Source of the DNA: Acidobacteriota bacterium
Lineage (GTDB): Bacteria > Acidobacteriota > Terriglobia > Terriglobales > Acidobacteriaceae
Direction: 5' to 3'
Assembly: GCA_021792135.1 (NCBI GenBank)
Contig: JAJYVF010000006.1
Location: forward strand, 1-64,000
DNA: 64,000 bases
The position numbers and the translations under genes were made by a program. Numbering within the stretch: position 1 is the first letter of the stretch; each line of letters opens with the position of its first letter. Below the pieces are notes generated by a model that was not told the origin of the DNA, searched no databases, and saw only the letters and a program-made list of their open reading frames with translations. This document shows, in pieces, positions 1 through 64,000 of this stretch.

Positions 1-319
1 CATGGTTCGGTCAGTTCCGACGACTCTTGGTAAGACATGAGCATCTTCTCGCTACCTACCGTGCCTTCTTCTATCTCGCTTGTCTCTGGATCACCCTCAG
101 GCGATGTTTATGAAACAGCCTCTAACACATTAATCAAAGAGATATAGGCCTGTCTTCTTCATATGGGATGATATTAGTTCCGACCTTTTGGACGATCATC
201 TTGCTTTCCTTCTGACTACATGTGTGAAAAACCAATGAGTTGGGGCCCGGGTGAGGGCAGAGTAGCTATTCGACAGGGTGCATCGGTACCCAGCCCTTCT
301 GCTAACTACTAACTGCGGG
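1..319. other. Intergenic stretch, no gene recognised
   Basis: This stretch is less GC-rich than the rest of the window and I found no convincing coding region, RNA gene or repeat in it. It lies downstream of the minus-strand operon that ends at 320, so it should hold that operon's terminator. A weak AGCCC/GGGCT inverted pair sits just past the stop codon (about 292-320), but it has no clear T-run. Confidence 0.5.
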
Positions 320-2422
320 CTAACGGTTGCTGATTGTCGTCTGCATCGGCTCCCCGGTTGACTCAAACCTCATTCCGGCCAGCTCGGTTCCCGACGCCAG
401 CACATCGCGCAGCTTCTCCGGATTGTTTCCGCTTGTCCGCGCCGCCGCCCGCAGGACGCGGCTTGCCTCCTCTGCCCCGGCGTCCTGCGGGAGCCGGAAG
501 ATCCATGGCACGTTGGTGGACGTCAGCGCGTGGTCGCCGGAGAGAGCGATAACCGGCAGGAACATCTTCAGCGACATCTGCTCGGCAAAGTGCGCCGAAT
601 CCCGGTCCAGCGCGATGATCGCCAGTGCATGGCCGCTCTCCAGCGCCCTAACCAGCTGCGTGGTCGCCGCGCCCCAGTTCTGATTGCTGTCAACGGCCAC
701 GGCCCGCCAGCCGGCTGGACGCAGTTCATCCTTCAGCTCCGTGCTCGCGGTGATCTGCTCTGCATGAGGGCCGAAGAGGACGATGTTCACAGGTCCCCGC
801 GGCAGGTTGGCGCGATGCGGGCCTGCATAGACGACTTCATCCTCGCCGACCCGGGCGTAAGGTGTGGGAGGATCAGACCCGGGCGCCCCCCTGCCGCGTG
901 GTTCCCGGAGTGAGGAACTCATACCGGGTGTGCTCGCCCGCTCTGTTCCCGACATCGTTGCGACACGGTACGTAATTTTCCCGTCGTGGACTGTGCCCAG
1001 GTACATCGGGCTGACGTTCTTGTTGTTGGGGTCAAAGACCATGTGGCCCGTCACGCCATCGTATTGGTACACCTGATCCAGCGCATCCTGAATGCGCGCC
1101 CGGTTCAGCCCCGCGCGGCAGATGGCCTCCAGCAGAATGTTCATCGCGTCGTAGGCAAGGGCCGCGAACTGCTCAGGCTTCTCGCCGAACCGCGCCTCAT
1201 ACCGCTGCTCAAAGGAGAGCCATGTGGGGTCGGAGCGTGCGGGATCGTAGGGATAGACCGCCTCGAACCCTTCCGCGGCCGACCCAGCCCGCGCCAGCAA
1301 CTCGTCGCCGAGCGTGCGATAGCTGCCGAAAACCCGCTGCTTCATGCCCATGGCCCGCATCTGCCCGAGAATTGCCGCCGCTTCGGGCGCATCTCCCCAG
1401 AGCACGATCGCATCGGCACGCGAATCGCGAATAATGCGCAGTTCGCGGCTAAAGTCCGTATCTCCGGGCATATACTTTTGCTCGACTACCACGGGATGCC
1501 CGAGCCGCACGGCGGCGTCGCGAAATTTCTCCACGCCCATTCGCCCGTAGCGGTTGTTCACGCGCAGCAGCGCCGCGCGCTTCAGGCGGAGTTCGGTAAA
1601 GATCCGCCGCGCCAGAATGTAGCTCTGCACGCGATCGTCCTGGAGATCGGTGAAATACCAGGGGATATAGGTTTCCGGCACAGTCGGATCGGTAGATGCC
1701 GAGTTGACGATGGGAAACTCCGCCTTCAACGCCAGGCGCAACATCATGTGCGTCGACTCCGAACTGATGGACCCGAAGATCGCCCAGTCTTTCTCCTGGT
1801 AGATCATCTTTACCGCTTCGTCGAGGGGCGCGCCCCAGATCGCCGAATCGGTGGGTCGCTCCTGGCCGCCCTCCGCGCCGAATTGCCAGTTGGTGTAATC
1901 ATCGTGCACCATCAGACGGAACGGTTTGCCACCGTACCCGCCGCGTGCATTGGCATCATCGATAGCCATCTGCGCGCCATGCAGCATGCGCAGCCCATAT
2001 ACCTGATCGGCCTGCTTCGCGATTGGACCGAGAAAGCCGATTCTCACCTCCTTCACGTTGGTCGGAACGGGGATATCCCGTCCCGGCCCTGTGTAAATGT
2101 TCGGATGTGTGTAGTTCTCGTAGTACGGCTTGGCGAAATGCCCGTAAGGCTCCAGATCCGCCGGAGTTCCGGCGTATGGCTCCACGGTGCGATCCGGCGG
2201 TGGCCCAGGCGGATGCGCTCCGCAGGAGCAGCCGGGGCCGGGAACTGGTGACCCCGGGCTCCCGGCGAGCTTGTTCTCTGCGGTGGACGAACCTGGCCCA
2301 GGGGCGTGGCTCGCCTGTCCGAAACCGCTCGCCGCCAGCGCGCACACCGTCACCAGTGCCGCAACCGAGGCGAGCGGCCAGGTTCCCGTGTCCTCTCCGC
2401 AATCGACCAGGTTTCGCCGCAT
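320..2422 (-). CDS. Periplasmic branched-chain amino acid-type ABC substrate-binding protein with extra C-terminal lobe
   Basis: 700 aa. A signal-like hydrophobic N-terminus (about residues 15-36) precedes a Pro/Gly/Cys-rich linker. A Peripla_BP_6/Leu-Ile-Val-binding fold follows (about 125-490); typical pieces are KEVRIGFLGPIAKQAD and the stretch around FGSISSEST. Residues about 535-690 look like a second, partial copy of the N-terminal receptor lobe (NIVLFGPHAEQ, then NVPWIFRLPQDA, which parallels YIPWYFTDLQDD in the first copy). No permease or ATPase gene is nearby, so it may be a sensor or chaperone-like binding protein rather than part of a transporter. It is the last gene of a five-gene operon, 5 nt after the RidA gene, with a GAGGAG ribosome-binding site. 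Confidence 0.75.
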   Translation of the reverse strand: MRRNLVDCGEDTGTWPLASVAALVTVCALAASGFGQASHAPGPGSSTAENKLAGSPGSPVPGPGCSCGAHPPGPPPDRTVEPYAGTPADLEPYGHFAKPYYENYTHPNIYTGPGRDIPVPTNVKEVRIGFLGPIAKQADQVYGLRMLHGAQMAIDDANARGGYGGKPFRLMVHDDYTNWQFGAEGGQERPTDSAIWGAPLDEAVKMIYQEKDWAIFGSISSESTHMMLRLALKAEFPIVNSASTDPTVPETYIPWYFTDLQDDRVQSYILARRIFTELRLKRAALLRVNNRYGRMGVEKFRDAAVRLGHPVVVEQKYMPGDTDFSRELRIIRDSRADAIVLWGDAPEAAAILGQMRAMGMKQRVFGSYRTLGDELLARAGSAAEGFEAVYPYDPARSDPTWLSFEQRYEARFGEKPEQFAALAYDAMNILLEAICRAGLNRARIQDALDQVYQYDGVTGHMVFDPNNKNVSPMYLGTVHDGKITYRVATMSGTERASTPGMSSSLREPRGRGAPGSDPPTPYARVGEDEVVYAGPHRANLPRGPVNIVLFGPHAEQITASTELKDELRPAGWRAVAVDSNQNWGAATTQLVRALESGHALAIIALDRDSAHFAEQMSLKMFLPVIALSGDHALTSTNVPWIFRLPQDAGAEEASRVLRAAARTSGNNPEKLRDVLASGTELAGMRFESTGEPMQTTISNR

Positions 2423-2427
2423 GGCTC

Positions 2428-2919
2428 TTACTCCTCGCGCTTAGGCGTGCGGAACATGGCGATGGCTTCAATCTCCACCAGCAGCTCCGGCCGGCAGAGC
2501 TTTGCCTGGATGCCCGTGGACGCCGGCAGCGGGTCAAGCCCCAGCTCCCTGTAGAACGTTGTACGTTCTTCGTTAAAGGCCTCGTAGTCGCGGTCAATGT
2601 CGCGCAGGTAGCAGGAAGTCCGCACGATGTCGTGCCACGTCGCGCCTTCGCTCGCCAGCAACGCGGTGATGTTGGCCAGCGTGCGCCGCATTTGAGCTCG
2701 GAAGTCGCCGATGTGGACACTGCGGCCGTTCTCGTCGATGCTGGCTGTGCCGGAGATGAGCAGGATGGTAAGCCCGTTCAGGTCGATCCTCATGCCGCGC
2801 GAAAACGAACTGGGTTTCGCGTAGGCGTAAGCTTCGTTCAGGACACTGTGGTTGGTGATCGCCCGTCTTTCGACGGGCGCATGGGCGATGTCAGCCAGAA
2901 GCTCTGCTACAGTATTCAT
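2428..2919 (-). CDS. RidA/YjgF/UK114 family protein
   Basis: 163 aa. The protein shows the RidA-family pattern: a phrase like LLISGTASIDENG, then ALLASEGATWHDIVRTSCYL, and a C-terminal PELLVEIEAIAMF. RidA proteins hydrolyse reactive enamine/imine intermediates, though many paralogues have other roles. Here it lies between a propeller protein and a periplasmic binding protein and has no signal peptide, so it is presumably cytoplasmic. Its ATG overlaps the stop of the upstream gene by 4 nt (ATGA), with AAGGAG just upstream, so translation is coupled. The specific substrate is unknown. Confidence 0.85.
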   Translation of the reverse strand: MNTVAELLADIAHAPVERRAITNHSVLNEAYAYAKPSSFSRGMRIDLNGLTILLISGTASIDENGRSVHIGDFRAQMRRTLANITALLASEGATWHDIVRTSCYLRDIDRDYEAFNEERTTFYRELGLDPLPASTGIQAKLCRPELLVEIEAIAMFRTPKREE

Positions 2920-4046
2920 CGGTATGACTCCTTAGGTTGATAAATTCCGTGACTTAGACCTTTTGCGGTCGCGACCCAGATATCGCGTCCCTGAAAATCG
3001 ATGCCGAGCATGTAATTGTGAGCAGGGGCGGTGGTGACGGGGATGTTGGTGACGTGCCCTGCCGCGTCGCGAACGATCATCTCGGGCTTGCCGGTATCGA
3101 GAGCGGGCCGGTAAACGGCCCAGTTTGTGCCGTCATAATAGGCGAGACCCTTGTCGGTGCAGAACCAGGCGTGGTTGCCATCGACAGCTTTCACAGAGTT
3201 GGTGAAGTTACTGGGCAGTCCGCTGTCCTTTGTCAGGAAGTTATGCCAGTAGCGGCCGTCATAACGGCTGTCACCGAAATAGGTCGAGACCCACACAATG
3301 CCGTCCACATAACTTACCGCGCTGGTGATGTCGTGAATCAGCCCCTGATTCCTCAACAACACAATCTCGGTCTCGCTATCCGGATCCTTGTACATATCCC
3401 ATGCACCGGTCTTCTGGGTGTATTCGAGCAGCCCGCTGCCCCACACCGCGAAGTACACTTTGTCCGGAGCCGCGGAGACGCCGTAGACCCATATTTCCCG
3501 CATGGGCGTGTTGCGCTCATTCCAGAGTGACCACTGACCGGTGCGAGTGTTCAGCCGGCAGGCGCCGGCTGCGGTTGCAACCCAGACGTAATCGCCTTCG
3601 ACTGCAACCCCGTAGACGACGTCGTTGCTCAGGCCCGAGTTGAGCTGCGTATACGTATCGATGCGTCCCGCCGAAATGCGGCTCAGGCCGCCCATGGTTC
3701 CGGCCCATACCGCGCCGGTACGCTTGTCCAGAGCCAGCGAGAGAACTGCCTGCTGCGCCAGCCCGTCGGCGACGGTATAGATCTTCCAGTGGCCGTTCTC
3801 GAATTCCGCCAGCCCGTCGTCCGTCCCGGCCCAGATGCGGTCGCCATCCACCAGAACGGAATAGACATGGCTGTTCGGCAGCCCGTTCGCCGTCGTGTAA
3901 TTGACAAAGTGGTATCGCGGCATCGTCGGTACGGCTGCAGCCTTTGCGGATGCAGGAACCGCGTGTCCTCGCGCAGGATGCGACGGCGGCTGTGCCAGGG
4001 CCAGCGCCGTTGCGAATAGGATTCCGAACATCGCTGTTCGTTTCAT
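2916..4046 (-). CDS. Secreted beta-propeller protein (two-component regulator propeller repeats)
   Basis: 376 aa. A signal peptide (MKRTAMFGILFATALALA) is followed by repeated blades of the Reg_prop type, for example NGLPNSHVYSVLVDGDRIWAGTDDG and IWVATAKGLSHG. These blades normally form the periplasmic sensor of hybrid two-component kinases, but no transmembrane segment, kinase or HTH domain follows, so it is a stand-alone propeller. It overlaps the cytochrome-propeller gene upstream and the RidA gene downstream by 4 nt each. Ligand unknown. Confidence 0.8.
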   Translation of the reverse strand: MKRTAMFGILFATALALAQPPSHPARGHAVPASAKAAAVPTMPRYHFVNYTTANGLPNSHVYSVLVDGDRIWAGTDDGLAEFENGHWKIYTVADGLAQQAVLSLALDKRTGAVWAGTMGGLSRISAGRIDTYTQLNSGLSNDVVYGVAVEGDYVWVATAAGACRLNTRTGQWSLWNERNTPMREIWVYGVSAAPDKVYFAVWGSGLLEYTQKTGAWDMYKDPDSETEIVLLRNQGLIHDITSAVSYVDGIVWVSTYFGDSRYDGRYWHNFLTKDSGLPSNFTNSVKAVDGNHAWFCTDKGLAYYDGTNWAVYRPALDTGKPEMIVRDAAGHVTNIPVTTAPAHNYMLGIDFQGRDIWVATAKGLSHGIYQPKESYR

Positions 4047-5920
4047 CGCGTCCTCAGGTACTCGATCAGGTCGTTCAGTTCGTCCTTGGTCAGGTCGTTG
4101 GTGCGGCCGTGCCGGTCGTGCGGGTTGTAGATGGTCCAGATTTCCTCAAGCGTCTGCGCCGAGCCGTCGTGCAGGTAAGGCCCTGTCAGCGCAATGTTGC
4201 TCAGTTGCGGCGTATCCAAAAGACCGCTGTTGTCGGTCGTCTTGCCGGTGCCCACATCGAACGATTTCTGATTCGTCCCTTTGGGCCCACTGTGGCAGTA
4301 CGCGCACTGGTTTGTCTGTGGGATGGGCCGGTCCAGCTTGTCTGTCGTTCGGTAAAAAATCTCTCTGCCTCGCTCCTGTGCGGCAGTGAGCTGACCGTCC
4401 GCCGTGCTCCATCGACGGGGTCGCGAAGGCAGACTGCGGACATAGAGCACCAGATCCGCCAGCCGCAGATCGTCGTAGTTCTGCGACCGCCAGAAATACA
4501 TTTCCGTTCTCGGCCCGCATTCCATCGAGAGAGAGGGATTCTTGCCGTTCCACTTGAACGGATTCGTCCCGCGCAGATCCTCGATCGGCCGGTTGTCGAC
4601 GATGTCGCGGCCGAAACCGTCCGGCTCAAGGTCCCACTGCAGATCGTCGAAGGTGGAGTCGATGTGGCAGTTGGCGCAGCCGAACTGCCCCTGAAACGAA
4701 TACTGCGCCGAATAAAATGTCTGCTCGCCGCGGCGCAGCGCGGTGACTCTTTCCGGACCGGCCAGGCGGATCGTCCGCGCGACGCGCAGAGTGCGGGTGT
4801 CGATGACGCTGATGGTGTCGTCGAGGCGATTGGCGACGTAGAGCAGGTTACCGTCGCCGCTGAGCGCCACGCCGCGTGGATTCTTTCCCACCGGAATGCG
4901 GGCGACTACATAACGTGCGCTCGCCGAGAGATCTTCGGCAATCGGTTCTCGATTTCTCCGGATGTATGCAAGCATGCGCTGCGCGTCGATCACCGTCACG
5001 CAGTCGGAGCCGCCGTGACTGACGTAGATGCGCGATTTATTGGGCGCGATGGCCACCCCAAACGGCCGCGCGAAGTAGCGGTCCAGCTCGTCGAGCGGAA
5101 CCTCGACAGGGCGGCCGACATCCGCGCCGAAGATGGTGAGCGTATCGACAAATGCCCAGCCGTGTTCCACGTGCGCCAGCGGTACAAGGTTCTTCGGGTG
5201 CAGCTCCGCAACCACGCCAAGGCGGCCGTCACGCGACACAGCTACATGGAAGGCGCCCGCGATAGAGGGCAGCGGAATGCGCTGCACGACCATGACACGG
5301 GTGGGGTCCACCACCGTAATCTCCGACCGAGGCGGAGTCCGGTACGGCCCGGGGTTCGGATAGATGTGTGTTGTGTACAGCCGTCCGCCGTCCGCTGTGA
5401 TGGCCATATAGCTGGCGCCGCGGCCCGCCTCCAGGGTATCCTCCACTGCCCCTGTCGCCGCATCCAGCACCGTAATGTTGTTCCCGACGCGGTCCGCAAT
5501 AAAGAGTGTCTTTCCCGCGCGATCCTCTTCGACGCTCGAAGGTTCAAACCCGGCCCTCCATGTCGCCACGACTGCGCTTGTCCTGACGTCGATAACGCTG
5601 AGCGTGTCGTCCCAGGAGTTCACGACAAAGAGCCGCCGCCTGTCAGGGGAAAAGGCAAAGCCGCGGGGATCATGTCCAGCGGGGATGGTCTGCAGCGTCC
5701 GCCCGCTCCGCGCATCCAGAACGCGTACGTCGCCCGTGCCCTCGCAGAGGGCGTAGAGACGCGATCCGTCGGGAGACAGCAGCAGTTCGAGAGGCGAAGC
5801 GTATAATTCCGTGTTATCGAGGGAAGGCGTTGCTGTGCCGCTTACGACGCGCGGCTGCCAGAGCGCGGCCAGGCCGGCGAGCGCGGCGCAGGCGATCGCC
5901 GGAATGAAACGGCGCTTCAC
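4043..5920 (-). CDS. YVTN-type beta-propeller fused to di-haem cytochrome c (MauG/CcpA-like)
   Basis: 625 aa from a GTG start at 5920, chosen because it forms a 4-nt overlap with the upstream stop and begins a signal peptide (KRRFIPAIACAALAGLAAL). Residues about 30-390 are YVTN/NHL-like blades (SPDGSRLYALCEGTGDVRVLD; GNLLYVANRLDDTISVIDT). The C-terminal third carries two CxxCH haem motifs (FGCANCHID and NQCAYCHSG) and the PYLHDGSAQTLEE stretch typical of the bacterial cytochrome c peroxidase/MauG family. It is probably a periplasmic redox enzyme or electron carrier. The substrate cannot be read from the sequence. Confidence 0.85.
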   Translation of the reverse strand: MKRRFIPAIACAALAGLAALWQPRVVSGTATPSLDNTELYASPLELLLSPDGSRLYALCEGTGDVRVLDARSGRTLQTIPAGHDPRGFAFSPDRRRLFVVNSWDDTLSVIDVRTSAVVATWRAGFEPSSVEEDRAGKTLFIADRVGNNITVLDAATGAVEDTLEAGRGASYMAITADGGRLYTTHIYPNPGPYRTPPRSEITVVDPTRVMVVQRIPLPSIAGAFHVAVSRDGRLGVVAELHPKNLVPLAHVEHGWAFVDTLTIFGADVGRPVEVPLDELDRYFARPFGVAIAPNKSRIYVSHGGSDCVTVIDAQRMLAYIRRNREPIAEDLSASARYVVARIPVGKNPRGVALSGDGNLLYVANRLDDTISVIDTRTLRVARTIRLAGPERVTALRRGEQTFYSAQYSFQGQFGCANCHIDSTFDDLQWDLEPDGFGRDIVDNRPIEDLRGTNPFKWNGKNPSLSMECGPRTEMYFWRSQNYDDLRLADLVLYVRSLPSRPRRWSTADGQLTAAQERGREIFYRTTDKLDRPIPQTNQCAYCHSGPKGTNQKSFDVGTGKTTDNSGLLDTPQLSNIALTGPYLHDGSAQTLEEIWTIYNPHDRHGRTNDLTKDELNDLIEYLRTR

Positions 5921-7611
5921 CGCGGCTCCTCCACGGTCAGCACGCGGTCGGCGCCTAAGTTCTCGATCGTCTGGGAGTGCCCGCTGGGCCAGTGCACAGT
6001 AACCTTGTCGATCTTCTCCGCCCCACCCAGTCCAAAGTGCAGCCGCCCGTCGTTCTGCGAGAGATACCCGGACGAGGCCACGCGCTCCGCCATCTGATAG
6101 CGCCCGCCGGCCCAGATCTCCACGCGTGCGCCGATGCCGTCGCGATTGCTTTCTGAATGATCCTTGGGCGTATTGGCCCCGTGCAGGCGGATCTCGATCC
6201 AGTGCCCTGTCCCCGTCGACACGTTGTGCAGCAGAGTGCCGGGCGCGCCCAGGTTCACGACAAAGGCGTCGATTTTGCCGTCGTTGTCGTAATCGGCGAA
6301 GCATGCGCCGCGCGCCACCGTGCGCGTGTTCACCACCTCGCCGGCATCTCGAGAAACATCCTCGAAGCGTCCCTGGCCAAGCCCCCTGAACACCGAGTGT
6401 TCCATGGGAATCATGTGGATCAGCCCGCCGTGGAAGACCATGATGTCGAGCAGGCCGTCGTTATCGAGGTCATAGACGCCGCTGCCCCAGCTCACATACT
6501 GCGCATTGGCCTGCGAGAGACCGGAGAGGATACCGATATCGGTAAAGGTTCCGTCTCCGTTGTTTTTCATGAGCCGGTTGTAGTGGCCGTCGCTCACCCA
6601 CAGATCGAGCAGCTTGCTGCCGGTAATATCGGCAAAGACCGGACCCATCGATGAAGTCGCCTCGCCGTCCTGCCCATAGGCCACGTCGGCATCTTCCGCG
6701 ATCTCCCGGAATGTGCCGTTGTGCATGTTGTGGAACAGAAAGTTCTGCGTGCTGTCGTTGGCGATGTAGATGTCGTCCCAGCCGTCGCCGTCGAAGTCCG
6801 CCGCCGTCACGCCCATGGTGCGGCCGATGGACGCACCGATGCCGGATTTGTCCGTCACATCGGTAAACGTTCCGTCGCAGTTGTTGTGGTAGAGGCGGTT
6901 CGTTTCGCCTTCGTAATCCAGGGGTCCCGGATAGTTATCGGCGGCATAAAAATTTCTGTATTTCGGGTCGAACTTCACATAGCGGCCCACAAACAAGTCC
7001 ACGCAGCCATCGCGGTCGTAGTCCAGCCAGGTGGAGCTGATCGACCATCCGTCCACCTTGATTCCGGACTTCGCCGTCACGTCGGTGAACGTTCCGTTGC
7101 CGTTGTTGTGGTACAGAATGGCCCTCCCGTAGCCGGTCACCAGCAGGTCCTCGTAGCCGTCGTTGTCGTAGTCCGCTGCCGTCACCGCGGTGGCGTACAG
7201 GACCGGATCGAGCCCGGCCTGTTCCGTCACATCGGTGAACGTTCCGTCGCCGTTATTGCGGTAAAGATGGTTGTGCGGCGGAGGGTTCGGCGCCTTCTGC
7301 AGCGGGCTGGTCGTCATGGATGCCGGCAGCGTTTGTCCGCTCAGCACGTAAAGGTCGGGCAGGCCGTCGTTGTTGTAGTCGAACCACACGCAGCCTGAAC
7401 CTGTGCCTTCCAGCAGCGAGCTGAGCTTCGCTGACCCGATGCTGTGCGTGAAGTTGATGCCGGCCTTTGCCGTCGCATCCTCAAAACGGATTTGCGACTG
7501 CCGGGCTTGTGTCGCCTGCGGGGCATTCGGCACGCTGCCGGGATTCGCTGCTCCTGTCTGCGCGATTGCGGCGGAGGCCATTCCGAGAATAAGTAACCGT
7601 CTGGGCTTCAT
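5917..7611 (-). CDS. CRTAC1 family protein (FG-GAP/VCBS repeats, ASPIC/UnbV domain)
   Basis: 564 aa. The start at 7611 gives a signal peptide (MKPRRLLILGMASAAIAQ). The body has at least six FG-GAP/VCBS-type repeats with calcium-binding-like DxDxDG cores (DYNNDGLPDLYVLSG, DFDGDGWDDIYIAND, DYDNDGKIDAFVVN). The C-terminus is an ASPIC/UnbV domain (GIGARVEIWAGGRYQMAERV, then TVHWPSGHSQTIENL). Such proteins are common in Acidobacteriota and Bacteroidota and are extracytoplasmic. First gene of the operon; its TGA overlaps the GTG of the next gene. Function unproven. Confidence 0.85.
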   Translation of the reverse strand: MKPRRLLILGMASAAIAQTGAANPGSVPNAPQATQARQSQIRFEDATAKAGINFTHSIGSAKLSSLLEGTGSGCVWFDYNNDGLPDLYVLSGQTLPASMTTSPLQKAPNPPPHNHLYRNNGDGTFTDVTEQAGLDPVLYATAVTAADYDNDGYEDLLVTGYGRAILYHNNGNGTFTDVTAKSGIKVDGWSISSTWLDYDRDGCVDLFVGRYVKFDPKYRNFYAADNYPGPLDYEGETNRLYHNNCDGTFTDVTDKSGIGASIGRTMGVTAADFDGDGWDDIYIANDSTQNFLFHNMHNGTFREIAEDADVAYGQDGEATSSMGPVFADITGSKLLDLWVSDGHYNRLMKNNGDGTFTDIGILSGLSQANAQYVSWGSGVYDLDNDGLLDIMVFHGGLIHMIPMEHSVFRGLGQGRFEDVSRDAGEVVNTRTVARGACFADYDNDGKIDAFVVNLGAPGTLLHNVSTGTGHWIEIRLHGANTPKDHSESNRDGIGARVEIWAGGRYQMAERVASSGYLSQNDGRLHFGLGGAEKIDKVTVHWPSGHSQTIENLGADRVLTVEEPR

Positions 7612-7949
7612 TTGTCGTTGGCCTCCGGGATTGGCGGACGGCGGTGTCCCGTTAACGCGACTGGCGTGGTGCTGTGCGGCAAACCTGGGGAACACGATGA
7701 TTTGGCGAGCGGTCCGGGCGGGTCTGACAGCTCACGCAGATGTTCTGCCCGCGGCTGCTCAACCGGAACGAGCCCTGCGTCCTGGGGTATCGTCACTCTG
7801 TCTCCCCGTGCAGTGCGGCGGTGACACCCGGACCGAAGTGGGGGTCAACAGAATGGAACCGCAGTAATGGCCTGCGCGGGGACCGCTTTGTTTGTACCAG
7901 GCAGCCGCGCAGCCGGGAGCAGAGTCCTCGAAGGGATGGTGTGCGTCTC
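7612..7949. other. Intergenic stretch upstream of the CRTAC1 operon
   Basis: Contains the presumed promoter of the minus-strand operon 320-7611. Several open frames exist but none has a recognisable domain, a ribosome-binding site or family-like composition. The right end runs into decayed aroF-like sequence, so part of this stretch may be degenerate coding DNA. Confidence 0.4.
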
Positions 7950-8332
7950 AGGCAGCCGTCTGCAGCGCGCGGTCGCGCGTGGCGTGCAACCCCATCCAGC
8001 GAGCAGCCGATCCGCAGGATGTCGGCGTACTGGGCGGCCTGTGTTGCTTTGGCTGCGGTTATTACTTCAGTAACGGTCGCCAGCCCGGTGGCCTGTTCTG
8101 CGCGGGCTGGCAGCTGCAGCCCCTCCAGCCCGATGCACCGGAAAGCACAGGGAGCAATGTGCACATGGAAGGCGCCGCCGTGCAGAACACGAGCTCCAGC
8201 AACGGCTGCCCTTTGGGCACTTTCCATCGGCTGCCGCTCGATTTCTGCGGGGCACGGCCCCGGTAGAATCGCGAACTTGCCACTGCCGGCCACAACGGCA
8301 CCGGCGCGGATGACCGTTGAGTCATCGGGCAT
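7950..8332 (-). pseudogene. Remnant of 3-deoxy-7-phosphoheptulonate (DAHP) synthase, AroF type
   Basis: An open frame from 8332 to about 8006 aligns by eye with the middle of type I DAHP synthases: GKFAILPGPCPAE (family: fviiaGPCavE), AGARVLHGGAF (family: aGa..lRGGAF), GLATVTEV and YADILRIG. The catalytic RGGAFKPRTSPY segment has decayed to HGGAFHVHIAPC. After 8006 the family pattern continues in another frame as AARWMGLHA (family: GARNMQN) and soon meets a stop, so at least one frameshift is present. The N-terminal regulatory part and the C-terminal half of the barrel are missing. I see this as a dead fragment next to the sulfur island. Confidence 0.6.
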
Positions 8333-8509
8333 GCACCTCAGAACATCGGGCCAACCATCAATCTGGCCCTTCCAGCTTCCCGTCACCTCCGCTCCGTTTC
8401 TCTGGGGAAACACGAGCTTAATTCAGACAGAAGCAGGGATGCTTCCATCGAAAGGTGGAGATTCGGTGTGTCTTTGGTGCACCCCGGCAATGAGCTACGC
8501 CGAGGCTGC

Positions 8510-9826
8510 TCAGAACGCCAGCTGGACCCGGGTCAGAAACAGATGCTCCGGACCGGAGCGGGCGGCACTCGCAGGGATCGATGGAAACCCCGTGTACTCG
8601 TAATTGACCAGCAGCCTTGTATAGCGGTTGATGTACCAGTTCACGCCCGCTGCCGATTCGGAGGCCCCGTCGGCCGAAGTTCCCGGTGCCGCGAACAGAG
8701 GAAATGCATGAGGATCGAACTCCACCGTGCTGTGCCGGAGAGCGACCTCCCAGGCACCCAGATGCCGCGCGTTGCGGCTGAATTCCAGGGGATGAGCCGG
8801 CTCGATGCCCTCGAAGGAATTCTTCTCCCCGGTCAGAATCCAGGAGCCGGCAACCTCCCAGCCTTCATTCGAGAGGTATCGGGAAGCCGTGCCTGCGCGC
8901 ACCTTTTGGCCCGAAGCAGCATACTCGGCCATCACTCCGACGGGTCCCAGATAATAGCGCGCCTGGGGCGAAAGACGTCTTTGTTCCCCATCGGCGAGAG
9001 CACCGGGCACATACCTGAAGAAGGTCTCCTGCCCGGTAGTCTTGAAGTCCGGCAGTGGGTTCCGGCTGGTACCCACGGAAGCGGCCAACCCGATGCCCAA
9101 CTCCCGTGCGGCGTTGCTCTGTGCCGCAACGAACGGCTGAAAGAAGGTCCGCATGACGGCCTCATTCGAACCGCGCCATTCAAAATTGGCATTGGAGCCG
9201 TCGTTGGTTCCGCTCAGCCACGCGACTTCGTAGCCAACGGCGTCCTGCAGGAACGAGCCTTCGATTTGACCTCCGAGATCGCGCAGCGGGACCAGATCGG
9301 AAGCCAGCGATCTTTCGCCAAAGGTGAGATCCCGGTCCGAACGCAGCACCTCCAGGCCGATGGGCGTCTTGAATTTTCCAATGCGCATCCTGAGTGCTGA
9401 AATCGAATTCCACTCGGCATAAGCTTCCTGGACCACAGTATTGCCTTCGCCGAAATCGGGCATGAACCGGAAGTCGATTCCGCTTGACAGTCGTCCCTCT
9501 ACCAGCGGCCTGACGCGGCGGAACAGAAAGACAGCGTGGTCCCGGCCCGCGAGATTGTCGACAAAAAGGCGCCCGTCACTCTGAAGGTAGCCGTGGATTC
9601 TGACGCTGTAGAAACCCTCCTCGCTCCCGATCAGCAGGCCCTCGTGCCCCCAGGAGAAACGCCTGGAGCTCTCGTCGGCGCGGACCGCTGGCACCAGGTT
9701 GCTCACGGGAGGTGAATTCGCACTCACCTGTCCTCCGCCGGACTGCGGAGAGACACAACGAACAAGGAGCAGAAAGATGAACACAGCATGGCCGATGTTT
9801 CGGCAGATGTCGTACTTTCTTCGCAA
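8510..9826 (-). CDS. OprO/OprP-like porin (phosphate-selective porin family)
   Basis: 438 aa. A signal-like N-terminus is followed by a beta-barrel-like sequence with alternating aromatic and polar residues. OprO/P family signatures include FYSVRIHGYLQSDGRLF, RRVRPLVEG, RMRIGKFKTPIGLE and a C-terminal aromatic residue (LTRVQLAF) as in outer-membrane barrels. Family members form trimeric anion channels. It is the last gene of the apr-qmo-sat operon, next to a TSUP permease, so sulfate or another oxyanion is a reasonable substrate guess. The selectivity itself is not visible. Confidence 0.8.
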   Translation of the reverse strand: MRRKYDICRNIGHAVFIFLLLVRCVSPQSGGGQVSANSPPVSNLVPAVRADESSRRFSWGHEGLLIGSEEGFYSVRIHGYLQSDGRLFVDNLAGRDHAVFLFRRVRPLVEGRLSSGIDFRFMPDFGEGNTVVQEAYAEWNSISALRMRIGKFKTPIGLEVLRSDRDLTFGERSLASDLVPLRDLGGQIEGSFLQDAVGYEVAWLSGTNDGSNANFEWRGSNEAVMRTFFQPFVAAQSNAARELGIGLAASVGTSRNPLPDFKTTGQETFFRYVPGALADGEQRRLSPQARYYLGPVGVMAEYAASGQKVRAGTASRYLSNEGWEVAGSWILTGEKNSFEGIEPAHPLEFSRNARHLGAWEVALRHSTVEFDPHAFPLFAAPGTSADGASESAAGVNWYINRYTRLLVNYEYTGFPSIPASAARSGPEHLFLTRVQLAF

Positions 9827-9872
9827 GCCCTTTTCTCCTGCAGGACGGGCAGTCTGTCCTGCGTCCTGTCCC

Positions 9873-10865
9873 TCAGCGGCGGGACACCGGCGTATTCAGC
9901 CGCGCGATTTCGGAATTCGGTTCTGTTGCTTCGTCTGAGTTCGCTGGCGGTGAAGAGGAGCCGCCCGTGCCCGATTCGGATCTGCTCCGCCGGAAGCGGC
10001 TGGTCAGCCCGTCGATTCCAAATCCGGCGAGCATCGCCGCCAGCACTGCACAGATTCCGTAGATCCAGCGGTGCTCTGTGGACAGATTGGCCATGTAAGC
10101 CGGGAACCCGATTTCGGCAACCTCAAGGACGGTCGCAGAGCGGGCAATCACTCCGTGGTCGCGGCACGCGTACACTTCCACCTGATATTTGCCGGGCAGC
10201 GCGCTCTTCGGCCACTCCAACTGCAGCGAATATCGCGTTTCCCCGTTCTCCGGCTTGAGCCGAACGGCTCCGGCGCGTGCGGCGTAGCGTCCTTCATGCT
10301 CCTTCAGCGCAAAGAAACTGGTGAGCAGCATCTTTGCATAGGCGGGATCCGGCACCTGATCGCGAGCGCCGTCCTCGTTCGCCTGATTACCGGTCCGGTT
10401 GCATTTGCAGTGGCGCAGGCAGCGGATGCGCGCGGCCAGCGCGCCTTCGTCCAGTACGTAGCGATTCAGGGACAGCGGATCCAGCAGGGCGCTGTTGCTG
10501 CCCGACCCAAAGGTGAGGAAAAGAGAGGGCGCATGTTTTACATGGATCTTGTCGGCATTGAGCCAGATGAATCCTTCCCGCCCCTTGCAGTCGAAGAACT
10601 CGTCCTGTTCTGACCCGCGAAAGACGATCAGAATACCCGAGCCGGAGGGCGCGGTCCCCGTGACATGGATCCGCGACCCGTCGTAAAAGGTTCCCATCGC
10701 AATTCTCTGCGGGGCAAGCGACGGTGGCATCATCTGCGCGGTCGCGCCCGGCAGGGCAGCCAGGCTGCCTGCGGCAAAGCTGAGCCATACGATGGGCAGA
10801 ATTGTCCCGCGCCTCCAGCCCGGTAACGCGTTGAATGGATGCCTTACCCCACGATCGTCCCCCAT
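9873..10865 (-). CDS. TIGR02186/Alph_Pro_TM-like membrane-anchored protein
   Basis: 330 aa. An N-terminal signal/anchor (about residues 21-43) leads into an extracytoplasmic region with the family-like phrases IHVTGTAPSGSGILIVFRG and KYQVEVYACRDHGVIARS. A single transmembrane helix lies near 265-285 (WIYGICAVLAAMLAGFGI), then a charged tail. This family is recurrently encoded next to TauE/SafE (TSUP) permeases, as here, where its start overlaps the permease end by 22 nt. It probably partners the permease. No enzymatic motif seen. Confidence 0.7.
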   Translation of the reverse strand: MGDDRGVRHPFNALPGWRRGTILPIVWLSFAAGSLAALPGATAQMMPPSLAPQRIAMGTFYDGSRIHVTGTAPSGSGILIVFRGSEQDEFFDCKGREGFIWLNADKIHVKHAPSLFLTFGSGSNSALLDPLSLNRYVLDEGALAARIRCLRHCKCNRTGNQANEDGARDQVPDPAYAKMLLTSFFALKEHEGRYAARAGAVRLKPENGETRYSLQLEWPKSALPGKYQVEVYACRDHGVIARSATVLEVAEIGFPAYMANLSTEHRWIYGICAVLAAMLAGFGIDGLTSRFRRSRSESGTGGSSSPPANSDEATEPNSEIARLNTPVSRR

Positions 10866-11830
10866 GCATGCGCAAGAATCCCGATGCCCGCATGCTGCAT
10901 GGATCGCACGAATTCAAGGATCGCGATCTCCGAAATTCTGATCGACGGGGGAATCAAAATGCTGATCACCATCCTGACCATCACGCCCAGTGCCAGCACT
11001 CCCAGAAGGATCATCAGCTGCTCGCCGCGGAGCAGGCGGCTCAGACGCGCTCCAATCTGCGCCCCGAACGTGGATCCAGCCGCCACCAGCAGCGCCAGTG
11101 TCAGATCGACGGTGTGATTCGACGCAGCCTGCATCAGGGTCGCTCCCGCGCACGCAAACAGCGCCTGGAAAAGGCTGGTGCCGACCGCCACATGCATCGG
11201 TACCCGGAGCACGTAAACCATCAGTGGCACCAGGATGAAACTGCCTGCGACCCCCATGATTCCCGTCAGCAGCCCGACAAAGACACAGAGCGTGAAGGGC
11301 AGCAGAATCGAGTGCCGGACTCCGGAGCGCGGAAATTCCACCTGCATCGGCCAGCGAGCCAGAAAACCGCCTGAGCGAACCTGGGGTTGTGCCGAACCCG
11401 CGACAAGACCGCCGCGAAGCTTCCGCCAACTGTCCCGGACAATGAAGCTTCCGACGAAACCGAGCATCAGAATGTAGGTCAGGGTGATTACAAAATCGGC
11501 ATTGCCGATTTCACGCAGCAGCCGCACGCAGCGAACCCCGGCTCCCGCTCCGACAAGACTGCCGAACACCAGGATTACTCCGAGGCGCAGGTCCACGTTA
11601 TGCAGGCGGAAATGTGCGGCGACACCCGAGGACGAGGCTGCCACAATCGCGTTCGTTCCCGATGCCGCAGCCACGGTGGGCGACACGCCGATCATCATCA
11701 GGGCTGGCGTCAGCAGGAATCCGCCCCCCACTCCCAGCAGTCCCGAAAGGAGCCCGATGACGCCGCCGATCGCCACCACCACCCATAGGTTTACGCCGAT
11801 TCCGGCAACCGGAAGCAGAATGCGTATCAT
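10844..11830 (-). CDS. TSUP (TauE/SafE) family permease, putative sulfite/sulfate transporter
   Basis: 328 aa, start at 11830 from a 4-nt ATGA overlap with the upstream gene. The duplicated TSUP pattern is clear: GVIGLLSGLLGVGGGFLLTP in the first half and CVFVGLLTGIMGVAGSFILVP in the second, with about eight to nine membrane segments. TSUP proteins move sulfite, sulfoacetate, taurine or other organosulfonates. Its position downstream of sat suggests sulfate uptake or sulfite export in the dissimilatory pathway. Direction and substrate are inference. Confidence 0.85.
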   Translation of the reverse strand: MIRILLPVAGIGVNLWVVVAIGGVIGLLSGLLGVGGGFLLTPALMMIGVSPTVAAASGTNAIVAASSSGVAAHFRLHNVDLRLGVILVFGSLVGAGAGVRCVRLLREIGNADFVITLTYILMLGFVGSFIVRDSWRKLRGGLVAGSAQPQVRSGGFLARWPMQVEFPRSGVRHSILLPFTLCVFVGLLTGIMGVAGSFILVPLMVYVLRVPMHVAVGTSLFQALFACAGATLMQAASNHTVDLTLALLVAAGSTFGAQIGARLSRLLRGEQLMILLGVLALGVMVRMVISILIPPSIRISEIAILEFVRSMQHAGIGILAHAWGTIVG

Positions 11831-14379
11831 GCGGATACCTCGTGGCAGCCTGAACTTTCGGCGCTGCTGACGCATGTCTCGCAGACCAGACCGTGCGCTG
11901 GCGCCATGAGATCGCGCTCCAGAAACCGCTTCCTGTACCAGTCCATGACCTGGTAGCTGCGCATGTACATGTCCAGCCGGCCAGCCCAGGCGATCAGGCT
12001 GCCCAGCATTTCCAGGCGGTGCTCCATCTCGGTGGCGGGCGCCTTTCTGTACCAGGCGTCGACCAGATCTCCACGGCAGCGAACCTGAAACCCGTAGTGC
12101 GCGAGGCAGCCTTCCAGAAAGCGTGCCCGCAGATCGCGTCGTTCCCGGGAGGCACCCCCGCCCACGAACCGAAACGAAATGGAGTTGTTGCGCGGCGTAT
12201 CCGTGACGCAGGCATCCATCAAGGCAAAGTGGTACGCCAGACGCGCATTCAGATTCATGTACTCGGCGGCCACGATCAGATAACCCGTCTGTCCGAGAGC
12301 GCGGGCTGTGTCGGTATTCAGCGAAGCTGCCATCACCGAAGCCAGATCGCTGAGCGCGATGGGCAGATCGCATCGGCACCCCGCTCCCGGGCCCGTCATT
12401 CCGCGCCACAGCGCCCGGAAGGGTCGCGACACAATTTCCTCGGGCCGCACCTGGCGGCTGGCAGAGTCGGCAAGGGCCAGTCCGCCGCCGAGGTCGAGCA
12501 CGCAGAGCTCGACCGGAGCCGAGGTCACAAGTCTTCTGGCCGTTTCCCCATCGCGGCTGAGCCGGCCGTCGCTCAGCGCGAACATCGTCTGAATCGCTTT
12601 TTCATGGCAGTAGCGAAGAACATCGTGCGCCGAGCGGCACGCCCCCGCCCGGAAACCAATGCCGGAAGAATCGAGCAGATGAAGGCGCAGCAGCCGGCCG
12701 TCGATGGGAGTCTCTTCGCCGTCTTTGCCCGCGCGCGCCGCGGGAGCCTCGGCACGGAATTCGGGCCAGAACGCGCCTGCATACACCCGCGGCCGGACAG
12801 CATCCAGACTGACGGGATTTCCCTGGCGAATCGCCTCGAAGGCGCCCGCCATTTGAAAGACCGATGGAATCCTGAACTCGCGCAGCAATGCGGCAGCGTG
12901 GCCCGTCAGGTTGCCCCACTCCGCCACAAGGCCGGAGATCCGGGGTAGCACCTCCGCAATTTCCGGAGATGCCTTGTGCAAAAACAGGATGGCTCCGGGA
13001 GGCGTACTGCTCAGCGAAACCATATCGGATGCCAGATGCGCTGCTCCCGACACGCGCCCCGGGTAGACGCCGGATCCGCCCGACAGAATCGGCTGGCTGC
13101 AAATCTGAGCCGGCAGGTGCTGGGTTGCTGGGGTGGCCAGTACCAGCTGCCGCGTCTGGACGATCCACAGCTTCTCGTCCTCGTCCAGAACCCACTCGAT
13201 ATCCTGCGGGCATCCGAAGTGACGCTCGATGAGGCCCGCCCACGCTGCAAGTTGCCCTAACTGATCCCCGGTCAGGTTCCGTGCGCTGACGGCGCCGCAG
13301 CACGGAACCCCGGCGTCTCTGTGCAGAGCGACCTGCTCGACCGAGGGCACGATGTGCCTCTCGATTACGGCATGCGGCTCGCTGCGCGAGACGACCAGGA
13401 GCTCCGCTGTCGCGCCGCCGCTGCTCTTCTCCGGCTGCAGGCCGCTCGTCGCTGTGATCCAGAGCGCGTCGCTCTTCGGGAGCCCAGGATCGCGTGTGTA
13501 CATGATCCCGGAGGCGCGGGCGCGCAGCATCGGCATAAACAACACCGCCAGCGGGCTCTCGACGTCCGGTATTCCGGCTGAGAGGCGGTACGACAGGGCT
13601 GTGGCGCTGAACCGGCTGGCAATCACTTCCCGCCAGGCTTCAACCGCGCGTTCAGGAGCGACATGCAGCGTCGTGCGGAACTGGCCTGCGAAGGTTCGTC
13701 TGCCGCCTTCGCCGACAGCACTGGACCGCACCGCGAGTCCGCGGCCGCATGGCGCCAGACGCAGCGCGCGCTCCGCAATGGCGTCCTCGATGACTCTCGG
13801 AATCGGAGATTTCTGTACGGCTTCGACCAGCAGCGCAGAAGCTTCTTCGAGCCTGCGGAGATCGTCCAGGTCAATCCGGCGCGTCAGATCGCGCACCTGT
13901 CTCCAGAGAAATGCTCCGAAGTGCCGGCGATATGCCTCGGCGGTCAGCACATATCCATCCGGAACCGGCAGTGCCAGTTCATTCCGGATTTCTCCCAGCC
14001 TCGCTGCCTTGCCGCCCACCAGGGGCTCAGAACTGCGATCGACCTCTGCCAGTTCCAGGACGAGCGGCGGCCGTGGCTGTTCGCTTTGCCTCGCAACCCA
14101 GGCCTCCACGGCTTTTCGCTGTGCGCCGACGGCAGCCATGACCCGGCGGTAGCTGCGCCCCGTGAGCCTTTCCAGAGCGCTCACGACATCGACGAGCTTG
14201 TCGAAAACCATCGACGCCCGCTCGCCGGGCACCTCGCGTCCCGCCGGAACATGACACAGATCCTCCTGAATGCCCGCGAGGATTTCGAGGCAGTCGTTGT
14301 TGAGCGACAGCAGATTCCGGAACTCCGCGTAGAGCGAGCGCATCGGGTTGTCGCTGATGGGCAGCTTCCATTCGTTCAT
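11827..14379 (-). CDS. PEP synthase/PPDK-like ATP-grasp phosphotransferase of unknown substrate
   Basis: 850 aa from ATG 14379, preceded by GAGAGG. An N-terminal helical region (about 1-105) is followed by the PEP/pyruvate-binding ATP-grasp domain (about 115-410: LVGGKAARLGEIR, GLAVRSSAVGEGG, FAGQFRTTLH, GIMYTRDP, and QDIEWVLDEDEKLWIVQTRQL split between 405 and 430). A mobile phosphohistidine domain follows with GNLTGHAAALLREFRIPSV, whose His is the expected phospho-carrier. The last about 330 residues do not resemble the PEP-binding TIM barrel of PpsA/PpdK, so this is more like the rifampin-phosphotransferase layout with a new acceptor domain. It lies between a kinase-like/BON gene and a TSUP permease. 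Confidence 0.75.
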   Translation of the reverse strand: MNEWKLPISDNPMRSLYAEFRNLLSLNNDCLEILAGIQEDLCHVPAGREVPGERASMVFDKLVDVVSALERLTGRSYRRVMAAVGAQRKAVEAWVARQSEQPRPPLVLELAEVDRSSEPLVGGKAARLGEIRNELALPVPDGYVLTAEAYRRHFGAFLWRQVRDLTRRIDLDDLRRLEEASALLVEAVQKSPIPRVIEDAIAERALRLAPCGRGLAVRSSAVGEGGRRTFAGQFRTTLHVAPERAVEAWREVIASRFSATALSYRLSAGIPDVESPLAVLFMPMLRARASGIMYTRDPGLPKSDALWITATSGLQPEKSSGGATAELLVVSRSEPHAVIERHIVPSVEQVALHRDAGVPCCGAVSARNLTGDQLGQLAAWAGLIERHFGCPQDIEWVLDEDEKLWIVQTRQLVLATPATQHLPAQICSQPILSGGSGVYPGRVSGAAHLASDMVSLSSTPPGAILFLHKASPEIAEVLPRISGLVAEWGNLTGHAAALLREFRIPSVFQMAGAFEAIRQGNPVSLDAVRPRVYAGAFWPEFRAEAPAARAGKDGEETPIDGRLLRLHLLDSSGIGFRAGACRSAHDVLRYCHEKAIQTMFALSDGRLSRDGETARRLVTSAPVELCVLDLGGGLALADSASRQVRPEEIVSRPFRALWRGMTGPGAGCRCDLPIALSDLASVMAASLNTDTARALGQTGYLIVAAEYMNLNARLAYHFALMDACVTDTPRNNSISFRFVGGGASRERRDLRARFLEGCLAHYGFQVRCRGDLVDAWYRKAPATEMEHRLEMLGSLIAWAGRLDMYMRSYQVMDWYRKRFLERDLMAPAHGLVCETCVSSAESSGCHEVSA

Positions 14380-14412
14380 TGCCGGGCGCCTCTCGGGCTG
14401 CACCCGGACCGG

Positions 14413-15222
14413 TCACACCTGAACGGGAGGTGCAAGCTGATCCAGATTGAGTGCTGTGACTCCTGGTACTGCTTTGGCAATCTGCTCCACGTCCCCAAGC
14501 TGCTCGGGTATGGCGAGCTTGCCGCGGATGGCGACGACTCCGTCGGCAGCCGTGACCTCCAGTTCCAGTCCCTCGGTGGGTGGAGCAATCGCCAGGCTGG
14601 CGCGTACTTTGCTGGCCAGGGCAAGATCCTCCAGCGCCCTCTGGCACTGCGGCGTGAATTCGAAACAGCGCCGCTGCGCCGCGGCGCTGACAATGTGGCA
14701 CGCGGTGTCGATCGTCATGTGTTCCAGATTGAGTACCACGTCATAGAGCGACGGATCTCCCCAGTCGACGCCATACAGCCAGCTTGTCCATCGCCGCCGC
14801 TGATCGTCCATGTTCTCGATGTAGGCAACCGCCTGCTTCTCGCTGTAGTGCAGGCTCTCGCACACCATGCGCACCCGGTAGCCCATGGGAGCGATAATCC
14901 GGACTCGCAGAATATGGCGGCCTCCGCCCAGCAGCAGGTGCCCCGCCAGCCCGTGATAGATCACCCTGCCCGTCCGCACTTCGTCGGCGAGCGCCGCCTG
15001 TACCAGAACCAGATACTTGTAGCGCTTATGCCCAAACCGCTCCAGAAATCCCGGCGGCTTCTCCAGCGCATCGCGCAGCTCTTCCTGCGAAACGCCGCTG
15101 GCCGCGGCACGCTCGACAATGACATCCCGGTCGATACAGCGATAGCCCAGTTTTGCGGCCAGGCATTCGGCCAGCGTCTTGCCGCCGCTGAAGGAGCCTC
15201 GTGAAATCGTGATCACCGACAT
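14413..15222 (-). CDS. Cytidylate kinase-like protein with C-terminal BON domain
   Basis: 269 aa; ATG at 15222 chosen because the protein then begins MSVITISRGSFSGGKTLAE, the P-loop of the cytidylate kinase-like family. IDRDVIVERAAASG and GRVIYHGLAGHLLL follow, as in that family. From about residue 200 the sequence changes to a BON-like repeat (KVRASLAIA, then LELEVTAADGVVAIRGKLAIPE and VPGVTAL). Kinase-like proteins of this type often act as sensors or switches in anaerobes; the acceptor is unknown. It follows sat after a strong hairpin and is co-oriented with all the sulfate genes. Confidence 0.8.
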   Translation of the reverse strand: MSVITISRGSFSGGKTLAECLAAKLGYRCIDRDVIVERAAASGVSQEELRDALEKPPGFLERFGHKRYKYLVLVQAALADEVRTGRVIYHGLAGHLLLGGGRHILRVRIIAPMGYRVRMVCESLHYSEKQAVAYIENMDDQRRRWTSWLYGVDWGDPSLYDVVLNLEHMTIDTACHIVSAAAQRRCFEFTPQCQRALEDLALASKVRASLAIAPPTEGLELEVTAADGVVAIRGKLAIPEQLGDVEQIAKAVPGVTALNLDQLAPPVQV

Positions 15223-15243
15223 GGCAATTTCCCCGATGGTGCG

Positions 15244-15272
15244 CGGCCCACGCTGCATCGCAGCGTGGGCCG
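15244..15272 (-). ncRNA. Strong intercistronic RNA hairpin between sat and the kinase-like gene
   Basis: A perfect 12-bp stem (CGGCCCACGCTG paired with CAGCGTGGGCCG) with a 5-nt loop lies in the 79-nt gap after sat. There is no T-run on either side, so it is better read as an mRNA stabiliser or processing site than as an intrinsic terminator. It could set the amount of sat message above that of the downstream genes. Confidence 0.6.
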
Positions 15273-15301
15273 GAACCTGCCTCCGTTGAAACCCTCCCCC
15301 G

Positions 15302-16573
15302 CTATTTATTCGGCCCGGGGGTGCCGGTCGCGGCGGAGTGAAGAGTAACTTCGACCTTTTCCGTGAGACTGTCGTAGTACTGCTTCAGAATGGCGATGAC
15401 CTCCGGCCTGGAAAACTCCGGGGGCACCGGCCTTCCTTCGCTCATCAGCTTGCGCAGAAGGGTGCCGGAGAGCAGCAGCCGTGCGCCGCCCCGGTAGTTC
15501 CCGTTCTCATCGATCACCGCCTTGCTCTCGTGCGGGCAGGTCTTCATCGACGCCATGCTTCCGCATTCATAGCAGTAGAAGGTCCAGTCCATGCACAGCG
15601 GCTGGATCTTCAGAGAGCCCGCGGGGATCTCGCTGAAGATCTTCTGCGCATCGAAGGGGCCGTAGTAATCTCCCACGCCGGCATGATCGCGTCCCACGAT
15701 CAGGTGCGAGCAGCCGTAATTCTGGCGAAACAGAGCATGCAGCAGTGCTTCCCGCGGACCCGCGTAACGCATCTCCATTGGATACCCGCCCTGAATGACG
15801 CGCTCTTTGCGAAAGTATTTGTTCACCAGCGCATCGATGGCTCTCACCCGCACATCGGCCGGAATGTCTCCGGGCTTCAACTTGCCCAGCAGCTGATGGA
15901 CATAAACCCCGTCGCACACCTCGATCGCGATCCACGCCAGATAGGCATGCGAATTGTGCATTGGATTGCGCAGCTGGAGAGCGGCCACCGTGCTCCAGCC
16001 CCGTTCCTCGAAAAGCTTCCTGGCCTCCGCCGGACGCTGATAGATTCCCTTGAACTCCTCGGGGAAATAGAGCTCCGAAAGCACCTTTACCGGACCGGCC
16101 AGATTCACTTCGGCCTGCTCCATCACCTTCTGCACACCCGGATGCTTCGGGTCGGTGGTGCGGAAGACCTGCCGGCACTCCAGCTCTTTGTCAATCCTGT
16201 ACTTCTCTTCAACCTTCATGGTGCCGATCAGCGAGTCTGTCTCCACATCCCACAGAGCTACTTCCTCGCCGAGCGCGATCGACTTTGCATGATCCTCGTC
16301 GGTGGACAGGGTGATGGGAATCGGCCAGAACAGGCCGCCCTTGCTGGGCAGGGCATAGTCCTTGCAGCACCCCAGCCAGTCGTCGTGACCCATGTAGCCC
16401 TCAAGCGGCGTGAACGCGCCGATGCCCATCATGATCAGGTCGCCGGATTCGCGGGTAGTCAGGGGGACATGCTTCAGATGCGCCGCCCTAATTTTCTCTG
16501 CCGACCGCTCACTGCCGTCCAGCAGGAGCGGTTTCAGGCTGGGGCTTCCGTGCGGAGCAACAAGTGTATGCAT
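15302..16573 (-). CDS. sat: Dissimilatory sulfate adenylyltransferase (ATP sulfurylase)
   Basis: 423 aa, ATG with AGGAG 8 nt upstream. Sat converts sulfate and ATP to APS and pyrophosphate. The key motifs are [10 protein letters not shown] (200-209, retaining the HxxH pair), [13 protein letters not shown] (293-305, typical of dissimilatory enzymes) and a zinc-site-like [15 protein letters not shown] (about 334-348), then [12 protein letters not shown]. No C-terminal APS kinase domain is present. It starts 24 nt after qmoC and is in one transcription unit with qmoABC and aprBA, so the first two steps of sulfate reduction are co-expressed. Confidence 0.97.
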
Positions 16574-16597
16574 AGATAAGACTCCTGTTCGAAAAAG

Positions 16598-17740
16598 TCA
16601 GGACGTCGCGGGAGATTGTCGGCGTCGGGTTATAGGCCAACCGGAAGAGGAGCTTTCCTGCCGCGTAGCCGCCATCGCCATGGTCCGGTAAAGAAAATGG
16701 ACAAACTTGGAATAGGGCGCACCCAGAAAGAGCGTGAGGACCAGGGTGAGATGCGTGTAGTAGATAAAGAACATCGCCGCCCGCAGCTGCGTGAGCCGCA
16801 GCGCCTCGGAGAGCAGTCCTGTCAGTCCGGCGCCCCCGATCAGGATCAGCAGGAACCAGTCGGAAAAGACGGCTCCTGCCCGCGCCTGACGATCTTTCAG
16901 CCGGTTCCAGACCAGCACGGCCGCCCCGGTGACGAGCACAAGGGCGCACAGATTGGCAAAGAGCTTTAGCGGATTCAGAAACGGAATCGGCGTGTCCATC
17001 AGACCCAGCATGCTGCCGATCCCGACGGTGGTGCCCATGGCGGCCAGCCCCACAAAGGCGCTGAAGACCAGCAGGTGTCCCCACCGCCGGCCCTGCTGCG
17101 CTCCGCATTCGGCGAAGCGGCGATGGGAAACAATCTCCATCAGCGCCGGAACCAGATTGGAAAGAATCGGTCCCTCGGCGCCCCCTCGTCGCAGAGCCCC
17201 GGCAAACCGCACCGCGCCCACCGTCAGCGCCAGCACCACCCACCCGCTGACGGCGAAGAAGAACGGTTCAAGCCTCGTCTTCGGGAACATCTGCGCAAAG
17301 ACCAGAGGGGAGGACCCCGGAGACGGTGCGGGAAGCAGCGCAATGCTCAGCAGCAGAATCGCGGAGAAGGCCAGCATGGCAACCGCCGATTCCGGAATCG
17401 CGAAGACCCCGCCCATGAATCGCGGGAAAGCCAGGCGCCGGATGACCGCGCAGCGGATGGCACTCAGCGTCTCGGCAGGGTGCGCGCCCCGCGGGCATCG
17501 GGTGGTGCAGTCGCCGCAGTTGTGGCAGAGCCAGATGGCGGGATCGCCGATGAGGCGATCCGTCATGCCCCACTGGGCCTCGACGATCTGCTTGCGGGGA
17601 AAGGGCCTGTTCTCCGTGGACAACCCGCACGTCGAGCTGCAGGTGGCGCACTGGAAGCACTTCTTCATATCCGCGCCGCCGCCCCGCGTTACATCGCGGA
17701 TAAATTCGGTATCTGGATGAAGGATGATCGGGTCTGCCAT
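16598..17740 (-). CDS. qmoC: Quinone-interacting membrane-bound oxidoreductase subunit QmoC
   Basis: 380 aa from ATG 17740, 2 nt after the qmoB stop. The N-terminus is HdrC-like with two [4Fe-4S] motifs (CFQCATCSSTCGL and CHNCGDCTTRCPRGA). The rest is an HdrE/NarI-like haem b membrane domain with about six helices (for example GHLLVFSAFVGLAAMGTTVG and DWFLLILIGGAGLTGLLSEA). QmoC takes electrons from menaquinol and passes them to QmoAB and on to AprBA. The HdrC-HdrE fusion and the position beside qmoB make the assignment secure. Confidence 0.95.
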   Translation of the reverse strand: MADPIILHPDTEFIRDVTRGGGADMKKCFQCATCSSTCGLSTENRPFPRKQIVEAQWGMTDRLIGDPAIWLCHNCGDCTTRCPRGAHPAETLSAIRCAVIRRLAFPRFMGGVFAIPESAVAMLAFSAILLLSIALLPAPSPGSSPLVFAQMFPKTRLEPFFFAVSGWVVLALTVGAVRFAGALRRGGAEGPILSNLVPALMEIVSHRRFAECGAQQGRRWGHLLVFSAFVGLAAMGTTVGIGSMLGLMDTPIPFLNPLKLFANLCALVLVTGAAVLVWNRLKDRQARAGAVFSDWFLLILIGGAGLTGLLSEALRLTQLRAAMFFIYYTHLTLVLTLFLGAPYSKFVHFLYRTMAMAATRQESSSSGWPITRRRQSPATS

Positions 17741-17742
17741 GA

Positions 17743-19992
17743 TTAAAACCCCTTGTACGGGTTCGGTCCCAGCGCTCGAATGCGCGCGGCGAAGTCGTCG
17801 ATCAGCGCGGGGATGCTGTCGTAGTTGTCGATAGCCAGCTGCACCATCTGTACCCGCTCCGGTTCGAGCTGCAGCCTCTCCAGCGTGTCTTTCACGTTCT
17901 CCAGACGCCGGTTCGCCAGCTCGCTGCCGCGGATGAAGTGGCACTGATAGTCGTCCCCGAAACGGCATCCCAGCAGCAGCACCCCGTCCATGCCGCGCGA
18001 GAGCGCGTCGGCGATCCACACGATATTCATGGAGCCAAGGCACCGCAGCGGCACGATCCGCACGCTCGCGTCGTAGGTCGCGCGCCGGGCCCCGGCCTGA
18101 TCGAGAGCCGGGTAAGCGTCGTTCTCGCAGGCGAAGATCAGGACGCGCGGCTTCTCCTCGGTCTCGTCCGGCACCTCGATGGCCTTCACCATCGCGGCAA
18201 TCATGTCCACTGAATAGTTGTGAAACGAGATAATCCGCTCCGGGCACGCGCCCATGCAGATGCCGCAGCGCCGGCAGCGATACGGATTCAGCTTCGGCGT
18301 GCCCTTCTCGTCCTCATCGATCGCCCCGAACGGGCACTCCACCGTGCACCGCTTGCACTGTGTGCAGCGCTGCAGCGAAAAAATCGGATACGAATCGTCG
18401 CCGACTCTGGGATGTACTGCCTGGCCGCGCGTGGCGAGCTGGATCGACTGGATCGCCTTCAGCATCGCCCCCGCCGCATCACCGCCCGCCAGGGCCGCAT
18501 CCATCGGCGCGCGCACCGCGCCTGCGGCATATATTCCCGTCCGCCGCGTCTCGTACGGGAAACAGACGAAATGCGAATCCGGGAAGCCGTCGCGCAGAAT
18601 CGGCAGGTCCGGACCCTGGCGATAGGCAAGATTCAGAACCTGGCTTCCCTCCAGGCTGCCGAGCTGCTCCACCACAGCCACAGCCTCCTGGCGCTGCTTG
18701 TCGGTTGGATTGCGCTCCAGGGACTTCTTCGCCTCGCGCAGGCTGAGCAGTGCCTCGTTGTCGGCAGAGTTCGGCACCATGCCTGTGGCCAGCACCACCA
18801 GATCCACCACAAGCTCAATCCGAGCCCCGATCAGGCTGCTGTCGGCGCTGACCAGGAGCCTGCCCTCGTCGTCGCGCCGCACGCCTGTGACGCCTCCCTT
18901 CATGAAGAAGTTCAGCGGGTGATTCTGGACCTTCTGGTAATACATCTCGTACGGGCCAGGCGTGACCATGTCGCGGTACAGCACAAAGACCTGGCAATCC
19001 GCGTCCTGCTCCCGGAAGTAGCCGATCTGCTTCAGGGTCGTCATGCAGCAGACCGAGGAGCAGTAGTTCAGGTGTTCGGGATCGCGCGAACCCGCGCACT
19101 GCAGAAAGAGCACGCTCCTCACTGCACGGCCGTCGGAGGGACGGACGATCGTGCCCGCGGCCGCCATCTTCTCGATTTCGACGTTCGTCACGACATCCGG
19201 CAGCCCATAGCCCAGGGCGCCGAGTCTTGTCGGATCGTAAGCTCTCCAGCCAGTCGCCATCACGATGGCGCCCACACGATGCGTTGAGCAATGGCGATTC
19301 TCGAGTGTGACATCGAACATGCCGGGCTGTCCTTCGGTCTGGACCACTCTCGTCGAACACAGCACGGTCACGCGCGGGTTCGCGCTGACCGCCCGGATCT
19401 TCTCGGCCAGGCCGCCCTGCTCCTCCTGTGTATACGGCGTTCCGGTCGGGTAGAGCTTCTTCACGCCGCCCAGAAACCCTCCGAGCTGCGCCTCCTTCTC
19501 CACCAGCAGCACTTCGTAGCCGGCTGCCGCTCCCTCCAGCGCCGCGGTGATTCCGGTGATCCCACCGCCGACCACGAGGATCTTCCGGGACACGGCCTCA
19601 GCCAGCGGCTGGGAGGGGCTGAGCTTTCCCAGCCGCGCGACAGCCATGCGCAGCGAGTCTTCCGCCAGCATCTGCGTGTCGTCGTCGTTGGGGGCGTGGC
19701 ACCAGGCAACCTGTTCGCGCAGATTCACCCGCTCCGGAGCTTCACCCGGCGGGAAACAAAAGCGGTCGGTTTTCACCCGCGGAGAGCAGGCGGCGATCAC
19801 CGGCGCCTCGATCGCCCCGCTCGCGAGATCCTCACGGATGAGGGCCAGACCCTCGTCCCCGCACAGGAACGGATGCGTGCGGCACACCGCAGCCTTCAGT
19901 TCGGTCGTCGCAAGTTTCGCGAGACCTTCCAGAGAAACCGCGTCCCCGATGCCGCAGCCGCTGCAGAGGTAGACTCCCATCCTTCCGGTCAT
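17743..19992 (-). CDS. qmoB: Qmo complex flavoprotein subunit QmoB (HdrA-like with MvhD-like C-terminus)
   Basis: 749 aa. Begins MTGRMGVYLCSGCGIGD, then an HdrA-type FAD fold (KILVVGGGITGITAALEGA, about residue 137-156), a ferredoxin part (CTQCKRCTVECPFGAID and CRRCGICMGACPERII) and a C-terminal MvhD/FrhD-like domain (VLLLGCRFGDDYQCHF). QmoB relays electrons between QmoC and the APS reductase side and may take part in electron confurcation. Its ATG overlaps the qmoA stop by 4 nt. Confidence 0.95.
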   Translation of the reverse strand: MTGRMGVYLCSGCGIGDAVSLEGLAKLATTELKAAVCRTHPFLCGDEGLALIREDLASGAIEAPVIAACSPRVKTDRFCFPPGEAPERVNLREQVAWCHAPNDDDTQMLAEDSLRMAVARLGKLSPSQPLAEAVSRKILVVGGGITGITAALEGAAAGYEVLLVEKEAQLGGFLGGVKKLYPTGTPYTQEEQGGLAEKIRAVSANPRVTVLCSTRVVQTEGQPGMFDVTLENRHCSTHRVGAIVMATGWRAYDPTRLGALGYGLPDVVTNVEIEKMAAAGTIVRPSDGRAVRSVLFLQCAGSRDPEHLNYCSSVCCMTTLKQIGYFREQDADCQVFVLYRDMVTPGPYEMYYQKVQNHPLNFFMKGGVTGVRRDDEGRLLVSADSSLIGARIELVVDLVVLATGMVPNSADNEALLSLREAKKSLERNPTDKQRQEAVAVVEQLGSLEGSQVLNLAYRQGPDLPILRDGFPDSHFVCFPYETRRTGIYAAGAVRAPMDAALAGGDAAGAMLKAIQSIQLATRGQAVHPRVGDDSYPIFSLQRCTQCKRCTVECPFGAIDEDEKGTPKLNPYRCRRCGICMGACPERIISFHNYSVDMIAAMVKAIEVPDETEEKPRVLIFACENDAYPALDQAGARRATYDASVRIVPLRCLGSMNIVWIADALSRGMDGVLLLGCRFGDDYQCHFIRGSELANRRLENVKDTLERLQLEPERVQMVQLAIDNYDSIPALIDDFAARIRALGPNPYKGF

Positions 19993-21260
19993 GATTCCCG
20001 CCCCGCTGACACACTCTGCATCGCCCTCAGCGTCATCCCTGTCCCATCCCGCACCGACGCGGCAGTGTCGGCCGGGAACCTGGCGCAGCCGGCGCCGTGG
20101 ATCCCGGAAGCCGCTTCGGTGACGAATCCAAACTGGTCCGTCCTGATTCCCATGGGCAGGTCGGCGGTTTGCGGAACCATGCCAACGGCGAGAACCAGCA
20201 GATCGTATTCCCGCGTGATCTTTCTTCCGCGCAGAACGTCTTCCGCGGTGACCAGCAGATCGCGGCTCCCCGGGTGCTCCTGCACACGTGCCACTTTGCC
20301 CTTGATCAGCTCAATCCCCGTGTCGGCAACGGTCTTGGCCGCGAAGTGATCCAGTTCCCCCGGGGTCCGCAGGTCGATGTAGAACATCGTGATCTTCGCG
20401 TCCGGATATTGGCTGCGGATGTAGGCCGCATGCTTCAGAGAGGCGGTGCAGCAGACGCCGGAGCAGTAGGGGAGGTGGTTTTCGTCCCGGGATCCCGCGC
20501 ACTGGATGAAAGCGACAGCCCGCGGAACCTTGCCGTCTGAAGGCCTCAGGATTCTTCCGCCGGTCGGTCCATCTGCCGCGGCCAGGCGCTCCAGCATCAC
20601 GTTGGTGATTACGTTCGAGAACCGGCGAAAGCCGAGATTGTCGATGCGGGCCGCATCGTACGGAGCCCACCCGGTTGCGACTACCACGGAAGCGACGCGC
20701 ATCTTCTCCAGCACAGGTTTCTGCGCCAGATCGACTGCGCCGTAGCGGCATGCGTCCGCGCAGGCATGACAGCCGTCCATGCAGGCCTCGCGGTCGATCG
20801 CGTACTGAGCCGGATACGCGAAGCGGTGCGGCAGGCGAATCGCCCGAGCGCTGCTCATGCCGTAGTCAAACGGGTCCGGCGTTTCCGACGGGCAGACGCG
20901 CGAGCACTCGCCGCACATCGTGCACTGCGCGGTCACATAGCGCGGATTGAAGCGGATGATCGCCTCGTAGTCGCCGGGTTTCCCGCACAGGTCCTTCAGT
21001 TCCGCCAGAGTGTGCACGGCGATCAGCGAATTGTTGCGGATCCGCCGGAAGTTGATTTCCAAACCGCACGGCGGCGGGCACAGCTTGGGAAAGTACTGGT
21101 GAAAGCCCGCAACCCTTCCTCCGAGACAGGGGGATTTCTCGACCACGACCACCCGGTTCCCAGCCTCCGCGGCTTCGATGGCGCAGGTCAGCCCGGCGAT
21201 GCCCCCGCCCACGACCAGGATGGGAAGCGGCTTCCCGTTGCCGGATTCAGCGGCTGGCAT
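19989..21260 (-). CDS. qmoA: Qmo complex flavoprotein subunit QmoA (HdrA-like)
   Basis: 423 aa; ATG 21260 chosen over the adjacent upstream GTG because AGGAG sits 7 nt before it. FAD-binding PILVVGGGIAGLTCAIEAAE is near the N-terminus. Iron-sulfur cysteines are in CTMCGECSRVCP and CMDGCHACADACRYG, and the HdrA C-C pattern CSGVCCTASLKHA is in the middle. It is a soluble partner of QmoB/QmoC in electron transfer to AprBA. Overlaps the YkgJ-like gene upstream by 14 nt. Confidence 0.95.
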   Translation of the reverse strand: MPAAESGNGKPLPILVVGGGIAGLTCAIEAAEAGNRVVVVEKSPCLGGRVAGFHQYFPKLCPPPCGLEINFRRIRNNSLIAVHTLAELKDLCGKPGDYEAIIRFNPRYVTAQCTMCGECSRVCPSETPDPFDYGMSSARAIRLPHRFAYPAQYAIDREACMDGCHACADACRYGAVDLAQKPVLEKMRVASVVVATGWAPYDAARIDNLGFRRFSNVITNVMLERLAAADGPTGGRILRPSDGKVPRAVAFIQCAGSRDENHLPYCSGVCCTASLKHAAYIRSQYPDAKITMFYIDLRTPGELDHFAAKTVADTGIELIKGKVARVQEHPGSRDLLVTAEDVLRGRKITREYDLLVLAVGMVPQTADLPMGIRTDQFGFVTEAASGIHGAGCARFPADTAASVRDGTGMTLRAMQSVSAGRES

Positions 21261-22089
21261 CACCGTGCTCCTGTTCTCCCGTACCCTGTTTGCCGTCCAC
21301 CTGCGAAGACGTCGCGAACGTCAGCGGATCCCGCATCCGCATGCGCGGCTCGGAGAAGAGAGCGAACGCCAGCCAGTCCATGGCAAACTCGAGCAGATCC
21401 TCGTCGTCGTTCGCCATCGCGTGCATGCGCTCTTCGTCCACCTCGAACAGCAGGAGCAGGCGCGTTTCGAAGACAAACCGGCGGAAGCGGTCCAGGTCGT
21501 ACAGCGCCATGAAGCACATGCTGAGCTGCCGCTCGTCGATCGCTCCGGGGCGATCCCAGCCCGGGTGCGCCATCAGCTCGAGGAAGGGCAGCTGCCCGCG
21601 GTCGAAGGGCTCGATGCCCTGCTCCTCAATCCATTCCCGCACCGACTGCTCCTCGCCCTGGTGCCCGTGGCACAGCTCCTCCGCGACAAGGAAATAGAAC
21701 CGGTCCGCTGCGGCCTCCGCGCTCTTCGGCTGCGCCATCCCCAGCGGATACATGCGGCACGCCCACGGGCGGTGCGGATAGACCTGGCATCCTGCTTCGC
21801 CCACAAAGGGACACTGGCGGCTCTGCTCGTCCATGCGCAGAAACACGGCCGGAATGTGCCGCTCTCGCGAATGCAGGGTGACAGTGTACTTTTCCAGAAA
21901 CTCGGACGAATCCAGATGCAGCGCTCGCTTCAGACGCAGCACGTCATACGGAGAAAGCAGAATCGATACATCGCGGCAGCAGCAGTTGAAGCAGTCGGCC
22001 TCCGGGCCGCAGCGAAAAATGAAGCGGGAATCCGGGGTAAGACGCTGGGCCTCTTCCAGGATTCGCTGCGCAGTCGTGGTTTCAGGCAT
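21247..22089 (-). CDS. YkgJ family cysteine cluster protein
   Basis: 280 aa. The Cys cluster is spread over the first about 115 residues: [39 protein letters not shown]. This is the YkgJ/Fe-S-zinc-binding pattern. The C-terminal half is acidic and helical with no known domain. It sits between aprA and qmoA in the same operon, overlapping both neighbours, so a role in cofactor or cluster handling for AprBA or Qmo is plausible. That role is inference only. Confidence 0.75.
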
Positions 22090-22372
22090 GGGAATTCTGC
22101 TCTTCTTCCGTGAGGATGTTGTCCTTCAGGGCGTCCCGCGACCACACCGGCAGCGGTCCGCAGTCGCCCGTGTCCGGCTCCAGCCGGAAGCGGTAGGAAG
22201 CGGTCGCATTGAACTGGCTCCGCATCCACTCCCAGCCGCGCACAAAATACGGGCAGTCGTCGTTGAAGCACACGAGCTGCCAGGCGCCTGCCCAGGAAGC
22301 CAGCTGCGGATTCGCCCAGCGGCGCATCGGGCGGCTGCAGTGGGGGCACCGGGTTTCGCGATCGAAGGCCAT
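22082..22372 (-). CDS. Small zinc-ribbon-like protein of the apr operon
   Basis: 96 aa; ATG 22372 follows GAGG by 5 nt and is preferred to the in-frame TTG 15 nt upstream. Begins [16 protein letters not shown] and continues with [16 protein letters not shown], giving a CPHC...CFNDDC four-cysteine ribbon like ogr/Delta-type zinc fingers. The rest ([11 protein letters not shown]) has no recognised fold. Directly downstream of aprA and overlapping the YkgJ-like gene by 8 nt, so a specific accessory factor of this pathway is likely. Confidence 0.65.
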
Positions 22373-22395
22373 ATGTGCCTCGCGCAAGGCAGAAA

Positions 22396-22425
22396 ACGGG
22401 GCTCCGGCGTGAGGCCGGAGCCCGT
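22396..22425 (-). ncRNA. Intercistronic RNA hairpin after aprA
   Basis: The 58-nt gap after aprA holds a GC-rich stem-loop: GGGCTCCGGC pairs with GCCGGAGCCC around a 5-nt loop, extended by AC/GT pairs past a one-base bulge. No T-run follows. As with the hairpin after sat, it may stabilise the upstream aprBA message rather than terminate transcription. Confidence 0.55.
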
Positions 22426-22430
22426 CTGGG

Positions 22431-24377
22431 TTATCGCGCCATTGCCGGCTGCGGCGTCGCCGGCTCCTGCGCCTTCGGCTGCTCGAAGATGTGGAAGATC
22501 GGCCGTGTCAGCATCTCCCACTTTCCTGTCTTCGGGTCGCAGCGGCAGTTGGCGAAGACATGCCACTTCTCCTCATTGAGCGTGGGCGTGTCGGATCGCA
22601 TGTAGTAGCCCGGCCACCGCGTTTCGCCGCGGAACAGCATCGTCCGGACGTGAGCTTCGGCCTGCCACATGCGGTGGACGTTCTCCCAGCAGCGCATCAG
22701 CTCGTGCGTGTTCGAGGCTGCCAGCTTCTCGGAGTCCTCCTTCAGGAAGGCCAGAAGTTCCAGCGCCCGCTCCAGCTGGGCTTTGTTGGTGGTGAACTGT
22801 GCCGTCACCCCGCCCGCGTATTCGTCCATGATCTTCTGCAGCCGGAACATGAACGCGCGCGGCCGAATGTAGTTCGGATTGACGTCCTCGTCGGTGGTGA
22901 GCTTCCGGTTCCCCTCGAAGGTCTCCAGCGGCTTCAGCACCTGGGCGACGATCTTCTCCACCTCGGCCGGATCCAGCTGAGGCAGCGAATTGTTCTCGAC
23001 GACGAAGCGGATCGCGGACTTCGCGGCGATGCGCCCCTCGGCGTGCGAGCCGGACGAGAACTTGTGGCTCGATGCTCCCGATGCGTCTCCTGCGCAGAAC
23101 AGGCCCTTCACCGTGGACATGTTCGGGTAGCCCCAGAAGTACTCGGATTTGGTCTCCGCGGTCTGCAGATCCTCCGGACCACTGACCCATGCCCCGGAAG
23201 CTCCCGAGTGCGAGCCGATGAAGTACGGCTCGGCCGCGGCAATCTCGGAGCTCTTCTGCTCAGGCTGCACGTTGCTGGCAGCCCACAGAATCGCCTGCGA
23301 GATGGTCATGTCCAGGAAGTCTTCCCAGGCCTCCGATTCCAGCTCCTTCATCTTCTTCTGATAGGCTTTGGGATCGTCCTTATACTGCTCCGCGATTTTG
23401 GTCAGGGCTTCCTCCGTTCTCATGAACAGCGGTCCCTTGCCCTCCAGCACGTCGAGCATGCCCAGATAGTTACGAAGATTGGCTGGTATCGGCTTCACGC
23501 GTCCGTAGGGGCCCCACTTCTCAAGTTCGGACCCGCGCTCCACCATGTAATTTCCTCCCATGGCATTGGTCGCCCGGGATTTGAACAGCAGGAACCACGC
23601 TCCCACCGGCCCATAGGCGTCCTTGAAGCGCACTGGAATGAAGCGCACTTCCTGGCAGGTCATCTCTGCGCCCGCCTTCAGCGTGAAGTAGGCCGACGAG
23701 CCGGAGTTCCACGGCGGATACCACGCGCGCCCCATGCCCTCGCCCGAGCTGCGCGGCTTGAAGACGTGCACCGCGCCGCCCAGCGTCACCAGCGTCGCCT
23801 TCGCGCGGAAGAGATAAATCTTGTTCTCGCGCACCGAGAAGCCGATCGCGCCGGCGCAGCGGTCTCCGTCCATCAGCGGTCCAACAATAAACACGCGCTC
23901 GAAGATCTGCCCCACTCCGTCTCCAAGCAGCGCGTTTTTCGCCGCTTCGGCAACCACGACTTTGTACGACTCGCCGTTGATCATCAGCTGCCAGCGGCCT
24001 TCATGGACATACTTGCCCGCTTCATCCTTCCAGATGGGCAAGCCCCATTTCTCGAAGAGGTGAACGCTGGAGTCGACGTGGCGCGCGATGTTAGCCACCA
24101 GGTCCTCACGTGTCACACCCATCAGGTCGTTGCGGACATAGTCCACATAGTCCTTCACACTGTTCGCGCCGTCCTTCAGGCCGACATACTGGTTGATCGC
24201 GGAAAGCCCCATTGCCACGGCGCCGGAACGGTCCACCGCGGCCTTGTCCACGAGGGTTACTTTCAGGCCATGCTTCTTTGCCCAGTGAGCGGCTTCGACC
24301 GCGGCCCCGCAGGCCGCCATGCCTCCGCCGAGGATAAGAAGATCGGTATCGACAATGACTGTTTCCGGCTTAGGCAC
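22431..24377 (-). CDS. aprA: Adenylylsulfate (APS) reductase subunit alpha
   Basis: 648 aa from GTG 24377, which gives the family-like start [20 protein letters not shown] and an 8-nt overlap with aprB. AprA is the FAD subunit that reduces APS to sulfite and AMP. Visible features are the FAD Rossmann motif at the N-terminus, [34 protein letters not shown] and [22 protein letters not shown] split in the middle of the chain. Length and layout match dissimilatory enzymes. Works with AprB and takes electrons from the Qmo complex encoded downstream. Confidence 0.97.
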
Positions 24378-24828
24378 GGGCGTCTCCCTTCTGATCGAGA
24401 CTGAATACCGCAGGCAGACCCAGCGAAGCCGGCTCGGTAAACAACGCCGCACTGTTCAGGTCGTCTCCGGACTGGAATCCTCCATCGGGCGCTGCTGTTC
24501 CTTCCGGCGTCGTCCGAATCGGGAACTTGAATCTCTTCAGGTTTCCGTTTCTGAACTTCACCGTCCACATGATGGAATCTGTCGACCGCAGCGGTGTAAC
24601 CTGGGCGCCCAGCGGCACAAAATCCGCATAGCCGCGGATCTGGATAGCCTGGGTCGGGCAGATTTTGACGCAGTTGTAGCACTCCCAGCACATGGCTGGA
24701 TCGCGGTTATAAGCTTTCTGAATATCCTTGTTAAGGACCATAAGATCGTTAGGGCAGATGTACTGGCATGCAGTACGGTCCAGGGCTCTGCACCCATCGC
24801 ACTTGTCGGGATTTACATAGCTCGGCAC
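24370..24828 (-). CDS. aprB: APS reductase subunit beta (ferredoxin-like)
   Basis: 152 aa. I place the start at GTG 24828 because GGAGG lies 6 nt before it and the protein then begins like the family (PSYVNPDKCDGCRALDR). Two [4Fe-4S] clusters are bound by CDGCRALDRTACQYICP and CWECYNCVKICP. The C-terminal tail wraps AprA in known structures and is present. First gene of the long apr-qmo-sat operon, with an unusually long leader (about 305 nt) back to a CRP/FNR-like promoter. Confidence 0.96.
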   Translation of the reverse strand: MPSYVNPDKCDGCRALDRTACQYICPNDLMVLNKDIQKAYNRDPAMCWECYNCVKICPTQAIQIRGYADFVPLGAQVTPLRSTDSIMWTVKFRNGNLKRFKFPIRTTPEGTAAPDGGFQSGDDLNSAALFTEPASLGLPAVFSLDQKGDARA

Positions 24829-25139
24829 CAATCACCTCCGAAGGTCTGAGTTACACCGGATGTTTTGCGGCTTTGCAGAAGGCGCTCTCGATCACTGCGG
24901 CTGCAACAGTTCGCACGAATGGACGAGGCGCGCTCGCGATGGAAGCGAGGCGAACGAGGTTGGCGCCTCGGGTTCCCCGCAGTGAGTCGCGCGGGATCTG
25001 GAAGGTATGAAGAAGTAAGAAACAGCTCCGTGGAAAGCAGATCTGCCGGCAAGCGGCATCTTTGTATACACGGAATAGTGGTCGTGAAGGTCAAATGGTG
25101 TTTGCGAACCCAGAGTGCCCGCCCCTTCAACCGGCTGTA
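24829..25139 (-). promoter_or_regulatory. Long untranslated leader of the apr-qmo-sat operon
   Basis: Between the proposed -10 (25140-25145) and the aprB GTG there are about 310 nt without a convincing gene; the open frames on both strands have no ribosome-binding site or domain. On the minus strand a GAGGCG/CGCCTC-type pairing lies at about 24945-24975. I recognise no known riboswitch. The stretch could be a cis-regulatory leader. Confidence 0.35.
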
Positions 25140-25183
25140 ATTCTAGGAATTGCTGCATATCATTGGCTGTGACTGCGATCACA
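25140..25183 (-). promoter_or_regulatory. CRP/FNR-type operator with class II promoter for aprB
   Basis: A perfect palindrome TGTGACTGCGATCACA occupies 25168-25183. On the minus strand it is followed after exactly 22 nt by TAGAAT (25140-25145), a good -10 hexamer. This is the spacing of class II CRP/FNR activation (operator centred near -41.5). It points at aprB and matches three other sites in the window. Confidence 0.75.
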
Positions 25184-25208
25184 GGTGTGCCGACTGAGGG
25201 AGCTACCG

Positions 25209-25304
25209 GTAACTCGGAACGAAATGTGTGTGGACGACTGCGATGTTCAGCGGCTGCAGGCAGGCCGTGAAAGCCAGATCAAATGCGCCGGAGTTCCGAG
25301 TTAC
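25209..25304. repeat. 12-bp perfect inverted repeat with 72-nt spacer
   Basis: GTAACTCGGAAC at 25209-25220 is the exact reverse complement of GTTCCGAGTTAC at 25293-25304. The spacer codes for nothing recognisable. It lies between the apr operator and the intergenic repeat element. It could be a long RNA stem or the ends of a tiny mobile element. Confidence 0.45.
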
Positions 25305-25314
25305 TCCCCGCTCA

Positions 25315-25443
25315 CAGCCTGTGGCAGGAATCGAAAGTTCGCAAAATGCGCCCCTCAGCGGCCTAAAGCCCCATTGACTGTGCGGTGTTTATGACACGAC
25401 TGAAAATCGTGTCCTTTCAAGACACGAGTTTTGCGACAGGCTG
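25315..25443 (-). repeat. Multi-hairpin intergenic repeat element, copy 1
   Basis: 129 bp bounded by CAGCCTGTGGCAG at 25315 and GACAGGCTG ending at 25443. Read on the minus strand it lines up along its whole length with the plus-strand element at 58943-59070. Shared blocks are AGCCTGT, TTGAAAGG, the paired CACG/CGTG stem, AGTCA-TGGGGCTTTAG, GAGGG, ATTTT and TGCCACAGGCTG. It lies 46 nt beyond the dsrN stop, at the end of the dsr operon. Confidence 0.75.
25407..25427 (-). terminator. Probable terminator of the dsr operon (part of the repeat element)
   Basis: On the minus strand TCGTGTC-TTGAAAG-GACACGA is followed by TTTT and preceded by AAAAC, an intrinsic-terminator-like hairpin about 62 nt after the dsrN stop. 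The plus strand also ends in GTTTT, so it may work both ways and shield the apr promoter. A third copy of the arm (25393-25399) could form a competing hairpin. Confidence 0.5.
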
Positions 25444-25488
25444 CTGGCCCAATCCCTTCAGCTGGTAAGTTTCATGTGCCAAAACAAT

Positions 25489-26883
25489 TCAGAACAGGCT
25501 CTGTCTTCCGCGGGTCTGCGCGGCAAACCGCTGCGCTGCCGCCAGCATACCTGCCGCCCACTGCGGTGCGGCGAGAGCATGCAGATGCGTATAACCGGCC
25601 ATGACGTTGTGTGCGGTCAGGAAGTCGCGGCCCGGAAAGACTCCCGCGCCGCGAATGACCGCGCAGGCTGTGCGCGCCGGCTCCGCGCCAGGGATCAGGC
25701 GGGAGTAATGGAACTCATGTCCGCGCAGGATGGTTCCCTGCGCGAAAAAAGGGTTGGGCGCATCCACCCGGAGTTTGCTGTAGCCGTGCCCCTGAGGGTT
25801 TTCCCCGACCGCGACATCGAAGGGAAACACGCCGGCCATCGGGTAACGCTGGCCCCTCCAGGAGAGCGACCGCGCCAGCAGCATCAGGCCCCCGCATTCC
25901 GCGTAGACAGGCAGACCCGCCTCCGATGCCCCACGGATGGAGCCCAGAAAGCCCACATTCCCTGACAGATCGCGGGCATGGGTTTCCGGAAATCCGCCCC
26001 CGATGTACAAAGCGTGCAGATTGTCCGGAAGCATCTCGGCGCGCAGCGGTGAGATCGGAATCAGCGTGGCGCCGGCCCTCTCGATCTGCTCCAGATTCTC
26101 GGGATAGTAGAAGCTGAACGCGGAATCCAGGAAATAGCCAACCCGCAGGCCAGAGGCATCAGGCAACGCCAGGGATTCCTCAGGCAGGAAACTGAGCGGG
26201 GAAGCACTCCGCGCAATCGAAAGCAGCGCATCCAGATCCAGGTAGTCTCCCACCATCCTGAGGAGGTTCTCTTCCAGTTTTTCCGTTTCCTGATGTTCCT
26301 CGGGCGGAATCAGACCCAGGTGCCTTTCCGGAAGAGGATTGCGCACCGCGCGGGGAACAGCGCCGACCACCGGAATCGAGCATGCGGCGGCAATGGAGTC
26401 GCGGAGGATCGCTTCATGTCTTCGGCCCCCGACATTGTTTAGGACCACGCCCCGAATCTCCGCATTGCGGTCGAGGTGCTGGCAGCCGAGGATCAGCGCC
26501 GCGGCCGTGCGGGTCATCTTCGTGGCATCGACAACCAGCACAACAGGCGCGGCCAGTTCCTCAGCGAGCGTGGCGCTGCTGTGCGTGCCCGCGGCATCGA
26601 ATCCGTCAAAGAGTCCCCGATTGCCCTCGATCAGGTTCACTCCGTCATCGATGCCATGCCGGGTGAACGAAGCAAGAACGCTCCCGAATCCCATTAGGAA
26701 TGTATCGAGGCTGCGGGCCGTTCCCGCCGAAGCCCAGGCAAGCCACGCGGGATCGATGTAGTCCGGCCCCTTCTTGAACGCGCGCACGTCAATGCCGGCG
26801 CGCCGGAAGAGCAATAGCATGCCCATGGAGACCAGGGTCTTCCCGGAGCCTCCGGAAAGACCCGCGACGAGCAGGCGGGGCAT
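25489..26883 (-). CDS. dsrN: DsrN, siroheme amidase (cobyrinic acid a,c-diamide synthase family)
   Basis: 464 aa; ATG 26883 gives the family start PRLLVAGLSGGSGKT with the P-loop. The CobB/CbiA layout is complete: an ATP-binding N-terminal half (KKGPDYIDPAW, LIEGNRGLFDG) and a glutamine amidotransferase half with the nucleophile Cys in YAECGGLMLLARS and His in RGHEFHYS. DsrN amidates siroheme to the siroheme amide used by DsrAB. No corrin pathway genes are nearby, which supports the dsr role. Last gene of the dsr operon. An in-frame TTG 33 nt upstream is an alternative start. Confidence 0.92.
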   Translation of the reverse strand: MPRLLVAGLSGGSGKTLVSMGMLLLFRRAGIDVRAFKKGPDYIDPAWLAWASAGTARSLDTFLMGFGSVLASFTRHGIDDGVNLIEGNRGLFDGFDAAGTHSSATLAEELAAPVVLVVDATKMTRTAAALILGCQHLDRNAEIRGVVLNNVGGRRHEAILRDSIAAACSIPVVGAVPRAVRNPLPERHLGLIPPEEHQETEKLEENLLRMVGDYLDLDALLSIARSASPLSFLPEESLALPDASGLRVGYFLDSAFSFYYPENLEQIERAGATLIPISPLRAEMLPDNLHALYIGGGFPETHARDLSGNVGFLGSIRGASEAGLPVYAECGGLMLLARSLSWRGQRYPMAGVFPFDVAVGENPQGHGYSKLRVDAPNPFFAQGTILRGHEFHYSRLIPGAEPARTACAVIRGAGVFPGRDFLTAHNVMAGYTHLHALAAPQWAAGMLAAAQRFAAQTRGRQSLF

Positions 26884-26922
26884 GGCGCGCACCGAAGAAC
26901 TGGACGACGACGGCAATCGAAT

Positions 26923-27186
26923 CTACCCGGCCTGCTCGCTGCCCTCTTTGGGAGGAAGCTGGATATAGGAGCCGCCGAGATAGCTGTAGATGCAGCGGCC
27001 GGAATCGATCAGAAGCCGGATCGCCTTCTTGCAGTCGTCCCGAGTGCATGTCTGTTCGCCGTGTTTGGCGATCATAGCCTTGGTGAGGTCGCCGGCTTTC
27101 AGATTCTTCTTCCCGGCGCACTCGGAGACCAGTTGGTACATCTCTTCAGCGATGGTTTCAATGGAGACGGTAGTAGCTTCGCTCAT
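26923..27186 (-). CDS. dsrD: DsrD, winged-helix activator of dissimilatory sulfite reductase
   Basis: 87 aa from ATG 27186, overlapping the cobA stop by 4 nt. The family core is clear: KKNLKAGDLTKAMIAKHGE, KKAIRLLIDSGRCIYSYLGG, SYIQLPPK. DsrD is a small winged-helix protein reported to stimulate DsrAB sulfite reduction, and it is usually taken as a marker of reductive (sulfate or sulfite reducing) metabolism. Its presence here argues for reduction. Confidence 0.95.
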   Translation of the reverse strand: MSEATTVSIETIAEEMYQLVSECAGKKNLKAGDLTKAMIAKHGEQTCTRDDCKKAIRLLIDSGRCIYSYLGGSYIQLPPKEGSEQAG

Positions 27187-27968
27187 ACGAGTACCTCTTT
27201 CCGCTCCGCGTCCAGGTCGGGGCACGAAGCAGCCAGTTGTTGCAGCTTCTCGCGAAGGCGCACCACCTCGCCGACCACGAGGGTCGCCGGTGGTTCCACG
27301 CCTTTTCGCCGCACCGCCTCGCCAATCGTCCCCAGCGTGCCGACAACGACGTATTCCCCGTGCCAGTACGCCTTCTGAATCATGGCCGCAGGGGTGGCAG
27401 GGGAACGTCCGGCATCCACAAGGTGGCGGGCGATGTCCTCGACACTGTGCACGCCCATGAGGAATATGGCCGTGTCGAATCGGGCGACCGCGTGCCAGTC
27501 GACGCGGTCGTCGTTGCCGTCGGCGTTGTGACCGGTGACAATGGCCACGGCGGAGGAAGCATTGCGGTGCGTCACCGCGATATTCGCGCTCAGCGGAGCG
27601 GAGAGGCAGGCCGAGACGCCGGGCACGACCTCAAACGGGATTCCATGCTCGGCCAGGTATTCGACTTCCTCGCCACCCCGACCGAACAGGAACGGGTCGC
27701 CGCCTTTGAGCCGAATGACCGTCTTTCCTTCCCTGGCTTTCTCGACAAGAAGTCTGTGGATGGAATCCTGGAGCGAGGCGCAGCCAGGCGGCTTGCCCAT
27801 GTACACGCGCTCCGCGGAGGGCCTGGCCAGCGCAAGCACTCCCTGCTGGATCAGGCGATCGTACACAATGACATCGCCGCTGCCGATACACCGCACGGCA
27901 CGGACGGTCAGAAGATCCGGATCGCCCGGACCCGCGCCCACCAGAATCACCTTTCCCGTCCTCATCAT
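27183..27968 (-). CDS. cobA: Uroporphyrinogen-III C-methyltransferase (siroheme synthesis)
   Basis: 261 aa from ATG 27968 with AGAAGG immediately before. SAM-dependent methyltransferase that makes precorrin-2. Motifs: GKVILVGAGPGDPDLLTVRA, VYDRLIQQGV, VIRLKGGDPFLFGRGGEE, and PFEVVPGVSACLSAPLSANI, all as in CobA/SUMT. In the acidobacterial dsr literature the equivalent gene is called dsrWa. With dsrV (37682) it supplies siroheme for DsrAB. 86 nt after dsrP, coupled to dsrD. Confidence 0.93.
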   Translation of the reverse strand: MMRTGKVILVGAGPGDPDLLTVRAVRCIGSGDVIVYDRLIQQGVLALARPSAERVYMGKPPGCASLQDSIHRLLVEKAREGKTVIRLKGGDPFLFGRGGEEVEYLAEHGIPFEVVPGVSACLSAPLSANIAVTHRNASSAVAIVTGHNADGNDDRVDWHAVARFDTAIFLMGVHSVEDIARHLVDAGRSPATPAAMIQKAYWHGEYVVVGTLGTIGEAVRRKGVEPPATLVVGEVVRLREKLQQLAASCPDLDAERKEVLV

Positions 27969-28054
27969 CCTTCTTTCCTTCCGTGTTTCCGGGTGTCGAG
28001 CCGCTCTGCCCTCGTCTACCCATCTGACAGCCCCCGGCCATGCACAACCGCCCT

Positions 28055-29239
28055 TCAGTGACTCACCGCCAGCGCCTCTTCCCCAACCTCCCTGCGAACG
28101 GAGAGCATGATCTTGTAGAACATGGTGATCAGCAGCGCTCCCAAGGCCCAGATTCCCGCCACGATGCTCCACTCCGGCAATGTGGGCGTGTACCGCACGA
28201 CGGAGCCCAGCGGAGAGGGGACAAATCCTCCCACGATCATGCCGAGTCCCTTGTCCAGCCAGAGCGAGAAGAACACGAGGACACACGCCACCAGCAGCAG
28301 CACCGGGCTCGTCCGCCATGCAGGAACCAGAAGCAGGGTGAGCGCTCCGAGAGCAAACAGAATCGAAAGCCACATCCAGGGCACGAGGTGATAATTTCCG
28401 TCGAGTCCCAGGAAAAGATACTCGAGATGCTCCGTGTCCGCCGGGATACGGGAATAGAGAACCGTGAATGCCTCGACCAGGATGAAAAACACGTTGATGG
28501 TCATGGCGTAAGTCATGATGACCGCGAGCTTCCGGATGGCCTGCTCTCCCGCGTCGAAGCCCGCCAGCCTGCGCAGCGCCAGACAGAAGAGAATCAGCAG
28601 TGCGGGTCCCGAGGCGAAGGCGGAAGCCAGAAAGCGGGGCGCAAGGATCGCGGTGAGCCAGAAAGACCGGCCAGGAAGACCGCTGTAGAGGAACGCCGTG
28701 ACCGTGTGAATGCTTACCGCCCACGGGATCGACAGCAGAATCACCGGCCTGATCCATCCCGGCGCGGGGATTTCCTCGCGCTCGGCGGTCAGCATCACCA
28801 GGCTGATGACAATGTTGAGGAGAAGGTATCCGCCCAGAGAGATCATGTCCCAGAACATCAGGGACCATGGCGTGGGATAGAGAACGATATTGAAGACCCG
28901 TGCCGGCTGGCCAAGATCCACAAAGATGAAAAGAATGCACATGATCACGGCGGCAATGGCCAGAAACTCGCCGAGAATGGTGATCCGGCCGAACTGCTTG
29001 TAGTCGTGCAGGTAGTACGGCAGCACGACCATCACTGCCGAAGCCGCGACCCCCACGAAGAAGGTGAACTGCGCGATGTAAAGGCCCCAGCTTACGTCGC
29101 GGCCCATGCCGGTGACTCCCAAACCGACGTTCAGCTGGTGCATGTAGGAGAAGAAGCCGACCGCGATGACGCCCAGCAGACAGAACACCCACGTCCAGTA
29201 CCGGCGGCCTCCTGTAATCGCTCTTTCGAACATGAACAT
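28055..29239 (-). CDS. dsrP: DsrP, NrfD-like membrane quinol-interacting subunit
   Basis: 394 aa; ATG 29239 is the first start after the dsrO stop. An NrfD/PsrC-type integral membrane protein with about ten helices (for example WVFCLLGVIAVGFFSYMHQL, FFVGVAASAVMVVLPYYL, FLYSGLPGRSFWLTA). In DsrMKJOP it exchanges electrons between the menaquinone pool and the periplasmic DsrO/DsrJ. Gene order dsrM-K-J-O-P is exactly that of sulfate reducers. Confidence 0.95.
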   Translation of the reverse strand: MFMFERAITGGRRYWTWVFCLLGVIAVGFFSYMHQLNVGLGVTGMGRDVSWGLYIAQFTFFVGVAASAVMVVLPYYLHDYKQFGRITILGEFLAIAAVIMCILFIFVDLGQPARVFNIVLYPTPWSLMFWDMISLGGYLLLNIVISLVMLTAEREEIPAPGWIRPVILLSIPWAVSIHTVTAFLYSGLPGRSFWLTAILAPRFLASAFASGPALLILFCLALRRLAGFDAGEQAIRKLAVIMTYAMTINVFFILVEAFTVLYSRIPADTEHLEYLFLGLDGNYHLVPWMWLSILFALGALTLLLVPAWRTSPVLLLVACVLVFFSLWLDKGLGMIVGGFVPSPLGSVVRYTPTLPEWSIVAGIWALGALLITMFYKIMLSVRREVGEEALAVSH

Positions 29240-29243
29240 GGCA

Positions 29244-30011
29244 TCACACCAGGTAGTAGACCGAGGGGCCGGTTCCGAGTTCGGGTTCACGCTGTATGGC
29301 GAAGCGCGTGCGCAGCAGCTGCCGGGGTTCGGAATCCGGGTCGGCCAGATTGCCGAAGACCAGGGCCTTTTCCGGACAGGCTTCGACGCATGCCGGGCTG
29401 ATCCCCGTGGCCAGGCGTTCCTCGCAGAAATTGCATTTCTCCACCACGCCCTTGCTTCGCGTGGGGAAATCGGGGTTGATGCTGGCGATCGCCGGCCGCG
29501 GGTCCAGCCAGTTGAAGCTGCGCGAGCCGTACGGGCAGGCAGCCATACAGTAACGGCAGCCGATGCAGCGGTGCCAGTCCATCATCACGATCCCGTCGTC
29601 CCTCTTCCACGTCGCCTGCGTGGGGCACACGTGCACGCACGGTGGGTCGGCGCAGTGATTGCACATCAGCGGAACAGGAAGATGGACGTCGCTCCGTTCT
29701 GCATATCCCGATTGAGAGAACGGAAAGACGGTTCCGAAGGGCTCGGTCCAGATCCATTTCACTTCATGCCTCGGATCGGAGAAGTGCGGTATGTTGTGCG
29801 CCGTATTGCAGGCGCCTATACAGGCGTCGCAGCCCTCCTCTTTCCGGCATTTCTCGAGGTTGACGACCATTCCCCAGCGCACCGGTGCCGCTGCCTGGCG
29901 GCCCTCGGCAGAGGAACCGCGTCCGGCGATCGCGCGCGCCGCTCCCGCGGCGCCGGCCGCCAGAAACGACAACCCGCTGAGCCGCAGGAAATCCTTTCGC
30001 GTGATTTTCAT
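29244..30011 (-). CDS. dsrO: DsrO, periplasmic ferredoxin-like subunit
   Basis: 255 aa; ATG 30011 overlaps the dsrJ stop by 4 nt. N-terminal signal resembling a Tat type (MKITRKDFLRLSGLSFLAAG) followed by several [4Fe-4S] motifs: CRKEEGCDACIGACN, CNHCADPPCVHVCP, CIGCRYCMAACPYG, CNFCEERLATG. DsrO links DsrJ and DsrP on the periplasmic side. The twin-arginine pair is not canonical (KITRKDFLR), which is usual for DsrO. Confidence 0.94.
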   Translation of the reverse strand: MKITRKDFLRLSGLSFLAAGAAGAARAIAGRGSSAEGRQAAAPVRWGMVVNLEKCRKEEGCDACIGACNTAHNIPHFSDPRHEVKWIWTEPFGTVFPFSQSGYAERSDVHLPVPLMCNHCADPPCVHVCPTQATWKRDDGIVMMDWHRCIGCRYCMAACPYGSRSFNWLDPRPAIASINPDFPTRSKGVVEKCNFCEERLATGISPACVEACPEKALVFGNLADPDSEPRQLLRTRFAIQREPELGTGPSVYYLV

Positions 30012-30517
30012 GGCCTGCTCCCGTGGAACGGCGAGAGTTGCTCGTTTCCAGGCTGATTCAGAAAGCGGGCTGCCGAGCCCGCCGCCTGCTGGACGGCGCT
30101 GAGTTCCGGCTCTGCCTGCCAGGACGCTCCGGCCACACGGGTCGCGGGCTGGTTGTGGCAGTTCCAGCAATAGGGACCGGAGACGCCGGCATAGGCGTGG
30201 CAGCGATCGCAGAACTGCTCCTTGTTGTGACAACCGAGACAGGTTCCCGTCAGACTCCGCTGGTAGACCGTGCCGCCGGGTGCGACGTATCTTCGTTCAT
30301 CCAGACGCACCACGTCCCTGCGCCAGCGCAGCAGCAGCTGCATATGCGACTGCCGCATATACTCGACCGGGGCCACGCACTCCCTGGCGCGGACGGGAAG
30401 CTGCAGGTTGGGAACGCCGGCAATCCCGGCGGTTCGTCCGTGTGCCGACCAGAATGGAAGGGTCGCCACGCCGACAAACAACGCCAGGCCTGCGAAGATC
30501 CAGATCCGGTCACGCAT
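30008..30517 (-). CDS. dsrJ: DsrJ, periplasmic tri-haem cytochrome c
   Basis: 169 aa; ATG 30517 overlaps the dsrK stop by 8 nt. An N-terminal anchor/signal helix (IWIFAGLALFVGVATLPFW) is followed by three CxxCH sites: CLGCH, CDRCH and CWNCH. The family phrase ARECVAPVEYMRQSHMQLLL holds the conserved Cys known to ligate one unusual haem in DsrJ. It is part of the transmembrane DsrMKJOP complex. Confidence 0.94.
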   Translation of the reverse strand: MRDRIWIFAGLALFVGVATLPFWSAHGRTAGIAGVPNLQLPVRARECVAPVEYMRQSHMQLLLRWRRDVVRLDERRYVAPGGTVYQRSLTGTCLGCHNKEQFCDRCHAYAGVSGPYCWNCHNQPATRVAGASWQAEPELSAVQQAAGSAARFLNQPGNEQLSPFHGSRP

Positions 30518-32117
30518 GCAGGGCCTCGCTTTCCCTCGCCGGAGCGAACGGTTCACCACGCAGGTCGGCGGTGCGCTCTTTCTCGCCGGTCATCACCAGC
30601 GCATTGCCCAGCAGCTCGTGCACGCCGGCAACCTCCACGCCCGGTACCCAGTATTCGAGCAGCGTGGGCAGGGTGGCCTTGTCGATGGCGCAGATGCAGG
30701 TCAGCAGGTTGACCCCGTATTTCTCCTTCACATACTTCACGGCATTGGCGCGCGGAAAGCCGCCCCGCAGCCGCATCTCGAGATTCTCGTCCGTGCCCAG
30801 CCCGGCGCCGCTGCCGCAGCAAAAGGTCTGCTCGCGGATGGTGTTTTCCGGCATCTCGTGAAAATGGCGGGAAACGCTGTTGAGAATGTAGCGCGGCTCC
30901 TCCAGCAACCCCATCCCGCGCGCAGGGTTGCAGGAGTCGTGGTAGGTGACATTCCAGTGATCGTTGCGCGAGGGGTCGAGGCGAAGCCGGCCGTGATGAA
31001 TCAGATCGGCCGTGAACTCGCAGATATGCACCATTTTGGTGGAGCGGGTATTCTCGAAGACGGTTCCCGTCATCGGCGAGACGGGAACTTCGAGGAAATC
31101 GGCGGGCCCGTTCATGGTATCCATGTACTGATGGAGAACGCGCCACATATGGCCGCACTCGCCGCCCAGAATCCACTTCACACCCAGCCGGCGGGCCTCT
31201 TCATAGATCTTCGCGTTCAGGCGCTTCATCATCTCGTGCGACGAGAAAAGTCCGAAATTCCCACCCTCCGAGGCATAGGCACTGACGGTGTAATCGAGGC
31301 CGATTTCATGAAACAGCATCAGATAGCCCAGCAGGGTGTAGTAGTGAGGGCTGGCGAAATAGTCCGCCGAGGGCATGACAAAAAGCACCTCCGCGCCTTT
31401 GCGCTGGATCGGCACCTCGATTTTGAGCCCCGTAATCTCCGAAGCCTCCTCCGCCGCAAAATCAATGCTGTCCTTGAAGCCGTGCGGCTGGATGCCCAGG
31501 TGATTCCCCATCCGGAAACAGTTGGCAGCCGGTTCCAGGATCCAGTTCGTGTTGCAGCCGATCAGATTCAGCAGCTCCCGGCCCATCATCGTGATCTCGG
31601 CCGTATCGATGCCGTAGGGACAAAACACCGAGCAGCGCCGGCACTCCGTGCATTGATAGAAGTAGTAGAACCACTCCTTCACCACGTCTTCGGTCAGCTC
31701 GCGCGCTCCGGCCAGCGCACCGAAGAGCCGGCCCGTGAGCGTGAAGTAGCGGCGGTACACGGACCGCATCAGCTCCGCGCGCATGACCGGCATGTTCTTC
31801 GGATCGGCTGAGCCCAGATAGAAGTGGCACTTATCGGCGCACGCGCCGCACCGTACGCAGATCTCCATGAACAGGCGAAACGAGCGGTACTTTTTCAGCC
31901 TGTCCTTCATCCCCTCGAGGAGGATCCGCTTCCAGTCGGGAGGGAGCTTCCAGTCGGCATCGAGAGGCTGCCAGACGCGGGGATTGGGCAGCCCGAGGTA
32001 CTCCAGGTTCTTCGGCGCCGCGCTGTAGCAGATACTGCCTTTGCGGAACTCGACATGAGGGTCGGTCCAGTCGCCGCGCGGAGGCTTCGATTCAATCTGT
32101 ACGAGCGTTCCCGGCAT
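30510..32117 (-). CDS. dsrK: DsrK, HdrD-like iron-sulfur subunit
   Basis: 535 aa. Two [4Fe-4S] motifs (CVRCGACADKCHFY and CTECRRCSVFCPYG), then the CCG-domain cysteines around YHDSCNPARGMG and FCCGSGAGLG with CICAIDK downstream, matching the HdrD-type catalytic cluster. DsrK faces the cytoplasm and is the proposed reductase of the DsrC trisulfide. The start overlaps dsrM by 26 nt. Confidence 0.96.
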   Translation of the reverse strand: MPGTLVQIESKPPRGDWTDPHVEFRKGSICYSAAPKNLEYLGLPNPRVWQPLDADWKLPPDWKRILLEGMKDRLKKYRSFRLFMEICVRCGACADKCHFYLGSADPKNMPVMRAELMRSVYRRYFTLTGRLFGALAGARELTEDVVKEWFYYFYQCTECRRCSVFCPYGIDTAEITMMGRELLNLIGCNTNWILEPAANCFRMGNHLGIQPHGFKDSIDFAAEEASEITGLKIEVPIQRKGAEVLFVMPSADYFASPHYYTLLGYLMLFHEIGLDYTVSAYASEGGNFGLFSSHEMMKRLNAKIYEEARRLGVKWILGGECGHMWRVLHQYMDTMNGPADFLEVPVSPMTGTVFENTRSTKMVHICEFTADLIHHGRLRLDPSRNDHWNVTYHDSCNPARGMGLLEEPRYILNSVSRHFHEMPENTIREQTFCCGSGAGLGTDENLEMRLRGGFPRANAVKYVKEKYGVNLLTCICAIDKATLPTLLEYWVPGVEVAGVHELLGNALVMTGEKERTADLRGEPFAPARESEALHA

Positions 32118-33105
32118 GTTCGGCCTCGAGCGGGATTCCCGCTTCCTTCAGTTTTTCGCGGAACTCCTCTTCCCATTCCGCGTAGGGATGGGTCTTGACC
32201 GGATAGTTCCATGGGTTGACGTGCCGCCGGCTCCGGCTGTTGTTGGCAAGGTTGCGGGTCGGGCTGAGGAAGACGCCGCCGGCGTGCATCAGCTTGCTGA
32301 AGGGAAAGTAGGCCGCCAGCGTCGAGACCAGCAGAAGATGAACCAGAAAGACCGGGCTGAGTGCGGACGGAACCACGGGATGAAATGCCGCAATGCTCAG
32401 GGCAAGCTGCTTGACGCTCACAATGTCCGCGCGGAGGTAATAGCGCATCAGCATTCCGGTGCCCGCGATTCCCAGGAGCAGCAACAGAGCGAAGTAGTCG
32501 GTGAACAGAGAGATATAGCGGACCATGGGGTCGCGGAAGCGGCGGACGATCAGGTATCCCAGCGATGCGAGCAGTGCGATGTCGGACAGATAGATCGGGG
32601 GAGCGCCGAGCTGAAAGAAGCCGTCCAGCTGCTCCAGCCGGTTGACCAGGGCCGGTACCGGCTCCATGAACAGGCGCAGATGACGGAGCAGGATCATCAG
32701 CAGAGACCAGTGGAAGGCCAGGGATCCCAGCCAGAGGTACTTGTTTTCTCCCAGAACGAGACGCTCGCCGGCGAGACGCGCGCGGTTATTGCGAAAAAGC
32801 GAGCGGAAGAGCAGAACCTCGCCGGCCATCCGGACCACAACAGCCGGGACGGTAAAAGGATTGTCGATCCTTGAGCTGCGAATCCAGGGGAGAGATTTCT
32901 GCTGACCGCAGGTGACGGGAATGCGAAACGGAACCGGGGCCCGCGACCAGCGAACGACGCGCCAGCAGAACCCGCCCAGGAAAACGGCAAATGCCGCATA
33001 CGGAACAGCCAGCGCGAGGATGACCCGCCCGCCGGCTGCAGCCGCGCCTGCCAGACCGACAAGAACCAGGGCGGCGACCGCGAGCAGCGACCAGAACGCT
33101 CTCAT
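32092..33105 (-). CDS. dsrM: DsrM, haem b membrane subunit (NarI-like)
   Basis: 337 aa. Hydrophobic with about six helices; the NarI-like core includes KYLWLGSLAFHWSLLMILLR, YLSDIALLASLGYLIVRR and PVFLVHLLLVSTLAAYFPFS. His residues in these helices would ligate two haems b. DsrM oxidises menaquinol and delivers electrons to DsrK. Located 10 nt after the RsbRD-like gene, which separates it from dsrC. Confidence 0.95.
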   Translation of the reverse strand: MRAFWSLLAVAALVLVGLAGAAAAGGRVILALAVPYAAFAVFLGGFCWRVVRWSRAPVPFRIPVTCGQQKSLPWIRSSRIDNPFTVPAVVVRMAGEVLLFRSLFRNNRARLAGERLVLGENKYLWLGSLAFHWSLLMILLRHLRLFMEPVPALVNRLEQLDGFFQLGAPPIYLSDIALLASLGYLIVRRFRDPMVRYISLFTDYFALLLLLGIAGTGMLMRYYLRADIVSVKQLALSIAAFHPVVPSALSPVFLVHLLLVSTLAAYFPFSKLMHAGGVFLSPTRNLANNSRSRRHVNPWNYPVKTHPYAEWEEEFREKLKEAGIPLEAEHAGNARTD

Positions 33106-33115
33106 CGGGCCTCCT

Positions 33116-33586
33116 TCACCGGGTGGCGCACTCCGCGCGAAAACGGATTTCCCGGAGGCGCAGTTCGAAGATCTGCTCGCGGCATCGTGCGTACTGGCTG
33201 AAGGCCATCAGCGCGAGGGAATCGATGCGGGCGTGCATAGTTTCCGGAACGGTCCCGGCGCGTTCGCGAATGGCCGTGCGCAGGTCGAAGACGAAGCGCA
33301 CGGCATCGCCAGGGCTGAGATCCTGCACAGCGTGCAGGCGGACCAGCGCGTCGAGGGCCGGCGCGACCGACGCTTCCTGCATCCCGCCCAGAACTTCACG
33401 CGCCAGGATGTGCAGGTTCCTGCGGACCGTGGAGCCAATGGGATTGCGAAAGGGGTCCTTCTCTTCGCTGAGAAAGGGACGCGCTGCGCCGGGCCACGAG
33501 TTCATGCTGAGGGACACCCATCGCTCGGCAATGGCTTCTGTCAGCGAGCTGCCAGGTACCGGGGCGGCGATCGGTGCATCGGTCAT
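33116..33586 (-). CDS. RsbRD N-terminal domain-like protein of the dsr operon
   Basis: 156 aa, mostly helical with no signal peptide. The pattern ERWVSLSMNSWPG, DPFRNPIGSTVRRNL and REVLGGMQ resembles the RsbRD N-terminal (globin-fold-like sensor) domain, and such genes are often found just before dsrM in sulfate reducers. Here it sits 6 nt after dsrC and 10 nt before dsrM. No STAS domain or enzyme motif follows. A sensory or assembly role is inference. Confidence 0.7.
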   Translation of the reverse strand: MTDAPIAAPVPGSSLTEAIAERWVSLSMNSWPGAARPFLSEEKDPFRNPIGSTVRRNLHILAREVLGGMQEASVAPALDALVRLHAVQDLSPGDAVRFVFDLRTAIRERAGTVPETMHARIDSLALMAFSQYARCREQIFELRLREIRFRAECATR

Positions 33587-33592
33587 TGCGGT

Positions 33593-33910
33593 TTACACGC
33601 AGCCGGTCGGCTTGGGCAGACCCGCCAGCTTGCAGGCACCCTTGGCCGGCCCGGACGGAAAGAGCGAGTAGATGTCGCTCAGCTTATTACCCGTCTCCTT
33701 GCAGACCTTGCGCACCATCGGTGCGATTCCGTACTGGAGATAGTAGTTGCGGATGTAGCGGATCACCTTCCAGTGGGCTTCGGTCAGCTCGTTCACCGCT
33801 TCGGACTGGGCAAAATCCCGCGCCACGTCCTCGTTCCAGCGCTCTGGCTCCTGGAGAAATCCGTCTTCGTCGACATCGTATTTCCTTCCTTCCACCTCAA
33901 ACGTGGGCAT
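33593..33910 (-). CDS. dsrC: DsrC, sulfur-carrier substrate of DsrAB
   Basis: 105 aa. The C-terminal arm GACKLAGLPKPTGCV carries both redox cysteines (Cys93 and penultimate Cys104, 11 residues apart), so it is a true DsrC rather than a TusE or a single-Cys paralogue. It binds the sulfite-derived sulfur as a trisulfide, which DsrMKJOP then reduces. N-terminus VEGRKYDVDEDGFLQ is family-typical. Confidence 0.97.
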   Translation of the reverse strand: MPTFEVEGRKYDVDEDGFLQEPERWNEDVARDFAQSEAVNELTEAHWKVIRYIRNYYLQYGIAPMVRKVCKETGNKLSDIYSLFPSGPAKGACKLAGLPKPTGCV

Positions 33911-33924
33911 CCTTCACCTCGCAT

Positions 33925-35112
33925 TCAGTTCATCTCGATATATCCGCACGGACACGACTCGGCACACTTCCCGCACCCGTTGCAGAGATCAAGCTTGATC
34001 TTGTAGTGCTCGCCTTTCGGCAGCTTCACAAAGCAGTTCTTGCTGCAGTACATCCAGCACGTTTCGCAGTCCATGCACATGCCGCACGACATGCAGCGCG
34101 CCGCCTCCTTCAGCACCTCCGCTTCCGCCATCGGGGCATCCCCGTCGACGCGGAGCGCGCCGGCGTACCAGTCCAGCTTCACGCGATCCGAGCGGATGAC
34201 AGCCGGCCGGCCGGCCGGTCTCACGGCCCGCTGTTCCAGGAATGCCGCGATCCGTTCCGCCACCGCCTGCCCCTGCGCGATCGCCGGGCTCACCATGTTC
34301 AGCACGCGCGGCTCCGATTCTTCCGGTTCGCGATCCGGAATTTGCGGTGGCTCCGAGGGCAGCATCCCGGCGAGAGCCCCTGCGTCGTCGCTGATCCGCA
34401 GTTCGAGCTGCGCGGCCTTCTGCAGCCCCATCGCGAAGAAGATCGCGCGGTAATCCTTCTGCAACTGCTCCACGGACACATCGCGGCCCACCACGCAGCC
34501 GGTGTGCAGCGCGACCCCCAGCTGGAGGATGTTCCCGATCTCCCCCTCCAGGACCTCCGCCGGAATCACCCTGCGCGGGATGCGGTAGCGCATCATGCCC
34601 CCGGGCAGCGGCGCGGCTTCGATCACCGTGACGGCGCAGCCGGCGCGCGCCAGATGATACGCGGCTGCCAGCCCGGCCGGACCGGCGCCCACTACCGCCA
34701 CCTTTGCCACACCGGGCTCGGGCGGATGCGGCAGCCTGGCCCGCAGTCCCTGAGCAATGGCAAAATCTCCGATGAAGCGCTCCAGACGGTTCACCGCCAC
34801 TGCCCCGTCTTTGGCCTTGCGGTTGCAGTTCAGCTCGCAGGGATGCTGGCACACGCGTCCGCAGACAGCGGGGAACGGATTGTGCTCCAGGATGGTGCGC
34901 CACGCCGTTTCAAAAGCCTGCGCAGACGTTCGCCCCCACGCCTCGTGCTGGGCCAGCGCTACCAGCCATCCGCGGACGTCGGTGCCGCTCGGGCAGCTGT
35001 GAATGCACGGTGCGGTCTTTGCCACATAGGCAGGCCGCCCTGCGCTTACTTCCGCTCCGCCAGAAGCTGTCGGCCTGAGAACCGGCTTTTTGACTTCCTT
35101 AAATAACGCCAT
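33925..35112 (-). CDS. DsrL-like iron-sulfur flavoprotein lacking the second nucleotide-binding fold
   Basis: 395 aa. N-terminal GltD-type [4Fe-4S] cysteines (CIHSCPSGTD 36-45; CGRVCQHPCELNC 84-96), an FAD Rossmann motif (VAVVGAGPAGLAAAYHLA, 138-155) and a C-terminal double ferredoxin (CMSCGMCMDCETCWMYC from 340; CNGCGKCAESCP 377-388). The stretch 240-275, where DsrL/GltD/NfnB proteins carry an NAD(P)H-binding Rossmann fold of about 150 residues, is only a short Pro/Glu-rich linker. The chain then resumes with the family C-terminal SPAIAQGQAVAERIAAFL. It lies between dsrB and dsrC, where acidobacterial and Chlorobi-type DsrL genes can occur. Probably transfers electrons to DsrAB from a donor other than NAD(P)H. 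Confidence 0.75.
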   Translation of the reverse strand: MALFKEVKKPVLRPTASGGAEVSAGRPAYVAKTAPCIHSCPSGTDVRGWLVALAQHEAWGRTSAQAFETAWRTILEHNPFPAVCGRVCQHPCELNCNRKAKDGAVAVNRLERFIGDFAIAQGLRARLPHPPEPGVAKVAVVGAGPAGLAAAYHLARAGCAVTVIEAAPLPGGMMRYRIPRRVIPAEVLEGEIGNILQLGVALHTGCVVGRDVSVEQLQKDYRAIFFAMGLQKAAQLELRISDDAGALAGMLPSEPPQIPDREPEESEPRVLNMVSPAIAQGQAVAERIAAFLEQRAVRPAGRPAVIRSDRVKLDWYAGALRVDGDAPMAEAEVLKEAARCMSCGMCMDCETCWMYCSKNCFVKLPKGEHYKIKLDLCNGCGKCAESCPCGYIEMN

Positions 35113-35132
35113 GAGCGACCTGCCTGCGCACC

Positions 35133-36218
35133 TCAGTACCGCACGTGGGCCGATCGCGCATACGACAATCCCGCGTGCTTGAAATCGTCAATGTGGTAGC
35201 GGGTGAATTCGAACCCCGTCAGCTGGAAGAAACGCGGCCATCCGATCCGGTCGATCCACTCGCCCATTCGCTCGTAGCGGCGCGCCTCTCCACGGTACAC
35301 ATCCACGATCTTCGTTACCGCCTCCACAACTTCGGGCCAGCGCGGAGGATGGTTCGGCAGCCAGGGAATGACCAGCTTCGAGAAGCTGGGCTTGCTGCGC
35401 GCGTTGCTCACCTTGCCGCCCACCCAGATTGAAAGCCCGTCGTGCTCGGCATCGCTCAGCGGCATGGCCGGACACACGCTGAAGCAGTTGCCGCAGTACA
35501 TGCACTGCTCCTCGATCACCTCCACCGAAGGTTTGCCCTCCACCGTGGCCGCGCGAATCGCGCCGGTCGGGCAGGACGCGATCAGCGTCGGAACTTCGCA
35601 CACTTTGGGCAGCACCTCATGCTGAATCTGCGGCGGCCGGCGATGCACACCGAGGATGGCGATGTCGGAACAGTGCACCGCGCCGCACATATTAAGGCAA
35701 CAGGCCACGGCAATCCGCAGCTTGGCGGGCAGGTCCTCGTGCGTGAAGTGGTCGTTCAGCGCATCCATCACGCTCTTGACCAGTCCCGAGGCGTCGGTCG
35801 CCGCGGAGTGGCAGTGCACCCATCCCTGCGTGTGAACGATGTTGCTGATGGCATTGTTCGTGCCCCCGACAGGGATGCCCAGCGCTGCCAGTTCCTTCTT
35901 CAGCGGCTCGATCCTGGCAGGATCCTCCAGCAGGAATTCCACGTTGTTCCGGCTGGTGAAGCGCAGAGAGCCCCCGCAGTACCGATCGGCCAGGTCGGCA
36001 TAGCGGCGCAGCGTCTGGATGCTCAGCAGCCGCGGCGATCCGGCGCGGACGGTATAAAGCCGCTCGCCCGACTCGGCGATGTGACACAGGACACCCGGCG
36101 CCAGCGTCTCATGGTGCCTCCACTGCCCGTAGTTCCTCAGCACGATCGGCGGCAGGTACTTCTGATAACTCGGTGGACCAATGTCGGTCAGGCGCGACTG
36201 GACGGTAGCGGTGCTCAT
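35133..36218 (-). CDS. dsrB: Dissimilatory sulfite reductase subunit beta
   Basis: 361 aa, ATG overlapping the dsrA stop by 4 nt. The siroheme/cluster cysteines lie in [15 protein letters not shown] and CPTGAIR, and the inserted ferredoxin domain in [16 protein letters not shown]. DsrB holds the catalytic sirohaem that reduces sulfite; the product is passed to DsrC. Family phrases such as [12 protein letters not shown] and [20 protein letters not shown] (20 residues) are intact. Confidence 0.97.
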
Positions 36219-37429
36219 TGATCTCCCTCCTTCTCCGTCTGGAAGTAGATGTAGGGGTTGTCTCGCGGCGCCGCCACCATCTCCGGCACCGGATCGAGAC
36301 CGATGCCGTCGAGGAAGGCCGGCAGTCCCACCCGCTGGATCAGCTCTCCGATGCGCTCGCGGTTCGTTCCGTACTCGTCCCAGAAATCCCAGATGCGCTG
36401 CACCAGTTCCTTCAGCGTGTCCAGCAGCTCATCGGCGGGAACAAAGGGGATCAGCACCGAGGAGAGCAGAGCTCCCTGCACGATCGGCGCTTTCGCGCCG
36501 ATCAGGATGACAGCGCCCTTCTCCTTGCCCGGGCGCAGTGCCTTCGGCATCGCATTGATGCAGTGCATGCAGCGCACGCAGTCGCGGTTCTCGATGTGCA
36601 GCGCTCTGCCGTCCCAGTCCATGCATTTGCCGGGGCAGTTGCCGCAGACATCGCGCTGAATATTCAGCCCCGCAGCCGCATACTTCCCCACTTCCTCCTG
36701 GTCGATCTGAATATCGTCCTTCCAGGTCCCGATCACCGCCAGATCGGACCGCGCAATGGAAGCAACGCAGTCGTTGGGGCAACCGGAGCACTTGAACTTG
36801 AACTTGTAGGGAAACGCCGGACGGTGCAGCTCGTCCTGGTAGGTCATGGTGAGGTCATAGCAAAGCTTCATGGTGTCGAAGCACGCCCATTCGCAGCGGG
36901 CCATGCCCACGCAGCAGGAGGGCGTCCGCACCGCCGATCCGGAACCACCCAGATCAAATCCGGCGTGCGTCAGCTCCTGAAAGGTCGGCTCCAGCTGATC
37001 CGTCGTAGTTCCGAGCAGAATCATGTCGCCGGTCGATCCATGCATATTCGTCAGGCCGGATCCATGCCGCTCCCAGATATCGCACACTTTGCGAAGAGCT
37101 TCACTCGAATAGAACCACGCCGCCGGCTGGTTAACCCGCAAAGTGTGAAAGTGAGCAACCTTGGGAAACTGATCGCCAACGTCGCTGTATCTTCCTATAA
37201 CTCCCCCGCCATAACCAAGTACGCCCACGAGGCCCCCATGTTTCCAATGGCTCTTCTTCTCCTCGTAGGAAACCTCAAGCTGCCCCAGCAGATCGCGGGC
37301 GCTGTCATTCGCCTCAGCCGCGGATTTTATCTCCGTGACAAAGCTTGGCCATGGTCCTTCTTCCAGTTCGTCCAGAAGTTTTGTGGCTGGTTTTTCATTC
37401 GATCCCGAATTCCCGTTGTTATCCGCCAC
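36215..37429 (-). CDS. dsrA: Dissimilatory sulfite reductase subunit alpha
   Basis: 404 aa from GTG 37429, chosen because AAGGAG sits about 9 nt upstream and no ATG is better placed. Siroheme/[4Fe-4S] ligands are in [13 protein letters not shown] and [16 protein letters not shown]. The ferredoxin domain is in [13 protein letters not shown] and [15 protein letters not shown]. Forms the alpha2beta2 core with DsrB. First gene of a thirteen-gene operon with a CRP/FNR-type promoter about 100 nt upstream. Confidence 0.97.
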
Positions 37430-37500
37430 GGAGGGTCTCCTTTCATCGGAGTCGCGGATTGTGAAGGCTGACTCGGCAGTCGCCTGGATCGCGACTCCCA

Positions 37501-37544
37501 AGGGTACAGGTCGCAGAGATACTCATGCTGTGACTCCCGTCACA
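37501..37544 (-). promoter_or_regulatory. CRP/FNR-type operator with class II promoter for dsrA
   Basis: The palindrome TGTGACTCCCGTCACA is at 37529-37544. On the minus strand it is followed after exactly 22 nt by TACCCT (37501-37506), a TAnnnT -10-like hexamer, giving a transcript start about 65 nt before dsrA. On the plus strand no good hexamer lies at that distance, though TATAGA at 37558-37563 could serve dsrV. Confidence 0.72.
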
Positions 37545-37681
37545 GAGCTATCCGACTTATAGAGATTCCATGTAACCTTCGATACATAGCCTTTGTGCGG
37601 GCAGCCATGGCGAGCCGCATGTTCACCGTTAATCCGCAAACAATTGCCTGCTGCGTTAGGATCAACTCCGGAGTGACCACG

Positions 37682-38365
37682 GTGAATGAAGATCATCTCT
37701 GCTTTCCGATGATGGTGAAGATCAACGGACGCACCTGTGTGGTGGTCGGCGCGGGAAAGATAGCCCTGGGAAAGATACGCGGGCTCCTCGAGTGCGGAGC
37801 CCGCGTGGTGGTGATCAGCCCCCGCGCAGTGCGGCCCATCCAGGAACTGGCGCGCGCCGAATTGCTGCTCTGGCGCCGAACCGGCTTCTCCGCCGGCCAT
37901 CTGACCGGCGCTTTTCTGGCGATCGCTGCAACGAACTCCCCGGCAGCCAACCGCGCCGTCTATCGCGCCAGTGCGGCGCGCGGCATTCTCTGCAACAGCG
38001 TTGACGATCCTCCTCATTGCGACTTCTTCTATCCGGCCGTCGCGCGCCGCGGGTCTCTGCAGATCGCAGTCTCTACCGGCGGGCGCAGCCCTGCGCTGGC
38101 GGCACGGCTGCGACGTGACCTGGAGCTCCAGTTCGGCGAGGAATGGGCGGAATGGGTAGAGCACCTGGGCAGCGCTCGCCGCCAGCTGCTGGCCGCGAAG
38201 ATCCCGGAGAAAGAGCGCAGACGCCGCCTGATGCAGCAGGTTACGAATCGGGCTTTCCAGGCATTTCTGCGCAGGTCCGGGAGAACAGGGCGTACCGCCG
38301 GCGCACCGGCTGCCGGTGCTTCGAAGAAGACAAAGTCGCGGCTCAGTGCCACTCCCACTCGATGA
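37682..38365 (+). CDS. dsrV: DsrV, precorrin-2 dehydrogenase (siroheme synthase N-terminal type)
   Basis: 227 aa from GTG 37682, with GGAG 8 nt before it. The NAD-binding fold matches CysG-N/Met8p/SirC: FPMMVKINGRTCVVVGAGKIA, ECGARVVVISPRA, AFLAIAATNSPAANRAVY, GILCNSVDDPPHCDFFYPA. It oxidises precorrin-2 to sirohydrochlorin. With cobA (27968) this gives most of the siroheme branch. It is divergent from dsrA across a 252-nt promoter region, and its 3' end overlaps the convergent DsrK-like gene by 23 nt. Confidence 0.9.
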   Translation: MNEDHLCFPMMVKINGRTCVVVGAGKIALGKIRGLLECGARVVVISPRAVRPIQELARAELLLWRRTGFSAGHLTGAFLAIAATNSPAANRAVYRASAARGILCNSVDDPPHCDFFYPAVARRGSLQIAVSTGGRSPALAARLRRDLELQFGEEWAEWVEHLGSARRQLLAAKIPEKERRRRLMQQVTNRAFQAFLRRSGRTGRTAGAPAAGASKKTKSRLSATPTR

Positions 38366-39950
38366 ATCCCGGCTTCACATCGGTAGCCGCGTTGACGATC
38401 AGCTCGACCAGTCCGCCATACAGGATTCGGTTCTTTTCCCACAGGTCGTAGTAGGCAAGCATGTCGCGGAACTGGCCCTTGCAGTTGCTGCACGGGGCGC
38501 AGAGATATTTCGGTGTCGCCGGGTCGAGGCAGTCGGAGAACGCGGTAAGAACCTGATCCAGCTTCCTGCGTCCCGCCACATGGAAGCGCCAGTCCGAGAA
38601 GTTATTCCCGCTCATGATGGCGAAGCCACTGCCGCCGCCGCAGCAGTAGTTGTCGACGCCGTGCGGTTCCATCTCTCTGAACTGCGGGCAAAGAGCGCGC
38701 ACAATCTCCCGCTGTGGTTCCACCACACCCATCAGACGCACCAGGTTGCAGGGGTCGTGCAGAGTGACCGGGAAGTCGTTGCGCGTGGGGTCGAAGCGGA
38801 TCTTGCCGCCCAGCACGATGTCGCGGAGCAGTGGAAGGGAGCTCTCGCGCGGAACATTAAATTCGCCGGTCAGCATGCGGTCTGCGACGACGCACAGAGC
38901 CTTGTGCGCATGCCCGCATTCGCCCAGAACGACCCGCTTGACTCCCAGCTTGCGGGCTGCCTCCACATGCTTCAGCGCCACCCTCGCGAACTGTGCATCG
39001 TCGTACCACAGGCCGTAGTTAATCGAATCGTAGCCCGCCAGCTCCGAGGACATCGTCCAGCTCACGCCCGCCAGAGTCAGAATCAGCGCGAATGCTCCCG
39101 GATTTTCCGGCCACGCCATAATCTCGCCGGCGTTGTGGATGAGCAGAACATCGGCGCCATGTACATCCCACGGGGTATGGACCTCGATGCCCGTGCGCTC
39201 GCTGATGTCCTCATCGATGAACGCGACGTTGTCCTTCACGACCTCTGCGTTCATCCCTGTGGAAGAGCCGGCCTTCAGCTGCAGCATCGATCCCTGATCG
39301 TGCAGTTCGCGGGCCGCGATGCCCATCTCCTGGCTGAAGAGCTTGCGCAGTTCGTGGGCAACCAGGCCGTTGTCGCACCCGATGGGGCAGGCCTGGGCGC
39401 AGCGCCGGCAGAGGTTGCAGCGGTAGGAGAGCTCGATCAGCCGCGCCACCAGCGGCCAGTTCAGCCGGATATCCCCATGCTGCCAGGCGCTGAACAGCCC
39501 GCCGTGTTTCACGAACTTAAAGTACAGGCGGCGAAGAACTTCCGACCGGAACGTCGGCCGGTAGAGTTCGTTCCGCCCGCTGGCTTCGAAGATGTGGCAG
39601 GCATCGGCGCAGGTCTGGCATCCGGTGCAGTGCTCCATGGTCAGCAGCAGCGGCTGCAGGAAAGTCCAGTTGTTGGCCGCGCTGAACAGCTTCTCCAGTC
39701 CGGTGAGGAACTGCGCGACCAGCCTCTCCTCCTCTTGCGGCGACTTCGGCTGCGGGATGTTCACAGCGCAGGTGTCGTCGAGCCCGCATTCGTAGCGGTT
39801 GCGGCATTCCTCGCTGAGCGCAGGCGAGACCGGATCGTCCTTCTTGTCGGTCAGGGGCTCCGGCAGGGGCATGAGATCGGCGTTGCTGAGATGAATGAGC
39901 GGCTCGCGATCCGTGCGCGAGAAATCGTTCAGACTGACTCCCGGCCTCAT
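38343..39950 (-). CDS. DsrK/TmcB-like iron-sulfur protein (second DsrMK pair)
   Basis: 535 aa. HdrD-like layout: CTGCQTCADACHIF and CNLCRRCAQACPIG bind two [4Fe-4S] clusters, and the CCG-type cysteines are in HDPCNLVRLMGV, NYCCGGGSGF and CAPCSNCKGQ. It diverges clearly from the DsrK at 30510, with an acidic N-terminal extension containing CGLDDTC. It is paired with a membrane cytochrome b gene by a 4-nt overlap. TmcA and TmcD genes are not present here, so I call it a DsrK paralogue rather than TmcB. Confidence 0.85.
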   Translation of the reverse strand: MRPGVSLNDFSRTDREPLIHLSNADLMPLPEPLTDKKDDPVSPALSEECRNRYECGLDDTCAVNIPQPKSPQEEERLVAQFLTGLEKLFSAANNWTFLQPLLLTMEHCTGCQTCADACHIFEASGRNELYRPTFRSEVLRRLYFKFVKHGGLFSAWQHGDIRLNWPLVARLIELSYRCNLCRRCAQACPIGCDNGLVAHELRKLFSQEMGIAARELHDQGSMLQLKAGSSTGMNAEVVKDNVAFIDEDISERTGIEVHTPWDVHGADVLLIHNAGEIMAWPENPGAFALILTLAGVSWTMSSELAGYDSINYGLWYDDAQFARVALKHVEAARKLGVKRVVLGECGHAHKALCVVADRMLTGEFNVPRESSLPLLRDIVLGGKIRFDPTRNDFPVTLHDPCNLVRLMGVVEPQREIVRALCPQFREMEPHGVDNYCCGGGSGFAIMSGNNFSDWRFHVAGRRKLDQVLTAFSDCLDPATPKYLCAPCSNCKGQFRDMLAYYDLWEKNRILYGGLVELIVNAATDVKPGFIEWEWH

Positions 39951-40882
39951 TTCCGAACCTCCTGCGGGGGATCACCGGCGGCGATTTCCACCCAGCTCCT
40001 CTGCCCGTCGGCCCCCACATGCTTCGCTGCCCACGTGGGCCTGTATTGCAGGTTCTCCGCCATACGCCTCTCCAGCGCGCCGCCGCGCTCCATGCGCCGG
40101 TCGTCCCACCGCACTTCGTGCCAGGTGAAATACTTCGCGATGAAGTGCGACATATGCGTGAACGGAATATAGGCGGCCAGGGCGGAGGCGCAGACTACGC
40201 CGGCTCCAAGCAGCGGATGGATCGGGAGTGAGAGATCGAGGCGCAGCGCGCCGCGGACGATCTCCGCAGTGGCGGCGGCGTGGCCCGACACCAGCGTTCC
40301 CGCGATCAGAAGCCCAAACGTCGCCACGAAGAACAGAAGGTTGAAGATATCTGCCCCCTTCGTGTAGTTCCTCAGCCCGGGCTCGCGGACGCGGCTGATC
40401 AGGAGGAGGATAGCCCCGTCCACGATGACAACCGCCCCCGTGATTCCGATCCACGCGGCGGCCGTTGCGAGCCCCGCCGACACCGGAATAAGAGCAGCAT
40501 GCGCCGGCACAACGCCGGCAATCGCTGCCAGCGCGGCGGCCGCGATCGACAGATACAGGCCAGAGTGCAGGCAGAAGGAACTCACCCACAGGCGCCGGTT
40601 GGATTCCCACACGCTCCGGAGGAAGACAATCTCCTCCAACATTGCCGCCCACTCCCGAACGTGATGGTGCTCCTGGGGCTTGCGCCACGACTCCGCGGAT
40701 TCGAAATACGAGCCGCCATGTGCGGCATATTGCGGAGCTTCGTGCGGGACCGGATACAGTTCCCATCGCAGGTGGAAAGGAACCCGGGAATATTCGCGGA
40801 TACGAAGGAAGCAACCGATCAGAAAAACCAGCAGACCCGAGTAAATCGCCAGGTAAACCGCAATGGCCAACTCTGCCTCCAT
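39947..40882 (-). CDS. DsrM/TmcC-like haem b membrane protein (second DsrMK pair)
   Basis: 311 aa from ATG 40882. Helices near the N-terminus (AIAVYLAIYSGLLVFLIGCF) and four to five more (LWVSSFCLHSGLYLSIAAAA, FNLLFFVATFGLLIAGTLVS, VVCASALAAYIPFTHMSHFI) give a NarI-like fold with His ligands in HSGLY and THMSHF. Presumably a quinol-oxidising partner of the DsrK-like protein downstream. The pair has its own CRP/FNR-type promoter. Confidence 0.82.
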   Translation of the reverse strand: MEAELAIAVYLAIYSGLLVFLIGCFLRIREYSRVPFHLRWELYPVPHEAPQYAAHGGSYFESAESWRKPQEHHHVREWAAMLEEIVFLRSVWESNRRLWVSSFCLHSGLYLSIAAAALAAIAGVVPAHAALIPVSAGLATAAAWIGITGAVVIVDGAILLLISRVREPGLRNYTKGADIFNLLFFVATFGLLIAGTLVSGHAAATAEIVRGALRLDLSLPIHPLLGAGVVCASALAAYIPFTHMSHFIAKYFTWHEVRWDDRRMERGGALERRMAENLQYRPTWAAKHVGADGQRSWVEIAAGDPPQEVRK

Positions 40883-41393
40883 GCGACCGTTCGCGAGGAC
40901 AGTTGTAGCGCCAGGCGCCTCCCGCACACTGCTGTGCCGTCGGGACAGGGGACGCCGGCTTCAGGCCGAAACCCCTCTGACCATGGTCGCTGGATCTCTC
41001 CCGTGATCAGGGGACCGCCGGCAGTCGTGAAACTGTTCAGGATAGCCGTCCGCGGGGTGACTTCGAAGTGATCGCGGTCACAGTCGTCGGGCTCCACCGC
41101 GGAAGAGAACCTCTTGCGGGCTGTGCCGTCGTCCCCAGGATTCAGGCAGCAGAGTACCGATCAGCGACCATCATTCCGCGAACAACTCCGCGGGGCTGCC
41201 GGGATCGCGAAGTTCGTTGCCTTGCCGACTCTCTCATGTCGTGAAAACCCGTTGCATTCGTCGGCTTCGCAGCGGCACTGGCAGAGGTACAATTCCTCCG
41301 CTGCGGCGCCCTGCAGAGGAAATTCCGAACCGGCGCCAGCTGCTTCAGCGGAAACGGCCTGGCAGCTCCGGCAAACCGGGGTAAGGATCTGCC
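40883..41393. other. Divergent intergenic region
   Basis: 511 bp between the minus-strand DsrMK-like pair and the plus-strand cNMP-binding gene. Apart from the CRP/FNR-type site at 41067-41082 and its -10 at 41039-41044 I see no gene or strong hairpin. A GGTAAGGA ribosome-binding site lies at the right end for the plus-strand gene. Confidence 0.5.
41039..41082 (-). promoter_or_regulatory. CRP/FNR-type operator with class II promoter for the second DsrMK pair
   Basis: AGTGATCGCGGTCACA at 41067-41082 differs from TGTGA-N6-TCACA at one base. On the minus strand it is followed after exactly 22 nt by TATCCT (41039-41044), a good -10. The transcript would start about 150 nt before the DsrM-like gene. 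Confidence 0.68.
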
Positions 41394-42335
41394 ATGATGC
41401 ACACGCTGGAGACCGTTGTCAGGGAACAGCCATTTTTTCAGGGAATGAGAGATCAGGACATCCAGCTGATCGCCGGATGTTCCATGAACCTGCGCTTCGA
41501 CGCAGCCAGCATGATCTTCCGTGCGGGTGAACCCGCCGACTGCTTCTACCTCATCCGTGACGGTCAGGTGGCTGTGCAGCTCCCGGTCCCGCACAAAGGG
41601 ATGATTACGGTGCAGACTCTCGGAGAAGGAGAGGTACTCGGCTGGTCCTGGCTGCTCCCTCCGCATCGGTGGCATTTTGGCGCCAGGGTTCCGCGGACGA
41701 CGCGTGCTCTGGTCTTCGACGGTAAGTACGTCCGCACCAAATGCGACCAGGACCACGACCTCGGATATGCCATCTATACGAGGTTTAGGGAGGTGGCCGC
41801 CAGACGTCTGCAGGCAACGTTGCTGCAGTTGACGGACCTGTACGACATTCCTGGCCTGAACGCCGTTCACCGAACGGCATCTTCATCGGGCAGAGTCGAG
41901 GGGTTGCGTATTCCTCGGGCTTTCCCGGCGAACGGATTCAGTCTGGAACCGCGAGGCAGTGACAGTATCACGCGTCTGTTCGCTGACCGTGCCTCCCTGC
42001 GGTCTTTCGCAGAGGATCAGCAGCATAAGTCCGAGGATATATTCGAACTGTCGTCTGCTGAACGAACCGTAGCAGTCGCGACGCGCGCGCCGAGGTACCG
42101 AACAGCGATAAGAACCCGAGACGGGGCGGAGGATCCGGTGGTGATGCTGAACAAACAGAGCATGAGAACCTCCGGACGGCTCGGCCCCGCTCCCAATATG
42201 CTCTTCCTCCGCCTGGCTCGTCAGTGGTCAGGAATCAGTGATCTCCGGGCTCCGCGTGCAGTCTATTTCTTCACCACGCCGGCAGTTTCGCGCTCCTGCA
42301 TGGGAAGAAAGCGCCGGGTGCGGTGCCCGGTGTAG
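41394..42335 (+). CDS. Cyclic-nucleotide-binding domain protein without recognisable HTH
   Basis: 313 aa. Residues 1-151 are a cNMP-binding (Crp/Fnr sensor) domain: DAASMIFRAGEPADCFYLIRD, QTLGEGEVLGWSWLLPP, CDQDHDLGYAIYTRF and RRLQATLLQLTDLYD. That length is the whole protein in its HTH-less relatives. Residues 152-313 have no homologous look, are basic and low in structure, and overlap the end of the citrate synthase gene by 73 nt. The tail is probably read-through after loss of an old stop. It could sense redox or a nucleotide but, as it stands, cannot be assigned as the DNA-binding regulator of the nearby operators. Confidence 0.7.
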   Translation: MMHTLETVVREQPFFQGMRDQDIQLIAGCSMNLRFDAASMIFRAGEPADCFYLIRDGQVAVQLPVPHKGMITVQTLGEGEVLGWSWLLPPHRWHFGARVPRTTRALVFDGKYVRTKCDQDHDLGYAIYTRFREVAARRLQATLLQLTDLYDIPGLNAVHRTASSSGRVEGLRIPRAFPANGFSLEPRGSDSITRLFADRASLRSFAEDQQHKSEDIFELSSAERTVAVATRAPRYRTAIRTRDGAEDPVVMLNKQSMRTSGRLGPAPNMLFLRLARQWSGISDLRAPRAVYFFTTPAVSRSCMGRKRRVRCPV

Positions 42336-43573
42336 ATCTGCCGCGGCCGCGCGATCTTCTGTTCCGTATCGGTGAGCATCTCCTGCCATTGCGCAAGCCA
42401 CCCCACCGTGCGCGGGATGGCAAAAAGAACGGTAAACATTTCCGGCTTGAATCCCATCGCCTGGTAGATGATCCCCGAATAGAAATCGACATTGGGGTAC
42501 AGCTTCCGGCTGACAAAATAATCGTCCTGCAGCGCGATGTTCTCCAGTTCAAGGGCGATGTCCAGCTTCGGATTCCGTCCGGTAACCCGGAATACCTGCT
42601 CGGCCGTCCACTTGATGATTTTGGCGCGCGGATCGTAGTTCTTGTAGACCCGGTGCCCAAACCCCATCAGTTTCCCGTGTCCTTCTTTCACGCGCCGGAC
42701 ATAGGCGGGAATATTTTCCTTCGATCCGATCTCGTCGAGCATCTTCAGGACCTGTTCGTTGGCGCCTCCGTGCAGCGGGCCCGCCAGAGCTGCAGCCGCC
42801 GCGGCCACGCACAGATAAGGATCCGCGAGGGAGCTGCCTACGGAGCGCATCGCATTTGTACTGCAGTTTTGTTCGTGGTCCGCATGCAGAATGAACAGGA
42901 TGTCGAGAGCCCGGGCCAGCACGGGGTTGGCCGCATATTTGGGCTCGACCATCCTCCACAGCATGTTCATGAAGTTTTCGGTATAGCTCAGATCGTTGTC
43001 CGGGTAGACATAGGGAAATCCCACGCCATGGCGATAGGACATCGCGGCAATGGTCGGCATTTTCCCGATCAGCCTCTTGACCTGGTGCAGACGATTGGCC
43101 GGGTTCTGAACGTCCTTTGCCTGCGGATAAACCGCCGAGAGCGCAGCCACCGTGCTGACCAGCATGGACATGGGGTGGGCGTCGTAGCGGAAGCCTTCCA
43201 TGAACTTTCTGGTCGATTCATGAAGCATGCTGTGGTGCGTGATTTCATAGATCCAGGTATTCAGCTCCGCTTCGTTCGGCAGTTCTCCAAAGAGAAGCAG
43301 GTAGGCGACCTCGAGGAAGGTACAGTGCTCGGCCAGCACCTCGATGGGATAACCCCGATACTCCAGAATCCCTCGTTCGCCGTCGATGAACGTAACGCTG
43401 CTCCGGCAGGATGCGGTGTTCGTGAAAGCGGGATCGTAGGCCATGATCCCGAAGTCGTCGTTACTGGTTCGGATCTGACGCAGATCCATGGAACGGATAG
43501 TCCCGTCTTCGATTGGCAGGGTATACGTGCGATTCGTTCGATTGTCGGTAATAGTGAGGGTATCTGACGGCAC
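42263..43573 (-). CDS. gltA: Citrate synthase (type II)
   Basis: 436 aa if started at GTG 43573, which follows GGAGG by about 12 nt and gives the family-like start PSDTLTITDNRTNRTYTLPI (TTG 43576 is an alternative; the open frame continues to 43786 but without family resemblance). Catalytic parts are present: LHADHEQNCSTNAMR, AGPLHGGANE, MGFGHRVYKNYDPRA, NVDFYSGIIYQAMGF. Forms citrate from acetyl-CoA and oxaloacetate. Its shared promoter type with apr and dsr suggests coupling of carbon oxidation to sulfate reduction. Confidence 0.93.
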   Translation of the reverse strand: MPSDTLTITDNRTNRTYTLPIEDGTIRSMDLRQIRTSNDDFGIMAYDPAFTNTASCRSSVTFIDGERGILEYRGYPIEVLAEHCTFLEVAYLLLFGELPNEAELNTWIYEITHHSMLHESTRKFMEGFRYDAHPMSMLVSTVAALSAVYPQAKDVQNPANRLHQVKRLIGKMPTIAAMSYRHGVGFPYVYPDNDLSYTENFMNMLWRMVEPKYAANPVLARALDILFILHADHEQNCSTNAMRSVGSSLADPYLCVAAAAAALAGPLHGGANEQVLKMLDEIGSKENIPAYVRRVKEGHGKLMGFGHRVYKNYDPRAKIIKWTAEQVFRVTGRNPKLDIALELENIALQDDYFVSRKLYPNVDFYSGIIYQAMGFKPEMFTVLFAIPRTVGWLAQWQEMLTDTEQKIARPRQIYTGHRTRRFLPMQERETAGVVKK

Positions 43574-44023
43574 CAAGAGGGGGTCCCTCCCTTCTGAGAG
43601 ATCGCTCGTCCTGCCGGAATGCGCCACGGGCACGGGCGAGGCCCTTGCCGCAGGAGCACACCCCGGCACCTTAAGATTAGAAAGCGTCGGGGACCACTTT
43701 TGTCTGTGATTGCTGTCACAGGGAGGATCAAAGGAATGAAGCACCACGCCCCTCGTGACACCGAGAAGAAGCAAAGGCGAGCTCACCTCGGGAGCGTTGG
43801 GCGGTTAATTTAAGGAGGAGACGCACTCTGGCAGGAATTGCAGCGGGGCCGCTCTTGTCCCCCAACCTTGTAATTCAGGAGGTAAGCCGTCGCGGTTGAC
43901 ATGCCGGCCGGCAGGAGGCGATATTCTTGTGCATCTGTGCTGAGGCCTTGTTGTTCGATCTGGCCGAACCTGAGAGAGGAGCCCGCAGAGCCGTTTCCCG
44001 GCTCACGCCCGAAAGCACACACA
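43574..44023. other. Divergent intergenic region between citrate synthase and cyclase genes
   Basis: 450 bp. It holds the CRP/FNR-type site at 43705-43720 and -10 candidates for the minus-strand citrate synthase. For the plus-strand cyclase gene I see no clear promoter and only a weak ribosome-binding site. No RNA gene or repeat found. Confidence 0.45.
43674..43720 (-). promoter_or_regulatory. CRP/FNR-type operator and promoter for citrate synthase
   Basis: Perfect TGTGATTGCTGTCACA at 43705-43720. On the minus strand the best hexamer is TAATCT at 43674-43679, 25 nt beyond the site; at 22 nt there is only TTCTAA. The spacing is thus slightly longer than at the other three operators. The start of transcription would be about 95 nt before the proposed GTG. 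Confidence 0.62.
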
Positions 44024-44971
44024 ATGATCACAACGGTACCAGGTTATGTTTCCAGAGCCGAGTTCGACGAACTGTTCCGCGCAGTCTGCAACTGGGGGCG
44101 ATGGGGCGAGGACGACGAGCGGGGAACCCTGAACTACATTCAGCCGGAACACATTCGGCGGGCGGCGGGCCTGGTTCGCCTCGGCCGGTCGGTCTCCATG
44201 GCGGTCCCTGTCAACAAAGTTGCGGGCCCCGACAACCCCCATCCCGCGATGCACTACATGGCTCGCGGCTTTGACGCCGCTCCCGGCCAGGACGAGCCGC
44301 GGTTCTGCACCGACTACCTGGCCAGTGAGGTCCATGGGTATTCCCACACCCACATCGACGCGCTTTGTCACGTCTCCTTCAACGGCAGGCTTTACAACGG
44401 AAAGCTTGCGGGTGCCGTTACTTCTGTCGGCCCCACCCTTCAGGACATTACCGCTTACGCCCACGGCGTCATCGGCCGCGGTGTCCTGCTGGATATCCCG
44501 CGGCTGCGCGGCGTGAAGTGGCTGGAGCCGGGAGAAGCCGTCGCGACCGGGGAACTGGAAGCGGCGGAAAGAGCGCAGGGGGTTCGACTCGAGCAGGGAG
44601 ACATCTTCGTCTTTCGTACCGGCCACCACCGCCGCCGTCTTGAGCTGGGTGCCTGGAATAACGGACCCGACGGAGAGGGAAGAGCCGGCCTGCACGTGGA
44701 AACCATGCGCCTGCTCCACGAACGCCAGGTGGCGGCCTTTCTTCCCGATGGCGACGGTGAAACCGTTCCCTGCAGGGTAGAGGGAATCGGCGCCCCCATC
44801 CATGCCCTGCAGATTGCCTCCATGGGGATGGCCTGCGCCGACAGCCTGAATCTGGAAGATGTGGCGCGGGTCTGCGAAGAGCAGCGCCGCTGGGAGTTTC
44901 TGCTTGTTGCGGCTCCCCTGCGTTTACCGGGTGGCACAGGCTCTCTCTTCAATCCTCTGGCCATCTTCTGA
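44024..44971 (+). CDS. Cyclase family protein (kynurenine formamidase-like metal hydrolase)
   Basis: 315 aa from ATG 44024. The metal-binding signature HGYSHTHIDALCHV matches the HxGTHxDxxxH pattern of the cyclase/KynB superfamily. IHALQIASMGMACADSLNLE and LLVAAPLRLPGGTGSLFNPL close the chain as in long bacterial members. The substrate is unknown; members hydrolyse N-formylkynurenine, isatin or polyketide intermediates. Monocistronic, divergent from citrate synthase. Confidence 0.85.
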   Translation: MITTVPGYVSRAEFDELFRAVCNWGRWGEDDERGTLNYIQPEHIRRAAGLVRLGRSVSMAVPVNKVAGPDNPHPAMHYMARGFDAAPGQDEPRFCTDYLASEVHGYSHTHIDALCHVSFNGRLYNGKLAGAVTSVGPTLQDITAYAHGVIGRGVLLDIPRLRGVKWLEPGEAVATGELEAAERAQGVRLEQGDIFVFRTGHHRRRLELGAWNNGPDGEGRAGLHVETMRLLHERQVAAFLPDGDGETVPCRVEGIGAPIHALQIASMGMACADSLNLEDVARVCEEQRRWEFLLVAAPLRLPGGTGSLFNPLAIF

Positions 44972-45122
44972 GGGTCGCGCATCAACTGCAGGAAAATTGG
45001 GAGCCGGAGGCGATCAGATAACGGCGTAGTCGCCGGGGGGGAGAACTGGGGGTTGCGGGGAACCGATAAGAAGTAGATCGAAGCTGAAGTCAACCTGCCT
45101 GCCGCTGGTCTCCCTTTGCGCG

Positions 45123-46477
45123 TTGTGGCAAATCGCCGCGCCGTCGCGGGCATTGGGCGCGAGCGGCTATGTCTATCCCTTCAGGGTCAGCGCAAACGGG
45201 CGGTATCTGGTCGACCAGAACAACACCCCGTTCCTGATCATGGGCGATAATCCCCACGCAGTGGTTGGTATGGCCTCCGTGGCCGAAGCCTATTTCGCCG
45301 ATCGCCAGACGCATGGATTCAATGCTGTCTGGATGAACATGCTGGTCGCGACTCCCTAGTATTGCGACAGCCGCGCCGGTGCAGCACCCCCGACGGCATT
45401 CTCCCCTTCAGCGGCTACGTTGCCGGTGGCCGGGATCGTACTCACTACGATCTGACGAAGCCCAACCCCGCGTACTTTACCCGTGTGGATGAGATGCTCA
45501 CAGCCGCTGCCAATCACGGCCTGGTGGTCTTTCTCGATCCCATCGATACCTGTTGCAAGTCCCCGGGTCGGGGTGTCTGGCTCGAGACCATGCTCAACAA
45601 CGGCCCGGCTGCCGCGAATCAGTACGGCCAATACCTCGGCGAGCGTTTCCGGCACTGCAAGAACATCATCTGGCTGAGCGGCGACGACTTCAACACCTGG
45701 CAGACCCACGAAGATGATGCCGTCGTTCAGGCCGTCGCGAAAGGCATTCACTCGGCCGATCCCGACGCCCTGCAAACAGTCGAGCTGAATACCTTCACCA
45801 GCTCCTCCCTCGACGATCCCACCTGTGCTCCGCTCATCTCTCTCAACAGCACTTACGCTTACTCGCCGACTTATATTGGCATGCTGCACAGCTACAACCA
45901 GAAACCCGTCATGCCGACTTATCTCGTCGAAGGGCATTACGATCTGGAGAAGGTCGGCAATCCGACGGACTACGGGACGCCCCTGGTGCCGAGGCGGCAG
46001 GGCTACTGGACGATGCTGAGCGGCGGCACTGGGCAGCTCTATGGCAATGCTTATATCTGGCCGTTCATCGACGGATGGAAGTCCTATCTTGATACCGCCG
46101 GTGTTACACAGTTGGAGATCTGGAAGGATTTCTTTTCTTCGCTTCCGTGGCAGAATCTGGTTCCCGATCAGAAACACACCGCCGTCATTGCCGGCTTTGG
46201 AGCCTTTGGAGACACCCACATCCGTGTCAGCAGAAGCGACTACTGCACCGCTGCCGGGACTCCCGACGGCTCTCTGGTCGTCGCCTACATGCCGACGGCC
46301 CGCACAATCACGGTGAATATGGCGAGTGTCAAAGCTCCGGCTGACGCAAAGTGGTTTGACCCGGCCAACGGCGCCTACACCGAAATCTCCGGGGGCTGGT
46401 TCCGAATGCCGAAACAAGGCAGTTCACCCCACCTGGCAGCAACAATGATGGCGACAGCGACTGGGTTCTCGTGCTGA
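45123..46477 (+). pseudogene. Broken DUF4038 (apiosidase-like) glycoside hydrolase gene
   Basis: The N-terminal part (about 45084-45356) carries a signal-like stretch and the family start RVSANGRYLVDQNNTPFLIM and FNAVWMNMLVATP, then a TAG at 45357-45359. The family pattern continues in that frame for YCDSRA and then in another frame as CSTPDGILPFSGY and so on to 46477 (NHGLVVFLDPIDT, NIIWLSGDDFNTW, YGNAYIWPFIDGW). So there is one nonsense codon plus one frameshift within about 30 nt. No ATG is found for the signal peptide either. The downstream 371-codon frame is otherwise intact, so the lesions are recent or a sequence error. Confidence 0.75.
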
Positions 46478-46518
46478 CCGCTTCGGGTTCCACGCGGGGC
46501 AACTGAGCGGAGCAGTAC

Positions 46519-47778
46519 ATGCAGAAGGCAAATCGCTCCCTGGCGGATGCATCTGCCACCTCGACCGGCAACGGCGTCCCGCACCTGCGCCGGGTGCTCT
46601 CGCTGAAGGATCTGATCATCTTCGGCATCATGGCGGTCACTCCCAGCGCGCCAGTGACGGTCTTCGGACTGGTCTCCGTGCGCGCCCGCGGGCATACCGT
46701 CGACACGATCCTGTTCGCCATGGTGGCCATGGTTCTCACGGTTGTCAGCTATGGGCGCATGGCGTCGCTCTATCCTGCCGCCGGCTCGGCTTACACCTAT
46801 GTGGGGAGGGGAATCAATCCGCATCGTGGATTTCTGGCCGGATGGGCGATGCTGCTCGACTACCTCACCATCCCGATCTTCTGCGTCGTCTATGGATCTC
46901 TCATCGTCCATCGAATGATTCCGAAAGTGCCCTACGTGATCATTTCCGCCTGCTTTGCGGGCGGGATCACCTGGCTGAACGTGCGGGGAATCCGCGCCAC
47001 CGCGAGGACCAACCATATCCTGCTGGCATTCATGGGCGTAGTGCTGTTGTCCTTTATTGTCCTCGCCGTTCGCTACCTGTGGTGGCATCAGGGCCCGTCA
47101 GGACTGTTCTCCACCGCTCCTTTCTATAATCCGTGCGAGTTCCACGTGGGGGCGGTCATTCACGCGACCTCATTTGCCGCCCTCACTTACATAGGCTTCG
47201 ACTCGGTTACCACGCTCGCGGAGGATGTTCGCAATCCCAGGCGCAATGTGCTGCTCGCGCTGGTTATCGTTTGCCTGTTTACCGGCATCTTCGGAGGCTT
47301 GATTACCTATCTTGGTCAGCGCGTATGGCCCGATTTCCGAACCTTCCCGGATATAGCTACGGCCTTCATGGACGTCACGCGCAGAGTGGGCGGCTTCTGG
47401 CTGTCTGAGGCGATGGTGCTGCTGCTGGCGATCGCCAACCTGGGTGCCGGTCTCACGGGTTTCCGCGGATATGAGGGCCTGACCGCCTACAGCGTCAGCA
47501 AGGGCGGCATCGCCGCACTGACGCGAGCCATGGCCGCCGATTATTCCCGTCACCATATCCGTGTGAATGCCATCGTTCCCGGCTGCATGGATACACCCAT
47601 GAATGCCGCAAGACTCTCCGACGATGCGATGCGCCGCTGCCCGATCGCCATGACCCCTTACGGCCGTCTCGGCACCATGGAGGATGTGGCAGGTCTGGCA
47701 CTGTTCCTTGCCTCCGACGAGGCGGACTTTTGCGTGGGCGGCTTCTACGCGATCGACGGCGGCCTGATGGCCATATGA
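46519..47778 (+). CDS. Chimeric protein: truncated APC amino-acid permease fused to C-terminal half of an SDR
   Basis: 419 aa with GGAG before the ATG. Residues 1 to about 314 are an APC-superfamily permease with about nine helices (GIMAVTPSAPVTVFGLVSV, YPAAGSAYTYVGRGINP, YIGFDSVTTLAEDVRNPRRN), ending inside the helix AIANLGAGLTG where the last three helices should follow. From residue 315 (nt 47461) the sequence is the second half of a short-chain dehydrogenase: RGYEGLTAYSVSKGGIAAL (YxxxK active site), HHIRVNAIVPGCMDTPM, FLASDEADFCVGGFYAIDGG. The SDR NAD-binding half is missing. Neither part should work. Most likely a deletion that joined two neighbouring genes in frame. Confidence 0.8.
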   Translation: MQKANRSLADASATSTGNGVPHLRRVLSLKDLIIFGIMAVTPSAPVTVFGLVSVRARGHTVDTILFAMVAMVLTVVSYGRMASLYPAAGSAYTYVGRGINPHRGFLAGWAMLLDYLTIPIFCVVYGSLIVHRMIPKVPYVIISACFAGGITWLNVRGIRATARTNHILLAFMGVVLLSFIVLAVRYLWWHQGPSGLFSTAPFYNPCEFHVGAVIHATSFAALTYIGFDSVTTLAEDVRNPRRNVLLALVIVCLFTGIFGGLITYLGQRVWPDFRTFPDIATAFMDVTRRVGGFWLSEAMVLLLAIANLGAGLTGFRGYEGLTAYSVSKGGIAALTRAMAADYSRHHIRVNAIVPGCMDTPMNAARLSDDAMRRCPIAMTPYGRLGTMEDVAGLALFLASDEADFCVGGFYAIDGGLMAI

Positions 47779-48007
47779 TCCGCGCGACCCAATCGATCGC
47801 CGGAAACCCGATTTGCCTGCGATACTGCGATCCCGCTCGTCATTGGCGCCACCGGAAATTTTCCCCGGCGCAGCGATTTCACCACCGGCAGTCACTCTGC
47901 TACGCTCGTACACTGTCCATTGCAGCTTCATATCGACTACGGTTCCATGCGGTTGTTTCGACATGCCGGCCAGCCGTCTGCGACCATGGGGAGGCCCTGA
48001 GCAAGTT

Positions 48008-50161
48008 ATGGCTGGAAGCAGGCGCGATGCAGGAAGATTGGTGCGGCTCTCCGCCGCGCTGGTGACACTGGCGGCAGGCGCGTTCGCCTCGGGGTGCTCC
48101 GGGGGCGGACCTCGCCACGCCGACTGGGCGGCTTACAACGGCGGCCAGTCCGGCGATCATTACTCCCCCCTGAGGCAGATCAATCGCGGCAACGTCGCGC
48201 AGCTCAGGCCCGTATGGATTCACGACCTGCACCAGAAGGGCGGCCTGCAGACCAATCCGCTGATGATCGGCCGCACCCTCTACGCCTGCGATACGGAGCA
48301 ATCCGTCATCGCGCTGGATGCCGTGACCGGCAGGCTGAAGTGGATCTTCGCGCCCGAGCAACCCAGCCAGCAGCCGGTTCGCGGCCTCAGTTACTGGACC
48401 GACGGCAAAAGCAGCGTCCTCTTTGCCGGCACCGTGAGCTACCTCTACGCCCTCGATCCCGCCACCGGCAAGCCAGTTCCCGGTTTTGGCGATGGCGGCC
48501 ACATCGATCTCCGCCAAAGCCTGGCGGGCCCCGGGCAGGACTACACAAAAAGCTTCCTCGCCATGACCAGCCCTGGCGTGATCTATAAGGACATGATCAT
48601 CACCGGCGGCCGCGAACCAGAAACTGAGCCCGCGCTGCGCGGAGATATCCGCGCCTTCGATGTGCGCACCGGCGCGGTCCGCTGGGTCTTTCACACCATC
48701 CCGCATCCGGGCGAGCCGGGATACGACACCTGGATGCCCAACTCGTGGAAGACCAGCGGCTCCGCCAATAACTGGCCGGGCATGTCGCTCGATGCGAAAC
48801 GCGGCATTGTTTACGTGCCCACCGGATCGGCGGTCAACGACTTCTATGGCTTCGATCGCCTGGGCAACGATCTCTATGCCGATTCGCTCCTGGCGCTCAA
48901 CGCCAATACCGGCAAGCTGCTCTGGCATTTCCAGGGAGTGCACCACGACATCTGGGACCGCGATTTCCCCGCGCCTCCGGCTCTGGTCACGGTGCGATCG
49001 CATGGCCGCACCGTCGACGCCGTCGCCCAGACAAGCAAGCAGGGCTTCGTCTTCCTCTTCAACCGGGTGACCGGTAAGCCGCTCTTCCCCATCGCCGAGC
49101 GCCCCTACCCGGCCTCAACGGTTCCCGGCGAAAAAGCCTCTCCCACCCAGCCCCTTCCGCTTCTGCCCGCGCCCTACACGCGCCAGCGTCTTACCGCCGA
49201 CATGCTCACCACGCGCACACCCGCGGCCCACGCCTGGGCCGTCGGGCAGTTCAATACCTTCATCAGCGACGGGCAGTTCGTTCCTCTCAGCGTTGATCGC
49301 CAGACGGTGGTCTTTCCCGGTTTCGACGGAGGGGCAGAGTGGGGTGGCCCGGCGGTTAATCCCCATACCGGTGTCCTCTATGTCAACGCCAACGACATCC
49401 CGTGGACCGGCGGCCTGACCGAAAACCGGCCCGAGGGAAGTCTCGGCGCGAGCGTCTACGAGAAGCACTGCGCCGTCTGCCACGGTGCGGACCGCCGCGG
49501 ATCGCCGCCGTCCTTTCCCTCGCTGGTCGGTATCACCCATCGCCTGTCCGGCGCTGCTATCCTGAAAACCGTACACGAAGGGAAAGGACGTATGCCGTCC
49601 TTTCCCTCCATTGACCAGTCGCAGGGCGAGGCCCTGCAGCGCTTCCTTGCAGGAAGCCAGACCCCGCCAGCTGCCGGCCGAACGGCCGCGCACCATTCTG
49701 ACAAACAGGAAGTGGAATCGTCCTCCGCCGACCGCTATAACTTCACCGGCTATCGCAAGTTCTACGACCCCGACGGCTATCCCGCCGTTCAGCCTCCGTG
49801 GGGAACCCTCAATGCGATCGATCTCAACACCGGCAAATACCTCTGGAAGATCCCGCTTGGAGACTACCCCGAACTGGCCGCCCAGGGCATGGCCAATACC
49901 GGCACAGAGAACTATGGTGGCCCGCTGGTGACTGCGGGAGGAATTGTCATCATCGCTGCTACCAATTTCGACCACACGATTCGCGCCTTCGACAGCCGGA
50001 CCGGCAAGCTGCTGTGGTCAGCCGGCCTGCCATACTCCGGGAATGCCACTCCCGCGACGTACATGATCGACGGCAAACAATACATCGTCATTGCCGCCAG
50101 CGGCGCGCGCGACGCTGGCGGCCCGCAGGGCGCCGCCTATGTCGCCTTCGCGCTCCCATAA
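48008..50161 (+). CDS. PQQ-dependent dehydrogenase with embedded cytochrome c domain
   Basis: 717 aa from ATG 48008. An N-terminal lipobox-like signal (LAAGAFASGCSGG) is followed by quinoprotein propeller blades (NGGQSGDHYSPLRQINRGNV, VTGRLKWIFAPEQ, LNANTGKLLWHFQGVHHDIW). A c-type cytochrome domain is inserted late (haem CAVCH at about residue 488, KGRMPSFPSIDQ), after which the last blades resume (TLNAIDLNTGKYLWKIPLGD, YPELAAQGMANTGTENYGGP). This is the membrane-attached alcohol/glucose dehydrogenase group; the substrate cannot be deduced. Electrons would pass through the haem to the respiratory chain. Confidence 0.88.
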   Translation: MAGSRRDAGRLVRLSAALVTLAAGAFASGCSGGGPRHADWAAYNGGQSGDHYSPLRQINRGNVAQLRPVWIHDLHQKGGLQTNPLMIGRTLYACDTEQSVIALDAVTGRLKWIFAPEQPSQQPVRGLSYWTDGKSSVLFAGTVSYLYALDPATGKPVPGFGDGGHIDLRQSLAGPGQDYTKSFLAMTSPGVIYKDMIITGGREPETEPALRGDIRAFDVRTGAVRWVFHTIPHPGEPGYDTWMPNSWKTSGSANNWPGMSLDAKRGIVYVPTGSAVNDFYGFDRLGNDLYADSLLALNANTGKLLWHFQGVHHDIWDRDFPAPPALVTVRSHGRTVDAVAQTSKQGFVFLFNRVTGKPLFPIAERPYPASTVPGEKASPTQPLPLLPAPYTRQRLTADMLTTRTPAAHAWAVGQFNTFISDGQFVPLSVDRQTVVFPGFDGGAEWGGPAVNPHTGVLYVNANDIPWTGGLTENRPEGSLGASVYEKHCAVCHGADRRGSPPSFPSLVGITHRLSGAAILKTVHEGKGRMPSFPSIDQSQGEALQRFLAGSQTPPAAGRTAAHHSDKQEVESSSADRYNFTGYRKFYDPDGYPAVQPPWGTLNAIDLNTGKYLWKIPLGDYPELAAQGMANTGTENYGGPLVTAGGIVIIAATNFDHTIRAFDSRTGKLLWSAGLPYSGNATPATYMIDGKQYIVIAASGARDAGGPQGAAYVAFALP

Positions 50162-50242
50162 GCGCCAACCCCGCGAACTTCGCAGCCGAAGCTGGTCCGG
50201 GAGCTGAAACCGCCGCACCAGCAGAGCAGACCAGGAACTCCT

Positions 50243-50692
50243 TCAGAAGCCCCCTCGCCGCGACCACACGGGGAATCCCTGGTCGTCGCGCAGCGTCAGC
50301 GCTGTGTCGCCTTTCACGATGCGCCGCGACAGCAGAGTTTGTTTGTCGCCGATCTGGACTTTCGAGCCGGTGATTTCAAGCTTGTCTCCCGCAGCGATTG
50401 GAAAGTTCTTCGACTGCAGGTACCAGGAAGGGCCCACGTGAACGTCCAGAATGCCTTCGCCTGTATTGAATTGGAGATGAGTTCCTGCCCATCCGCGCCG
50501 GCCGGTCACCTGCGAGACGGACGTAACCGTTCCGCTCACTGTGATTTCGGTACTCGGGTTATAGAGACGGGAACCGGGAGGTGCTCCCGAATTGGACTGC
50601 GCCAGGATAGCTGACGCGTGAAAGGTCAGAGCCAGGAGAAGCGCTCCGGCCAGAGCGATGAACAAGTTCCTCGATTGACAAAATGCCTTCAT
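50243..50692 (-). CDS. Secreted small OB-fold-like protein of unknown function
   Basis: 149 aa; ATG 50692 has GGAGG 6 nt upstream. Signal peptide (LFIALAGALLLALTFHASA). The mature part STEITVSGTVTSVSQV, LQFNTGEGILDVHVGP, GDKLEITGSKVQIGDKQTL looks like a small beta-barrel of the BOF/DUF6152 kind. No catalytic motif. Convergent with the PQQ dehydrogenase gene. Confidence 0.6.
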   Translation of the reverse strand: MKAFCQSRNLFIALAGALLLALTFHASAILAQSNSGAPPGSRLYNPSTEITVSGTVTSVSQVTGRRGWAGTHLQFNTGEGILDVHVGPSWYLQSKNFPIAAGDKLEITGSKVQIGDKQTLLSRRIVKGDTALTLRDDQGFPVWSRRGGF

Positions 50693-51379
50693 GTGTCCCT
50701 CCGGATAAGTCCTCAATCGGACAGGCTGAAACCATCGCCCGTCTGTCTGTGCTGATTCAGAAAGTCCTGCACCGCACGATCCACCGCATCTGCCGACCGG
50801 ATCCGCACACGAGATGCCAGAGTTTATCGAGGTACGGAAACTCCCGATAAGCCAGCACGACTTCCACGTTCGACACACCAGGGCTCGGAAAAGATTCGCC
50901 AAAAACTTTGACAATCCATCCTGTCGAAAGAGCGATTCTCAAAGTCGACACGGGTCAAAAGCTTTCAACGATTCTCCTGAGATTGCGACACGCATCCGGC
51001 TCGCTGAGCCCATTTGCCGCGCAGAGGATCCGCCCTTCGCCGCAAACCGGAGTCCGCCCCCGGGCCGGCCACAGCGACGACCTGCAGGACCAGGGAAGGA
51101 GCATGTCTTCGGCACCATCAATCGGAAGGACGTCCGCGCGCGCCTCTCAGATGGCGACCAGCCAGTGGGGATTCCTTGCGCGCGAATCGGCTCGTGCACG
51201 TTGCGTGTATTAATCTGTCTGAGCGGTGAAAAACCGCGTGCTGGCGTCGTCGTGTCCGCACATGGGCCAGTACGTCCGGCCGGACGCGGGCAGGGAGATG
51301 AGAGCAGGAAGACCGAAAGCGCGAAGTGTTGCGCGCCACTTCGCGGTATTTGTTCATGAGGTGCTCCATCGCGAAAACT
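50693..51379. other. Intergenic stretch, nothing recognised
   Basis: 687 bp between two divergent genes. Several open frames exist on both strands but show no domain, no ribosome-binding site and no family look. No terminator, repeat or operator of the type seen elsewhere was found. Confidence 0.45.
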
Positions 51380-52426
51380 ATGCTCACTCTTCTCTCCGGC
51401 CGTCGCAGTGCGATTCTGTTGATTGTCTCGACATTGGGTATCGCAAGCCCCGCGTGGGCAGGAGGTCGGCAGGTGAAAATCGACAATGGCGTGCTGCACG
51501 TAACCGTGGATCTGCCCGATCCGGTCAACGGAGCCTACCGCGGCACCCGCTTCGACTGGTCGGGCGTCATTCAGAGCCTCAGCTACGCTGGACATGACTA
51601 CTATGGCCCATGGTTCACTGCGACCGATCCGACGGTGCACGACTTCGTCTTTTCCGGAGATCGGATTATCGCCGGACCCTGCAGCGCCATCACTGGCCCG
51701 GTGGAGGAATTCGTCTCCGGCGATTCCGCTCTCGGCTACGACGGGGCCGCGCCGGGTGGGACCTTCGTGAAGATCGGTGTCGGCGTGCTGGAAAAGCCGA
51801 GCGATGCCCCGTATGACAACTATCACCTGTACAGAATCGTCGACGGTGGCCGGTGGACCGTACGTCCCGGACCGCAGTCCGTCACCTTCGAGCAGCGTAT
51901 TCTGGACCCTCATTCCGGCTACGGTTATGTCTACGAGAAAACGCTGCGCCTGATCCCTGGCAGGCCCGAGATGGTCATCGAGCACAGCCTGCGTAACACC
52001 GGCAGGCAGACGATCGATACCGATGTCTACGATCACAATTTTCTGGTGCTCGACCATCGCACCATCGGCCCGGATTTCGTGATCACCCTGCCCTTCGCGG
52101 TCCACGTGCCCAAACCCGTGAACGCGGCGCTGGGGGAGATCGACGGCAATACGATCCGTTACCGGAGAGAGCTGCAGGGGCACGAAGACTTTGCTGCAGA
52201 TCTTCGCGGCTTCGGTCCCGCGGCAAAGGACTACGATATCCGCATCGAGAACGCCCGGGCAGGCGCGGGCATGCGCGTCCAGGGCGACCATCCCCTCGCG
52301 AAGCTGGAGCTATGGTCCATCCGAACCATTATCGCCATGGAGCCCTTCATCCATATCAGCATCGCGCCCGGCGAAGCCTTTCACTGGCAATACCGGTACG
52401 AGTACTATTCGATCCCGGCACGCTGA
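51380..52426 (+). CDS. Secreted protein of unknown function (galactose mutarotase-like fold suspected)
   Basis: 348 aa from ATG 51380 (ATG 51356 is also possible; neither has a good ribosome-binding site). Signal peptide ends near SPAWAGG. The body is beta-rich: TRFDWSGVIQSLSYAGHDYY, YGYVYEKTLRLIPGRPEMVI, MEPFIHISIAPGEAFHWQYR. The phrases HSLRNTGRQTIDTDVYDHNF recall sugar mutarotase/GH-like beta-sandwiches. No activity can be assigned. Confidence 0.6.
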   Translation: MLTLLSGRRSAILLIVSTLGIASPAWAGGRQVKIDNGVLHVTVDLPDPVNGAYRGTRFDWSGVIQSLSYAGHDYYGPWFTATDPTVHDFVFSGDRIIAGPCSAITGPVEEFVSGDSALGYDGAAPGGTFVKIGVGVLEKPSDAPYDNYHLYRIVDGGRWTVRPGPQSVTFEQRILDPHSGYGYVYEKTLRLIPGRPEMVIEHSLRNTGRQTIDTDVYDHNFLVLDHRTIGPDFVITLPFAVHVPKPVNAALGEIDGNTIRYRRELQGHEDFAADLRGFGPAAKDYDIRIENARAGAGMRVQGDHPLAKLELWSIRTIIAMEPFIHISIAPGEAFHWQYRYEYYSIPAR

Positions 52427-52510
52427 ATCGGTCCCCCGACTGCTCATCCATAATGCTGGACGAAAATCAGGACCACCGAACAATCCGTCCTATTCTGGGT
52501 TCGGTCGCCC

Positions 52511-53291
52511 TTGCCTCCGCATACCCAATCCCACACCGAAGCGCCGCCATCCGCCCGCGCCTGGCGGATCACGGCATTTCTCTCCCTCGCCTTCGCCATT
52601 AATTATGTCGATCGGCAATTCCTTTTTGCGGCCTTTTCCGGAGTCGCGGAAGATCTCTCCCTCTCCGACGTTCAGCTCGGCCTTGTCGGCGGCCTCTTCA
52701 CCTGGAGCTACGCCGCCTCCATGCCTCTCTCCGGCTGGATTGTGGATCGCACTTCCCGGGTCCACAATCGCTATCTCCGCCATCGCGCTCTGGAGCATCG
52801 CCTGCCTCGGCACTGCGCTCAGTGTCAATGCCGCGCAGTTGTTTGCTTCGCGCACTGATCGGTGGCTGGCTCGGCGATTTTGCCGCCCTGCGGTGCGCCA
52901 CCGGCCGGCTCGATGTAACGGCCTGCGGACTCCTTCTCTGCGGTCCCTTCTCCGCTCTCATGTCCACGACGCATTCGCTGCTCTCGCTGAAAATGGCCGC
53001 TCTGCCCTTCGGCCTTTGCTCCGGCTCTTCATCGCGAACCTCTTCGCGTCCCTCTGCGACGTCGTCCGCCGCCACAACTTCAGCTTCGCCACCGGCCTGC
53101 TCAACATGGTTGGGGGCCTCGGCGGGGGTGTGGCCATTCTCCTTGCCGGCATCATGAACCGCCATCGCGGTATTGATGACCTGATGCAGTGGTCTGCCGC
53201 GGCCTCGGTTCTTGCCGCATTGTGCCTGCCCGCCGGCGTACGGATCGGGCCCTTCGCTTTCAGGCGCACGGCACCCGAATCAGGCAGATAA
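52511..53291 (+). pseudogene. Shredded MFS transporter gene
   Basis: MFS pieces appear in order in three frames. From TTG 52511: RITAFLSLAFAINYVDRQFL to PLSGWIVDRTS (about 52757). Next frame: STIAISAIALWSIACLGTAL (to about 52855). Third frame: ALIGGWLGDFAALRCATGRL (from about 52845). Back to the second frame: FATGLLNMVGGLGGGVAILL (from about 53020 to the stop at 53291). At least three frameshifts and a deletion of the central third (helices 4-7) are needed. Not functional. Confidence 0.8.
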
Positions 53292-53478
53292 CCTTCCACC
53301 CGCGCGACGTCCGGAGCTTTTCTGCGATTCCGTCACCCTCGTGTCATCGCATCGACGCTGTCCGCCACGGCGCCCTGCCTGAGTGATGCGTGCACCGAAC
53401 CCTCCCGGTGTCCTATCATCGGGCAAGGGTCCGCCGCCGTTCCCCGGCACACTGCGGCCTCTCCAGGTATGGTCCCGC

Positions 53479-54801
53479 ATGGATGAAACCTTAGTGCGAA
53501 ACGAGACGCCGCGTCTTCGGCGCCGAAGTTCGATTGCGCGGCGCCGCTGGCGCATCGGCTGGCTGCTCGGCCTGGGCGTGCTCATTAACTACTTCGACCG
53601 CGTCAACCTCTCCGTCTCGCACGATGCCCTCGTCGGCGCCTTCGGCATCTCCGACATCACCTTCGGCTACCTGCTCGCCGCTTACAACTGGACCTACGCC
53701 CTTTGCCAGCTTCCCATCGGCGTGGTGATCGACAAGCTGGGTGTTCGCAAGGTCGGGCGCATCAGCACCTTCGTCTGGAGCATCGCCTCCTTCGCTGCCG
53801 CGGCCACTCCCAGCGTCAGTGGATTCTTCGGCGCGCGTCTGCTGCTCGGCGTGGGTGAAGCCCCAACCTTCCCCGCCAATGCCAAGGCCGTCGGAAGCTG
53901 GTTCCCCCAGGAAGAGCGCAGCTTCGCCACCAGCCTCTTCGATGCTGCCGCCAAATTCGCGCCCGCCATCGGAGTGCCCCTCATCGGCATCCTCCTGCTG
54001 CACATCGGCTGGCGTCTCAGCTTCGCCGCCACCGGCCTCATCAGCTTCCTCTACTTCCTGCTCTTCTTCGCCATCTACCGCGAGCCGCACGAAGATCCCG
54101 GCCTGACCGCGGAAGAGCTTGCGCTCATTCGCGCCGAAGGCGCGGCAACCGAATCATTTACCAGCCGCCAATCCTCCATCTGGTATCTCATCCGCCAGCG
54201 CAAAGTCCTCGGCCTCGCCATCGGCTTTGGCTCCTATAACTATGTCTTCTATCTCCTGCTGACCTGGCTTCCCACCTACTTATCGGAATCGCTCCACATC
54301 GACCTGCTGCATTCCTTTATCGATACCGGACTGCCCTGGATGGTTGCCACCGCCACCGACCTCTTTATCGGCGGTCTGCTCGTTGATGCGCTCATCCAGC
54401 GCGGCTGGAGTGCCAACCGCGTCCGCATGACAGTTCTGGTAGGGGGCACCGCCCTCGGCCTGGGAATCCTGGGCTGCATCTGGTCGCACAGTACTGCTCA
54501 GGCGCTGTTCTGGATCAGCATCTCCATCGGCGGTCTCTCCGCGGCCGCGCCGGTCGGCTGGACGGTTCCTTCGCTCATTGCGCCCCGCGGCAGCGTCGGG
54601 AGCGTCGGCGGAATTCTCAATTTCTTCAATCAGCTTTCCGGTATTGCGGCGCCGATCGTCACCGGCTATCTCGTCTACGCGCGCCACGCATTCAGGATGG
54701 CCTTCACCGTCGCGGGAGTCTACCTCGTCGTCGGTGTCTGCGCCTATCTCTTCCTGCTCCGCACCATTCACCGCATACCGGCGGAGAACAGCGCCGCCTA
54801 A
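53479..54801 (+). CDS. MFS transporter, anion:cation symporter (ACS)-like, probable sugar acid uptake
   Basis: 440 aa from ATG 53479. Twelve predicted helices; the ACS-type phrases are GLGVLINYFDRVNLSVSHDA, LPIGVVIDKLGVRKVGR, RLLLGVGEAPTFPANAKAVG and GSVGSVGGILNFFNQLSGIA. Family members import glucarate, hexuronates or similar acids. It converges with an SDR and a Zn-dehydrogenase gene, which fits uptake followed by oxidation of a sugar acid. An intact relative of the adjacent MFS pseudogene. Confidence 0.85.
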   Translation: MDETLVRNETPRLRRRSSIARRRWRIGWLLGLGVLINYFDRVNLSVSHDALVGAFGISDITFGYLLAAYNWTYALCQLPIGVVIDKLGVRKVGRISTFVWSIASFAAAATPSVSGFFGARLLLGVGEAPTFPANAKAVGSWFPQEERSFATSLFDAAAKFAPAIGVPLIGILLLHIGWRLSFAATGLISFLYFLLFFAIYREPHEDPGLTAEELALIRAEGAATESFTSRQSSIWYLIRQRKVLGLAIGFGSYNYVFYLLLTWLPTYLSESLHIDLLHSFIDTGLPWMVATATDLFIGGLLVDALIQRGWSANRVRMTVLVGGTALGLGILGCIWSHSTAQALFWISISIGGLSAAAPVGWTVPSLIAPRGSVGSVGGILNFFNQLSGIAAPIVTGYLVYARHAFRMAFTVAGVYLVVGVCAYLFLLRTIHRIPAENSAA

Positions 54802-55598
54802 CTCTTCGCCTTCTGCGCAACCGTCGCGCGCATGGCCCCCGTCGAGATGCCGCCATCCACCAGCAGCGTCTGTCCCGTGACGTAGCGGCTGGCTTCGGAA
54901 GCCAGAAACACCACCGCCCCGTCCAGATCGTCCGGGGCGCCGGGGCGCTTCACCGGAATGCGGTCGACCAGGTAGTCCACCCATTCCTGGTTCTCGTACA
55001 GCACCTGGTTCTGCCTGGTCTTGAACCATCCCGGAGCAAGGCAGTTCACCGTCACTCCATGCGAACCCCAGTCGTCGGCCAGGCTCATCGTCAGCTGCCG
55101 GATCCCGCCGCGGCTCGCTCCATACGGCGCAAGCCCCGCATAGCCGAAAACGCTGGTTACCGAGCCGATATTGATGATGCGGCCATACCGCTGCACGATC
55201 ATCCCCCGCGCAATCGCCTGCGCCACGAAGAAGCTGCCGCGCAGGTTCGTTTCCACCACCAGGTTCCAGTCGTCCCAGGTCACGTCGAGCGCGGGCTTCC
55301 TCACATTGCATCCCGCGTTGTTCACGAGGATATGAATCTGCCCGAACGCCCCTTCCGCATCCGCAGCCATCCGCTGGATACTGCCATGATCCCGCACATC
55401 CAGCTCCACCGAAACAGCCCGGCGTCCCAGCCCGCGAATCTCTGCTTCGAAGTCCTTCAGCGTATCGAGATGGCGGCTGGTGAGGATAAGATCGGCGCCT
55501 GCCCGCGCCAGAGCGCGCGCAAAATACTGCCCCAGTCCGCGGCTGGTTCCTGTCACGAGCGCAACCTGTCCTGAAAGATCGAAGAGGGAATCGCTCAC
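54798..55598 (-). CDS. SDR oxidoreductase, gluconate 5-dehydrogenase-like
   Basis: 266 aa. Classical SDR: VALVTGTSRGLGQYFARALA (TGxxxGxG), ILVNNAG, GRIINIGS, active-site YGASRG in place of YxxxK (Tyr with Arg-Gly rather than Lys at +4 is YGASR), and the C-terminal YVTGQTLLVDGG. The replacement of the catalytic Lys by Arg is unusual and worth noting. Operon partner of the Zn-dehydrogenase upstream (4-nt overlap). Confidence 0.82.
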   Translation of the reverse strand: MSDSLFDLSGQVALVTGTSRGLGQYFARALARAGADLILTSRHLDTLKDFEAEIRGLGRRAVSVELDVRDHGSIQRMAADAEGAFGQIHILVNNAGCNVRKPALDVTWDDWNLVVETNLRGSFFVAQAIARGMIVQRYGRIINIGSVTSVFGYAGLAPYGASRGGIRQLTMSLADDWGSHGVTVNCLAPGWFKTRQNQVLYENQEWVDYLVDRIPVKRPGAPDDLDGAVVFLASEASRYVTGQTLLVDGGISTGAMRATVAQKAKS

Positions 55599-56641
55599 CG
55601 GACCGCCTCCGGTTCCGGCGACAGAACAATCTTCATCAGGTTCGGCTCATGCGCGTACAGCCGCTCGAACCACCGCGGCCCTTCTTCCAGAGGAGCCACC
55701 GCCGTGATCAGCGGCTTCACCTGAATCTTCCCGCTGCGCACCAGCTCTATCGCCTCCGGATACTCGCCCGCCGAAGCCGCCGATCCCTGCAGACGCAGTT
55801 GCCGGCTCACCACCACCTGCAGCGGAATCGTCACCTGAGGCGTAATGTTGCCGATCAGCGTCACGGTGCCGCCCTTGCCGACAGCCTCAATCCCGGCAGT
55901 GATCGTCTCATTCCGCCCCACCGCTTCAAAGACGACATCCACGCCGGCCCCCGTGCGTTGCATCACCTCCTGCGCCAGCTCCAAGCCGGACAGATGCAGA
56001 GCTTCCTTCGCTCCCAGCGACTCGGCCAGCCGCAGCCGCGTCTCATCCACATCGGCAATCATCACGCGGCCGCATCCGGCGGCGTGCGCGGCCTGCATCG
56101 TCAGCAGTCCGATCATGCCCGCGCCAATCACCAGAGCCGTCTCGCCCCCGCGCAGCTCAGCGACCTTCACCGCATGCAGCGCCACCGATACCGGCTCCAG
56201 CATCGCCGCTTCCGCAAACGACATCGACTCCGGCAGCGGGCAAACAATCCGCTGCGGCACGGTCACAAATTCCGCAAACGCCCCCGCCCGTCGATATTCC
56301 CCGCACGAAACCCCCACCACCTGCCGCCGGTCGCACAGGTTCACCTCGCCGCGCCGGCAGAAGTCGCACTCTCCGCAATACACCGTCGAATCGAAGGTGA
56401 CCCGGTCACCCGGCTTGAACGAGGTCACTCCCTTTCCGGCTGCGGCGACAATCCCCGCAGCTTCATGCCCCATCACAATCGGCGGAATGCGCCGGCCCGA
56501 CGTGCCGTCGTAGCCGTGCACGTCGCTGCCGCAGATGCCGCACGCCGCAATCCGGATCAGCACCTCACCGGCGCCTGGGGTGGGCTCCGGCACATCGAGA
56601 AGTTCGAGCTGCTTGTATTCCTTCAGAACCAGCGCTTTCAT
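55595..56641 (-). CDS. Zinc-dependent alcohol/polyol dehydrogenase (MDR family)
   Basis: 348 aa. Catalytic zinc site in CGICGSDVHGYDG and GHEAAGIV; structural zinc cysteines CGECDFCRRGEVNLC; Rossmann motif VIGAGMIGLLTMQAA. Resembles sorbitol/galactitol-1-phosphate/idonate dehydrogenases. First gene of a two-gene operon with the SDR, likely sugar-acid or polyol interconversion. Confidence 0.9.
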   Translation of the reverse strand: MKALVLKEYKQLELLDVPEPTPGAGEVLIRIAACGICGSDVHGYDGTSGRRIPPIVMGHEAAGIVAAAGKGVTSFKPGDRVTFDSTVYCGECDFCRRGEVNLCDRRQVVGVSCGEYRRAGAFAEFVTVPQRIVCPLPESMSFAEAAMLEPVSVALHAVKVAELRGGETALVIGAGMIGLLTMQAAHAAGCGRVMIADVDETRLRLAESLGAKEALHLSGLELAQEVMQRTGAGVDVVFEAVGRNETITAGIEAVGKGGTVTLIGNITPQVTIPLQVVVSRQLRLQGSAASAGEYPEAIELVRSGKIQVKPLITAVAPLEEGPRWFERLYAHEPNLMKIVLSPEPEAVR

Positions 56642-56695
56642 ACATTCAGTGTGCCACGCTCCCGCTGCGGAAGCATCTGCGCCGGTCGACCCGGA

Positions 56696-58831
56696 TCACG
56701 ATGTGCCCATCGCCTTCCAGGCATAAACGTCGTATCCGCGGCCTTCGACTGAACCCCGACCGCCGCTCCACTGCAGCCGCAGCAGGTTCGCGCCTGAGCC
56801 CATCTCAAACGGAAGACCTCCGTCGCCGTAGACTCGCACCGTCAGCTGCCGAGTCTCCGGCGCGCCCGCATGCAGCCCCACGTCCGCCCAGGGCATGACG
56901 CTTCCGGTTTTCACATACACCGGAATCTTATCCGTCGATGCGGGAACGTTCACCTCCGTGCCGCCCCGCGCCACGGTGCCCGTCCAGAAATCGTGCCAGT
57001 CCACGCCGCTCGGCAGCACCACCTTCCGCCCCGGTTCACCGGCAAACAGCGGAGCCACCATCATGCGGTCGCCCACCATGTACTGGTCATCCACCGAGGC
57101 CAGGTTCCCATCGCCCGGTGCGTCCAGAATCAGCGCCCGGAACGGCGGCGTGCCGTCGCTCGCATAACGCTGGAATGCGGCCGTGAGGTAGGGAACCAGC
57201 TGCATCCGCCAGTTGATAATCTCCCGGCAGCGCGCCTCCAGCTGTTGCCAGTTCGCCATCAGCTTCCCGGCGTTGTTGAGGTCTCGATTCAGCTGCTTCC
57301 ACGGCGGGCTCTGGATGTACCACCCGTTCACCATCGCCAGCGGCGAAAAGATCACGCTCTGCAGCCGTCGGATCAGGTCCTCCACGCTCACCGCGTCCCG
57401 CACCTCCGGACACCACAGCAGCCCCGCAAACCCTGAATTCACAAGCGCGCGAATGAACTCGCGGTGATCGTAAAGATCACTGTACAGCACAAACGGATAC
57501 GGCGCCGCCAGTGCCCCGCTGGAACGCACCAGCCCATAGGTTTCCTTCCCCCGCTTGCGGAACCCGCTCCAGATCGCCTCCTGATACCGCAGCCCGAAGA
57601 CGTTATGCATCTGCTCCCCGTCCAGTCCGGAAGAGAAGCGGCTGCACTCCGGAAACGACCATCCTCCGGTGAAATCCGAGTTGTCGCACTCATCCAGCTT
57701 GAATCCGCTGATCCCGGCATCCACAAACGTCCTGCCGTGATAATCCGCAAAGATCTCCCGCCCCGCCTCCCCGCCAAAGTCCGGAACCAGGCCGCCCCAC
57801 ACCCCATAATCGCCCGAGTGCTCCTGTAAGGGCGAAAACAGCGGCGAAGCCGGATGCGTGAAGGCGTGTTCCCACAGATTCACCCGGTAATTCATCGCCA
57901 TCGCCGATTTCACAAATTCCCCCGGATCCGGAAACCGGTTCGGCTCCCACACAAACGTGCACGAATAAGCATGCGTCTGCCACCCCGGCTCCAGTCCCAG
58001 CACATCGCAGGGGATCTTCTGGCTGCGAAGCTCCTGCGCCAGTGCCAGCGCGCTCTGCTGCGTCGAATGCAGGTCCGCGCGATACCAGAAGCCCAGTCCC
58101 CACTCCGGAGGCACCGGTCCGCCGCCCGAAAACACGTTGTACCGCCGCACCGCGTCCAGCATGGTGGGTCCGGCAAACAGATACACGCTCACTCCCTGGC
58201 AGCGCGGCACATCCACCGTGATCTGCCCTGTCTCGCTGTTCTCCAGCTTCGTCGTATAGTCCGGGCCCGGATTCCCCTCATTGACGGAAGCCACGGCATG
58301 CGGCGGCTTCGGCCGCGCGTCGCCGAAATAGAAGGTCGCATAGCGCGCTGTATCGATCAGCACTCCGATCCCTTCGCTGGTCACATAGAAGGGAACCGGC
58401 GCATGCGAGTCGCCCGTGTCCACTTTGGGATCGGCATTCACCCGCACCACCTTCTTCTTCCCGCGCTGCTCGAACGAGAGCAGCTGCAGCCCCAGTCCGT
58501 ACACCGCCTCATTGGCGTGCAGCGGCAGAGTCACCACGCACCCCCGCTCATCCACCTTCCCTTCCAGGTCTGGCAGCGGGGCGCTCCCCACCCGCGGCAG
58601 CCGCGTGAACCCCTCCTTCAGCGGCGGCACAAGGCGCGTCGAAACCGGCGTCAGCCGCTCCGGCGTCCCAATCGTTGCCCGCCACACCCCGGGAAAGACT
58701 TCCCGCCATGCCGCCCTATGCCGATTGCCGGCTTCCCGGCAGCCCACCGCCGCCCCCAGAAGGGGCAAACCCGTAAGAGCAACACCTCCACCCACCAGTC
58801 CCTTTGCCACGCTGCGCCGCGTTACTTTCAT
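56696..58831 (-). CDS. Glycoside hydrolase family 31 (alpha-glucosidase/alpha-xylosidase-like), Tat-exported
   Basis: 711 aa; ATG 58831 gives a Tat-like signal (VTRRSVAKGLVGGGVALTGL), with an upstream in-frame ATG as alternative. An N-terminal beta-sandwich with YGLGLQLLSFEQRG is followed by the barrel with the nucleophile Asp in GISGFKLDECDNSD. The distal beta-domain contains MVGDRMMVAPLFA and YVKTGSVMPW. It acts outside the cytoplasm on alpha-linked glycans. Its 5' side carries the intergenic repeat copy 2. Confidence 0.88.
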   Translation of the reverse strand: MKVTRRSVAKGLVGGGVALTGLPLLGAAVGCREAGNRHRAAWREVFPGVWRATIGTPERLTPVSTRLVPPLKEGFTRLPRVGSAPLPDLEGKVDERGCVVTLPLHANEAVYGLGLQLLSFEQRGKKKVVRVNADPKVDTGDSHAPVPFYVTSEGIGVLIDTARYATFYFGDARPKPPHAVASVNEGNPGPDYTTKLENSETGQITVDVPRCQGVSVYLFAGPTMLDAVRRYNVFSGGGPVPPEWGLGFWYRADLHSTQQSALALAQELRSQKIPCDVLGLEPGWQTHAYSCTFVWEPNRFPDPGEFVKSAMAMNYRVNLWEHAFTHPASPLFSPLQEHSGDYGVWGGLVPDFGGEAGREIFADYHGRTFVDAGISGFKLDECDNSDFTGGWSFPECSRFSSGLDGEQMHNVFGLRYQEAIWSGFRKRGKETYGLVRSSGALAAPYPFVLYSDLYDHREFIRALVNSGFAGLLWCPEVRDAVSVEDLIRRLQSVIFSPLAMVNGWYIQSPPWKQLNRDLNNAGKLMANWQQLEARCREIINWRMQLVPYLTAAFQRYASDGTPPFRALILDAPGDGNLASVDDQYMVGDRMMVAPLFAGEPGRKVVLPSGVDWHDFWTGTVARGGTEVNVPASTDKIPVYVKTGSVMPWADVGLHAGAPETRQLTVRVYGDGGLPFEMGSGANLLRLQWSGGRGSVEGRGYDVYAWKAMGTS

Positions 58832-58942
58832 CCCGCTGCTTCCCTCCCGTCCCTTACCCATGGTCTTCGCTCACGCCCAACGTTCCGGCTTACCGCGAAA
58901 CATCACCTTACACCCGCGCGCCGCCGTGTCGCCCGGTGCTGT

Positions 58943-59070
58943 CAGCCTGTGGTGAAAGTACTGCTTTGAAAGGGCACGGCTTCAGCCGTGCCAAAAGCAC
59001 TGCAAAGTCACTGGGGCTTTAGCTCCCGAGGGATGTTTTCTATTGGAGTTGTGGCTTCTGCCACAGGCTG
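58943..59070 (+). repeat. Multi-hairpin intergenic repeat element, copy 2
   Basis: 128 bp bounded by CAGCCTGTGG and CCACAGGCTG. Contains a perfect hairpin GGCACGGCT-TC-AGCCGTGCC at 58973-58992, a second GGGGCT-TT-AGCTCC near 59012-59026 and a third GTGGC-TTCT-GCCAC at 59051-59064. It aligns end to end with the minus strand of 25315-25443. Its right end forms the last codons of the HNH gene. Confidence 0.78.
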
Positions 59071-59555
59071 TTATTGGTCTGCTCGTCGCGTCTTCTCTCA
59101 GTCCGCATGCGCTTCCTCAGTTCCAGCGTCGCGGCGCGATGGCAGGGAAGGCAAAGCAGGCGGATGTTCTCGAGATCGCACTCGCCCCCGCCCTCCGCAA
59201 CCGGCACAATGTGATCTGCCTCCCACAAAGCCCTGCGGCGGCGTTTTCCCGGCTTCCAGTGTTCCAGCAGCAACCTGCGCCTTTCACTCCGCGCATGACG
59301 CAGCTGTCGCGCCGCGGCGATCGCGTCCGCTCCGCACGCTGCGCAGATGCCGCGGTCCCGCAGAAACACCTGTTCGCGCAGATAGGCCGGCTGGGTGCGC
59401 AGCTTCCATTCGTGCACGCAATATGCGGAACAAAAGGTGTACCGCCCGCGGGGGACTTCCAGCGAACACCATCGGCACAGTCCTCGCCCGTTCGGACCGC
59501 GCGGAACATCCCTGCGATCCACCCACCCCCCCCGCATCGCGCGCATGGTGCTCAT
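59040..59555 (-). CDS. HNH endonuclease
   Basis: 171 aa from ATG 59555 (the open frame extends further upstream). Zinc cysteines CRWCSLEVPRGRYTFCSAYC and CAACGA precede the HNH core WEADHIVPVAEGGG, then LENIRLLCLPCHRAAT. Stand-alone HNH proteins of this type are common in Acidobacteriota; no toxin, phage or restriction partner is nearby. The final residues (SLWQKPQLQ) and the stop are encoded by the intergenic repeat copy 2, so the C-terminus was altered by the repeat. Confidence 0.85.
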   Translation of the reverse strand: MSTMRAMRGGWVDRRDVPRGPNGRGLCRWCSLEVPRGRYTFCSAYCVHEWKLRTQPAYLREQVFLRDRGICAACGADAIAAARQLRHARSERRRLLLEHWKPGKRRRRALWEADHIVPVAEGGGECDLENIRLLCLPCHRAATLELRKRMRTERRRDEQTNNSLWQKPQLQ

Positions 59556-59744
59556 ATCCCGGTTGTAAATGACACCGGCGCCCCGCGCCCGCAGAGATCT
59601 TCCGGCCGGAGCAAACATCTGCGTGCCGAGCCGCTCTCCTGTCGAAGCCGGGTTCAGGCGAGTCCCCGTGTGCCCCGCTCTGCGGCTGCCATCCGTTACA
59701 ATTTTCCTGCTCCTCGTTCGCCGTCGCGGATCTTCGGAAGCCCG

Positions 59745-61934
59745 ATGCCAAACCTATCCCGTGTTGCTTCACTCGCTCGTCTGCCTGCTTTTCTTGTTGC
59801 CCTCCCGCTCAGCATCCTCGCGCAGGCCGTGCGCGTCGACACCGCGGCTCCGGTGAACACCATCAACCCCCGCAATTCGGTGGGTGCCGGGGTCGATCGC
59901 ATCCCCGTCGCCGCCATCGATCACGATCTCACGCCGCAGGCGCTGCCGCCGGTCCTCGCGTCGGGCTGGCAGCCCGTCACCTATCGCCAGAACACCGACC
60001 TCGCCATCGAGACATGGCACTGGAATCCCGAGGGCGTCTGGAGTGATCCTTCCGGCCAGGGATACTTCGTTGGCTCCGCAACCTCTACCGGCTTTATCCG
60101 TCACTCCTTCGGTTACGCATTACCGCACCGCGGCAGCACCCGCAACGACGGAACCGGCAACGTCGGCTTCTCCCGCATCACCGACGGCGACGAGAACACA
60201 TACTGGAAGAGCAACCCCTACCTGACCAGCCACTTTACCGGCGAGCCGGATTCCCTGCATCCGCAGTGGGTCGTCGTCGACCTCTCCCGCGAGGAGCTCG
60301 TCGATACCATCCGCATCTCCTGGGCCGAGCCGCGCGCGACAAAGTACCTGCTCCAGTACTGGGTCGGCCTCGATCCCATCCGTCTTCCCACCCGCGGCGC
60401 CTGGGTGACCTTCCCCCATGGAGTCATCGCCTCCGGTCAGGGCGGTACTGCCACGCAGATCGTCTCCGATATGCCGATGCGGGTTCGCTTTCTCCGCATC
60501 TGGATGACCGAGTCCTCCAACACCTGCGACACCCACGGCTCCGCCGATCCCCGCAACTGCGTCGGCTACGCCATCAGAGAGCTCTACCTCGGTACCACTT
60601 CAAAAGACGGCGTCTTCCACGATCTCGTGCGCCATACGCCCGACCAGGAACAGACCACCACCTATGCCTCCTCCGTCGATCCCTGGCACACCGAGCACAG
60701 TGCCGTGAATCCCAAAGAGGCTCAGGTCGGCTTCGATCTCTTCTTTCAGAGCGGCGTCACCCGCGGCCTTCCCGCCATGATGCCCATCGCCATGCTCTAT
60801 GACACGCCGGAAAACGCCGCCGCTGAGGTTCGCTACCTCGAGAACCACAAGTACCCCGTCTCCTGGATCGAGATGGGTGAGGAGTCCGACGGACAGTACA
60901 TGCTGCCCGAGGACTACGGCGCCTTATATCTCCAGTACGCAACCGCGCTGCGCCGTGTCGATCCGAATCTCAAACTCGGCGGCCCGTCGTTCCAGGGCGT
61001 CAACGACGACATCGAAGTCTGGCCCGATACTGAAGGCCGCACCTCCTGGCTCGGCCGCTTCCTGCTCTATCTGCGCGAGCACCACCGCATGCAGGACCTC
61101 CAGTTCTTCTCCTTCGAGCACTACCCCTACGACCCCTGCCGTATCACCTGGGCAAGCCTCTACGACGAACCGCAGCTCGTCCGCCACATCGTCGATGTCT
61201 GGCACGCCGACGGCCTGCCTCCGAATCTGCCCTACTTCATCACCGAATCCAATCTCTCGTCTTCCACCAGCGAGACCTACATGGATATCTTCAGCGGCCT
61301 CTGGCTCGCTGACTACATCGGCTCGTTCCTCACCGACGGCGGCAGCGGCGTCTACTATTTCCACTACCTGCCCCTGCAGCTCGAACGCGGCTGCAACGAC
61401 TCCGCCGGCACCTTCGGCATGTTTACCGTCAAGCCCGACTACTCCATCAATCAGCCGCTCGCCCAGTTCTTCGCCGCGCGGATGATCAACCACGAGTGGC
61501 TGCAGTCCGACGGTGCCAACCGCATCTACCGCGCCGCTTCCGACATCAACGACGGCGCCGGCCATATCCTCGTCACCGCCTACGCGGCGCAGCGGCCCGA
61601 CGGCCAGTGGTCCCTCATGCTGGTCAACAACGATCAGGAAAGCAGCCATCGCGTCCGGGTTGAATTTGCCGCCGGAACCGGTCAGCCCTCATCTTTCAGC
61701 GGTCCGGTTACCGAGTCCGTCTTCGGCCGCAGCCAGTACCACTGGCATCCGGCGCGCCTCGATTTCAACGCTCACCCGCCCGAGGTCCTCAACAGGGCCC
61801 CCCAGATTTACCACGGCGGAAACGCCGATCCCGACGGTCCCATCTTCCACCAGAGCCTCATCAGCCCTGCGGAAGTGGAGCTTCCCGCCGCCTCCATTGT
61901 CGTATTGCGCGGCAACGTTGCACCGGCCCGATGA
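59745..61934 (+). CDS. Large secreted glycosidase-like protein with discoidin-type domain
   Basis: 729 aa from ATG 59745 (GGAAG upstream). Signal peptide (LPAFLVALPLSILAQA). An F5/8-type C-like carbohydrate-binding domain (about 130-270: ITDGDENTYWKSNPYLTS, VVVDLSREELVDTIRISW) precedes a TIM-barrel part with acid/base and nucleophile candidates in SWIEMGEESDGQY and PYFITESNLSSST, like clan A enzymes (GH39/51/79). A beta-rich C-terminus follows. Probably acts on plant or microbial polysaccharides. Exact family not certain. Confidence 0.7.
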   Translation: MPNLSRVASLARLPAFLVALPLSILAQAVRVDTAAPVNTINPRNSVGAGVDRIPVAAIDHDLTPQALPPVLASGWQPVTYRQNTDLAIETWHWNPEGVWSDPSGQGYFVGSATSTGFIRHSFGYALPHRGSTRNDGTGNVGFSRITDGDENTYWKSNPYLTSHFTGEPDSLHPQWVVVDLSREELVDTIRISWAEPRATKYLLQYWVGLDPIRLPTRGAWVTFPHGVIASGQGGTATQIVSDMPMRVRFLRIWMTESSNTCDTHGSADPRNCVGYAIRELYLGTTSKDGVFHDLVRHTPDQEQTTTYASSVDPWHTEHSAVNPKEAQVGFDLFFQSGVTRGLPAMMPIAMLYDTPENAAAEVRYLENHKYPVSWIEMGEESDGQYMLPEDYGALYLQYATALRRVDPNLKLGGPSFQGVNDDIEVWPDTEGRTSWLGRFLLYLREHHRMQDLQFFSFEHYPYDPCRITWASLYDEPQLVRHIVDVWHADGLPPNLPYFITESNLSSSTSETYMDIFSGLWLADYIGSFLTDGGSGVYYFHYLPLQLERGCNDSAGTFGMFTVKPDYSINQPLAQFFAARMINHEWLQSDGANRIYRAASDINDGAGHILVTAYAAQRPDGQWSLMLVNNDQESSHRVRVEFAAGTGQPSSFSGPVTESVFGRSQYHWHPARLDFNAHPPEVLNRAPQIYHGGNADPDGPIFHQSLISPAEVELPAASIVVLRGNVAPAR

Positions 61935-61947
61935 AGCCCCGGGCCGG
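61923..61947 (+). terminator. Possible terminator hairpin of the glycosidase gene
   Basis: CCGGCCC (61923-61929) pairs with GGGCCGG (61941-61947) across the stop codon region, followed by CATTCTGG without a clear T-run. A weak intrinsic terminator at best. Confidence 0.35.
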
Positions 61948-62114
61948 CCATTCTGGATAGAGTCGAGACAAGTAACTGGGGTTAAATCAAGACTGTCATC
62001 TGATGAGGAAACGAGGCGGTCGGGGTCGAAGGATCTGCATTCTGCTCCCCGGCCGGCAGGGCTTCGGAATCAGGCCATCTGCATTCCTGATACCCGCGAA
62101 CCGGACCTCTGCCT

Positions 62115-64000
62115 TCAGCGCTGCCGGGCCAGCACCAGCGTCACATCGTCCGGTTGTTCCTGCGCGCCGATCCAGCTCCGCAGCGTCTGAATCACCTGCT
62201 CGGCGATGCCTTCCAGGCTCAGATGCCGGTACCGCCGCACCACCTCCAGCAGCCGCTCTTCGCCGAACTCGCCAAAGTCGTTCTCCGGCTCCGTCACCCC
62301 GTCGCTGTAAGCGATCAGAATGTCGCCCGCGCCCAGATGTTCGGTCCCCTGCTCCCACCCCTGTTCGTCCAGCAGGCCCACTACCGTGCCGCCCCGCCCC
62401 AGCCGCGTCACCGTGTCATTGGCACGCAGCAGCAGCGGAGGCAGATGTCCGCCGTTGGAATACACCAGGCGCTGGCTGGGGCCATCGTAGTGCGCCAGGA
62501 AGAGCGTTGCGTACTTCTCTGGCTGCGTGCTGCGATAGAGGTGCCGGTTCAGCAGCGCCAGTATCTTGGCTGGCTCCTCAAACAACTCTCCGCACTCGAT
62601 CTCCTTTGCGCCCGCATACTGTGTCCGCGGGCTGGACAGCGCCGCAGCCCCCTCCGTAATCAGCTCTTCGCCCGCAAAGCGGTAGGCCCGCACCGCCGAG
62701 TGCAGCGTCGCCATCAGCAGCGCCGCTGAGATTCCCTTGCCGCTGATATCCCCCAGCGCAATGCCCAGCCCGGTCTCGCCAAACAGAAGAAAGTCATAAT
62801 AATCCCCGCTCACCGTGCGCGCCGGCAGACAAACCCCGTGCAGCTCCAGCATTGGCAGCGCAATGTGGCCGTGCGGGAACAAATTCGCCTGCACCTCCTG
62901 CGCGATCTCCAGCTCGTTCTGCAGCCGCTCCTTTTCCCGCTGCTCCTCCAGCAGCCGCTCCAGCGACGCCGCCATCGTGTTAAACGACCGGCTCAGAGCC
63001 CCCAGCTGATCCCTGCGCTTCACCTGGATCCTGTGTTCCAGATTCCCGCCGTCGATGGCCAGCGTCGCCTCGTAGAGGTCGTGAACCGACCGAGTGATCG
63101 TCTGGTTCAGCCGCACCGCCGCCAGAAACGCCAGCAGTTCCAGCACCCCGAAGGCTACCGCGATCCCGATCAGCGCATCGCGCACCAGGTCCCCGACCCG
63201 CAGCGACGTGATAAACAGCCGCTGGTACAGCAGCGACGGCCGCGACGTCACATCCGCGTAGGTCTCATGCGGCTGCCCGGTCGCCCAGTCGACCGTGGCC
63301 AGCGGCGCCAGAAACGTCACCGGAATGTCGTAGAAGTGCAGCCCCGCCGCAAGCTGGCCGCCCGAGATAGCGCTCTTTCTCGCATCCTCCACGTCTTCCT
63401 TGTCAATCTGCACTCGCGTCACGGGCTTCCCCGCAGCGCGCGCCCGCCAGGTTTCCACCTTCGGGTTCTGGGCGCCTGGCTGCTGCTGGTCCCCGAAACC
63501 CACCCCCGGATAAATCGTCACCCGGCCCAGGCCTTCGGCAATCGCCTCCACATTCTGCTTCTGGATCGGCACGCTGGAGATCGCAACCGTCCTGTGACCG
63601 TCGAGGGTCACTTCGTCGGAGGCCCGCAGCCACAACTGCCCGTGGTCGATCACAATGCCGCGAAAGGACCCATGCAGCCACGGCGGAACCGCCGTCAGGC
63701 TGAGCGATGCGATTCCCGGCGGAGCCAGCTCCACCGGAACTCCGTCGTGGAAGGCGGAGATATTCAACCCCGTATATTCATGGCTCGCCGCCTCGTCGGT
63801 GGACTCCGCCAGGTTCACGCCCCCCGCCCCGTGCCTGTGCGCCAGTTCGTGTGCCACATGCATCACGATCCCGCCGTTCGTCGAGGCAATGTGCTCCAGC
63901 TCGGCGCTCACCACGCTGGTCGCCGCGAAAATCGCAAATTGTCCGGAGAACACGTACAGCAGAATCCCCGCCAGCGTCACAAACAGCACCAGCGGCGTCA
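62115..64000 (-). CDS. HAMP-SpoIIE (RsbU-type) protein serine phosphatase, 5' end beyond window
   Basis: At least 624 residues are in the window, and the frame remains open to the right edge (no good start codon; the first visible residues are inside the first membrane helix). Layout: first transmembrane helix, extracytoplasmic sensor (about 20-270), second helix (ALIGIAVAFGVLELLAFLAA), HAMP (about 295-350), coiled coil, then the PP2C/SpoIIE domain: VSGDYYDFLLFGETGLGIAL, GDISGKGISAALLM, SDGVTEPEND, DDVTLVLARQ. It would dephosphorylate an anti-sigma antagonist in a partner-switching system. It may pair with a general stress regulator outside the window. Confidence 0.88.
   Translation of the reverse strand, partial: TPLVLFVTLAGILLYVFSGQFAIFAATSVVSAELEHIASTNGGIVMHVAHELAHRHGAGGVNLAESTDEAASHEYTGLNISAFHDGVPVELAPPGIASLSLTAVPPWLHGSFRGIVIDHGQLWLRASDEVTLDGHRTVAISSVPIQKQNVEAIAEGLGRVTIYPGVGFGDQQQPGAQNPKVETWRARAAGKPVTRVQIDKEDVEDARKSAISGGQLAAGLHFYDIPVTFLAPLATVDWATGQPHETYADVTSRPSLLYQRLFITSLRVGDLVRDALIGIAVAFGVLELLAFLAAVRLNQTITRSVHDLYEATLAIDGGNLEHRIQVKRRDQLGALSRSFNTMAASLERLLEEQREKERLQNELEIAQEVQANLFPHGHIALPMLELHGVCLPARTVSGDYYDFLLFGETGLGIALGDISGKGISAALLMATLHSAVRAYRFAGEELITEGAAALSSPRTQYAGAKEIECGELFEEPAKILALLNRHLYRSTQPEKYATLFLAHYDGPSQRLVYSNGGHLPPLLLRANDTVTRLGRGGTVVGLLDEQGWEQGTEHLGAGDILIAYSDGVTEPENDFGEFGEERLLEVVRRYRHLSLEGIAEQVIQTLRSWIGAQEQPDDVTLVLARQR

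Follow-up and report, generated by a model that had tools for sequence, protein, structure and literature searches.

DsrL is the protein that probably feeds electrons to the sulfite reductase DsrAB. In its passages on the definition of the family, Loffler 2020 (PMC7596348) required all domains for inclusion as a DsrL, a rule that would exclude shortened forms. Hausmann 2018 (PMC6018796) reported dsrL in all seven peat MAGs, with sequences shorter than that of A. vinosum, and its passages on DsrL state that the acidobacterial proteins have the same functional domains; the genes of SbA5 are given there as serving sulfite reduction only. The SbA5 DsrL (L049) is 396 aa long and the NADP(H) domain is absent from it, so any model that has NADPH feeding DsrAB in such genomes is probably wrong. 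Within the main-text literature searched, we found no report of a DsrL that lacks the NAD(P)H domain, and the loss goes unmentioned in the main-text portions consulted of Diao 2023 (PMC10591310), Flieder 2021 (PMC8528874), Dyksma and Pester 2023 (PMC10564751), PMC11406059, and PMC10504309. The protein described here is a conserved DsrL variant without this defining domain, and it is new to the literature searched.

A DsrL gene without its NADP(H) domain

The window, the whole stretch of acidobacterial DNA analyzed (64,000 nucleotides), contains an open frame at 33925-35112 on the minus strand that encodes 395 aa with no internal stops. The gene starts 20 bp past dsrB and ends 14 bp ahead of dsrC, in the following setting:

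26923-27183, minus strand: dsrD-like gene, conserved in acidobacterial dsr loci, named by position and after Hausmann 2018
28055-29290, minus strand: dsrP (NF045798, over cut-off)
29244-30233, minus strand: dsrO (NF045797, over cut-off)
30510-32117, minus strand: dsrK (NF045796, over cut-off)
32092-33105, minus strand: dsrM (NF038037, over cut-off)
33593-33910, minus strand: dsrC with two C-terminal Cys (PF04358, TIGR03342)
33925-35112, minus strand: short dsrL, whole gene, 395 aa; open frame and member of the short-DsrL clade
35133-36218, minus strand: dsrB (TIGR02066, 501.8 bits, over cut-off)
36215-37501, minus strand: dsrA (TIGR02064, 591.3 bits, over cut-off)
38343-39950, minus strand: dsrK2-like gene (DsrK model, 316.4 bits, below the cut-off of 400), named after Hausmann 2018
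39947-40927, minus strand: dsrM2-like gene (weak Pfam Nitrate_red_gam match below cut-off, no NCBIfam match), named after Hausmann 2018

Searches of Pfam, NCBIfam, and PDB sequences did not match the DsrD-like protein of the window to DsrD, and 18 relatives of it, though well conserved, likewise match neither the Pfam DsrD model nor a PDB sequence; it may be a diverged DsrD or something else. The window also carries a cobB/dsrN-type gene, sat, aprB, aprA, and two HdrA2-like frames with a further frame, and we take these last three to be qmoA, qmoB, and qmoC. Three other neighbors are recorded as observations in their own right. An RsbRD_N-domain protein without an NCBIfam name (33116-33586, minus strand) lies between dsrC and dsrM and is kept in most of the dsr loci compared. 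Between dsrA and dsrK2, facing the other way on the plus strand (37595-38365), lies a CysG-like gene of the siroheme-synthase N-terminal type, which is kept in many short-dsrL and some long-dsrL loci. Near sat, a frame at 11827-14403 on the minus strand encodes an 858-aa PEP-synthase-like protein that falls below family cut-offs.

The 395 residues of the short DsrL divide as follows:

34717-35025, minus strand: N-terminal Fe-S domain, residues 30-132 (Cys36, 40, 88, 92, 96; Glu111); Fer4_20, Cys in 14/14 short proteins
34393-34716, minus strand: FAD Rossmann half, residues 133-240 (GAGPAG, acidic ribose residue, GGMMR); from Pfam, the alignment, and the AlphaFold2 model
34303-34365, minus strand: 21-residue Pro/Glu-rich connector, residues 250-270, in place of the NADP(H) domain and AGGD strand; from the alignment
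34234-34302, minus strand: terminal FAD helix region, residues 271-293 (AIAQG; Asn272); from the alignment, with a helix at 274-292 in the model
34138-34233, minus strand: linker to the C-terminal domain, residues 294-325; from the alignment
33928-34137, minus strand: C-terminal two-cluster ferredoxin domain, residues 326-395; Cys in 14/14, short-long identity 0.74

Pfam places Fer4_20 at 31-121, the start of an FAD Rossmann fold at ∼136-197, and a C-terminal Fer4 at ∼345-394, and no second nucleotide-binding stretch was found among the best 25 of 29 families. The best match to NCBIfam PRK12771 (566 positions) joins residues 21-246 to model positions 35-249. Cys36, 40, 88, 92, and 96 and twelve C-terminal Cys positions are present in all 14 short proteins compared, Cys84 is present in 13 of them, and Glu111 is invariant over 36 aligned rows; by analogy with Loffler 2020, the Cys and Glu residues of the N-terminal domain may act as cluster ligands. 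Ser23 and Arg26 are present, as in DsrL-2. GxGPxG and GGMM occur in all 18 distinct short proteins and the acidic ribose residue in 14/14. The linker to the C-terminal domain spans ∼32 residues with the borders set here, versus ∼100 aa in the DsrL criteria of Loffler 2020, and, connector aside, is the least conserved part between short and long proteins.

Four features of full-length acidobacterial DsrL are absent from 14/14 distinct short proteins: the NADP glycine motif (GGGDTAIDAA), YRR, AISQ, and the AGGD strand. Four short proteins added later lack the same motifs (4/4, AISQ left out of the scoring). With L091 as reference, 166 residues are swapped for 21, and Glu254 and Asn272 of the connector region are fixed in 14/14. 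The missing stretch takes in the whole NADP(H) Rossmann domain. An AlphaFold2 model built from 36 aligned rows (mean pLDDT 82.3, pTM 0.82) predicts the Fe-S domain, an FAD domain that is cut short, and no second Rossmann fold, whereas the model of L091, the full-length control (mean pLDDT 81.0), does have one; the C-terminal Fe-S part is of low confidence in both models. The short model overlays NfnB chain 5jfc_L with Z 24.2 and rmsd 2.1 over 233 residues (model 32-294 against chain 48-472), an alignment that appears to skip the NADPH domain, and the L091 control aligns 395 residues to the same chain (Z 33.7, rmsd 1.7).

A preliminary description of this DNA had called the product a DsrL-like flavoprotein, perhaps a DsrL variant, with intact N- and C-terminal iron-sulfur regions, an intact FAD fold, and a Pro/Glu-rich linker at about 240-275 where a second Rossmann fold would lie. 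It is supported by the apparent descent from DsrL-2, by the absent NAD(P)H domain, and by an operon with DsrA, DsrB, DsrC, and the DsrD-like gene; the iron-sulfur regions are conserved in sequence (Cys 14/14, Cys84 13/14), and the linker is narrowed to the connector at 250-270. Structure prediction, which it had named as a check, agrees: the second nucleotide-binding fold is absent from the AlphaFold2 model. Its view of the FAD fold is correct for GxGPxG, the acidic ribose residue, GGMMR, and the last helix and too generous for the AGGD strand, which is lost. We take this strand to be normally the second FAD contact, and because it is lost, binding of FAD by the short DsrL is uncertain.

Among the DsrL criteria of Loffler 2020, the window gene is complete and its organism has dsrAB; the embedded NAD(P) Rossmann domain is missing from 18/18 short proteins, as is the YRR of DsrL-2. 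Because the protein falls outside the published domain definition, we call the protein a DsrL-2 descendant and not DsrL proper.

Distribution, selection, and exchange of the short form

A scan with one genome per species found 45 loci, of which 11 are short, 30 are full-length, and 1 is unrelated, the remaining 3 being incomplete at contig ends. The matches at the 11 short loci are 1188-1206 bp long and span residues 1-395. Three further samples, which overlap one another and the species scan, were searched at E 1e-50; the class sample matched in 19/399 genomes (7 short, 11 long, 1 cut), the phylum sample in 35/396 (5 short, 29 with long frames, 1 fragment), and the family sample in 26/398 (17 short, 9 long). 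Two genomes of the phylum sample (G534, G654) each hold two long DsrL-like genes. A protein set drawn from 58 loci contained 14 distinct short and 34 distinct long proteins, to which the later samples added 4 and 11; L048, L087, L090, and L093 (cut by contig ends) and L092 (not a DsrL) were left out, and L043, cut at its 3′ end, was kept. The distinct short proteins thus number 18 and are 395-402 aa long. Their carriers are some soil and peat bacteria with sulfate or sulfite reduction genes.

The DsrL tree, based on 394 columns common to both forms, sets the 14 short proteins apart on one side of a branch with support 100/100, and their nearest long neighbors are joined weakly (78/83). In the alignment and in this tree, the short form appears as a descendant among the acidobacterial DsrLs, in a tree that omits DsrL-1, 2A, and 2B references. 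Whole-gene dN/dS (Nei-Gojobori) is 0.08-0.23 in 7 pairs, the values of 3 pairs being rough because dS is >1; residues 241-268 are looser (0.11-0.38), and the ratio is low in both Fe-S domains. The tested pairs are under purifying selection.

These data bear on whether the gap is an artifact or a sign of decay. The named short-form records are MAGs, but an assembly deletion is ruled out because 17 other distinct proteins, from separate assemblies, have the same gap, and a pseudogene is ruled out by the lack of internal stops, by purifying selection, and by a gap common to 18 distinct proteins, with Glu254 and Asn272 fixed in 14/14; we give an assembly deletion or a decaying gene a negligible chance. 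The same data speak to the idea that the short DsrL binds DsrAB and DsrC as a scaffold or activator and is no longer a redox enzyme of its own. Its gene position between dsrB and dsrC and the lost AGGD motif for FAD would suit such a role, but the Cys ligand positions are kept in 14/14 proteins in both Fe-S domains, where dN/dS is low, and we consider such a role quite unlikely.

Each of the 7 short-form genomes of the class sample gives one match at E 1e-50, and a search with full-length DsrL found a second DsrL in 0/7, the only paralogues being 36-46% identical to the full-length protein. A split enzyme, with the NADP(H) domain provided in trans by a second protein and NADPH still the donor, could draw on the paralogues of G228 and G429, which span most of DsrL within larger frames of 974 and 1161 aa. 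Against it, none of the paralogues lies at the dsr locus, and the two of G000 match only DsrL residues 24-285 and 34-285. Nor did a neighbor-gene search of frames of ≥90 aa outside the matches to 20 window genes (flanks ≤10 kb, several records short) find a gene specific to short loci or carrying the missing domain, no family occurring in at least 3 of the 11 named short loci. We judge a split enzyme unlikely.

A DsrA plus DsrB tree covers 33 of 46 loci, 9 of them short-form; the other 13, among them the window locus L001, lacked a complete dsrA or dsrB in the DNA used. Short-form hosts are not united in it: L053 is sister to the long-DsrL host L084 (99/99), L059 falls outside a 13-row group containing the remaining short rows, and the starred branches require a minimum of 3 changes. 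AU tests reject a single clade of short hosts on DsrAB (p 8.6e-6) and a pairing of L053 with L084 on DsrL (p 3.2e-5; p 0.003 on the 201 N- and C-terminal columns alone); the groups were defined with the trees already in view, which flatters these p-values. On these 201 columns, without FAD part and connector, support for the short clade is only 73/49. The L053 operon (7300-11300, on one contig with a stated coverage of 2.3) reads dsrA-dsrB-dsrD-like-short dsrL-dsrC, and L084 has the same order with a long dsrL. Convergent truncation in L053 was considered and set aside, its connector resembling the other short ones and DsrL rejecting L053 with L084 even when FAD and connector columns are left out (p 0.003). 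The simplest reading of L053 would be a single-gene exchange inside a resident dsr operon, and, as judged from the trees, a short dsrL has taken the place of a long one in one or more foreign dsr operons. The operons that carry the short allele are not closest relatives of one another, and the allele seems to have moved between species.

Four of the 34 long proteins (L078, L079, L080, and L082, the last from MAG SbA1) have lost YRR and have an altered NADP glycine motif, yet keep the domain, which is 0.45 identical to that of other long proteins versus 0.70 among the others. Their long dsrL genes lie at ∼10000-11650 of the loci, and all four have Ser for a C-terminal Cys. Since L122 shares this Cys-to-Ser change and keeps YRR, the loss of YRR seems younger than the Cys-to-Ser group. 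In its text on DsrL-2, Loffler 2020 names the Acidulodesulfobacterales as sole YRR exceptions. By their motifs, the four proteins represent a second, different kind of NADP(H)-site loss. It is possible, and we raise it with reserve, that a lineage of Acidobacteriota with reductive dsr genes has uncoupled DsrAB from pyridine nucleotides: a mobile short dsrL that enters foreign dsr operons would make the sulfite reductase run on ferredoxin or another one-electron donor, there would be a dedicated non-NADPH route to DsrAB, and neighboring lineages would have lost NADP(H) binding in two different ways.

Electron supply to DsrAB

The bacteria with the short form probably draw on an electron source other than NADPH for the sulfite reductase step. 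Our favored reading, held tentatively and at a little under an even chance, is that the short DsrL is a DsrL descendant that serves DsrAB and no longer takes electrons from NADPH itself, the likeliest and most economical candidate donor being ferredoxin. Within this reading the loss of directly bound NADPH is firm and the identity of the donor is a guess. A protein donor, most likely reduced ferredoxin, would dock on the N-terminal Fe-S/FAD face exposed by the deletion; electrons would cross the N-terminal clusters, with FAD probably still bound, and then pass through the conserved C-terminal two-cluster domain to DsrAB, at which end the protein would work like DsrL. Complex-I-type enzymes that lack the NADH module and use another donor offer an analogy. 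In the 11-subunit complex I-like enzymes, the donor may be ferredoxin.

The identity of the C-terminal ferredoxin domain is 0.74 between short and long proteins versus 0.79 among long ones, and that of the FAD part is 0.51 versus 0.74; a ferredoxin domain that is kept and an FAD part that has changed fit an output end retained and an input end altered. The proposed Fe-S relay is weakened by the A. vinosum system, in which, according to Loffler 2020 (PMC7596348), NADH-to-sulfite transfer by rDsrABL is reported to be independent of the DsrL clusters.

Several candidate correlates of the short form were tried and set aside. PFOR, a source of ferredoxin, was found at E 1e-100 in 6/7 short and 11/12 long genomes (6/7 and 9/12 at the curated cut-off) and in one short-DsrL genome, G019, not at all, so PFOR or ferredoxin supply is not discriminating. 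The short dsrL is also unlinked to pyruvate/ketoisovalerate ferredoxin oxidoreductase genes, its neighbors being dsr genes. The mean charge of the N-terminal Fe-S domain in the first set was +2.8 for short proteins, -0.9 for long ones, and +4.2 for the group without YRR; as a sign of ferredoxin docking this was not upheld in a held-out set (n = 15, 4 short and 11 long, p 0.055), in which two long YRR-bearing proteins of the same family are also at +3. The charge follows family membership at least as well as it follows the short form. DsrM2K2 is likewise no specific partner, dsrK2 being present in 7/7 short genomes but also in 9/12 long ones.

The dsrK2 counts matter for a second proposal, that electrons come from the quinol pool via DsrMK or DsrM2K2, or from DsrC thiols, rather than from soluble ferredoxin. 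Besides the presence of dsrK2 in every short genome, dsrM2K2 flanks the dsr cluster in 8/11 named short loci (L050, L054, and L057 being short records), and dsrC is the next gene after the short dsrL. Given that dsrK2 is also present in long genomes, and near some long dsrL genes, we regard a quinol or DsrC donor as unlikely. Ferredoxin, DsrC, and a quinol-linked donor had all been suggested in the preliminary description, and DsrK2, PFOR, neighbors, and charge did not discriminate. A specialization for sulfite reduction, also suggested there, would fit the operon. The preliminary description had further asked whether homologues in other dsrD-containing clusters share the gap, and the answer is divided: the gap is common to the relatives of the window protein, but full-length acidobacterial DsrLs occur in similar operons with a DsrD-like gene too, so that the gap does not track this marker.

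The direction of flow might also be reversed, with the short DsrL taking electrons off DsrAB and delivering them to a different acceptor. The first known DsrLs came from sulfur oxidizers, and Hausmann 2018 (PMC6018796) discusses reversal in these bacteria; the DsrD-like gene and the DsrL-2 type are, however, read as reductive markers in the corresponding part of Diao 2023 (PMC10591310), and we hold an oxidative role to be very unlikely. With regard to activity, Dyksma and Pester 2023 (PMC10564751) describe, in the sections on transcription, little to no dsrAB transcription for MAG BA147 in one bioreactor and dsrAB transcription under anoxia for CO124. The dsrL of BA147 is short (L052) and that of CO124 is long (L076); with BA147 dsrAB nearly silent, activity of the short form in that reactor is disfavored.

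With the nucleotide domain removed and the cluster domains kept, the short DsrL is a ready-made protein with which to ask about the role of the clusters and the identity of the donor.

Comparison with known systems

The short DsrL shares with DsrL-2/DsrL-2C (PMC7596348, PMC10591310) its apparent descent, its place in the operon, the N-terminal Fe-S domain, the start of the FAD Rossmann fold, the C-terminal ferredoxin domain, and Ser23/Arg26, and differs from them in lacking the NADP(H) domain, YRR, and AGGD and in a linker of ∼32 residues. With the fold of NfnB, GltD, and dihydropyrimidine dehydrogenase it has the Fe-S and FAD part in common, as seen in the overlay on 5jfc_L, whereas those enzymes have a further Rossmann domain for NAD(P)H, which is absent from the short DsrL. 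The top Z scores for the short model come from the large subunits of NfnABC/StnABC, namely 9bov_A (Z 31.6, rmsd 5.9, 309 aligned) and 8oh5_C (Z 30.3, rmsd 2.2, 278 aligned); these proteins are larger, at ∼950-1180 residues, and are titled electron bifurcating, and the full-length control aligns 463 residues of 9bov_A. The 11-subunit complex I-like enzymes, in the part of PMC11238625 that describes them, are likewise redox enzymes without the NADH-oxidizing module, although the protein itself is unrelated.
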